Shown: piece by piece, positions 1 through 38,481 of the stretch
Layout of the letters: the number at the start of each line of letters is the position of its first letter
Numbering within the stretch: the first letter of the stretch is position 1
From: a virus
DNA: 38,481 nucleotides
Strand: one strand, 5' to 3'
Virus record (IMG/VR): IMGVR_UViG_3300029319_000156
Span: 1 to 38,481 of that record
Notes under the pieces: model-generated
What the model saw: the letters and a program-made list of their open reading frames with translations, nothing else
What the model was told of the DNA's origin: nothing
Databases searched by the model: none
Program-made: the position numbers and the translations under genes

Positions 1-361
1 GGTTTTTTCTTGCGGATGTTGCAGCAATATATTCTGGTTTTACATTTAAGTGCTTGTAACACAACCAGGAAACTAAACCATTAAATCTTGCCAAAGTAGA
101 TAAAGTTTTTGCAGATGAGAACCCTGAGCGGAAAGACTGTAACGACTGCTCAATATAAATTGCATCAAGCCAATCCCACGTATCTATTGAGCTTGACACA
201 TCGCGAAAAAACCATTTTAATTTATCTTCTACAAAACGTGCTTTCTCAAAAAAATCTTTATATTTTCTGAGATCCCAGGCTTCGTTTAAAATAATATCGC
301 CTTTTCTATTAATAGCTGTAACACCTGTAATGCTGGTGCTGATATCAAGTCCAATAATCAT
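1..361 (-). CDS. RuvC-like (RNase H-fold) nuclease, 3' end cut off
   Basis: Partial gene: the first 120 residues are present and the reading frame runs open off the window edge at base 1. The protein begins MIIGLDISTSITGVTAI, the first beta-hairpin of RuvC/RNase H-fold nucleases, with a putative metal-binding Asp at residue 6. A second acidic residue follows the strand IYIEQ (Glu71), the usual position of the second catalytic carboxylate in RuvC-type Holliday-junction resolvases. The segment ending YIAATSARKN resembles the region before the third RuvC strand; the remaining catalytic acids would lie beyond the edge. Such enzymes cut branched DNA during phage recombination or before packaging. 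The gene starts 12 bp after the stop of the LamG tail gene, with no clear Shine-Dalgarno; GTG two codons upstream is a possible alternative start. It is the only non-structural gene in the window. Fold assignment is fairly sure; exact substrate is inferred. Confidence 0.75.
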   Translation of the reverse strand, partial: MIIGLDISTSITGVTAINRKGDIILNEAWDLRKYKDFFEKARFVEDKLKWFFRDVSSSIDTWDWLDAIYIEQSLQSFRSGFSSAKTLSTLARFNGLVSWLCYKHLNVKPEYIAATSARKN

Positions 362-373
362 ACGCACACAATA

Positions 374-2566
374 TCATATATCTAATTTTAATTTAAATAT
401 ATATTCATCAACTTCGCGCTTTTTCAGCGGTGTAGCCAATTTAGCGACTGCAATAAGATTTTTGTCTTTATCGTAAATGCCGATACTAGAAATAAAAGTT
501 TGCTTAGAAAAGGGCTCATCATATCCTTTGTATGAGCCGCTAACTATATTTTTATATTTAACATTTGGATCTTCAACATAAGATACAGATGATGATATCT
601 GATTAGAGCCGCTAATCAGCCCAGGCCAAGCGTAAGAAGTCATGTTGTTCGAATGATTGAGATCTGCCTTTCCAGCGTAGGCAAACATAGTCACAACTGA
701 CGTATGCTGCACACCTTCAAACTCTAACGAATAAGCAGAATTAATCAACCTATCCGATGGTACCCCTGTGTCTCCCCAATGTGCCCAAGAGGCTGTTGTA
801 GCCACACCAAGCTGGTCGTAGTTTTCTGTATGGCCCTCGCCAAACCCCTTGTAACCATCTGCCAAGCAACTTATAGTCGTAGAAACCCGACTAGGCGTTG
901 TATCAGACATAGGGCTCCAAGCTGGAATGCCGTTGTTAGAATTATAGTAAACTTGCTTGTCTGCTGAAAATTGGTTTTCAAAATTCCAGTAAGCAACTAT
1001 AGGCGCGGTGAGATGCCCCGCTCGCAGCTGTTTATCTAGGGCAATATACAACGAATGTTTTGTTATATCCATAGGACAGCCTTTATTGTAAAGCTCTAAA
1101 ACGCCTTTAGGAGGCAGCGGTGTATTCCATATGGCTACTTCATTTATTCTGCCATCATAATAAATAAATGCATTCTCGCTGTCTCGACGCGCTCCTATTA
1201 ACAAATGCTTGTTGCCTCCAAGAGAGGCATCGCCATCTGCGCCGCCTGCTAGTTTTGAGCCAGGTTGAACGCTGCCGGCTTCAACACCATTAATATAAAT
1301 TTTCATCAAGTCAAGCATATGATTGTTTACAAGTGTAACCAACTTCCAAGTACCATCAGCTACATTTGCTGAAGATGTAACACTAGCATCTCCAGAGTGC
1401 CCAACTAGTTTATTAGACTCAACCGATAATGCATACTGTCTTACATAGCTACCATCATCGCTTGGCCCAGAAAGGCACACAATTGGACCTGACTGAGAAG
1501 CAGTTAAGTTGATCCAAGCAGACAAAGCAAAACCATCTTTTGTGGGATCTAAATTTAAGAATTCTGGTATGCCTTCAGATGTTATCATTTCTGTTTTAGA
1601 ATCTTGCCCCAAGTAGTCGATAAAGTTATTACCTTGATAGGCGACTTGATTTTTTACTATAGCCTCTTTTTGTTCAGGCCCAAAAGAGGGCTTAGTCATA
1701 ATAACAGCCTCTCCAGATGGCGATCCCATATTTATAAAATGTTTAACTGCAACGGTTGCATTCTTCAGGGGAGGCTTTTTATATACTTCATTAGTAATTG
1801 CTAGATAATCATTTCCATCAAATTCTAAATCAAAAGTAGTTTTATACACTGGCGGACTGTACAGAAAAGCAAAACCCTCGTTATACAAAACAACACCAAC
1901 ATTTGAACCAGAATAATAAGAGCTAGAGGGGAAAGTTTGAATCAAGCTGCCATTTTTATAAATGTCTTGCGCACGCGCAGCTAAAGAGCCCGAAATAAAA
2001 AATTTAAAATCAACACTTCCTTTTTTTATTGAAGATCCATAAAAAATAGATGGTATGAAAATAATATTTAATTCATCTTTTGTATAATCTCTGTATGAAG
2101 ATGAAATTTGATAGTGCCTATTAAGTGGAGTATATCTTTTGAGCGTATTGCGAAGTGCTTCAACTTCGGTCCTGTATTGTTTTGAGTTTTCTAGAATAAA
2201 ATCATATCCATTTTCAGCGTAATATTTTCTAGAAATACTCGCAGATAAAGGGTATGACCCTGTTATAGTATCGCCATACGAAAAATCAAAATTAAATTGA
2301 TCTGTTGTGATTGTCTTGAAGCTTGTTAGGCTAGTAGACTTTTTGATAAATGGATGTATTAGTTGATCTTGCTGTCTATCAACATTGTACTCATACAACG
2401 TAGTATGCCCCACTGGGACATGCGTTATGTTAGCTGTCTGTGCGCCACTAATCTCTGGAGTTTGATTATAATAAACATTGCCACTATAAATTAAAAATTC
2501 AGACTTAGGGTTTAGCTTTAATTCATTATGAAGAATATCATTTTCTGAGAATCTGTAGTATGGCAT
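374..2566 (-). CDS. Tail structural protein with inserted LamG (ConA-like) domain
   Basis: A 730-residue protein, likely a virion tail, baseplate or fibre component. A LamG/concanavalin-A-like jellyroll is visible at about residues 340-500: FALSAWINL opens it, then DGTWKLVTLV, KIYINGVEAG, HLLIGARR and INEVAIWNTPL, the classic order of LamG strands. These folds often bind glycans. The parts outside the jellyroll match the neighbouring 362-residue protein: residues about 130-238 (IIFIPS, SIKKGS, GVVLYNEGFAFLY) and 609-730 (LNHSNN, SSIGIYDKDKNLIAVAKLATP). It therefore looks like a paralogue with roughly 370 residues inserted. The start ATG lies 12 bp after the upstream stop and has only an A-rich leader without a recognisable Shine-Dalgarno, so translation may depend on coupling. 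No signal peptide or membrane segment is seen. Glycan binding is inferred, not shown. Confidence 0.85.
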   Translation of the reverse strand: MPYYRFSENDILHNELKLNPKSEFLIYSGNVYYNQTPEISGAQTANITHVPVGHTTLYEYNVDRQQDQLIHPFIKKSTSLTSFKTITTDQFNFDFSYGDTITGSYPLSASISRKYYAENGYDFILENSKQYRTEVEALRNTLKRYTPLNRHYQISSSYRDYTKDELNIIFIPSIFYGSSIKKGSVDFKFFISGSLAARAQDIYKNGSLIQTFPSSSYYSGSNVGVVLYNEGFAFLYSPPVYKTTFDLEFDGNDYLAITNEVYKKPPLKNATVAVKHFINMGSPSGEAVIMTKPSFGPEQKEAIVKNQVAYQGNNFIDYLGQDSKTEMITSEGIPEFLNLDPTKDGFALSAWINLTASQSGPIVCLSGPSDDGSYVRQYALSVESNKLVGHSGDASVTSSANVADGTWKLVTLVNNHMLDLMKIYINGVEAGSVQPGSKLAGGADGDASLGGNKHLLIGARRDSENAFIYYDGRINEVAIWNTPLPPKGVLELYNKGCPMDITKHSLYIALDKQLRAGHLTAPIVAYWNFENQFSADKQVYYNSNNGIPAWSPMSDTTPSRVSTTISCLADGYKGFGEGHTENYDQLGVATTASWAHWGDTGVPSDRLINSAYSLEFEGVQHTSVVTMFAYAGKADLNHSNNMTSYAWPGLISGSNQISSSVSYVEDPNVKYKNIVSGSYKGYDEPFSKQTFISSIGIYDKDKNLIAVAKLATPLKKREVDEYIFKLKLDI

Positions 2567-2578
2567 TGTTTTTTCATT

Positions 2579-3667
2579 TTAGTAATCTAATCTAACTCTG
2601 AATGTTAATTCGGTTGTTGGATCTTTTCTGATAGGCTCTGATAATTTAGCTACAGCTAAAAGCTCGTTATCTGCACTGTAAAGGCCAATGCTTGTAATGT
2701 AAGAGACAGGAGTGTCCTCTCCCTTGCTCTTCACAACTATTTGGCTAGAAGATAAGTAAGTGGGATTGCTACTGTAATTAAATTCGTTATGATTTGCCCT
2801 ACAGAAATAGATTGTTGAATTAAGCTCTGTCGTATTGTTGAAAGAAATGTTCTTAACACGAGACCTAAATGAGTCAACGGCGCCTGTAATTGAAGAAGCT
2901 GTTAAAACATTTGTTACTGTCTCGTTGGCGGCGCTATGGCCAAAAGCACTAGCTGCAAAATTGCTAAATACAGAAGCTGTAATAACGGCTATTCCAGCTT
3001 GATAAAAAATCAAACCTGCGGAAACTGCGCCCTGATGGACTCCAGCGTTCATTGTAAAGTGGCCATCCGAACTTGAGTTGAAGGTCTTAAGTATACCATA
3101 TTCACCAGCTGGCGAATTAATTCTGAAATCATTTTGAGCGTTTGTGTCTCTAAGCTCTAAGAAGTGCGCGTTGGTGGTGCCGACATCATGCATACCTCCG
3201 GTTAAAAGTGTAAGAGAAAATGTACCTTTTTGAATTTCGTCTTTTGACAACATCCTAGAAAAGTTCAAGAAGAAAACTTCGTTAAGCTGATCATCAGCTG
3301 CGGTTGCAAAATTACCATCCTTATCAAATAGACGAATTGTTGATTTGCCTGTAGAGTCAAAAGAATAGCCCATTAAAGTCTGTGCCATTTGATAATAGAG
3401 ATTGACTTTTTTATCATTCTGGACACTGGTAGAAGAAGATAAGGAAGCCGTACTATATCCAAGTGTAATATCATATAGATGATTAGCAGAGGAACTTAAG
3501 AACGGATAATCAAAAACACTCTGGAACATACCATGAGAATAGTTTTTGATATTTGAATCAGCATAAGTGCCAGATGTCAGACCACCAGTCAGCGGTATAG
3601 CTTCGTGCAACAAGGTCTTTGAAGTGACCATATCATTGTTTAGAAAAGTTTTAAAAGTTGTAGCCAT
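2579..3667 (-). CDS. Tail structural protein, paralogue of the LamG protein
   Basis: A 362-residue protein, probably a virion structural component. Its C-terminal third (about residues 270-362) contains FNYSSNPTYL and SYITSIGLYSADNELLAVAKLSEP, which align with the end of the 730-residue protein encoded next. A middle part (VFFLNFS, DEIQKGTFSLTLLTGG, GLIFYQAGIAVIT; residues 130-230) aligns with residues about 165-236 of that protein. Between the two shared blocks this version has only about 45 residues and no LamG domain, so it represents the compact form of the family. I recall the C-terminal pattern from other large phage tail proteins, but the function is not known to me. Shine-Dalgarno AAGGAAG (3674-3680) lies 6 bp before the ATG and 5 bp after the previous stop, which supports the start and co-translation with the upstream gene. 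Confidence 0.83.
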   Translation of the reverse strand: MATTFKTFLNNDMVTSKTLLHEAIPLTGGLTSGTYADSNIKNYSHGMFQSVFDYPFLSSSANHLYDITLGYSTASLSSSTSVQNDKKVNLYYQMAQTLMGYSFDSTGKSTIRLFDKDGNFATAADDQLNEVFFLNFSRMLSKDEIQKGTFSLTLLTGGMHDVGTTNAHFLELRDTNAQNDFRINSPAGEYGILKTFNSSSDGHFTMNAGVHQGAVSAGLIFYQAGIAVITASVFSNFAASAFGHSAANETVTNVLTASSITGAVDSFRSRVKNISFNNTTELNSTIYFCRANHNEFNYSSNPTYLSSSQIVVKSKGEDTPVSYITSIGLYSADNELLAVAKLSEPIRKDPTTELTFRVRLDY

Positions 3668-3685
3668 TTTTATCTTCCTTAATTA

Positions 3686-4678
3686 TTATACGCTTTTGAT
3701 GAATCTAACCGGGATATCTACTGAATATCCTGTTGTCGCACCAGTAACTTTAACAGTGCTATCGATAAACTTTACATTAGCAGTCTGTGTGCCGCCAAGA
3801 TTTAGTGTTGAAGTTGTGCCACCACCTAGAGTATTGAATAGGAAATCGCTGGTGTTTAATGAAACTGATGCAGCGATTTTAAAAGTTACATATGTTCCCA
3901 ATGGTCCTTCCATATTGGTGTTGGTGTAGCTATTGTTGTTAAAAACAACTGAGTTGCCAGAACTACGATTTAATCCAGCTAAATCACCAACATAGTAGAC
4001 GCCTGTCGCGCCAGAATATCCCCCTTTCGATAAATAGTAAGTGGCTATGTTGTCATCATCAACATAACTAACGGGGGTTGGGCTACCGTCGCCTGTGACT
4101 AGTCGACCTAAGCGATTATCAATTTGCACTATATATTGGTTTTCTTTTAGATCAGGATCTAGTGCAAATGCTTGAGATATTTTATTTGTGTCTAATCCTT
4201 GATCTAGTTGAATAAATTTGCCTATGTCATCAGTTATGCCTGGCCTTACACCGCGAAGTACGCCTTTGCTAGTCGCGTTATCGCCATCTAACGGAGTAAG
4301 TGCATCTTCTGTTGCAACAGTTGTGCAAACAACATACATATTCGTAAAATTAGTTGCTGTGCAAAATGGTGCCATTGGAGATTGTTTAATAATAGGCATA
4401 AAGAGCAAATCAGTTCTAGGAATAGTTACAAGTTTAGAATGCATTGAAGACGCATTATTAGAAAACGCCTCCAAAACGGGTGTTTGTAAAATTTTAAGAT
4501 CGTAATAGGCAGATCCGCTGGTGTGGTTTTTTTCATACAATTCATAGTTAATTTCATCATCACCGAAAGCAAATTTGGTGATTTTAAAACTACCGTTTCC
4601 TTTTGCTAAACGAAAACGACCAGTGTCTGTAAGAACTGCATCTAGAATAATATCTCCTGAATTATCTAAGAATGACAT
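3686..4678 (-). CDS. Phage structural protein with LTxxGRxxLxxG N-terminal module
   Basis: A 330-residue protein of the tail module. The N-terminus (residues 10-48) reads IILDAVLTDTGRFRLAKG, then FKITKFAFGDDEINY. The same layout occurs in the 396-residue protein at 12380-13570, with the LT and GR pairs at identical residue numbers (16-17 and 20-21). The family is one I recall seeing in other phage structural clusters, but without an assigned function. The C-terminal half is rich in Gly, Ser and Thr (for example TLGGGTTSTLNLGG) and looks like beta-structure, ending in VDIPVRFIKSV. There are no membrane segments. Shine-Dalgarno AAAGGAGC (4685-4692) is well placed 6 bp upstream of the ATG. A 55-bp AT-rich gap separates it from the preceding gene, the second largest gap in the window. 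Confidence 0.82.
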   Translation of the reverse strand: MSFLDNSGDIILDAVLTDTGRFRLAKGNGSFKITKFAFGDDEINYELYEKNHTSGSAYYDLKILQTPVLEAFSNNASSMHSKLVTIPRTDLLFMPIIKQSPMAPFCTATNFTNMYVVCTTVATEDALTPLDGDNATSKGVLRGVRPGITDDIGKFIQLDQGLDTNKISQAFALDPDLKENQYIVQIDNRLGRLVTGDGSPTPVSYVDDDNIATYYLSKGGYSGATGVYYVGDLAGLNRSSGNSVVFNNNSYTNTNMEGPLGTYVTFKIAASVSLNTSDFLFNTLGGGTTSTLNLGGTQTANVKFIDSTVKVTGATTGYSVDIPVRFIKSV

Positions 4679-4684
4679 AATTTT

Positions 4685-4692
4685 GCTCCTTT
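4685..4692 (-). promoter_or_regulatory. Ribosome binding site of the 330-residue structural gene
   Basis: AAAGGAGC on the minus strand, 6 bp before the ATG at 4678. It lies in a 55-bp AT-rich gap (4679-4733), in which I see no convincing promoter or hairpin. Confidence 0.8.
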
Positions 4693-4733
4693 GAAATACA
4701 TTGTAATTAGAATATCAAAATAATTTTAAACAT

Positions 4734-7700
4734 TTAATCTTGATTATGTTTGCGCAAAAAGGCCACATTGAAATCTATCTTACGCCCAGTGCTTTTAGAT
4801 GTTAATCTAATTTTGAATCTTTTTGCATTATCTCGTATAGCACTAAATAGTTCATAATTATCGTTATTTATACCTAATTTAGGTATGTCTGGTAAATTCG
4901 TTTGATTTGCAGTTGTTTTATTTTTAAATTTACTTACCGACTCATAATTGAGATAATCATTATAAACAGTGTGTTCATAGTTCGGCTTGATATGCATATA
5001 TCTTGTCATTTCTTTCGATGGCATTTTATATGTTTTTTGGTTCATATCATAAATTTCTACGATCGGGTATACTATATCTTTACCTGGCTCTTTAACCATT
5101 TGAACTTTGTAAACAGCTGTTGGATTAGAGAAAAAATATCCTGCGGCACCATCTCTAGCTCTAAAGGTATAGTAATAAGCAACATTTTCTTGAATTTCAT
5201 CTATTGTGGTCATGGATGATCCATCAACTTCAATGGTGCTGTGAAGCTTATCAAAAAAACTGGCATAACTAACTGGAGGCTTTGTTTCCGTTTCGCCTGG
5301 TTCTGGACCTATTCTAAATATTTCATAAAAAGCTGGTAGAGTGTCTGATTTAAATTTTAGAGATGGAGGAACAAGGCCAGCACCAGTAGTATCAATTTTA
5401 TTTTGTGCTTGAAGCATTAAAGCTTTAACGTCACTGTCTGATGCAAAAAGATAATTAACAATCTCGCCTGATGAATCTTTTGCTTCTGGTCGTTCGGACA
5501 TAAGTTCATTAATTTTATTTGTTTCAATTTCACCAGAATTATTTTTTAGCGTTATAGAAATAATGTCTGCAGTGTTTTTAAAAGTTACTATCTCGACATC
5601 TGGTGGCACAGGTGGAAAATCACTTGAAGTCACAGTTTTTTGTGTCTCTTCATTAAAACCGAAATATGGTGTTTCAATTATCTTTAGAGTAACTTGATTT
5701 CTAACACCGATTTCATATACTATTTTGTCGGTGCTATTATTGTTGCCAAAATTCTCCACGCCGGGTGCCTGGGCGCCGCCTGGCATAGTCTGACCCTCAG
5801 TAAATGACAGACCTAAGATTCCGGTTGCCGAATCAGGGCGCTCATAAATATATCTATTGCCTATAACAAGATGATATGCATAGACTCTATATTCATATGA
5901 ATGGCCATAGCTAATTTGAGTATCATAATACACATATCTGTCAACATCACCAGTGTTCCACATCCATATATCTTGCTCGGTTTCGCCATTAACATCTTGT
6001 GTGTTTTTTTTATGAATTCTATACATTATTATTTCAGAATAATTCTTTGATCCGCATTGCAAATCAGCATATGGGACAAATTTTTGCGCAGCTATCGCTT
6101 GTAATTGTTTTTCTAAAATATGAGCATAAAGACTCTTTGTAAACTTTTGATTAGACGAGCCCTTAGAAAGATCATCTGGCAACCCGGCTTGGAGGCCTGG
6201 GGTGGTTTGGCCCACATAAAGAGCCTTTTTATCAAAGTCATCAAAAGTTCCCTCTAACCAACCATCAGAGCCTACTTTAAAGCCATTTAGCAACATTGGC
6301 AACTCCCAGGACACTAAATTTTCGTTAGGAGGGCCACTTAAGCCTGTGGCCATCACAGGACCTTGAATGGTTACGTCGTCTAGCATACCTTGCGCATACC
6401 AAGGGGTGTAATCATCGTATCCTACTCCTGCAAGTTGCTCAGCTATAGGAACCTCAGTGTCTTTGTTAATAAAATAATCTGCTGACTCTCCAGGTGGGTT
6501 ATACTTGGCTACATCATACTCTGCTTGGGTATTATTTTGTCCATAAAAACCTTCCATCAATTCAAAATCTTCATCAGTACCGTTTCTTATAGACTGAACA
6601 CTAGCCGCTAGGCATCTCATAATATATCTGTCCGCCTTGGCGCTTCTTAAAAGCTGCGGCAAAAATGGCGTCTCCTTGGGTGAATCAAACTCTATTTGAT
6701 TGTACATTGGAAAATATGATATATTATCATTATAATCTGTTAAAAAGTTTGTATTCTCAAAAGGCACCAATATTATTTTTTTTACATCGAGCGCGGGAAA
6801 GGATATTATAGCTTTTTCATTGTTATAATCAGGCCAGTTTGCAGCCCAAGCTTGCCAATAATCTATTCCTTGCACATTAAAATCTGTGTCGAGAAGAGAT
6901 TTATTATTATCGTAATCCCAATGCGCGTGCCCTGGGGGCAATTGTGCAACTGCCTGGTAATCGTCATATTGCTTTCCAACAAAAAGCAATTGAGTTGGAT
7001 CGATTCTGTTATTTAAGGTCAGCTGCAATGTATTAGGCATCTGAGGATCAAATTTTTTCTCTTTTGTTGCTACCATAATTGTCATAAAATTATAAAAATT
7101 AGGCATCTCTAATTCTAGAAAATTATTTGAGCTAACTATATCTAATAGCTGTGGGGGCATAAAATTAAATTCGGATGTTATATTTGCCGTAAGCATTTTT
7201 TCAACAGCAATCCCTGATGCTTCGACCATCTTCGGCGAAAAAGGAATATTTGATATAAAATCAACATGCTCATAAACTTTTCTTACATCAAAATACGCTC
7301 CCTGCGCATCTTCTAAGGCATCTATAAATTCCTCAGTTTCTACAAAATCTTTATCTTCTGAGCTTAATTTAAAATAATCAGGACTATTCTTTATAATACC
7401 TTTAATATTTTGGGCAGTTTGTTCAATACCACCGACAGCGTTGCCAAATAAACAATAATTCGCATGCGAATTGTTAAAAAAGTTTCTTCTTGCCTTTTCT
7501 TCGGCGCTTGTTTTTGAATCAGGTGCAAAAAATTTAAAACCTGAAGGGAATGCTTGATTGGTATCATCAACAAGCGGAAGATAGACAGAAGGCACTTGAA
7601 TTGCGCAATATATAAATTCTAATTTAGAAGGCAAATTAATTAAACTATTTGCCGGCGTAATGAAGTCTATGATTCCATCGGCGGGCCTATACTCTCCTAT

Positions 7701-8285
7701 AAAATCAAAAGACACTCCATCAACATCACTATAATAAGAAAAGTTATATGTAAACTCGTCTATTACTGGCTGGCTTGATCCAGCTGTATTTAAATTAATC
7801 TTATTATTTGGCAGCAATACTTCAAAAGTAGAAAGTTGTTTAATATCTTTAAACGAACTGGCACCATATACAGGATCGCCGGAGAACTCTGAGTAAAACT
7901 GAGCTTTTGGTTGAGCCTCTACAAGGGCAAATTTTTTGTGCGCTCTTAAGTTATATGTTTCATAAAGCACTACTCCTCCATTTTGAATGGGGTTTCTTTT
8001 AAGAGTAATAACCGGAGGAGGATAACTAGTTGAAGTGGTAAAACCTGCATATGAATAATTTTTTGATAAGGGATCACCAGGATAATCATTAGAAAAAAGA
8101 TTTTTTCTCACGCTATCGCTTAGTCCTCCTTGAAAATTTAGATTTTGATTAGCGTTAATCCCTGTAAAGCCAGCTGCTTCATTATCTGTTATAGTCAGCA
8201 GCGCATAAGTCTTTGGTCGACCTTTCTTGGCTGAATGAGTATCTGCACCTTTATATGTTAGTTCGTTTTGGTTATTTTCTGCCAT
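4734..8285 (-). CDS. Large tail/baseplate protein with FN3-like segments
   Basis: An 1183-residue protein that I cannot assign to a named family. Two stretches resemble fibronectin type III or similar Ig-like beta-sandwiches: residues about 745-815, with IIMYRIHKK and ISYGHSYEYRVYAYHLV, and about 975-1065, with FYEIFRIG and ENVAYYYTFRARD. In both, a YxYRVxA-type strand is preceded by a turn, as in FN3 strands E-F. The N-terminal 700 residues show no recognisable domain but contain many Asn, Asp and Tyr residues and structural-protein-like PxxL turns. The C-terminus is basic (SKSTGRKIDF, FLRKHNQD). Position inside the tail operon suggests a baseplate or fibre part; FN3 modules in phage tails often act as surface-exposed spacers or weak sugar binders. 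It starts 18 bp after the upstream stop with only a weak AAGAG leader. Confidence 0.8.
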   Translation of the reverse strand: MAENNQNELTYKGADTHSAKKGRPKTYALLTITDNEAAGFTGINANQNLNFQGGLSDSVRKNLFSNDYPGDPLSKNYSYAGFTTSTSYPPPVITLKRNPIQNGGVVLYETYNLRAHKKFALVEAQPKAQFYSEFSGDPVYGASSFKDIKQLSTFEVLLPNNKINLNTAGSSQPVIDEFTYNFSYYSDVDGVSFDFIGEYRPADGIIDFITPANSLINLPSKLEFIYCAIQVPSVYLPLVDDTNQAFPSGFKFFAPDSKTSAEEKARRNFFNNSHANYCLFGNAVGGIEQTAQNIKGIIKNSPDYFKLSSEDKDFVETEEFIDALEDAQGAYFDVRKVYEHVDFISNIPFSPKMVEASGIAVEKMLTANITSEFNFMPPQLLDIVSSNNFLELEMPNFYNFMTIMVATKEKKFDPQMPNTLQLTLNNRIDPTQLLFVGKQYDDYQAVAQLPPGHAHWDYDNNKSLLDTDFNVQGIDYWQAWAANWPDYNNEKAIISFPALDVKKIILVPFENTNFLTDYNDNISYFPMYNQIEFDSPKETPFLPQLLRSAKADRYIMRCLAASVQSIRNGTDEDFELMEGFYGQNNTQAEYDVAKYNPPGESADYFINKDTEVPIAEQLAGVGYDDYTPWYAQGMLDDVTIQGPVMATGLSGPPNENLVSWELPMLLNGFKVGSDGWLEGTFDDFDKKALYVGQTTPGLQAGLPDDLSKGSSNQKFTKSLYAHILEKQLQAIAAQKFVPYADLQCGSKNYSEIIMYRIHKKNTQDVNGETEQDIWMWNTGDVDRYVYYDTQISYGHSYEYRVYAYHLVIGNRYIYERPDSATGILGLSFTEGQTMPGGAQAPGVENFGNNNSTDKIVYEIGVRNQVTLKIIETPYFGFNEETQKTVTSSDFPPVPPDVEIVTFKNTADIISITLKNNSGEIETNKINELMSERPEAKDSSGEIVNYLFASDSDVKALMLQAQNKIDTTGAGLVPPSLKFKSDTLPAFYEIFRIGPEPGETETKPPVSYASFFDKLHSTIEVDGSSMTTIDEIQENVAYYYTFRARDGAAGYFFSNPTAVYKVQMVKEPGKDIVYPIVEIYDMNQKTYKMPSKEMTRYMHIKPNYEHTVYNDYLNYESVSKFKNKTTANQTNLPDIPKLGINNDNYELFSAIRDNAKRFKIRLTSKSTGRKIDFNVAFLRKHNQD

Positions 8286-8303
8286 AATATTCTCTTATCA
8301 TAA

Positions 8304-11300
8304 TTATATGGTTATAAAAAAGTATTTATTCAATATTGGTAGATCTAAGTATTTTAATTCACTGTTTATTAGCTCGCTATCATCATATGGCACTAGGCGA
8401 CATAAAGACTTATAGCCAGACGGTTGATTATAAAAATCAGGACTATCGTTATCAGAAGATGTTAGATTTTTCCAAATTGGATCTTTAAGGCTTATTTTGC
8501 CAGACTCTGTAATACCAAAGCCACTTAAATATTGTACCTTAACAATATTGAAAAAGTTAAAATATATCGTTGCTAAGTCTTCTTTATCATATATAAAATT
8601 AAAATTAGCTGGATTGGCTTGCATATAATTCAAAAGAATGGCTTGAAAATAAGGATTAAATAAGGTTGATGAAGCGCCACCAATAAATGAATTTGCTACT
8701 GTAAACATATACTTAATTGAATTAGGTAAGCCATGACGCAAAAATTCAGCAAAATTTACTGTTATAGTAGGAAAATATCCATAATCTTGAAGCGTTGCGT
8801 TATCATATTTTATTCTTAATTTTTCTAGTAAGTTGTCAGTAGAAGGAATACCAGAAGGTCCGTTTTGTATAAAGAAATTACTTTGATTAATATTAAACAT
8901 ATATTTGAATTCGTCATGCGCAATCAAATGCACTAAAAGATTAGCAGCACTGCTAATATCTTGTTGGTACTGAGTTATTTTTTGTTTTACTTCTTGAATG
9001 TTTACTATGCCAGGTAAATCTTCAGCTTCGACACTATCTAAATCGATCTGTGATGCACCATCAAAAGCTGGCAAAATAATATAAGCCGGCTCATAAGAAG
9101 GATCCTCTGGCGTAGCATAAGCAACGGCAGCAGAAGAGTAGGAAGATTTTCCCTCCACAACACAGCTTCTTGCCGACATTATTTGTGAAGCAATGTACGA
9201 ATCTTCTAATTGAAAATCAGTATTATACGCTGATGTTGGATCAAGCATTTGAAAATATTCTGCTTTAGATGTCTCTGCTCTCGCTATAATATGAAGCATT
9301 GCATTTGAATAATTAATATTTGTTGTATCAAATCCTGCGAATGGTTCTGCAGAATCATTACTTGGCATAACATTTGGCCTTAAATCGTGCACCTTGTTGC
9401 CAACAAAGACTTTTGACGGTGATAGAAAATTATATTTAGCTGCATCAGGTGTACCAAATTCAAATTTTTTGCCGCTGCCAGGTGGCAAGCTTGGTATCAC
9501 CTCAGCTGCATTATTTCTAAAATATTTAAAACAGTTTCTATTAATAATATTATCAAATATAGAGCTAGGGAAGTTTTTAAACTGGTTAGAGTCTTGATTG
9601 CTACTATTATCGCCTTCTAGCATAGAAACATAATCATAACCAGTTAAACCATTTGAAGGAGACCTTAAAGTTTGTGGGAAATAGTGTTCTACTTCTATTA
9701 AATTTTTCTGCGTCGCATATGTAACACCCACAGCATCAGCTCCCTCACCAGTAGTGCCAATTTGATTTTTGGATGTCTTTTGTTTTTTTAGAAGCGATCG
9801 TAAAGAACTTATTGTCTCATCGTATGATTTTTTAAATTTTAAGAAAAGTTTAGCAGATCCCAATTCCATTGGAGAAATTGCATTTAGCAAATCAAGCCTT
9901 TGCTGTTCTGTAATTTTATTGCGGAGTTTGTTTACAATTTTATAAGATTCTGAGCCTGCAATTTGAACGTGTTCTGTATCAAAACTAAACAATGCAGTTA
10001 CAGCCAAATAAGTACCAACTGCATCAATTAAATCAATATTTTTTACGTTAGCTTCATACATACTTGTTCCCTGCAAGCTGCTGTATTGACTTATAAACAA
10101 TCCTGTCTTAGGATCGACAATAGGAAAATTAGTATTTCCATCTCCATAATACATTACTTTTATATCATTCTCAATGGCATCAAGAAATTTTTTCTTACTA
10201 ACTAAGTCAGTCAGCGCAGACGTTAAACCTGCTCTTACCCCATCTTCAACCTTAAATCTTACACCATATTGAAATCTTTTATCTGAATTAGAAGGAAATT
10301 TTTTATCTACACCTGATATAAAAAGCAGCCTGTTCCTTTGATTAGTAGGCATATGTATCGGTCCTAAAAATTTGACACCAAGCTGTTCAAACGACATACC
10401 AGCGAAACCAACTGCATCTTCAGGAGTATTAAAATCAAAATCTTTATAAGACATTTGCGAATTAGCATAATTTAGTGAAAACTCAGGCACAACTTTTGAT
10501 ACTACTTGATGAGTTAATTCATCTTTTCCAATAGCTTCTAGCATGACAGTAATAGGGCCACCTTCTCCCATTGGGGCGTAAATTACTTGTCTTGTGTGGC
10601 CGCTAGTGTGTGGGTCTGGATCTTGGTTTTTGAAAGGCTCAAATCTATCTTTTGATAAATCTGGATTTGAATTTAATTCTTTTACAGCTCTTCTAATTAT
10701 TTGAAAATCTTTTATTAATGTTGCATTGCGAATAGAATTTATTATTTGCTGAGTTCCGCTAAATATGCCATCTGAGTACAAATTATTTATCTTGTAAAAC
10801 CAACTGAATACAGATTGCTTTTCTAATAAGGTCCCAATATCAACGCCAAACATAAAATTAGAAATTAAAAATTTAGTTTGCCCTTCAAGCGCTTCCAACG
10901 ACAGCCAAGCATCAGTAAACATAGCAGGATCTTCTAACACTATATTTTGATTATATGCATGCAGTTTCTCTTTTCCAACAAGATTATTTGAAAAATTTTC
11001 AAACTGAATTTGAATTTGATCAAGCTGTTTAAAAATTCTACTATCATTTATTATTGATTCTTTTTTCTTAACTAAAGTTAAAAGTTGATCGCCTTGATTG
11101 AGTCTAGCAAAGGGCGTATTATAGCTAGCACCTTGCTGGGTGCCTTGGCCGGTGCCGGCGTAGCCTCCAGCTATATATGCTGAGGGTGCATTATCGGTGT
11201 AGTAATTAAAACCCAGCAAAGTGTAATCTCCTGGATTTTCATTGTATCCGTTATCTAAGAATGGTTTTGCATTCGACGTGTTGATAACTAAATTACTAGC

Positions 11301-12380
11301 TGGATCAACGGCTTTTATATTGCCAAAATATTGCTGATTATTCTCTAACAAAAATACAACATCAGTTTTTTTCACAGAGCCATCTTTAATGACTTCTTTT
11401 ACATTTGCTGGCGAGTGTATTAGATCATAATCTGTAACGCCGAGGCCTGCATTAAGCGCGTCTATAAATGATATAACATCTATATCTGGGAATAATGCAT
11501 CGTCTCCGCTAATAGTTTCTGAGAATGATTCAAAATCAAAATAAGTAAATGCCATATATGACAGCCCTAGAGGGTCTTCTTTTTCTAAATCAAATTGAAC
11601 TTGGAAAGGAATATTTATTAATTTTTCATTACTCCCTGCTAAAGATTCTATTTGCAATGGAGCAGATTCACTATAGTTTAATGTTGTATTTGCACTTAAC
11701 AGAGAAGAGATAATTTTATTTTGAATATGGAAATCTGTAATTTCAGTTGGTGAGTCTGGGCTTTCTTTTAATATGTCTAAATATTTTGGAATTCCATATT
11801 CTATAACCTCTCTTAAAGAAAATTCTTGCACTATGTAATCTTCTATATTTGAATTTTGTGCTTTTAAATTATTGAAATCTCTCCAATTCTGTAAAGTTTT
11901 AGATGTTGCTGTAAATTTTTTTCTATTATAGTAAGCCAGCCATTCATAAATTTTACTTTCATAATATTTGCTAGGATGATATGCTTCGCTGTCTGCATAT
12001 TCATAGTGTGCCATTTGAACAACTATTAATTTGACATGATTTAAAAAGAGATTATTAAACATCCACATTGTACTTTGTGAATCAGGATCTATTTTATCCT
12101 TCAATATAAAATTAATTGTTGTTGACATTGTATCAGCTTCGTCATTAATATCGGCAGTTGCATCCCAAGTTTTAGGATTTGGCTTATTATTAGTGGCCTC
12201 GCCAATCTGGTCAATAGCTAACTCACCCAAAAAAGCGTCTTCATCGCCATGGCTTTTGTCCATAATATGTGGGTCGTCACTTGCAATAGGATTTGTATCT
12301 CCACCAGATTCTAAAATAATTTTTTGAAAATGAACGGTTGGTAGTATCGTACCAATTAATGATTGATCATCTATAGACAT
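8304..12380 (-). CDS. Unrecognised 1358-residue virion protein
   Basis: A large protein with no domain I recognise. The reading frame is open from a TTG at 12386, but I place the start at the ATG two codons later (12380, protein MSIDDQSLIG): the Shine-Dalgarno AGAGGAG at 12389-12395 lies 8 bp from this ATG and only 2 bp from the TTG. The ATG shares one base with the TGA of the upstream gene (TGATG), so translation is probably coupled. Residues about 60-120 include an Asp-rich stretch followed by TMSTTINFIL. Around residues 820-880 there is a Lys/Leu-rich, probably helical or coiled-coil stretch (LFLKFKKSYDETISSLRSLL). No signal peptide, transmembrane helix or enzyme motif was seen. The operon position suggests a virion structural role; this is inference from neighbours only. 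Confidence 0.8.
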   Translation of the reverse strand: MSIDDQSLIGTILPTVHFQKIILESGGDTNPIASDDPHIMDKSHGDEDAFLGELAIDQIGEATNNKPNPKTWDATADINDEADTMSTTINFILKDKIDPDSQSTMWMFNNLFLNHVKLIVVQMAHYEYADSEAYHPSKYYESKIYEWLAYYNRKKFTATSKTLQNWRDFNNLKAQNSNIEDYIVQEFSLREVIEYGIPKYLDILKESPDSPTEITDFHIQNKIISSLLSANTTLNYSESAPLQIESLAGSNEKLINIPFQVQFDLEKEDPLGLSYMAFTYFDFESFSETISGDDALFPDIDVISFIDALNAGLGVTDYDLIHSPANVKEVIKDGSVKKTDVVFLLENNQQYFGNIKAVDPASNLVINTSNAKPFLDNGYNENPGDYTLLGFNYYTDNAPSAYIAGGYAGTGQGTQQGASYNTPFARLNQGDQLLTLVKKKESIINDSRIFKQLDQIQIQFENFSNNLVGKEKLHAYNQNIVLEDPAMFTDAWLSLEALEGQTKFLISNFMFGVDIGTLLEKQSVFSWFYKINNLYSDGIFSGTQQIINSIRNATLIKDFQIIRRAVKELNSNPDLSKDRFEPFKNQDPDPHTSGHTRQVIYAPMGEGGPITVMLEAIGKDELTHQVVSKVVPEFSLNYANSQMSYKDFDFNTPEDAVGFAGMSFEQLGVKFLGPIHMPTNQRNRLLFISGVDKKFPSNSDKRFQYGVRFKVEDGVRAGLTSALTDLVSKKKFLDAIENDIKVMYYGDGNTNFPIVDPKTGLFISQYSSLQGTSMYEANVKNIDLIDAVGTYLAVTALFSFDTEHVQIAGSESYKIVNKLRNKITEQQRLDLLNAISPMELGSAKLFLKFKKSYDETISSLRSLLKKQKTSKNQIGTTGEGADAVGVTYATQKNLIEVEHYFPQTLRSPSNGLTGYDYVSMLEGDNSSNQDSNQFKNFPSSIFDNIINRNCFKYFRNNAAEVIPSLPPGSGKKFEFGTPDAAKYNFLSPSKVFVGNKVHDLRPNVMPSNDSAEPFAGFDTTNINYSNAMLHIIARAETSKAEYFQMLDPTSAYNTDFQLEDSYIASQIMSARSCVVEGKSSYSSAAVAYATPEDPSYEPAYIILPAFDGASQIDLDSVEAEDLPGIVNIQEVKQKITQYQQDISSAANLLVHLIAHDEFKYMFNINQSNFFIQNGPSGIPSTDNLLEKLRIKYDNATLQDYGYFPTITVNFAEFLRHGLPNSIKYMFTVANSFIGGASSTLFNPYFQAILLNYMQANPANFNFIYDKEDLATIYFNFFNIVKVQYLSGFGITESGKISLKDPIWKNLTSSDNDSPDFYNQPSGYKSLCRLVPYDDSELINSELKYLDLPILNKYFFITI

Positions 12381-13570
12381 CAGCAAGGCTCCTCTGGGTC
12401 AACAACATCTTTATTATAACTAATTTTAATTTGATCATCAGGACAAGTATAGTCAAGCTGATGGTCGATAAAGAAGTTTCTTTTCTTGTTTTTAAGATCA
12501 ATATCACACAATATTTCTTGATCAATTTCTTTGTCTACATTTATTTCAAAGTAATATTCAACATAAGTATTATCAAGCTGAGCATATGCTTGATTAATTT
12601 CATCTTCGTTCGACGTCAAGTCAAGCCTGGCTTCGTCGAAAAAAGAAAGAGGTATGTTTGTTTCTGTGCCATCTGGATTTTCTTCTATTCTAAAAACTTC
12701 TATATCAAAGTTCTCTCTAGAAAAGTCAACATTTCTTTCTATAACATCAAGAAAAACAAATTCTTGATTTTGTGTCAGGTAAGATCCATCATCGAAGACA
12801 GCCGAAGCAAGCTTGCCAAACTTGGGATCGTAATCCAATACTCCTTCTTGGCTAATTTGATCAATAGTTCTTTCGTTTTCTTCATCGAAGGCGCTTGGTA
12901 CCAGTGGAAAAGCATCAGTAAGCGCTGAATCATCTGCGCCGGCAGGAAAATCACCTGCTTCAAAAATTTCTCCTCCTTCATGAGTGAAAGTCTTAATAGT
13001 ATGCTCAAGTTCTAGCTGCGGTATTTGCACAAAACTTTGTGAAGATCCTGTATAAAAAGAGGCCGCAGAGATAATTTTTGTTTTTAAAGATTGTACATCC
13101 CAAGAGGGTTTAAATCTGCCACCTATTTCAGATTTACCTAAAGGCATTGCAGAGAACATTGTTTTTTCAAAATTTGATTGCAATTTAGGAGAGAATAGAT
13201 CATACAAATGTTTGTCTTCGAGAGTGTATTTTTCACCCTCATATAAGAAATCACCATAACCTAATTTTAAAGTTCCTCCGCGAATATGCTCATTTAATTC
13301 AGTTATCTCTGTTTCAACGCCACTGTAAGCAGTTTGTATTTTAATTCTTGGTGTTTCTTTAATTCTTTTTGCTATGTTATTTTGTTCTTCTAGTTCGTGT
13401 AATGATCCCGTAACTGGCGGCTGTCCACCATACTGGTTGTCATAAATCAAATCATTGTCATAAAAACAATAATATTCCGGCTTAAGCTTGCCTAAAGATA
13501 AGAGTGTACGCCCATATCTTGTAAGTTTTAAATCAATAACCTCTTCTTTCCTATTAAAAAATGTAGCCAT
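12380..13570 (-). CDS. Phage structural protein sharing the LTxxGR N-terminal module
   Basis: A 396-residue protein beginning with a conserved-looking module: VIDLKLTRYGRTLLSLGKLK, followed by PEYYCFYDNDLIYD. This aligns without gaps over residues 10-28 with the 330-residue protein at 3686-4678 and resumes at the aromatic, acidic F-D-D/N-x-I-x-Y segment. The remainder does not obviously match. The body is strongly acidic (repeated Glu and Asp runs such as FDEENERTIDQ and RIEENPDGTET). The C-terminal 50 residues hold several Cys (CDIDL, TCPDDQ, and a terminal PEEPC), which could be structural. Shine-Dalgarno AGAGGGA (13577-13583) overlaps the stop codon of the 3526-residue gene. Virion component by context; a short adaptor between larger baseplate parts is one possibility. 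Confidence 0.82.
   Translation of the reverse strand: MATFFNRKEEVIDLKLTRYGRTLLSLGKLKPEYYCFYDNDLIYDNQYGGQPPVTGSLHELEEQNNIAKRIKETPRIKIQTAYSGVETEITELNEHIRGGTLKLGYGDFLYEGEKYTLEDKHLYDLFSPKLQSNFEKTMFSAMPLGKSEIGGRFKPSWDVQSLKTKIISAASFYTGSSQSFVQIPQLELEHTIKTFTHEGGEIFEAGDFPAGADDSALTDAFPLVPSAFDEENERTIDQISQEGVLDYDPKFGKLASAVFDDGSYLTQNQEFVFLDVIERNVDFSRENFDIEVFRIEENPDGTETNIPLSFFDEARLDLTSNEDEINQAYAQLDNTYVEYYFEINVDKEIDQEILCDIDLKNKKRNFFIDHQLDYTCPDDQIKISYNKDVVDPEEPC
12389..12395 (-). promoter_or_regulatory. Ribosome binding site that decides the 1358-residue gene start
   Basis: AGAGGAG on the minus strand inside the end of the upstream gene. It is 8 bp from the ATG at 12380 and only 2 bp from the TTG at 12386. 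This favours the ATG and shortens the open frame by two residues. Confidence 0.75.
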
Positions 13571-13581
13571 TTATTGTCCCT

Positions 13582-16500
13582 CTACACATCTCTGTTCCTA
13601 TCTCGCACTGTTTTAAGTACTAAACTTACACCTACAGTTGGGTCCTCTTCGTTTTTACCTTGATCGCTTTGATAGCCTCCATTTTGAGGCCCGCCTGCGA
13701 AGCCGCCAACAAACTCTCCAGATGCACCAGGCAAACTAGCTTGTTCTTCGGGCCGCATTCCAGTAGACTCAGATCGCTGGGGTGGAGGTCCTTGCGTTGG
13801 GGGTTCCTCTGGCACGCCACGGTCAGGTGGCACATAAAGGCCGCTTTTGGGAGCTACTCCAGGATCATCGTAGTCAAAGGGCCTAAAATCTAGTTCGCCT
13901 TCGCCGCCAGGACCGGTAGAATCTGGCCTACTGCCAGGAGTCAATGTTATGCCCGCGTTCATCTTAACTAGCTCGACCATAGAAAAGAAATCGTATGGCC
14001 AATTATAACCATAACTGTTGACAGTAGGATCAAGACCTGTAATCGCATCCCATGGCCTATACTCTGGCTCATCGGATGTCTTTGGTGTTATTGAAGCATA
14101 ATCTTTTAAAGCTCTTTGCTTTACCTTGAACACCATCCATCTAATATCTTTCTTTGGAAAATTAAATGATTTATATCCTGCCGAAAGACCAAAAAAGTCA
14201 TGTATAAACAAATCGTGATCAATTGTGGATACAGACAGCTTTGGCTCAGGTATATCCATTAATGTTCTTGGAGGTAAGTTTTGCCATATCAAGCCTAAGT
14301 CTTCTTGTGTTAAAGAATGTTTAAATTCAAAAAGATACATAATATATGGTGTAATATTTTCATTACCTAAATAATCTAGATGAGGGGGTAAAACATATTT
14401 TTTAAGTTTATTGATTTGATCAATAACTGTTTCAGAAGGAATCACCTTACCACCCTCAGATGGAGGCAGGCCCTCTTCTCCAGGCAGCACACTTAAATCT
14501 TGATTTAAAGCGTATCTAGCCCAATTTCTAGGGAAAGTATAGAAATTCATTTGCCCATCAGTGTCAGTTGTAAAAGGTATTGCCAAGACAGCTTCGTGAA
14601 TAGTTTTTGATTTTGCTACTTTGCCTAATTGAGTTGTTTTTTCATCACGATTTGCTATCTGTGTCAAGATAGCATTTTTTGCATCTACAACGTTGCCATA
14701 TGAAGCTGGGTCTTCAACGTCTTTTGCAACAGCGTCATTATATAAATCTTTATAAGTCTGTATATATTTACTTTCGATTTTGCTATCCAATTTCATTCCA
14801 ATTTTAGCTGCCAAATCTTGAACCTCTACCACATTTTCTCCTGTGAAAGGATTTGTGTATTTTGCCGTGATAAGTTCGGGGGACAAAAGTTGTTTCAAGC
14901 TCTGTCCAACTAGCGCAGGTGTTAATATTGAAAGCTGTACGCCGGTCGATGTTGACACTGGAGGGAAGCCTGGTGCTGTTATGTCAATTGTAAATTTGCC
15001 GCCGTGATCATTTGAATATTGGTGCCACAACCCTTTAGCTACTGCTCCTGATCCACTGTTTGGCATAGTCATTGTTTCGCTCGTTTGAGCACTAAAATCA
15101 AATGTAGGACACTCAAATTTAGGTGCGATGACCCAAGATTCAGAGGCAGCTGCGTCTTCAGCCGTACCAAAACCTACCAAATCTCCAGTTTGGTTTAAAG
15201 TTACAGATCTATAGCCGATCGCCTTTCCTCCAAGATCGACTGATGCAGAAAGCTGCATTGCTGCTTTTGCTGCCAAACTATTTGAATTAGGCGCCCAAGT
15301 CAATTCAAAAGTATTTTGACCCCAATCGTGAGTCATCCAGGGTGCGTCGCATTCTCTTAAGAATGTAATTCTTGCATTTTCAAGAATGTCATCAAGCTCA
15401 ACTGGCCCATCATCTTCAGGGAAAAAATCGATCACAGCAGTGGCCATACCATTGTAATATGGAGGAGTATATGGAGCGTAAGATGCACTATAGCTATTAC
15501 CAGGAATCATGAAGTAATCTGTGTCTGAATGTCCGCTGGCCAAAGAAAAACTAGATGTCGATTCACTGTTCCACATTGCAACTGGTGGGCCAAAAGAAGA
15601 ACCAAAAAAGTCGTGCTTTTTTGCCTGGGGTCGGCCAGGGCCGAATCTCTCATACATCACTATCCTATTTGGAAAATTATCTGTGCTATGAGCTTTTGAT
15701 TTATTAATATCTTTATTTGTATTTAATACTAGCGGCCCGCCGTGCCAATATCCTGAAGCTGCTTTAAAAGTATTTACCTCTTCATCAAATGCATCAGTAT
15801 TATTTATTTCACTTGAATGTAAAACAAGAATCATTCTATACAATGTGTTTGTCTTAAAGCTTCCCCATTCTTTAGCGGGATTTGAGACAAACGTTTTAAG
15901 TCTTGAATCCTCCATAAAAAATTCAACAGATGAAGCCAAAAAATTATTCATAGCCAAATAGTATCGTGGATCTTTTGAATCATTTGCGCGACCAAGCGAT
16001 CCCGTGCTGTCAATACTAGCAGACGAGTGCGGTTCTGAATCAACAACCTTGCCTTCTCCTAAAGTAGAGATTGATTGTATAAACCTGGCCGGCTGCATAA
16101 TTGTTTCAAATGGCAAACGCGCATCAAAGTTATATTTTTTAACACCTGTATTGCTGATTAAGCTTAGAATTCTTGGCGTGCCTTCGTCGTGACCAAGAGC
16201 GCCAAAATTTTGAGATGCACCAGTAATCTCATAATTGCCCGACACCATAATCGGATAATCAACGGCAATTCCAGACTTAATTGTATTAAACAAAATACCT
16301 GGTGCGAATAAAGGAGTAGTTACTGTTCTAAAATTAGCCTGAGTGCCGTGAAGACCAAGTTGATTTCCGTAAGACTGACTGAATAATGTTGCTAATTGAA
16401 GAGTTCTTGTAGCAGGATAAAAACCATCATATGGTAAAAACTTCTTCAATGCCTTGCAGGATAAAGTAATTCTAGATGGATAATGATTGCCTAAATGCTC

Positions 16501-19500
16501 CTCTTCTAAAACTTGAAAATATTTTAAAAAGTCTGTTGTTGAGTAGACATCAACAAAATCTTCATGAAGAATCTCACTACTTCTTTTTGATATATCAGAT
16601 ATAGTAGCCCCTGTAAGCTCTAGCCAGTTTGATGGCTCATCTTCCAGCTTAGTTGGGAAAAACCCAAGTTGCAGATAATCATCAATGTGCTCTGACATTC
16701 TATATTCTGGCACAATCGTATAACCTTGCCCTGCAGCGTTTAGATCCTCGGACCAAGCATCATAACTATCATAGAACGGACCAACGCATTTTTTATTAGA
16801 TTGTCGGTCAATAACAAATTCTAAATTTGCTTGCCGTCCAGCGTCCCAAAAAGTATCGCCTGGATACATAATCTTGCCATCCGAAAAATCTGGCACTCTT
16901 CTATTGTATAAGCAAGCTGCACGAAGACCAGCTGTTTGGCCGTTTGTTCCGCGAAGGTAAGTAAATGCAGTTGACGTTGTTGTGTCACCCAGGCCATGTT
17001 GAAAGAGGTCGCCATTATGAAAAATACAATAATCGTTTTGCAGCTCGCCAGCACCGTCGAGACCACTAAAACCTTTGCCTATTCTTTGATGAGGGTTAAA
17101 CGCGGTTTGATTTCCCACAGCTGCGGACAGGGCGCTTTTATTACTCCCGACAATCTGTGAAGGATCAGTACCTACAAGAACGCTATCTTTGCCATCAGTT
17201 CTAGTAAATTGAGCCCGTGCGTCGAGCGGCCATATGCTTGAATTTGCATTAGGTACTATTCCTTCGCCACCAGAATGCACAGTAACAACAGCATTTAGTG
17301 AATTAGTTCTTGCAAAGAATCCGTTATTTGGTTCAACCCCGCCAACATTGTCATAACCTTGAGATCCTGAATAGTTATATTCATTTCTACCAAAAACAAT
17401 TTTCTCATAACCATACTCAAGAGGTTGTTGGAATCTGACAAGGTACCAATATGGCGCGTCTGTGAATACGTTATATTCACAAACTCTCGCATCTTTCCAA
17501 AATCCAGTTTCAAAATTAGTTCTCATTCTATTCTTTTTTAAGAAAGTATACTTTTCTCTTGGATAGATACATTCTGTATATTCCAAAGAAACCATGCCTC
17601 TGCCTATCTGAAATGTGTCTAGTGGGTTAGCATCGCCAGGCACCAGGGTAGTTAAGTAATAACCTTTAATGTCATCATAAAGTTGAGACGTTTTATTAAA
17701 AGTATTTAACTTTTCATTTAGCAGAACATTTGCAAATGATGTTTGGTTATTGCCGTGGGTGTATCTTAAGACTGTTTGAGTGTTACCTCCATTTTGCTCT
17801 TTTACCAATAAAGTATGCCTAAATGGTTTGTATTTATCGGTCAAAGGAGGCTCAAAAACGTTTGATATAACTCTTTCTCGCAAGGTGCCTTCAATTTGAG
17901 AAATTTGCAGATGAATTTCTTCAACGGTCTTTCCAGCTCCTGCCTCTTGTACTATATAATCAACAATCTCTTGTTGATTGTCTAAATTAAATTTCTTTTC
18001 TTCACTAATAAACGAGATAATGTTGTTTCTTCTGAAGAATCTATTTAAGGGATTTTCACCTGCTCTAATTTGTTTGAAAGAGCTGTAGCCGTAAGGCCCA
18101 TTTCTTTCAAGCATTAAGCCATTAAACAGTATACCACCTCCTGGTGCAGGGGGTGACGATGATGGTAAGCCTGATTTATCATGGCCTGGTATTCCAGCCC
18201 AAAATACAGTAAAAGGCCAAAATGGATTTCCAGGCCCTAAAGATGGAGAAGAAATTCCTGGTCTTCCAAAATTAATTGTATTGAAGTAAGATGGGCGCAC
18301 AGGTAAAAATTTATGAAATGGTGGCGCTACGGTTGTACTAATAGTTGGATCAGTAAAATCTAAAATATTATCGCGTTGTGAAAATCCTGTCAAATTTTTA
18401 TGAACAAACTCAAAAGGTTTGCCATCTATAGGTGTCACTCTCTCTACAGACGAAGTTGCAATAGGATCCGCAATAATCATATTGATTCTTACAAAAGGAT
18501 GATGAATTGTCCCTGCCATTTTGGCGGGAGGGCTAGTCACATAAGCGTGATCAACATCCGCAACATACTCTGCGATTGGCCCGACTCCACCACCAATACT
18601 AGCGATTCCCTGTATTAATGCCGATCTAGATTGGCTTAAAAATGTTATGGCAGGTCGACGTGATGATCCGTATGGTGCTGGAATAGTATTGCCAGCAACC
18701 ATTGCCCCAGAAACAAAGCCACTAGCTGGCGCGTGACCAGAAGCCCTTTCAACAAGATGAAATGGCTGCTGCTGTCCACTATTTCGTATAGTGCTCTCTG
18801 CTGATGCAGTAATCCAAGAATATTGAAAATCAGATCTTGGAATCTCATGAGATATCCATTTGTTGTCGTCGTGCTCAACTGGAGATATTCCGCTTCCAAG
18901 CTGACTTGACAAATCGGCTGTTTCGTTTGTTAATTCCAACCTTCGTAAAGTATTTCTGTTTACTTTATGATAAGATGGCACACCAACACCACCAAAATAT
19001 TCAGCACTAGCTGTTGGTATCGAAGAGGTGCCAAATTGATCAGAATGCACTGTCCATAAGACATCCAATGCGTCGCGCACTGTTGTATTGCGATAGTTCA
19101 TTGAATTATAGACAGAATATGTAGAGGATTTGCCATCCATCGCTCCACGCGACATTACCTCTGGCCCACCAGGTGCAGCAAATCTTTCATTAAAAATAGT
19201 TCTATTTTTTACACCTTTTGTTATTGTAGAAAGATCAGCAGTTCTGGCATTTGCTTTTAAAGCTGTAACAACTGTATTTCTATCTTGTTGACTGAAAGGC
19301 CCATAAAATACATCGTGACTAAACAAATGATGGTCGACAACGCCACTAATAGTGGTTGATGGTGTAAAACTATCTTCTATATCTCCATTTGTAAAGTCAT
19401 CTGCAAAATATTGATTCCTATCTTTCCATAACAAATTGTTGACATCGCGGCCTGTACTTTGAACAACTTCGTAGTTGTTTCTATAATTTCCAATTGTGCC

Positions 19501-22500
19501 CAATAGTCGATTGTGAGAATGCCCAGCGTTTTCTGATCTTCCTGTATAGAGAGGAGAAAGTAAGCTTTGAACCTGACCTTGGTCATCTGTTACATTGCCA
19601 GACATTTTAATATTTTTAATGTTCACTGAGCTTTTAGCTACGTTATCTCTCCTGTAATAACCACGAGCTGCGCCAATATCAATAAAATCTTGATTGCCAG
19701 CGGCAGCGGGGCGCCCGCCTGGCTGCATTAATCTAAGCTCATTGCCTGGGGCACCTTGAAGAGTCCAAGCTTCTGCTCTATTAGCTGAAGAATCAGTTAA
19801 TTTGTTATTTAATGCTTGGTGTCTGTGCTGTGTGCCGCCAACATTTTGCTGAGTGTATGGCCCTTGCATAGGTATCTCGTTGTCGTTACCATATGTGTCA
19901 TGATGGACGTTAGTGATATCTAATGCCTCTGGGATTGAAAAAGCAGTTTTATATCCATTTGAAACAGAGCCGCTATATAAATTAAATGGTAAATTTAAAT
20001 CAGCCTGCTGGCTATCATAGTCTACAGGAATGCCATCTCTAAATCTAGCAATGCTGCCTTGGGCACCAACAGGCTCGCCGTATAGCTTTCTTTTAAGTGG
20101 CACCCTGTAACTTTCCATTATGACTTCTGGGTCGCACTCACAGTAGCTAGCTGTTCCTGGATTATCAGATGGAATTCGAATATAATTTAAAGAACCTGAA
20201 AATTCTCTGGAAAGCGCATATATATAATCTTTTTGCGTATTATTGTGAGATAAATTGTTAGGCCCGCCTTGCAAAATTAAACTTTTTGCAACCTCAAAAT
20301 TAAATGGCTTTGATAAATTTCTGACTACATAATTTGATCCTTGGTATCGCGTACCAGCAAATGTGAGAAAAGTTGGTCGCGAAGAAGATATAACTGTTGT
20401 CAAAGCGGATCTTATACTTTCCTTGTTGGAATCAACAAAGGCATCCCCAGAAGATAGAACAACGCTATCTCTTTCAACTCTATCTTTCCACCATACGCAG
20501 CTATCATTTTGATTGTTTTGATCTAGCGGTGCTCGCCCACAATCATAATCATAAAGCATTTCATTAATACCAAGAAGTATACCTTCGATATCTGGTGCTT
20601 TTGTCTCTACCGTAGGAAACTTGGTCCAATACTTATTTCTTTCAAATACATGACTTTCAATTGTGTCTCCATAGCCAGACAATTGATAAGAACTAGCTGG
20701 TATTAATTGCTGTAACATTCTATCAACAGATGTGTCAAACCATTTATAAAAATTAATATATTTTTCTATATCAGGCGTGTTTTTAACATTTTCAAAAAAC
20801 GCTTGTCGCATTTTTTCTAAAGACTTATACTCTTGACGATATCTGTTGACTGGCTGTCCAATAAGATTGCCAAATTCTCTGACCGTAGCAAGAGTCTTGA
20901 TCATCTCTTCAGATACAGTTTGATACATGCTTTTTTCTATTGCCAACAAATATCTAATTGGCAAAGCTCTAGATGATGGGAAAAATTCATCGTCTTGCTC
21001 CAACACCTTAATCATATCAACACTGCTTAAAATTTCAGGTAGTCTTTGTGCTGCGACTGGTATATAATCAACATCAAAAATGTTAGCGCTGCTAGCGGGA
21101 AAATCAATACCCTTGCCAGTATGGCTACGATATAAAACGTTACCAAGTCCACCTGCTTCTATATATCTGCCGGAAGAGCCAGAAGTTACATCTTGTACTA
21201 TAAATTCGCCTAACGCATTAGAGCCTGAAAGATTACTGAACTCCCAATGCAGCACTAGCGAATCTTTATTGGGAATAAAAATACCTGGTCCTGTCGAAGC
21301 TGCAGCATTCTTATTTCTATCCGCTGCAGATATATTTCTTAATGGATTTAAAACACCATGATTTTCGATATCAAGAGCGTGCTGTCTAAGCTCTTCGTCT
21401 TCTAAATATTTACTCCAAACTCTTGCATTTATAATTCGTGCATCGGATCGATTCACAATACTGCCTGTAAAGTTTGTTCTATGTGCGCCGACAAACAAAC
21501 GAGTAGAGCTTGTCAGTGCTGATATACCGGCTTGTGTAGTCAATGACGAAGACATAGAAAAACTATTTTCTATGATATCAGAGTTTGCATTAAATCCTCT
21601 AAATTCAATTTGATAGTTTCTGTCTGCACTGTGAGAGGCAGAGCCAGTTACTTGAACTAAATCTGCAGTTTCTAAGTTTGTTGGACGAATTGTGACAGAA
21701 AGGTTCCACTTATCGTTATCATATACTTCGTAAAACGGACTTTCGAGGGCGGCTGAAGAATAAACTGAGCCGTTGGTACCCGCTAAAACAAACTTAGCCT
21801 TGGAGGAGCCAATTGCATCTCTAACAGCAAAAACTTGAAAGTTTGCAGGATCGGCTGAATCCCAAGTAAAAATATTTGCTGCTGAATTTTCTTCATGGGT
21901 GTGAACACCAAAAATAGAAGAACTAATGTGCGGGAACTGCCTGAATGGTGGAGTCGCAAGATCTTGCTCTTTTGGGAATAAAACGTTTACTTCATAGAGC
22001 GGCCCAACAGGTATCATTCCTGTATTTGTAGCCATTGATGATGGTGATGGCGAGCCGCTTATATAAGACAAGGAGCTTGAGTCGGTTGGATCTTTTGCCT
22101 GAAAAACTGAGGCAGGATAATTTTCTTTTCTAGAAAAATCTAAAACTTTTCTTTTTCTAGTTAAATATTTAAAATCTTCGCTTATTTCATATGTTAAGTT
22201 GCTAGCATACAGATTGATTTTAAAAAGATCTTCATCTAGCCCTAACGTATGTAGCATTTGTTTTAAAGACTTTTGATTGCCTTTCGATTTATAGATTGAC
22301 GTTAAATTGTTGTAGATATTATCATAGATAAAGTTTTTGACATTATGCACCTTTTCGCTGTAGTTTTTATCTTCGTTTCTATCTAAATATTTTTCTATTT
22401 TTTCTGCATCTCTAAAGAGATCATATGTCATGAATCCCATCGATGATAGTTTTCTATCTGAAAAAGGTGTTGGCTTAAAACTGCCGCTAAGATATTCAAC

Positions 22501-24162
22501 GTCTTTTATCCTGGGCAGCTTTTCAATTAATGTTGACAGTTGGTCTAAATACGACGACATTATTTGAGTTATATTCTTTAAATTTTTCTCAGCGTCATCG
22601 TCGCCTGATAATATCCACTCTGGGAAGTGTGCCCTCATAGAGGTAACATTTTGTCTATCCCATAAACTTCCAGATATTTTAAGATCATTTAAAATACTGA
22701 TATAGCTAGGATTATTAGAATAAATAACAGGATCTCTAAACTCTATGTATCCAGATTCATTTATTGCTGAGCCATGATTTCTTTGGTTGTAAGTTGTGTT
22801 ATATCCAATAAAATTACCATTAGTAACCCTGCCAGAATAATCTAAAATAACTTTATCTTCTGTAGCACTGCCTACTATACCTTCATTAAATTTGTAATAA
22901 ACACCTAAATCCACATTTGATAAGTCACTATTAGTTCCACCACCAACTTGGCTAAACCAAGATCTACCTATTTGTTTTGCTGTTCTTTTTCTTTTCCAAA
23001 ATCTAAACTCATCTATTGATCCAGATATCTTATTCCAGCCTTGGCCATTTGGATTGATTAATGTTCCTGGCTCCACTGCTTTTGATATCCAGGGATGTGC
23101 GACTGAAGATCCAATTGTAGCCACCATACCCGATGTATTTGGCGTGCCGTCAATTGTTATTGGCCCTAGTGATTGTCCAGAAGCTGTTAAAGTTTGTTTA
23201 AAATTGCCATCCATATAGGCAGAAATGTGTAGATCATTACTTTTGTTGTGGAATGTAAACGCATAATGATGCCAATTTCCATCTAGAACAGAAGAGCTTG
23301 GAATCTGAGTGAAAGCTTTTGAATTTTGATAGATAGAAGAAGTTGCGTTGAATCCACGCATAAATGTTTCAGATCCAGAAACGCAATTAACAAAAAACGC
23401 ACCATCATTAGTTGAATTGTAAAAATTCTGAAAGAATAACGTTAGTCGACCATAGCTTCTAGAAGAGCCCGTGATGCCATTCCATAAATCAAATACAACT
23501 GGTGTTGTTGTTGTGGAAGAGCTAAGAGGCCAAGAGCCGGCTGCGTTTTTATACCAAAACTCGACTGTAACACCTCGATCAAAGTCAACATCCAAGTTGG
23601 TACTTCTTAGGGTGTTGACATTAAAAATGTTTGCAGTAGAATCTTCAAATTTAATGTCACCTTTTGGATCTGCGTTTGGTCCACCTTTTATAAAAATGTA
23701 TTCTTTAACACTAGGTTCAGACAATTCTACATGGCCACCCCAGTAAGCAGTGTTAAGATTAGTATCAGTTATGTTGCTGGCGCGTGTACCCCAGCCAACC
23801 GAGCTGGATGCAAAATTTACAAATCCGGTTTTTCTTGGATACTTTTTATCAAAGATAAAATTATCTAAATCACTAGCTTCATTATGCCATTGTTGTCTCT
23901 CTTTTAAGGAGCCATCGTAGGGGTATGTTTTTCTAATGTATGCAAAACTTTTATCATAATATTCTTCTGCGGAGCCATAAAAAGCAAACTTTTCTGGCTT
24001 GTCATATTCAATATTGGGCACATATCTATTTTTAGATATATTCCTCTCTGTCACATACTCTAAGGATTCTAAATCCTCAGTTATAGTATTAACATTTTCA
24101 TTGGAAAGAACATCTATATTTTTTTCTTTCTCAAAAAGTTTTTTTATATCATTGTAGCTCAT
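13582..24162 (-). CDS. Giant (3526-residue) baseplate/tail protein with LamG-like domains
   Basis: One uninterrupted frame of 10.6 kb. A LamG-like jellyroll lies at about residues 195-405 (VTVEFWYKN, DGNWHHYAFTF, ISAYMDGNF, GSIDEFRFWKRKRTA), followed by GVYYKFNEG. A second, more diverged one is at about 750-940 (WNLSVTIRP, LFVGAHRTN, RIINARVWSK). Between them, at about 505-680, is a helical segment containing FPEWIL, LDQLSTLIEKLP and YKSKGNQKSLKQMLHTLGL; the KGxxxSLKxML pattern recalls tail protein I (P2 gpI), the counterpart proposed for T4 gp7. Residues about 1000-3400 are mostly unrecognised. The last 120 residues are rich in Pro, Gly and Glu (for example PEEPPTQGPPPQ) and probably disordered. 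The gene overlaps the end of the preceding gene by 14 bp, with GGAAAAAG as its Shine-Dalgarno. The order gp25, gp6, then this region supports a wedge/outer baseplate or fibre role; the gpI link is tentative. Confidence 0.85.
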   Translation of the reverse strand: MSYNDIKKLFEKEKNIDVLSNENVNTITEDLESLEYVTERNISKNRYVPNIEYDKPEKFAFYGSAEEYYDKSFAYIRKTYPYDGSLKERQQWHNEASDLDNFIFDKKYPRKTGFVNFASSSVGWGTRASNITDTNLNTAYWGGHVELSEPSVKEYIFIKGGPNADPKGDIKFEDSTANIFNVNTLRSTNLDVDFDRGVTVEFWYKNAAGSWPLSSSTTTTPVVFDLWNGITGSSRSYGRLTLFFQNFYNSTNDGAFFVNCVSGSETFMRGFNATSSIYQNSKAFTQIPSSSVLDGNWHHYAFTFHNKSNDLHISAYMDGNFKQTLTASGQSLGPITIDGTPNTSGMVATIGSSVAHPWISKAVEPGTLINPNGQGWNKISGSIDEFRFWKRKRTAKQIGRSWFSQVGGGTNSDLSNVDLGVYYKFNEGIVGSATEDKVILDYSGRVTNGNFIGYNTTYNQRNHGSAINESGYIEFRDPVIYSNNPSYISILNDLKISGSLWDRQNVTSMRAHFPEWILSGDDDAEKNLKNITQIMSSYLDQLSTLIEKLPRIKDVEYLSGSFKPTPFSDRKLSSMGFMTYDLFRDAEKIEKYLDRNEDKNYSEKVHNVKNFIYDNIYNNLTSIYKSKGNQKSLKQMLHTLGLDEDLFKINLYASNLTYEISEDFKYLTRKRKVLDFSRKENYPASVFQAKDPTDSSSLSYISGSPSPSSMATNTGMIPVGPLYEVNVLFPKEQDLATPPFRQFPHISSSIFGVHTHEENSAANIFTWDSADPANFQVFAVRDAIGSSKAKFVLAGTNGSVYSSAALESPFYEVYDNDKWNLSVTIRPTNLETADLVQVTGSASHSADRNYQIEFRGFNANSDIIENSFSMSSSLTTQAGISALTSSTRLFVGAHRTNFTGSIVNRSDARIINARVWSKYLEDEELRQHALDIENHGVLNPLRNISAADRNKNAAASTGPGIFIPNKDSLVLHWEFSNLSGSNALGEFIVQDVTSGSSGRYIEAGGLGNVLYRSHTGKGIDFPASSANIFDVDYIPVAAQRLPEILSSVDMIKVLEQDDEFFPSSRALPIRYLLAIEKSMYQTVSEEMIKTLATVREFGNLIGQPVNRYRQEYKSLEKMRQAFFENVKNTPDIEKYINFYKWFDTSVDRMLQQLIPASSYQLSGYGDTIESHVFERNKYWTKFPTVETKAPDIEGILLGINEMLYDYDCGRAPLDQNNQNDSCVWWKDRVERDSVVLSSGDAFVDSNKESIRSALTTVISSSRPTFLTFAGTRYQGSNYVVRNLSKPFNFEVAKSLILQGGPNNLSHNNTQKDYIYALSREFSGSLNYIRIPSDNPGTASYCECDPEVIMESYRVPLKRKLYGEPVGAQGSIARFRDGIPVDYDSQQADLNLPFNLYSGSVSNGYKTAFSIPEALDITNVHHDTYGNDNEIPMQGPYTQQNVGGTQHRHQALNNKLTDSSANRAEAWTLQGAPGNELRLMQPGGRPAAAGNQDFIDIGAARGYYRRDNVAKSSVNIKNIKMSGNVTDDQGQVQSLLSPLYTGRSENAGHSHNRLLGTIGNYRNNYEVVQSTGRDVNNLLWKDRNQYFADDFTNGDIEDSFTPSTTISGVVDHHLFSHDVFYGPFSQQDRNTVVTALKANARTADLSTITKGVKNRTIFNERFAAPGGPEVMSRGAMDGKSSTYSVYNSMNYRNTTVRDALDVLWTVHSDQFGTSSIPTASAEYFGGVGVPSYHKVNRNTLRRLELTNETADLSSQLGSGISPVEHDDNKWISHEIPRSDFQYSWITASAESTIRNSGQQQPFHLVERASGHAPASGFVSGAMVAGNTIPAPYGSSRRPAITFLSQSRSALIQGIASIGGGVGPIAEYVADVDHAYVTSPPAKMAGTIHHPFVRINMIIADPIATSSVERVTPIDGKPFEFVHKNLTGFSQRDNILDFTDPTISTTVAPPFHKFLPVRPSYFNTINFGRPGISSPSLGPGNPFWPFTVFWAGIPGHDKSGLPSSSPPAPGGGILFNGLMLERNGPYGYSSFKQIRAGENPLNRFFRRNNIISFISEEKKFNLDNQQEIVDYIVQEAGAGKTVEEIHLQISQIEGTLRERVISNVFEPPLTDKYKPFRHTLLVKEQNGGNTQTVLRYTHGNNQTSFANVLLNEKLNTFNKTSQLYDDIKGYYLTTLVPGDANPLDTFQIGRGMVSLEYTECIYPREKYTFLKKNRMRTNFETGFWKDARVCEYNVFTDAPYWYLVRFQQPLEYGYEKIVFGRNEYNYSGSQGYDNVGGVEPNNGFFARTNSLNAVVTVHSGGEGIVPNANSSIWPLDARAQFTRTDGKDSVLVGTDPSQIVGSNKSALSAAVGNQTAFNPHQRIGKGFSGLDGAGELQNDYCIFHNGDLFQHGLGDTTTSTAFTYLRGTNGQTAGLRAACLYNRRVPDFSDGKIMYPGDTFWDAGRQANLEFVIDRQSNKKCVGPFYDSYDAWSEDLNAAGQGYTIVPEYRMSEHIDDYLQLGFFPTKLEDEPSNWLELTGATISDISKRSSEILHEDFVDVYSTTDFLKYFQVLEEEHLGNHYPSRITLSCKALKKFLPYDGFYPATRTLQLATLFSQSYGNQLGLHGTQANFRTVTTPLFAPGILFNTIKSGIAVDYPIMVSGNYEITGASQNFGALGHDEGTPRILSLISNTGVKKYNFDARLPFETIMQPARFIQSISTLGEGKVVDSEPHSSASIDSTGSLGRANDSKDPRYYLAMNNFLASSVEFFMEDSRLKTFVSNPAKEWGSFKTNTLYRMILVLHSSEINNTDAFDEEVNTFKAASGYWHGGPLVLNTNKDINKSKAHSTDNFPNRIVMYERFGPGRPQAKKHDFFGSSFGPPVAMWNSESTSSFSLASGHSDTDYFMIPGNSYSASYAPYTPPYYNGMATAVIDFFPEDDGPVELDDILENARITFLRECDAPWMTHDWGQNTFELTWAPNSNSLAAKAAMQLSASVDLGGKAIGYRSVTLNQTGDLVGFGTAEDAAASESWVIAPKFECPTFDFSAQTSETMTMPNSGSGAVAKGLWHQYSNDHGGKFTIDITAPGFPPVSTSTGVQLSILTPALVGQSLKQLLSPELITAKYTNPFTGENVVEVQDLAAKIGMKLDSKIESKYIQTYKDLYNDAVAKDVEDPASYGNVVDAKNAILTQIANRDEKTTQLGKVAKSKTIHEAVLAIPFTTDTDGQMNFYTFPRNWARYALNQDLSVLPGEEGLPPSEGGKVIPSETVIDQINKLKKYVLPPHLDYLGNENITPYIMYLFEFKHSLTQEDLGLIWQNLPPRTLMDIPEPKLSVSTIDHDLFIHDFFGLSAGYKSFNFPKKDIRWMVFKVKQRALKDYASITPKTSDEPEYRPWDAITGLDPTVNSYGYNWPYDFFSMVELVKMNAGITLTPGSRPDSTGPGGEGELDFRPFDYDDPGVAPKSGLYVPPDRGVPEEPPTQGPPPQRSESTGMRPEEQASLPGASGEFVGGFAGGPQNGGYQSDQGKNEEDPTVGVSLVLKTVRDRNRDV

Positions 24163-25741
24163 CTTTTTCCACTATTCTGAATTTAAATACTTCCGGTTGC
24201 TCTTGGTAATCATCGTTAACTTTATATAAAAATTTAATACCGTACATATAATCAGGCTCCAAGATTGACATATCTAAATCAAAATAGTTTCCAGAGATGT
24301 CGTGAGATAATCTTGTATGTTGCGTGCTGCCTGTCCCATAATTTATTATATCAAAAGAATCTTGCACTCTAAAGAGTTTAAAATATGCATCTTCAACAAT
24401 TGTGTTTTCTGGTTCTGCGCTAGCAACTGTATAAATTGTAGGAGACCAATCTTGTGCCCTGATAAAAACTCTAAAATTGGCTTTCTCGACCACACTATAC
24501 TCTGATTTTAAATTTGTTATTTTTGTTCGATAATTAGTAAAATTATTTACACTAGAGGCATTAAGCGCTGAGGGCTCAATGAAAACAGAGCCAGTGTGCA
24601 CTTCTTTTCCTCCTACTTCCCAAACATCCCAAACATATGTTGTAGTGCCTGATGATGTTAATGCAAATGAAGCGCTGTATATACCAGTTGAAATTCTTGT
24701 AGAAGTAACACTGGTAATATCTAGGTTTGTTGCGGCATGCTTGAGTGTTAGTTGTATATCATTTGGCGAGCTAGTTGTTCCAGAATATAGCTTTAATACT
24801 GGTAAAATAGATGAATTACCGCCAATATCTTTAAGCTGCCCTTTTATATTATTATATAAATACAAGGAGTTTAAATTGTCAGACGCAGGGGCTAAAGAGC
24901 TGCTAAAATAAAAATTGCTTCTATCATCTTTTTTTGAAGAATCCCAGCGTGCTTCAATGATTGGGCGCTTAAAAAAGAATTGCGACCCCCTAGCAAAAAA
25001 TCTTTTTGTGTAGTAAGAACGGGTAGCTCCTGCTGGATTGTGAGGTATTGATCCAGACGTTAAACCACTAGAGCTTGAAAAGAATGCTTCTTGGCTTGAT
25101 GTCAAATATACAGCTAAGCCGTAATTTTGTCTATGCTCTGTTTCTCTACCGTCAAGCCACTCTTCCACCATCGATGTTATATCTACCTCAAGGTCTTCTG
25201 TGCCTTTTTGAATTTTTGCAGTATACATTGGAAAATTGACTCCCGACGCATAAGAAGCTGTATGAAAGTCTCCACCAGGCTCAAGCCAAAACTTAGTAGA
25301 ACTTCTTTTTACCCAATTGCTAGTATCTCTATCTAGATAGTTTTCCATGTCCAATCCAGATCCTTCATTCCAAGATGCTGAAATAGCCTGCACATTAAAA
25401 GTAACATTTGCAGGCACAGTCTCAGAATGCACAGCATTAGAAATTTTTAAGAAAAAGTTTACACTGCCACTATTTGGTATCTTACCATTAAGTCGATCGC
25501 CGTAAATTTGTCCGACGCTAGATCCAGAAACAGGAAATTCTAACAAAACTCTAGATAGCTCAGTTGTTCTAGTATTTTGACCGCTAGCGGAAGAAGAAAA
25601 ACTATTTTGCCCGTAAATAGAAAAAACCTCTAAAATATCAGATGCACCCATATTAGAGCCAGTGCCTCTTGTAGACAAATTTTCTTTAAAAGCGTTTGTT
25701 ATAGTATTATCTTTTGTGGCAATATATCTTTTAATAGCCAT
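24149..25741 (-). CDS. Tail protein with DNRLRE-like beta-domain
   Basis: A 530-residue protein directly after the gp6-like gene. The first 220 residues follow the DNRLRE-type beta-sandwich pattern known from extracellular and cell-wall proteins: LSRVLLEFPV (62-71) for the core strand, VQAISASWNEGSGLD (117-131), VDITSMVEEWLDG (186-198) and NYGLAVYLTSSQEA (206-219). A middle segment (about 290-365, LKLYSG and TTYVWDVWEVGG) looks like a second small beta-sandwich. The C-terminal region contains NYRTKITNLKSEY, AYFKLFRVQDS and ISGNYFDLDMSILEPDYMYG, a pattern I recall from other large-phage baseplate-region proteins. Its ATG overlaps the upstream TAA by one base (TAATG), and its own end overlaps the giant gene by 14 bp. 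This tight coupling suggests a fixed stoichiometry with the baseplate wedge proteins. Carbohydrate binding is possible but not demonstrated. Confidence 0.83.
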   Translation of the reverse strand: MAIKRYIATKDNTITNAFKENLSTRGTGSNMGASDILEVFSIYGQNSFSSSASGQNTRTTELSRVLLEFPVSGSSVGQIYGDRLNGKIPNSGSVNFFLKISNAVHSETVPANVTFNVQAISASWNEGSGLDMENYLDRDTSNWVKRSSTKFWLEPGGDFHTASYASGVNFPMYTAKIQKGTEDLEVDITSMVEEWLDGRETEHRQNYGLAVYLTSSQEAFFSSSSGLTSGSIPHNPAGATRSYYTKRFFARGSQFFFKRPIIEARWDSSKKDDRSNFYFSSSLAPASDNLNSLYLYNNIKGQLKDIGGNSSILPVLKLYSGTTSSPNDIQLTLKHAATNLDITSVTSTRISTGIYSASFALTSSGTTTYVWDVWEVGGKEVHTGSVFIEPSALNASSVNNFTNYRTKITNLKSEYSVVEKANFRVFIRAQDWSPTIYTVASAEPENTIVEDAYFKLFRVQDSFDIINYGTGSTQHTRLSHDISGNYFDLDMSILEPDYMYGIKFLYKVNDDYQEQPEVFKFRIVEKDELQ

Positions 25742-27540
25742 TACTTAATCACCCCTACAATATCAACTGGCTTTAACTTAACTTCTAATATAGAATCAGC
25801 TGGTATAAATAATATTCTACCATCATTGGACATATTTTCTTCAACGTCAAAAAATGTCGTGCTATATCTAGATCCAACTTTGGAAACTATTTCAATATTT
25901 ATTGTATCTAAAACTCCCTCTACATTATTCAACATCTGATATAATTTTGTTATGTATAAAGGCTCGCCAATATCAAAATGACTACTGAAATATTCTATTA
26001 ATTCTACCCTACAAGATTCTAAAGTTTCATACTTATCAAATCCATCTTCAGATGTGACCATAAAATTAACACCAATATTAATAATTTTCGCATCTAAAAT
26101 ATCAATCGTATCACTAATCATTTTATAATCATTAATCCAAAACCTTAAGTTATCTTTTACGGTTCTATTTGTTTTAATTAATCGATCACTTTCGTCGGTT
26201 GATACGACGAATAAATTTAAATTTCTTTTCAATGAATCAGAGTCTTGTAAGACAGTACATCTCTTAACTGTTCCAAACTTTCCAGGCATTCTGTAGACAA
26301 CGCTAACATAGTCTTGAGCAGTTACAGCTCTGTTTTGACTAGCATACGCATCAATTGCATGCCTTTTAATTTCATCAGCGGTTTGAGAAGTAGAATCTCC
26401 AATAATCGGCTCTTCATTAGTACATTCGAAAGATGATAAAACATCCGAAACTTTAGATGGTACCAAGCTAGGCTTGCTAAATCGCACAATTCTATTTGAA
26501 ATGTTATTTACAGTGTTAGTAGCAGCGTTAACATTTTCAGTTGTGTTTGCTCGGTATTTTATTGTTAAAGTTGTATTAGCCGGTGAAACTCCAAGTTTAT
26601 CGGTAGACTTTAAATTTGATGGATCAAAATTTTTACTTGTCGAGTAATTTTTACCATGAGCTTGTAATACAACCTCACTAGCCCTTGTTAAAGGTTCGTT
26701 TGAAATAGATTCATCAGATCCAAAACCAAATTGTAAAAAAGTAATTTCACCTTCTTGTTCAACTGTGAAACGCCTTGGAACTGATTGAGGGCGCAACAAA
26801 ACAGTTGGAGCGTCAGGAGCTGCGTTTGGATTTAGTATTTCTCTATAAACTACATCTTGAGACAAGTAGTCAACTTCAAAATATTCATGCCCTTCTGAAT
26901 CAAAAACACTAACAATTTCAGTTACTCTTAATGCCTCTAGTTCTAATCTTTTAAGCCTTTCAAAATCTCCAACTTGAATTGATTGTGTAAGCAGCTGGCC
27001 AGAAACAACTTGTCCAAAAGATTTTATTGCATAGCTTGTTGGTGCACCAGTATCTTCATCGACTCTAGCAACAACCATTTCATTATTGCCTTTTGAAAAA
27101 TCAACATCTTCTACTAACACAAAGGCTGTGCCTGCATTATTTGCTAATTCAGTTCCTTTTTTTAATATTGGCATATAATCCGAATCTGGACCAAAACCTG
27201 TGGCCATAGCTGGTACAACGCAATAAAAAGAAACAATACCCGTTGACGATGGCGTATCTCTGAATTTATAGCCCATTTGTTTTGCTAATTTAACAATGTT
27301 ATCATATTCAACAGCTGTATCCATAAAGGATTCGTTTGCTTGAAAATCTAAATAAAAAGATAAAACGTCACCAACATAAGACACCAAATCGATCATTAAT
27401 GAGCCAAAACTCGCTTCATTAAAATCTTGATACGTGTTTGGGTAATATCTTCGAGCATGCTCTACCAAGCTCTTTTTAATTGAATTAAATTCGCGATCAG
27501 TATATTTTATTGGTACTTTCTTTTTATTGTGACCTGGCAT
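25741..27540 (-). CDS. Baseplate wedge protein, gp6/J-like
   Basis: A 599-residue baseplate wedge subunit, the T4 gp6 / P2 gpJ family, which forms the ring that ties wedges together around the hub. The family's N-terminal signature is clear: YTDREFNSIKKSL, YPNTYQDFNEASFGSLMIDL (34-53), YVGDVLSFYLDFQANESFM, then an IVKLAKQMGYKF helix. The C-terminal part includes NRAVTAQDYVSVVYRMPG (about 402-419), NLNLFVVS and LRFWINDYKMISDTIDILD, typical of gp6-like proteins of T4-type phages. The length is close to T4 gp6 (660). It follows the gp25-like gene by 59 bp, the same gene pairing as P2 W-J, and is followed with a one-base overlap by the DNRLRE-like protein. Shine-Dalgarno GAGGAA (27547-27552) supports the start. 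This is the most certain functional call in the window. Confidence 0.95.
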   Translation of the reverse strand: MPGHNKKKVPIKYTDREFNSIKKSLVEHARRYYPNTYQDFNEASFGSLMIDLVSYVGDVLSFYLDFQANESFMDTAVEYDNIVKLAKQMGYKFRDTPSSTGIVSFYCVVPAMATGFGPDSDYMPILKKGTELANNAGTAFVLVEDVDFSKGNNEMVVARVDEDTGAPTSYAIKSFGQVVSGQLLTQSIQVGDFERLKRLELEALRVTEIVSVFDSEGHEYFEVDYLSQDVVYREILNPNAAPDAPTVLLRPQSVPRRFTVEQEGEITFLQFGFGSDESISNEPLTRASEVVLQAHGKNYSTSKNFDPSNLKSTDKLGVSPANTTLTIKYRANTTENVNAATNTVNNISNRIVRFSKPSLVPSKVSDVLSSFECTNEEPIIGDSTSQTADEIKRHAIDAYASQNRAVTAQDYVSVVYRMPGKFGTVKRCTVLQDSDSLKRNLNLFVVSTDESDRLIKTNRTVKDNLRFWINDYKMISDTIDILDAKIINIGVNFMVTSEDGFDKYETLESCRVELIEYFSSHFDIGEPLYITKLYQMLNNVEGVLDTINIEIVSKVGSRYSTTFFDVEENMSNDGRILFIPADSILEVKLKPVDIVGVIK

Positions 27541-27599
27541 TTAGAGTTCCTCGCGTTTACTTTAGTAAATAGTTTATGCTAGAATTTAAGATGATAGAA
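27541..27599. other. 59-bp gap between gp25-like and gp6-like genes
   Basis: The largest gap between genes in the window. It holds the gp6 Shine-Dalgarno (GAGGAA, 27547-27552) and a short perfect inverted repeat, TTTACT-TT-AGTAAA (27556-27569). The stem is only 6 bp and AT-rich, and no T-run follows on the minus strand, so it is not a convincing terminator. No clear promoter is seen. Confidence 0.4.
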
Positions 27600-27998
27600 T
27601 TAAAGGACTTCTGGACTTAAGTTAAATTCCAAAGATATTGAATCTAATAAATTTAAAGTCGCTATCTCATATTCAATAATAATGCCAATTGCATTTGGAT
27701 CTCTAACATTATCATAGCTATCGTCAATTACTAATTTTAATATATTGATGTATGGCAAATATTTTCCAACCTGTTGCCGGATATCCGCTTCAATTTTAGA
27801 GTAAGTTATAGGCACTGCACTTTCAAAAAAGTACCTCTGTAGTCCAACCCCAAATGTTGGATCCATAACTCTTTCGCCAGGGATTGTTAATAAAAGCATT
27901 TTTAAATTTTGATTGGCAACCTCACGATAGGTTTGATTTAAGCCTATTCCATCGTTATCATCTATCATTAAAGGCAATTTTGGTGAATATCCTGGCAT
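27600..27998 (-). CDS. Baseplate wedge protein, gp25/GPW-like
   Basis: A 132-residue protein of the gp25 / GPW family, the small wedge subunit related to P2 gpW and type VI secretion TssE that nucleates sheath assembly at the baseplate. Visible marks are the helix NQTYREVANQNLKMLLLT (21-38), the core turn PGERVMDPTFGVGLQRYFFE (40-59) corresponding to the conserved EPR-type loop, and the helix-strand IEADIRQQVGKYLPYINI before IIIEYEI. The length matches the family (T4 gp25 is 132 residues). Its Shine-Dalgarno TAAGGAGAA (28004-28012) contains the stop codon of the upstream giant gene, so the two are translationally linked. The following gene is the gp6-like wedge protein. Confidence 0.93.
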   Translation of the reverse strand: MPGYSPKLPLMIDDNDGIGLNQTYREVANQNLKMLLLTIPGERVMDPTFGVGLQRYFFESAVPITYSKIEADIRQQVGKYLPYINILKLVIDDSYDNVRDPNAIGIIIEYEIATLNLLDSISLEFNLSPEVL

Positions 27999-28003
27999 AC
28001 AAG

Positions 28004-28012
28004 TTCTCCTTA
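28004..28012 (-). promoter_or_regulatory. Ribosome binding site of the gp25-like gene, fused to upstream stop
   Basis: TAAGGAGAA on the minus strand: the first three bases are the stop codon of the 3484-residue gene and the rest is a strong Shine-Dalgarno 5 bp before the gp25 ATG. Ribosomes finishing the giant protein would stop on the initiation region of gp25. Confidence 0.85.
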
Positions 28013-31000
28013 ATCGTCGTCATCCATTGGCTCAAAATCAAGCTGGCCTTGAGCGACTAATCTCTGATAAGCCTCGTGCTTTTCTTTACACAATATTTCA
28101 ATATCGTCTGGCAGGTCATCATCAGTAGAGCGCTCTGATATATCTGCCATATCACCAAAACTAATATCTCGATATAATCCAAGAACTAAATATGCTACGC
28201 CGAATGGAGTTAATGGTGGGCCGATGCCAGGTCCGAGAGGGGGAGGCGGGAATCCACAGCCATATGGTAGCATACTAGGTAACATAGCAATACTAATTAG
28301 GGGCACAGGCATATTCTCCAATACATCTTTAAGTGTGTTTTTAATCTTTCTTAATTTCCTGTCCATATCAGTTTGTGCTTTCTCTTTCAACTCTCTTAGT
28401 TTACTAGCAGATAGAGCTGTACCTTCTGGTGCACCAATTTCTTCTATGTGGTCGGCGATATATGTTAAAAATACAGGCTCGACAATACAAGGATCTGCTT
28501 TAGTAGGCAATGTTTCAATTATAATTTTTAATACTTTTAAAATTTTATCAATAATGAGAATGTTTGGATCAAAAGCCTCAGTAACACCTTTAAGAATTTT
28601 AAATGGCGTTTCTAGGAAAAGCTTTAGAATCATTAAACCAAGATTCATTTTCTTAGGTTCAAAATTCTTGCTATTAAATGCATCACTAAACATAGCAGCA
28701 GGGCCACCAAGAGCTGCCAGCTGAGGATCATCAAAATCAAAACCTTCAGCTCCTGAACCTCTTAACGCAGATGTTATCAAGGATTGCAAAATATCTCTGG
28801 TGCCGCTATACATCAATGGTCCTGGACCAAGCTTTGTCATCGTCATCATAATGTTTATTGAGTTTAAAGTAACATATCTTCTTAACGGGAGTGCATAATC
28901 GAACAGAGCATTATATTCTTCTGATTGTTTTATTTGATTTACCAAATCTTCATGAACATATTTATAGTAGAAATCTTCTATATATGGAAGATCACTCTCA
29001 TCCATACTTGGTTCTATAGTGCCAAAGATTCCAGATATTGACTTTTGGCCTAACGACTGTTCGCCATTTTCATCAGTTAAAAACTTTTGTTTGATACTGA
29101 TTTCTTTTTCAACGATTGGTATTGTATAATATTTTCTTGCCGCTGCAGCAGTTTGAGATCCAGGAGCTGTTTCTTCATCAATTTGTTGAGCCGGTACTAA
29201 AATTTGCACCTTGGTCTGTGGTGCTCCATCTAAAGTTCTTAATCCAGCAATAGCGCCACCGGAGTTTGGATCATCGATTAGATATCGACCATTTAGAGAT
29301 GCTCTATTTTGATCTTCCAATATTTCAACAACTTGTTCTGGTATGTTTTCTTCATTCGATACATAACTAAGCCTAAGACCCCAACTTATACTGTTAAAGT
29401 AGCCATCGTCTATTAAGCTGCTTAAAGGTAAATCAACAATATCTTTCATTCTACTAGGCATAATATTCTTTGCAATATTAATTGATTCGATGTCTAATTC
29501 GGCCAGCTCGCTTGCTGCTGCGTATGAATCATCATATTGATTAATAATTTTAAATTCTCTTAATCTATCGAGCACACTCCATACCAGTTGCACTGCACGA
29601 GATGTACCATCAGTCAACAAAGTCGACGGCAGCGAACCAGGATAATCATAATTGTGTTGCATAATATTTGTACATTCTGGAGTCATATTATTATATTCCG
29701 AAAATATTTTATATTCTTCTGGATCATAATCGGCTGGATAACCAATACCTTTAGTGATTGTCTCTTGGGTGGCAGGAGTTAACAGGCCACTATACACTGG
29801 ATGTATTACTTCGTCTAAAGTCCAGTTATCTGTATTTGGCCACCTAGAAGGGTGCTCCTTACCGAGAGGAAGATCTTCCTCTGGAGTTATTGAATGTTGG
29901 GCCGAAACTAAAACCCACTGTTGTAACCAAGTTCGTTTTACATATTGCCAAGTTTCTGGAAGCCAATAGGAATATATAGGATAATGATTAATAAGCTGAG
30001 ATAGCATAGAATACAGACTTGGATAACTAATAACGTCGTAATCTGAATTACCATTGTCTTCTGCAATACAAGTAAACGGTGCTTTGTAGCCTGGCCTATC
30101 TGATGGCGACTCGCCATAAACACTTGGTAAATTAAGTTCAGATATATGCTGATCATCTGACGCCTGCGGAAGACTTAAACCTTTAAGACTAGTATAAACA
30201 AAGCTGTCTTCAGTGTTGACCGCAGTACGAGGATAATATTGCGCAAACCTTTCTTTGTCAATAAGCTGGCCTGACTCGCTACTACTGTATTTAAAAAAGA
30301 ACATTTCTTCTATTGTGCGAATATCATCTAATAAATCATTAAATTTACTAGAAATTTCAAGCAAACCAATGCCTGTAGCGCTATAAGCATTAAAAAAGTC
30401 TTCATAACGAATAAAGTCGTCATTTTGTAAATTAGCACTATAATATGCTATATCATCATGCCATCCATTTTTCCAATGCATCGCATTAAATATTTCCTGA
30501 TTTAATGGTGATATATTTGCTATGCTATCATTAAATTCATCCTGATAATTTTCATATTCCTCTATAATTTGTTGATTTGATTCGGTTTGTTGTTCTATTG
30601 TTTGTTCAGCAGAGTCTACTGCTTGTTGTAATTTAATTTGAAGTTCGTATATGCTTTTTAAAAATTTAGAATATTCTTTCATATTGACATAATTTACAAG
30701 TCCAGTATTCCAATTATAAAGATCGTCTTCAATACTAACAGAATCGTATAAAACCTCAACTTGGCCGGGCTCAGTATTAGCCAAGCCAACAGCATATTGA
30801 GCGTTTATAAATGGAGCTATTAGCAAATTTACTGGTCGATATAAATCAGAGTTTTCAAAACCACTTTGTTCATCATAACTATAATTTTGCACAATAGCGC
30901 TAGCCTCTTCGCTGTCGTAACCTAAGTCTTTTAATTCTTCAATTAATATAGCATGATTATTATAAGCTTTGTCTTTAACTCTAAGATATGGCTCTAAAAT

Positions 31001-34000
31001 AAAAAAGCTTTCTTTTTCAAGAACATCTGTAAACAAAGTCTCTCTATTTTTTTGATGATAAAAATCACGAGCATCTGTAATGGTATCAAAGCCTAGCGTA
31101 TTTATTTCATCTTCAATGACATTATATAGCGGCGCAACATCTTCAATAGCCTGATCGCCAAGAATAGCGGGCATCGGCGATGGTATAGCATGTGGCGGCT
31201 CCCCTGGGTAAAGAATAACTTCAAACTGGTCATTTGCCAGATTATAGGGAAAAACGTGCTTTGGCTGATTTAAAACAGCTAAGCTTAAAAACTTATCTTT
31301 ATTATAATCATATAATTCATTATTTTTTATGCTGGAAGCTAAAATCATTCTAAACTGGTCACTAACGTCTGCAAATTGCTCTTGAGTTAAGAATTTGATA
31401 CAATCATAGCCAGTTGTTAACTTTGGCAGAATTTCGTCACCTCTTTCTGACCTTTTAAAAATTATTGATTTTGCTATGTCTTTACCCTCAGTATATATTC
31501 TTCTTTCAAGCAAGTCATCTTTAATAAACTTCATCAAGTATTCAAGAAATACTTTATCATCAAAATAATCTTCTACTTTAAACTTAGCCAGCATGAAAAG
31601 AGTATTTAAAGAAGAGTTTACAACAAAAGTTCGAATATACATTTTAAGAGCCATTTCCGAAACAGCTTGTTGAAGCGGTGGTGTGTCGCTTGGTCCAGTT
31701 TCGCATTCTTTTGCTGTCGCTTCAGTATAAGACTTAATAGCCTCATCAATAAATTTATCTGGATTCAATAAGCTAGCTACTTTAACGCCTCCTTCGTAAA
31801 CTCTAACTGGTATACCGCACTCGTCTTTAGCGTCGCGACTTGCAGGTGTCAAGTCTAAGTTTTCTAATTCAGTTTTTTTAAAAAACTTAGATAATGATAT
31901 TTGCTTTCTCATTTTAAAAATTAAATCTCTTCTTATATCTTGATAAAGATTGTCCATTGCTTCTTTTTGCAATTCATCTTCTGATAAGTTTAAAGAGTTA
32001 GAAATAATTTTATCAAACATAATGAGCTGAGGTGCGAATTGGCCGTCAAATGAGCCAAGGTCTGTTCCCGTAGCTAGCATATCATTTTGTTTCGCGTAAA
32101 TTTGAACTGATTCGTTGATGTATCTCGAATTTTCAAAAATAAATCTTTCACCTTTTTCTCTGATATCGATATAAAAACTATCAATTAAAGCGTCGACACT
32201 TAGAGTTTTATAAATTAATTTGTTATTACCCTTTCTCGGCACCTGTAAAATAACAGAAGATTCTTCAAGATTTATTCTTACTTCAAATCTAGATTTTAAA
32301 GCTTTTCTTAAGCTATTGGCAACAAACTTATCAGCCGATAAATTCTTTAGAATATTAGCGTCAACAGCTCCTTGGCCAACGGGCGCAGTAGACCAGAAAG
32401 ATGAGAATAATTCGTCTTTAACTTTTTGTGTGCTAGGAGGACTTTCACCTTGATCAATATTAATCTTCTTGCCAAAAACATCTTTTCCTAGTTTTTCAGA
32501 CTCAGAGGGGCCTTGATTTTTTGATATTTCTTCTGCTAGTTTTGTTTGTTTTTCTGCATCTAAATTATCAAGCTGATTTGGAGCAGCAGTTTCTTCGCCA
32601 CTTTCATTTGTCTCTACTCCAAGCGGGATGGTTGCCTTTAAACATTGTAAAGCAAAAGTAGGAATTGATGCGATCCCATCCGATGAGCCATTCCCTGAGT
32701 TGCCAGAACTTTCTGCTTCAGATAAGGCTTTTAAAATGTCTGGCAAAGATTCAATTGCTTGGTCTAAATCAAATAATTTATTATCTTCTATTAGCGCCGG
32801 TACAAAGTATCCTGTGTCGGCATTAAAAACCATGGTGACAGAATCTGCGATGTCCTGCAGCATTCTTTTGAGCGCTGCCTGAAGACCGGGAAGCTTTTCT
32901 TTCATATCTGCAATGTCAGAACAAATTTCTGGTAGAGTAAAGTCTAAATTTGCTAGGCCTTGGACTGCATTAATCGTATCGTCTCTTTCTCGTTGCAACA
33001 TTTCTTTGCATTGTTCTTCAGTTAGTCCTGCTTTCAAACAATCACTTAATTTTCTATTCTCAATTAAATCAGGAGGACAATACTTATCTCCAAACGTTGG
33101 TACAGGATTTGCAAATTTACCATCCCTTACATCTAGACAAATTTGAGGATCAGCATATTTTCCAAGAACCATTAAAAATTCTCTTAAATCATCTTCAGAA
33201 GGCAACATTGATGATATTGGCTCATATCTTTCTTCTAAAAATTCTCTTACAGTCACCATTAAAACAAAGCCACCTTCACCGTTAAAAAGTGAACAAAGCT
33301 GGGTTGGTGTAAACAGAAGAGACATTTCATCAACAACTTCCCAATAACTATACGTTGCGCCGGGTGCTGAGGAGCCATTTGGCGTTACATCAAACGGCAA
33401 ATTCCAATCATTAAGCTCGCCTTGCAACTCTCTCAGTCTATCTTGCAATTCACCTAAGTCTGGAAGTTCAACGCTTGAGTTTGGACGTCCATTAAATATA
33501 TCAGACGCTGTTAGATCACCAAATCCCTCGTTTCTACCTTTAGACTCTGCATCATCACACGCTTCATTAATAAATTGTGCTAATATCTTAATTGTGCCAG
33601 TGATAAGCTCTTCAAGCATTTGTTCTAGAGCAGTCTCCATCATCAGCTTAAGCAAGCCATCAGGATCTCCAGTCCTTCTTACTAAGCCTCTAAAGCTATC
33701 AATATTGACTTCTGGTGGTGTTGGAATTTCAGGTATATTTGCTGCATTAAACATGGCAGCAAATGAACCATCAAGGGCACCTTTAATTAATTGTTTTAAA
33801 ACTTGTCTTGTTGGAGGTGGAACAAATTCTAATAACAGATCAATAAACTTCTCCATAACAATGCCACAATCAGGATCCTCGGTTAGAAGTTTAACCAACC
33901 GATCGCCATTAAACTCAGGATTTAGTGATACATTTGTTGGGAATCTACCAGTAGCTCTAAATTGCTGCCAAGCCTCTTCAACCGTTCTAGGAAATGGATA

Positions 34001-37000
34001 AACCTCTGTAATTGTTGATAGATAGCTATCTGGTGCAAATAAATTATTTTCTAAAAATTTTGTTCTTATTTCAGTTATCTCTGCGTTGTAACACTCAGTA
34101 TATCTTCTTAATGAATCTCTCAGATTTGCTGCTAACTTTTCATCGGCTATTTTGTCAATGTAATCATCGCCAGGCCACATTGTTAAATCTTCAACTCCAG
34201 CATTCGCTAGATTTGTTATTAATTCATTTCTCAAATCATTACATTTTGCTTCAACTTTAACAACTAAATTTGCCATTTGTGTCGCTTGTTCTTCTTCAGT
34301 ACCCTCGCTACCAGTATATTGATCTTTTCCCTCTCCGATGACAGGTTCTTCTTCGGCAGAAGACATACAATTAGCATACTTAATTTTTAATGCATCTTGA
34401 TCTTGAATTAATTTTTGAATATCGCCAATTACTGCAGTGGAACCACCAACAACCACTTGCGCTTCTGACGCAGCAATTTTTCGTCCTATTTTTATTATTT
34501 CAGCATATATTCTGTCACAAGGCCCTGGTGCACCGAGGCGACAGTAAAATCCTGCTGGAGGTCGAGGACCTATGAAATTTAATTTATTTGCTTGTGAAGG
34601 ATCTAGTAACTCATCTAATTTTTTAGCCTCAGCGCTATTAGCCAAACCATCAACAACAGATTTTGCAAATTTAAATTGTTTGTTTGTAACAGTTCCGACT
34701 GATACAACTTGATCAGAAGGATCATTGCCCAAAAACCAAACACTTTCATCAGTCGCTGCTATCTGTCCAGCTCCTATAAGCCAATTTTTAGTGGCTAACT
34801 CTGTCTTTGGGCCAAATATGCCATCAATTGGAAAATCTGTTTTAAACCAAGTCTCTCCTGGCTCGCCTGGCCAATATTGTTGAGCAGTGCCCTTTGCATA
34901 CGAAGCTGGATTAAAATGAGAGGATGGATTTTCTGGGTCATCGTAGAGATAATATTTATTATCTCCCTCTTGTCTAATTCCTGCATAGGCTGATGGCGCA
35001 TTTGCAACTGGAATTTCATCGCCAGCAGGAAAATCTGCGGAAGGAGGATTAATATTAAATGCATTTGTAGCAACAAGAAACTGTTGCCATTTTGTAACTT
35101 GATAATCTAATCCTGCTTTTTTATCGCGAGAGCCTTCTTTCAATAAAATTGCATCTGGATCGCCATTAGGTTGAGCATCCGCACTTGATGGGGTTTCTTC
35201 CCCTGTTGTTTCTGGATCTCCTTGGTCGTCAAGATATTTTCCATATACATTATCTAGAGCGGCTTTTGTGAGGCCTTCAAGCGGATAGCCATCAATACTT
35301 ATGCCGCCGGCACCAGCTTCACCAATATCAATAGTATCAGATGTGGCAATTTCATTAAACTTTTTTGCTTGCTCCTCGGTTTCTGGTCCAAAAATCCCAT
35401 CTACTGCTAGCGGCTCAGGATTATAAGCTGGTGTTAACAACCCTCCGTATTCAGGTATCCAAGCATTAAGACCCTGTTGTGCTTTTTTAACAACTTCAGG
35501 ATCATTTTGAAAATCAAAATCAATTCCATAGTTTGATATCTTATCTTTAAAGACTCCTTTAAATATTTTTGGAATCATTGAAGTTCTTATGGCAACTATC
35601 TGCAGATGCGCTTCAACACCAGAAGATTCACTAGACTCGCCAGATTCATTAGGTTCATCAGGCTCACTAGGCTCATCAATAGTTTCACTTGAAGCGGCGT
35701 CAGAGGCGGGAACTTCTTGAGCACCTGTAATGGTGCCTGTTGTGCCATCATAGTTTCCTATGCCAGGTATTTCTTGTTCTGGTGTTTTTTCATATTCTAA
35801 GAATAAAGCCTCTGATAAAACTTTTGTTGTGCATTTAGTTTCTGCGGATGCAAGAATATCGCCGATAAACTGTATTGCTTTTTGTGTGTCTTTAAAAACA
35901 TCTCCCAGGCCAATAGCAATCATAACATCTTCAACAGTTGGCAGTTGTTTCATTAAGCAATTCATGATTGCATCGGCTAGTGGCTTTACACCAATCTTAT
36001 TTATGATCATATTATAGGCTTGTTCTAAACCTTGAATTCTCTTTGATATTTCTTCAATGTTTTGGACGTGAGCATCCATTGTTTCAAAAGTTGTCTTTTT
36101 AGTTTTAATGTGCACTTTGTTTTTGCCTGGATCAGCTCTAAGATCTTTTTCAATTTTGATCATTTCAGGTTCTGAATATGGTCCTTCCTTAAATTCAAAT
36201 TCTTTAATTTTTGAGTCTTCCCTAGAGCTGGATGGCAATATGAAAGCATCCTTATAAACATATTCTATAACCCACTCTGTCCATGGCTTTCTTTTTGCAG
36301 GATCATCTTTAAATTCAGTAACGATACCTATTTTTTCGTTTTGTGAAACATTTGAAGACTCATCATCTCGTGCAGGCGAGTCTTCTGTCCTAGTTGCCTC
36401 ACCACTGCCCTTTTCTGCTGCTATTTGACCAAAAACTGGATCAGCCCTAACATCAAAAGCATTATGTATAAAGAAGTTCATTCTCTGTAATTTTAAAGCA
36501 CTTCTTTGTGAATGATATTTCAAGCCAATATTTAGTGGCTGGCCATTAAACAGAATGTAAACTAATTGATATTCGGTATTCCATCCAAACTCAATAACAT
36601 CTTCTGGCTGTGGGTCTTTCGGGCTTGAAGTTGGGCTGGAGTCAGTACAAGGTTCGCCATTGTAATCATAATCATTAATTTTTAAAAATTCTTCAAAAGA
36701 TGTTTTCCATAGATCTAATCTTTCAGATTCTTTTAATAAATCTAGCGGCCCACGTATTGGGCCAAATGGAAATGATGCAATTCTTCCTTCTGAATCTTGC
36801 TTTATAGCTGCGTCATAGTAAGCCATAATTTCTTTTAAGGCTTCTATATTTTCTTGCAAGTGACCAAATCTACAAGTCAATGTATTAGAAGGGACAAAAT
36901 TATTAATTTTTATAAAATCAGGCACCGAAGCTTGGGGCAAGTATGCAGCATCCAAAAACATTTGCTGTGCCGCAGTAACTTGCTTCTTACTTCCAATCAA

Positions 37001-38464
37001 GCCATCTGTGTTCGTTGGCTGCTCTTCACCCTCTATCACTTTATCAAATTCAAAAGTTTCTAATCTTTTAGGAAACTGATCTAATGTTTTAATAGGTATT
37101 CTAACATAGATTAATATTCTTGCGCTAGCAGTTGCTGTGTCTAAATGCCATTCTGCTGGGAATCCTTTTTCACTTGGTATGGTAAAACCAGATGAGGCTA
37201 AAAGCACAGACATTTGAGCCGGCGTCATCGATGGCTCTTCTGTGTCCTTGTTTATTGGAATCTTAAAATCTTTATTGTAAAAATTAAAAATTTCATATAT
37301 TCCTAAAGCAGCATATTCAGTTACAAAAACTTTTTCGCTTTTAGTTCCAAAATTAGCAAACTTAGTTCTTATTGTTAGTTCATATGACGATTCCTCTGGA
37401 TTTTCTTGATCAACAATAAGATATGGAGTTCCAGGTTGTCTTTTTCTCCAATCAGTTGGAATATTAGACGCATAGCCGCCAGGCCTGACGTCTTCTGGCT
37501 GCTCGATAGACTTTGCATCAAACAAAACTCCTTCCACCAGAGGACGAAGTTCTGAAGTTTTCATAAATCCTTTTGAATTATCAAACTCTCCAGCCTTAAC
37601 TTCTACCTCATGAAACTTGCCTCCTCGACCAACGTTTTGTTTTATAACCTTAACAACTGTTCCGTTAATTAAAGCTTTCCAAGGTTTTGATTTATTTGCA
37701 GCGACAGCAGGCTTGCTACGAAGTAAAGGAGGTTTCTTTGATTTTTTTAGTACGACGTGAGTTGCATCAAGCTCCTTTGGGTCAATTAACGGTACTGTTA
37801 ACTTGGTGGCTTGATCGGATGGACCAGGATTTTCTGGCGGCTTCGGCAAACTACTTAAAAGCTCATTTTGATTTAAATTTTGTTGTATTTTTTGTTTTGC
37901 TTTGTTTACTTCTGCTTGAAAAACACTCAAACCACTATCTGTAACGCCATAATCTTCAAGCTCTTTTGAGGTTGGTGGTGTTAATTCTTCCTCATCTTCC
38001 ACTATATTTTCTATTCCCTCAATAGGGCCAGCAGTTTCTGGGGCATCAACAGGTGCACTGTCTCCGAACATCAAACCAACTAAATTGCTTGTGTTGCAAC
38101 CTGGCTGGCTATTGTATACATTAGTAAGAAAATTTAAGTAAGTGTCTGCTTGTACTTTGGCTTTAAATTTTAGTTTTCTTTGCCCACCGGAACCAAAAGT
38201 ATTTAAAGTCGTTGATAAATTCTTAAATAAATTATCAAAAGAGTAGTCACCCTCGCCATCTACTAAGTTAGCCAAAGCTTTTGAAAGTAATTTTGCACAC
38301 TCTCCATTTATAAATGCAGGATTGACTTGCTTGTTTTGAGGTGCTAGTTTTGAAAGCTTCTCTTCAAAAACTTCCAGAGCTGCTTTATTCCGCATTAGCG
38401 CGGTTGCTTCTTCTATTGTTGCCCCTTCATAGGGGCCTAGCATTATGGTAAAATTGTCTGCCAT
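28010..38464 (-). CDS. Giant (3484-residue) tail protein with peptidoglycan-binding motifs
   Basis: One uninterrupted 10.5-kb frame directly upstream of gp25. Residues about 258-310 (ALINGTVVKVIKQ, FHEVEVKAGEF, GFMKTSEL) resemble a bacterial SH3-type barrel. Residues about 985-1040 (KKAQQGLNAWIPEYGG, AVDGIFGPETEEQAKKF) and 1123-1230 (VTKWQQFLVA, PIDGIFGPKTELATKNWL) match the PG_binding_1 pattern; the second has about 60 extra residues inside. An acidic Pro/Ser linker (about 925-950, EPSEPDEPNESGESSES) precedes them. A Gln/Glu-rich coiled coil lies at about 2602-2656. Near the end (about 3404-3430) is a Pro/Gly-rich hydrophobic stretch, then an acidic tail EPMDDDD. No catalytic lysozyme or peptidase motif was recognised. 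In P2 the spike gene precedes the gp25 homologue, so a hub/spike-associated or wall-contacting role fits, but this is inference. The start ATG has only a weak leader (ACGAG) in the 17 bases left in the window. Confidence 0.85.
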   Translation of the reverse strand: MADNFTIMLGPYEGATIEEATALMRNKAALEVFEEKLSKLAPQNKQVNPAFINGECAKLLSKALANLVDGEGDYSFDNLFKNLSTTLNTFGSGGQRKLKFKAKVQADTYLNFLTNVYNSQPGCNTSNLVGLMFGDSAPVDAPETAGPIEGIENIVEDEEELTPPTSKELEDYGVTDSGLSVFQAEVNKAKQKIQQNLNQNELLSSLPKPPENPGPSDQATKLTVPLIDPKELDATHVVLKKSKKPPLLRSKPAVAANKSKPWKALINGTVVKVIKQNVGRGGKFHEVEVKAGEFDNSKGFMKTSELRPLVEGVLFDAKSIEQPEDVRPGGYASNIPTDWRKRQPGTPYLIVDQENPEESSYELTIRTKFANFGTKSEKVFVTEYAALGIYEIFNFYNKDFKIPINKDTEEPSMTPAQMSVLLASSGFTIPSEKGFPAEWHLDTATASARILIYVRIPIKTLDQFPKRLETFEFDKVIEGEEQPTNTDGLIGSKKQVTAAQQMFLDAAYLPQASVPDFIKINNFVPSNTLTCRFGHLQENIEALKEIMAYYDAAIKQDSEGRIASFPFGPIRGPLDLLKESERLDLWKTSFEEFLKINDYDYNGEPCTDSSPTSSPKDPQPEDVIEFGWNTEYQLVYILFNGQPLNIGLKYHSQRSALKLQRMNFFIHNAFDVRADPVFGQIAAEKGSGEATRTEDSPARDDESSNVSQNEKIGIVTEFKDDPAKRKPWTEWVIEYVYKDAFILPSSSREDSKIKEFEFKEGPYSEPEMIKIEKDLRADPGKNKVHIKTKKTTFETMDAHVQNIEEISKRIQGLEQAYNMIINKIGVKPLADAIMNCLMKQLPTVEDVMIAIGLGDVFKDTQKAIQFIGDILASAETKCTTKVLSEALFLEYEKTPEQEIPGIGNYDGTTGTITGAQEVPASDAASSETIDEPSEPDEPNESGESSESSGVEAHLQIVAIRTSMIPKIFKGVFKDKISNYGIDFDFQNDPEVVKKAQQGLNAWIPEYGGLLTPAYNPEPLAVDGIFGPETEEQAKKFNEIATSDTIDIGEAGAGGISIDGYPLEGLTKAALDNVYGKYLDDQGDPETTGEETPSSADAQPNGDPDAILLKEGSRDKKAGLDYQVTKWQQFLVATNAFNINPPSADFPAGDEIPVANAPSAYAGIRQEGDNKYYLYDDPENPSSHFNPASYAKGTAQQYWPGEPGETWFKTDFPIDGIFGPKTELATKNWLIGAGQIAATDESVWFLGNDPSDQVVSVGTVTNKQFKFAKSVVDGLANSAEAKKLDELLDPSQANKLNFIGPRPPAGFYCRLGAPGPCDRIYAEIIKIGRKIAASEAQVVVGGSTAVIGDIQKLIQDQDALKIKYANCMSSAEEEPVIGEGKDQYTGSEGTEEEQATQMANLVVKVEAKCNDLRNELITNLANAGVEDLTMWPGDDYIDKIADEKLAANLRDSLRRYTECYNAEITEIRTKFLENNLFAPDSYLSTITEVYPFPRTVEEAWQQFRATGRFPTNVSLNPEFNGDRLVKLLTEDPDCGIVMEKFIDLLLEFVPPPTRQVLKQLIKGALDGSFAAMFNAANIPEIPTPPEVNIDSFRGLVRRTGDPDGLLKLMMETALEQMLEELITGTIKILAQFINEACDDAESKGRNEGFGDLTASDIFNGRPNSSVELPDLGELQDRLRELQGELNDWNLPFDVTPNGSSAPGATYSYWEVVDEMSLLFTPTQLCSLFNGEGGFVLMVTVREFLEERYEPISSMLPSEDDLREFLMVLGKYADPQICLDVRDGKFANPVPTFGDKYCPPDLIENRKLSDCLKAGLTEEQCKEMLQRERDDTINAVQGLANLDFTLPEICSDIADMKEKLPGLQAALKRMLQDIADSVTMVFNADTGYFVPALIEDNKLFDLDQAIESLPDILKALSEAESSGNSGNGSSDGIASIPTFALQCLKATIPLGVETNESGEETAAPNQLDNLDAEKQTKLAEEISKNQGPSESEKLGKDVFGKKINIDQGESPPSTQKVKDELFSSFWSTAPVGQGAVDANILKNLSADKFVANSLRKALKSRFEVRINLEESSVILQVPRKGNNKLIYKTLSVDALIDSFYIDIREKGERFIFENSRYINESVQIYAKQNDMLATGTDLGSFDGQFAPQLIMFDKIISNSLNLSEDELQKEAMDNLYQDIRRDLIFKMRKQISLSKFFKKTELENLDLTPASRDAKDECGIPVRVYEGGVKVASLLNPDKFIDEAIKSYTEATAKECETGPSDTPPLQQAVSEMALKMYIRTFVVNSSLNTLFMLAKFKVEDYFDDKVFLEYLMKFIKDDLLERRIYTEGKDIAKSIIFKRSERGDEILPKLTTGYDCIKFLTQEQFADVSDQFRMILASSIKNNELYDYNKDKFLSLAVLNQPKHVFPYNLANDQFEVILYPGEPPHAIPSPMPAILGDQAIEDVAPLYNVIEDEINTLGFDTITDARDFYHQKNRETLFTDVLEKESFFILEPYLRVKDKAYNNHAILIEELKDLGYDSEEASAIVQNYSYDEQSGFENSDLYRPVNLLIAPFINAQYAVGLANTEPGQVEVLYDSVSIEDDLYNWNTGLVNYVNMKEYSKFLKSIYELQIKLQQAVDSAEQTIEQQTESNQQIIEEYENYQDEFNDSIANISPLNQEIFNAMHWKNGWHDDIAYYSANLQNDDFIRYEDFFNAYSATGIGLLEISSKFNDLLDDIRTIEEMFFFKYSSSESGQLIDKERFAQYYPRTAVNTEDSFVYTSLKGLSLPQASDDQHISELNLPSVYGESPSDRPGYKAPFTCIAEDNGNSDYDVISYPSLYSMLSQLINHYPIYSYWLPETWQYVKRTWLQQWVLVSAQHSITPEEDLPLGKEHPSRWPNTDNWTLDEVIHPVYSGLLTPATQETITKGIGYPADYDPEEYKIFSEYNNMTPECTNIMQHNYDYPGSLPSTLLTDGTSRAVQLVWSVLDRLREFKIINQYDDSYAAASELAELDIESINIAKNIMPSRMKDIVDLPLSSLIDDGYFNSISWGLRLSYVSNEENIPEQVVEILEDQNRASLNGRYLIDDPNSGGAIAGLRTLDGAPQTKVQILVPAQQIDEETAPGSQTAAAARKYYTIPIVEKEISIKQKFLTDENGEQSLGQKSISGIFGTIEPSMDESDLPYIEDFYYKYVHEDLVNQIKQSEEYNALFDYALPLRRYVTLNSINIMMTMTKLGPGPLMYSGTRDILQSLITSALRGSGAEGFDFDDPQLAALGGPAAMFSDAFNSKNFEPKKMNLGLMILKLFLETPFKILKGVTEAFDPNILIIDKILKVLKIIIETLPTKADPCIVEPVFLTYIADHIEEIGAPEGTALSASKLRELKEKAQTDMDRKLRKIKNTLKDVLENMPVPLISIAMLPSMLPYGCGFPPPPLGPGIGPPLTPFGVAYLVLGLYRDISFGDMADISERSTDDDLPDDIEILCKEKHEAYQRLVAQGQLDFEPMDDDD

Positions 38465-38481
38465 TCAGTTACTCGTTTAGT

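Follow-up and report, generated by a model that had tools for sequence, protein, structure and literature searches.

Two adjacent genes in the tail region of a genome fragment from an uncultivated, marine-type phage raise the question of whether they descend from a common ancestor and, if so, how a LamG domain came to lie within only one of their products. The window, i.e., the whole 38.5-kb viral fragment that was analysed (38,481 nucleotides), encodes on its minus strand a 362-residue protein (family B) followed by a 730-residue protein (family A). The initial annotation, whose coordinates for both open reading frames (ORFs) were correct, had read the two as tail paralogues that arose by tandem duplication followed by domain gain, as a route to new receptor binding. 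The explanation that we regard as probable is that they are ancient tandem paralogues, that a LamG-bearing segment replaced a loop of the downstream one, and that their scaffold displays LamG as an accessory adhesin. The relevant features of the window are the following.

374-2566, minus strand: family A, 730-residue tail-region protein with an inserted LamG domain
2081-2566, minus strand: N-terminal domain of family A (residues 1-162), with no detectable kinship to the N-terminus of the 362-residue protein
1862-2080, minus strand: middle block of the shared domain in the 730-residue protein (residues 163-235), ending in the hairpin GVVLYNEGFAFL
791-1861, minus strand: insert in the 730-residue protein (residues 236-592), in place of the 19-40 residue loop (TGSWDL...) of the orthologues
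1814-1828, minus strand: LEFDG (residues 247-251), within the insert
1106-1543, minus strand: LamG/concanavalin A-like domain PF13385 (residues 342-487)
377-790, minus strand: C-terminal block of the shared domain in the 730-residue protein (residues 593-730), with the motif SIGIYDKDKNLIAVAKL
713-727, minus strand: LEFEG (residues 614-618), a conserved core strand and no insertion edge
2579-3667, minus strand: family B, 362-residue paralogue
2978-3286, minus strand: middle block of the 362-residue protein (residues 128-230)
2858-2977, minus strand: loop of the 362-residue protein (residues 231-270), homologous to the LamG site, with other insertions in the related loci L216, L238, and L048
2582-2857, minus strand: C-terminal block of the 362-residue protein (residues 271-362)

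Domain content and genomic surroundings

The LamG domain recognized in the initial annotation is borne out by Pfam, where PF13385 (Laminin_G_3) matches residues 342-487 over its curated cut-off (56.9 bits versus 27.6, E 4e-15, profile positions 15-148 of 151). The 362-residue protein has no Pfam domain over cut-off, and no PHROG family was found for either protein. A and B belong to an uncharacterised tail-region family, found in large tailed phages of marine and fresh water, that has no PHROG or Pfam match of its own. Short PF00047 (ig) matches occur in 46 of 56 B members and are taken as a mere hint of an Ig-like sandwich.

Upstream of the pair lie two baseplate wedge homologues (27600-27998 and the gp6 homologue at 25741-27540), and downstream a RuvC-like ORF, a similar one of which also follows the 730-type gene in L052, L055, L090, and L184. 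In a neighbouring 330-residue protein (3686-4678, minus strand), residues 14-41 align weakly with the opening portion of the P2 gpH tail fibre domain in a profile comparison (37%, 28 columns); the motif matched by the 362/730 pair comes later in that domain. The tail region also holds two ORFs of ~3500 residues, at 28010-38464 and 13582-24162 (minus strand). The latter encodes 3526 residues and has its own LamG-like stretch at ~22969-23430, whose sequence is not close to that of the inserted LamG.

A shared C-terminal scaffold

The relationship between the two proteins was assessed with HHalign on family profiles built from orthologues, the 730-residue protein of the window being left out of its own family; the E-values given are those of single pair comparisons. 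The profiles align over 206 columns spanning both blocks, with a probability of 99.4% and a pair E-value of 2e-21. When the last 60 columns are cut the match persists at 96.8% (E 2e-10), when 120 are cut at 91.9% (E 7e-7), and the middle block alone matches between the families at 95.9% (E 6e-9). Controls comprising ten shuffles of the full profile, ten of the C-terminally cut one, a reversal, and an unrelated neighbour family did not exceed a probability of 1.8%. The homology is thus significant well beyond the last ~40 residues. Direct BLASTP, on the other hand, pairs only the last 50 residues of the two proteins (46% identity, E 2e-10), so that comparing sequence with sequence alone would have spoken against the two shared blocks described in the initial annotation. 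These do occur in the same order and make up the whole C-terminal half (~205 residues), which is the scaffold common to both proteins, but the kinship ends there, as the N-terminal halves of A and B give no profile match (probability 0.8%).

The order of strands is the same in both proteins. Given as 730-residue/362-residue protein, it runs IIFIPS/VFFLNFS, KGSV/KGTF, GVVLYN/GLIFYQ, and GFAFL/GIAVI before the loop, and LEFEG.../ISFNN..., SIGIYD/SIGLYS, and then AVAKL past it. In AF2 models of A and B, which were built from separate alignments, the three-state secondary structure agrees at 74% of the aligned residues, whereas shifted controls average 41% and reach at most 60%. Scaffold strands flanking the insert are mostly modelled with a block pLDDT of 80-97, whereas nearly all of residues 253-568 fall below 50 in the 730-residue model, whose alignment contained no homologues of the insert. 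The structure prediction suggested in the initial annotation therefore recovers one strand order in both models, but the looped-out geometry of LamG is not visible, since the insert is not folded in the AF2 model. Support for LamG being looped out of a single fold comes from the sequence and the modelled strand order.

Searches for known folds added little. There is no significant sequence match to solved structures for the A or the B family, and Foldseek and VIA returned nothing significant from the PDB for either model. The sole solved-structure match for the LamG domain is weak (S-layer protein 4qvs, E 0.014), and BFVD contributed a match of low TM-score (E 2e-4) to a phage protein that bears the name concanavalin A-like.

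An old gene pair

Among related viral loci that hold both genes, B precedes A on the same strand in 232 of 232. The gap between them is at most 60 bp in 213 of these loci and larger in the other 19 (maximum 1040 bp). Four of the larger-gap loci were inspected and carry an extra ORF between the paralogues (L090:5276-6226, L022:5218-5910, L030:7096-7692, and L184:349-834); that of L090 has repeated cysteine motifs and the look of a zinc-binding protein. A scan with the 362-residue protein retrieved 80 viral loci (118 relatives), in almost all of which a 730-type relative follows B. More than 500 relatives exist, of which the best-matching part was examined; because this part was picked by similarity to the query, it should favour relatives bearing LamG at the same site if any existed.

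In the marine set, A and B each form their own supported clade (98/98 and 100/99). A matching adjacent pair is present in Immutovirus, and five copies stand in tandem in Microcystis phage Mel-JY01. The trees neither establish nor reject a grouping of family A with the downstream copies of these two phages in one clade (AU p 0.39). The fixed pair, the separate clades, and the tandem copies in Immutovirus and Mel-JY01 together indicate that the A/B duplication is ancient and not an event local to the window phage. Tandem duplication followed by domain gain hence stands as an order of events, given the invariable adjacency, the separate clades, and an empty insertion site in 177 orthologues, with the correction that the duplication itself is ancient.

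The insert and its empty site

Between the GVVLYNEGF hairpin and an invariant tryptophan (residue 594), 177 730-type orthologues have 19-40 residues (median 24), usually beginning with TGSWDL. In the 730-residue protein of the window the same stretch measures 358 residues (length taken from a MAFFT alignment) and the TGSW motif is absent, which indicates replacement of the loop and not just its interruption. L052, the nearest orthologue, has a short loop without LamG, and the complete 730-type orthologues examined do not exceed 582 residues. Judging from this distribution of short loops and the absence of the insert from the nearest relative, the LamG-bearing segment of the 730-residue protein is a derived gain that replaced a short loop. 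It does lie between the two blocks, as first described, although it extends from residue 236 to ~592 (357 residues) and not from 240 to 608, and it includes residues 236-341 and 488-592 outside LamG.

The similar sequences LEFDG and LEFEG had been proposed as marks of the insertion boundaries. The left edge of the insert falls 11 residues before LEFDG, and its right edge ~20 residues before LEFEG, which belongs to a conserved strand of the family. The two use different codons, and the longest word common to both edges is 8 bases, which excludes them as boundary repeats. Recombination between them was accordingly rejected as the route of insertion, both being away from the edges and different in DNA. 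Copying from within the contig was likewise rejected, as the LamG of the 3526-residue ORF scores 32 when aligned with the insert and shuffled sequences average 31. The searches made of viral contigs and phages retrieved nothing related to the insert that would point to a recent donor. LamG domains nevertheless occur in each of the 14 related genomes that were searched, usually within giant ORFs (up to 5536 residues), so that donors are at hand even though the insert's own was not found.

Recurrent insertion in the family

Insertion at this position is not confined to the window. Among 169 B members, those of L216 (528 residues) and L238 (506 residues) carry insertions of ~159 and ~102 residues, respectively, in the loop after GIAVI, the homologue of the LamG site in the window. 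Pfam does not identify either module as LamG. The two are related, and a third module related to both sits in an N-terminal loop of the L065 A protein (blastp E ~1e-6 to 5e-6 within a four-sequence set). They have the appearance of a mobile module of ~105-160 residues that occupies different loops of both paralogues (L065:7347-9092, L216:3687-5270, and L238:2871-4388).

A further case is provided by the Mel-JY01-type clade (33 distinct sequences of 571-634 residues, Mel-JY01 included), where LamG was found in 18 of 18 members scanned. It lies between the KKxSV and GNVFY strands, one strand junction before the LamG site of the window. There is no BLAST match between the window LamG and that of the Mel-JY01 type. 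Since the sites differ and the sequences do not match each other, the simplest reading is that the scaffold took up LamG at least twice, at neighbouring loops. The related Immutovirus-type proteins, by comparison, mostly have 250-400 residues, and two longer ones (546 and 572 residues) are without a Pfam domain.

Larger forms were also encountered. Proteins of ~1130-1220 residues in L302 (3307-6726), L305 (3055-6708), and L306 (3370-6768) match the 591-residue Mel-JY01 protein in their C-terminal part, with LamG below threshold. In L082 (9823-14848), Mel-JY01 paralogues of 954 and 718 residues have long N-terminal extensions ahead of the scaffold, with no Pfam domain.

Proposed mechanism and alternative explanations

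In the proposed mechanism, A and B share a C-terminal β-sandwich scaffold while differing in their N-terminal domains, and a LamG segment of ~357 residues has replaced the loop after the GVVLYNEGF hairpin, leaving the scaffold strands intact. The scaffold would be built into the baseplate or fibre base, from where the loop may hold LamG outward, as an accessory adhesin that would engage glycans of the host surface. The gene neighbourhood, the gpH motif, the gp6 rows of the fold search (both described below), and the BFVD match are hints of this arrangement, none of them decisive. The concanavalin-like fold is typical of glycan binding, and new receptor binding through the putative LamG lectin is plausible. 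The gain may also be real and derived while LamG serves a structural purpose, such as inter-subunit contact or virion decoration, or is near-neutral. This is rather unlikely in our estimate, although LamG-like domains are common in giant ORFs, where a structural role is possible, and many residues of the insert are not LamG. That an entire divergent clade has kept LamG at a site next to this one, and that the fold typically binds glycans, argue against it, though not decisively.

The remaining explanations concern the origin of the insert or of the shared blocks. That the 730-residue ORF is an assembly chimera, joined with a LamG-coding fragment of another genome, would be in keeping with the lack of any other contig in the collection that matches the insert and with its GC content of 41.4%, in the top 3% of contig windows. 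This value is, however, within the contig range (maximum 42.8%), and a chimeric join would have had to preserve the reading frame at both ends, hit the boundary between two core strands precisely, and bring in 357 codons free of stops. Paralogues and a sister clade also have insertions in this loop or the one next to it, and an artefact seems quite improbable. An ancestral LamG segment lost from the other lineages is very improbable: another clade of the family does have LamG between the same two blocks, but at a different junction (before GNVFY and not after GVVLYNEGF), and all 177 nearer orthologues, L052 included, have the short loop, usually with TGSW. Convergence of β-sandwich motifs, which the short reach of BLASTP and the unmatched N-terminal halves might suggest, is extremely improbable in view of the ordered 206-column profile match against shuffled controls of at most 1.8%, the adjacency of the genes, and the intermediates in Mel-JY01 and Immutovirus that match both proteins.

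With ancient paralogy and a derived LamG gain as the preferred reading, a broader proposal can be made, to which we give even chances: this widespread two-gene tail cassette may be an evolvable display scaffold whose neighbouring inter-strand loops repeatedly accept whole domains, so that replacing a loop would alter the surface chemistry of these phages without disturbing the gene pair or the scaffold.

Significance

Domain mosaicism of phage tail proteins is already established (PMC10684548). What is added here is the A/B family, its empty site, and the recurrence of insertion. Clean cases in which many relatives preserve the empty site, the edge is defined, and homologous loops have been used repeatedly show where a scaffold tolerates insertion. 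The present one supplies a candidate that can be tested for recognition of the host surface in aquatic phages that are abundant and uncultivated. As a hint at candidate hosts, two of three hits in a genome collection fall in Flavobacteriales bins.

Comparison with known systems

The core of the insert matches Laminin_G_3 (PF13385), a concanavalin A-like lectin domain, over cut-off, but it is embedded in another domain instead of being one link in a series of domains. Neither phages nor viral contigs yielded a close sequence relative of the window LamG. Two likenesses to structural tail proteins concern the scaffold. One is a motif of 22-27 columns shared with the P2 gpH-type domain PF12571 (MRELGLYDDAGTLIAVANMAE versus ITSIGLYSADNELLAVAKLSE, HHalign 78-92%), which is N-terminal in gpH and C-terminal in the window proteins, with the remainder of the domain (172 columns) unaligned; no PF12571 match over the Pfam cut-off was present in 56 + 50 family members, the best stray E-value being 0.07 (L216). 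The other is the C-terminal part of the baseplate wedge protein gp6 of T4 and KP1, which occupies the top Foldseek rows for the 362-residue model at a best E-value of 0.02, below significance (VIA Z 3.9, 102 residues, rmsd 4.2). A gp6 homologue is encoded separately in the window (25741-27540).

Counterparts are also found among sequenced phages. Rm378p128 of Rhodothermus phage RM378 (416 residues) has the same C-terminal scaffold as the window proteins, in one detected copy and with no insert. Flavobacterium Immutovirus gp164 and gp165 (337 and 357 residues) are an adjacent pair on the same scaffold, adjoining genes annotated as tail fiber and tail spike; they are hypothetical proteins without LamG and have ~30% identity in the shared part. 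A parallel to the insertion is offered by Mel-JY01 (WWT39513-WWT39517) and its freshwater relatives, where the same C-terminal scaffold is encoded by tandem genes and the last copy (591 residues) holds LamG between the same two blocks as in the window. There, LamG sits one junction earlier throughout the clade; BLAST finds no match between it and the window LamG, which makes a separate capture likely.

Follow-up and report, generated by a model that had tools for sequence, protein, structure and literature searches.

The 38,481-nt stretch of viral DNA analysed here (hereafter the window), from an uncultured and probably marine phage, encodes in its tail-tip cluster a giant protein that, as judged from its sequence, is a member of a conserved, undescribed family of baseplate-region proteins absent from Pfam and PHROGs. 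It would be the window phage's representative of a family found across a lineage of T4-related contractile phages. Two PG_binding_1-like modules in this protein appear to be an acquired insertion outside its core, gained in this phage among the family members compared. In the best explanation, to which we give an even chance, the giant is a non-catalytic, lineage-specific scaffold placed between the spike/hub and the wedge of the baseplate; its acquired modules hold the cell wall, and a neighbouring protein does the cutting. Four conserved blocks (B1-B4) would most likely form the scaffold or adaptor. On one side it would join the central spike/hub, which in relatives is the product of the two preceding genes, and on the other the wedge of gp25 and gp6, whose genes follow immediately. 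The protein is presumably a virion component, and its location between spike/hub and wedge is deduced from gene order. Through the two modules, which lie where the B1-B2 interval is expanded, the tail tip would probably hold on to peptidoglycan, and the wall would be cut in cooperation by a separate gp5-like protein, whose gene in relatives is the second one upstream of the giant. The giant itself would have no catalytic part. Against this explanation stand the PF01471 scores below the cut-off, the low confidence of the structure models, the five of 14 upstream genes in relatives that lack a hydrolase family and the structural use of a PG-binding-type fold in a Mu baseplate protein.

A wider form of this explanation is possible rather than probable. 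It describes a modular scaffold, widespread in a large lineage of T4-related phages and unseen by Pfam and PHROGs, that takes up host-adapted modules between B1 and B2; the giant's two modules would anchor, and a separate gene carrying an exchangeable hydrolase would cut. With the present analysis, an undescribed giant family with defined conserved blocks is named from the baseplate operons of numerous uncultured phages. Wall hydrolysis in the lineage is seen to be modular and gene-separated, with VanY, SLT, M23, amidase or M15 exchanged for one another at a single position. Should the inserted modules indeed bind peptidoglycan, anchoring to the wall and cutting of the wall would be separate functions in the tail tip of this phage.

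The coordinates of all features are listed in Table 1. The giant gene is a single intact reading frame of the predicted position and length, and, again as predicted, it directly precedes gp25. It lies on the minus strand, where gp25 is followed by gp6. The contig ends 17 nt beyond the ORF; the ORF is nevertheless complete, because an in-frame TGA is found just upstream of its ATG. The same operon holds another giant ORF (window positions 13582-24162, minus strand; 3526 aa). Its LamG-like stretch (aa 250-398) narrowly misses the PF13385 cut-off, with 27.5 against 27.6 bits, and its slot holds genes of 1700-3500 aa in relatives. At the other contig end, a partial gene (window positions 2-367, minus strand) reads by eye as RuvC/RNaseH-type nuclease-like, and a similar gene is found at the matching position in the genome of the relative L073.

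Table 1 Features of the giant gene and its neighbours (positions in the window; residues refer to the giant protein)
Feature	Position	Strand	Description
Giant baseplate-region protein	28010..38464	minus	complete ORF, 3484 aa, ATG start
gp25 baseplate wedge protein	27600..27998	minus	132 aa; PF04965 51.2 bits; phrog_261 E 1.9e-17
gp6 baseplate wedge protein	25741..27540	minus	599 aa; phrog_219 E 4.4e-27
Block B1	35912..36748	minus	aa 573-851; hhalign 95.8% to L073; profile 76.5 bits at aa 741-843
Block B2	32798..33703	minus	aa 1588-1889; in all family clades; profile 132 bits
Block B3	28490..29401	minus	aa 3022-3325, with K.LKG..E..DP; blastp E 1.6e-12 to L008
Block B4	28112..28417	minus	aa 3350-3451; Pro/Gly-rich, then hydrophobic
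B1-B2 interval, expanded in the window phage only	33347..35935	minus	aa 844-1706
PG_binding_1-like module 1	35225..35512	minus	aa ~985-1080, DGIFGP at 1022; PF01471 14.9 bits; solved-domain profile 36.9
PG_binding_1-like module 2, long loop	34745..35113	minus	aa ~1118-1240, DGIFGP at 1214; solved-domain profile 30.5
SH3-like segment of the original prediction, unsupported	37535..37693	minus	aa 258-310

The family was reached only by way of gp6. With gp6 as query, 79 IMG/VR contigs were found (44-55% identity), and a very large ORF lies directly before gp25 in about 45 of them, many of these ORFs being cut by the end of the contig or of the fetched region. Family members are 1918-3025 aa long where complete and extend beyond 3190 aa where cut off. 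These proteins are homologues of the giant: blastp E values reach 7e-11 for its middle part and 1.6e-12 for its C-terminus, and hhalign gives 95.8 and 94.6% in comparison with the L073 giant. Blocks B1, B2, B3 and B4 follow each other in the same order across the family, in the slot directly before gp25-gp6, with B4, and in some clades B1, not being detected in every member. The most conserved blocks, B2, B3 and B4, fall in the C-terminal ~2200 residues of the giant. In a C-terminal alignment of 28 sequences, the K, E, D and P of K.LKG..E..DP are invariant and Pro/Gly are conserved. An AlphaFold model of the C-terminus from these 28 sequences is helix-rich and of low confidence (pLDDT 53), and its comparison with PDB folds gave no match at E<=0.001.

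The giant itself has no convincing Pfam or PHROG family. No family common to the members was found with Pfam in sets of 17 and 11 sequences, both including the window protein, or with PHROGs in the set of 17. Peptide-pattern searches of viral contigs with the whole giant, with its C-terminal 484 aa and with the PG-binding region returned no relatives, and tblastn against named phages gave no match for the first 3000 aa of the giant or for 2713 aa of its 3526-aa neighbour. LysM, suspected by eye in the N-terminus of the L073 giant, was not detected. When PDB sequences were searched with the family profile, the only matches were weak ones to the unrelated HopBF1, and these were taken as chance. 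The genomic setting resembles the T4 baseplate cluster (gp5, gp25, gp6, gp53) in that gp25 and gp6 are encoded directly downstream and that relatives carry a late sigma factor and a gp5-like hydrolase gene upstream. Unlike in the T4 cluster, the giant sits between the spike gene and gp25, and its blocks show no convincing match to any T4 baseplate protein tested.

In two relatives, L047 and L062, the same slot holds genes of 634 and 631 aa, accompanied by genes of 211 and 280 aa, respectively. The 634- and 631-aa proteins are both matched by the B2 profile (E 0.001 and 0.47), with the match in the same place in each, so the giant resembles a smaller protein that has been enlarged, which is suggestive only. 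These genes share the giant's slot and the weak B2 match, but they are three to five times smaller and a second small gene precedes gp25.

Two DGIFGPxTE motifs had been predicted at about residues 1022 and 1214, and DGIFGP was located at both residues, compared to a composition-expected count of 0.00019 per protein. PF01471 scores 13.8 bits (E 0.068) against the whole giant, 14.9 bits (E 0.032) against a 131-aa fragment covering module 1 and 14.2 bits (E 0.002) in a search of the giant's own contig, all below the cut-off of 23 bits. Module 2 (repeat 2) has no Pfam match. The detection of PF01471 anticipated in the original prediction is thus weak for module 1 and lacking for module 2, and neither module qualifies as PF01471 by the Pfam gathering cut-off. 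A PG-binding profile was assembled from four domains solved in the PDB (1lbu, 6tci, 7rum, 4xxt) and one phage domain. Within the giant, this profile scores highest at aa 988-1039 (36.9, E 2e-4) and next at aa 1211-1233 (30.5, E 2e-3), whereas the best scores are 20.8 among 26 other giants and 18.1 among 10 shuffles; both module sites hence resemble solved PG-binding domains beyond background. In an hmmsearch with this profile, the giant ranks first among 580 sequences (E 1.6e-4; runner-up 0.16). The profile is not wholly blind, as the solved domains were reached via an endolysin itself picked by repeat 1; repeat 2 and the controls played no part in choosing them.

Repeat 1 has 34 weak phage matches, and all 15 listed are lysin A or endolysin. 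Among the weak matches of repeat 2 is one protein whose sequence reads like a PG-binding domain with an amidase behind it. A value of 97.5% from hhalign of repeat 1 against endolysins is biased, because the endolysins were chosen by repeat 1 itself, and was given no weight. The two repeats resemble each other mainly in the surroundings of the motif. A helix precedes VDGIFGPxTExA, and both modules are divergent with long inserted loops. A single-sequence AlphaFold model of the PG-binding region is too poor to show the three-helix fold (pLDDT 32), and phmmer of this region against PDB sequences found nothing. Although the Pfam threshold was failed, the similarity stands, and at the sequence level both DGIFGP sites are regarded as real but divergent PG_binding_1-like modules. 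The motif and the preceding helix, present in two copies, are shared with the PF01471 domains of phage endolysins (mycobacteriophage LysA, EBPR siphovirus 4 gp7) and of 1lbu, 6tci and 7rum. In contrast to those domains, the modules score below the Pfam cut-off, carry the inserted loops and sit in a baseplate-region giant without a catalytic domain.

Both modules fall inside the B1-B2 interval. In the window phage 864 aa separate the two blocks; in the 13 relatives whose B1 is clear, the distance is 191-411 aa. The DGIFGP motif is missing from every one of the other 37 non-redundant giants, of which some are truncated, and the PF01471 matches in relatives belong to other proteins, one of which is a PG-binding/amidase endolysin. 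Of the original proposal, the baseplate-region setting, the modules of peptidoglycan-binding type and the lack of a recognisable hydrolase are supported, but the modules are located outside the core. The SH3-like segment proposed at about residues 258-310 finds no PF08239 (bacterial SH3) match at E<=0.1, no Pfam match as a fragment and no counterpart in relatives, and was dropped. A 530-aa protein of the L062 phage (L102, 406-1998) has a clear PG_binding_1 domain (53.9 bits), together with hydrophobic stretches and short Cys/Lys-rich repeats; no endolysin domain is evident in it by eye.

As the main rival explanation, which we consider unlikely, the modules could be structural: a wall-binding-type fold would have been recruited as filler or as a contact unit where hub meets wedge, and would not touch peptidoglycan. 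The divergence and long loops of both modules are compatible with this, and in the Mu gp43 LysM a PG-binding-type fold serves a purely structural role in the baseplate (PMC11915804). Like the modules described here, the latter is a non-catalytic module of peptidoglycan-binding type in a baseplate protein, but it belongs to a different fold family and is part of the tube initiator, whereas the giant's modules are an insertion in one phage. A structural filler should be conserved, yet these modules are present in only one phage of the family, and their nearest detectable relatives are endolysin domains. Another partial parallel is found in motif 3 of the mycobacteriophage TM4 tape measure (PMC1796659), where a very large tail protein likewise contains an acquired wall-active module. 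The TM4 motif is hydrolytic and part of a tape measure, whereas the giant's modules are of the binding type and its gene lies outside the tape-measure slot.

It is hardly probable that the DGIFGP motifs arose by chance or by an internal duplication unrelated to peptidoglycan-binding domains. The sub-threshold PF01471 scores, the low-confidence structure and the concentration of repeat similarity in the motif surroundings would suit such an origin, but the two best matches of the solved-domain profile coincide exactly with the motifs and exceed those in the 26 relatives and 10 shuffles. The listed phage matches of repeat 1, all endolysins, and the PG-binding/amidase protein matched by repeat 2 argue in the same direction.

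No lytic domain was found in the giant, either whole (Pfam, PHROGs) or in fragments (Pfam), as the original prediction had it, and no catalytic wall-hydrolase domain is above cut-off in the same polypeptide in the giant or the relatives scanned (Pfam/PHROGs). In relatives, the usual gene order is late sigma factor, a ~100-aa gene, a hydrolase-bearing gene, a spike gene, the giant, gp25 and gp6. The hydrolase position, two places upstream of the giant, was examined in 14 genes. Pfam cut-offs are passed by five of these, with VanY (L032, L056), SLT (L040) and M23 (L075, L080). The gene of L067 falls just short (Amidase_2, 25.8 vs. a cut-off of 26), that of L073 is endolysin-like by PHROG_90, and L105 and L109 have sub-threshold M15_4 matches, L105 being taken from the L003 contig, among the nearest relatives by gp6. 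Another five have no hydrolase family match, and the C-terminal ends of several of them read like an HxHF motif by eye. In the window phage the hydrolase position lies beyond the contig end, so that the lack of a visible hydrolase in the window is most simply a truncation effect; its wall-cutting enzyme is apparently encoded by a separate gene just beyond that end.

The alternative of an unrecognised wall hydrolase hidden in the C-terminal ~2200 residues, raised in the original prediction, is improbable. Much of the giant matches no known family and the operon carries hydrolases in relatives, but there they often have their own upstream gene, which makes hidden catalysis unneeded. No enzyme family was detected in the relatives scanned apart from an isolated sub-threshold Peptidase_C10 match in one of 10 contigs searched, which lies within the non-enzymatic B2 and was taken as chance, and conservation at the C-terminus, in a helix-rich stretch, falls mainly on Pro, Gly, Lys and Asp.

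A role as tail tape-measure protein is very improbable despite the great length, the hydrophobic stretches and the helix-rich C-terminus in the low-confidence model, as the giant sits between the spike genes and gp25, its length varies about 1.8-fold among relatives, and in L073 (161.7 kb) it lies not between the tail tube and hub genes but about 60 kb from a cluster of sheath, tube, hub gene and a large tape-measure-like gene. The hub gene of this cluster matches phrog_150 (baseplate hub, E 5.7e-16) and is presumably gp26-type, and the tape-measure-like gene was assigned by position only.

Further observations concern the upstream region in relatives. At the hydrolase position of L032 (3-2594), two paralogues lie side by side, the first of 427+ aa and the next, which carries VanY, of 428 aa. 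The 871-aa upstream gene of L073 (L091, 14082-16694, minus strand) contains a weak DUF459/GDSL-lipase-like stretch besides its PHROG_90 endolysin-like part. In Microcystis phage Mel-JY01, a gene with the annotation 'putative chitinase' lies two places before gp25 (L082, 13933-14964), another wall-type enzyme in the baseplate cluster of a distant relative. A run of genes that by eye are sugar-nucleotide/glycosyltransferase-like adjoins the baseplate operon in the L073 genome (L087-L095, about 96490-122085), and similar ones lie upstream in L047 and L062.
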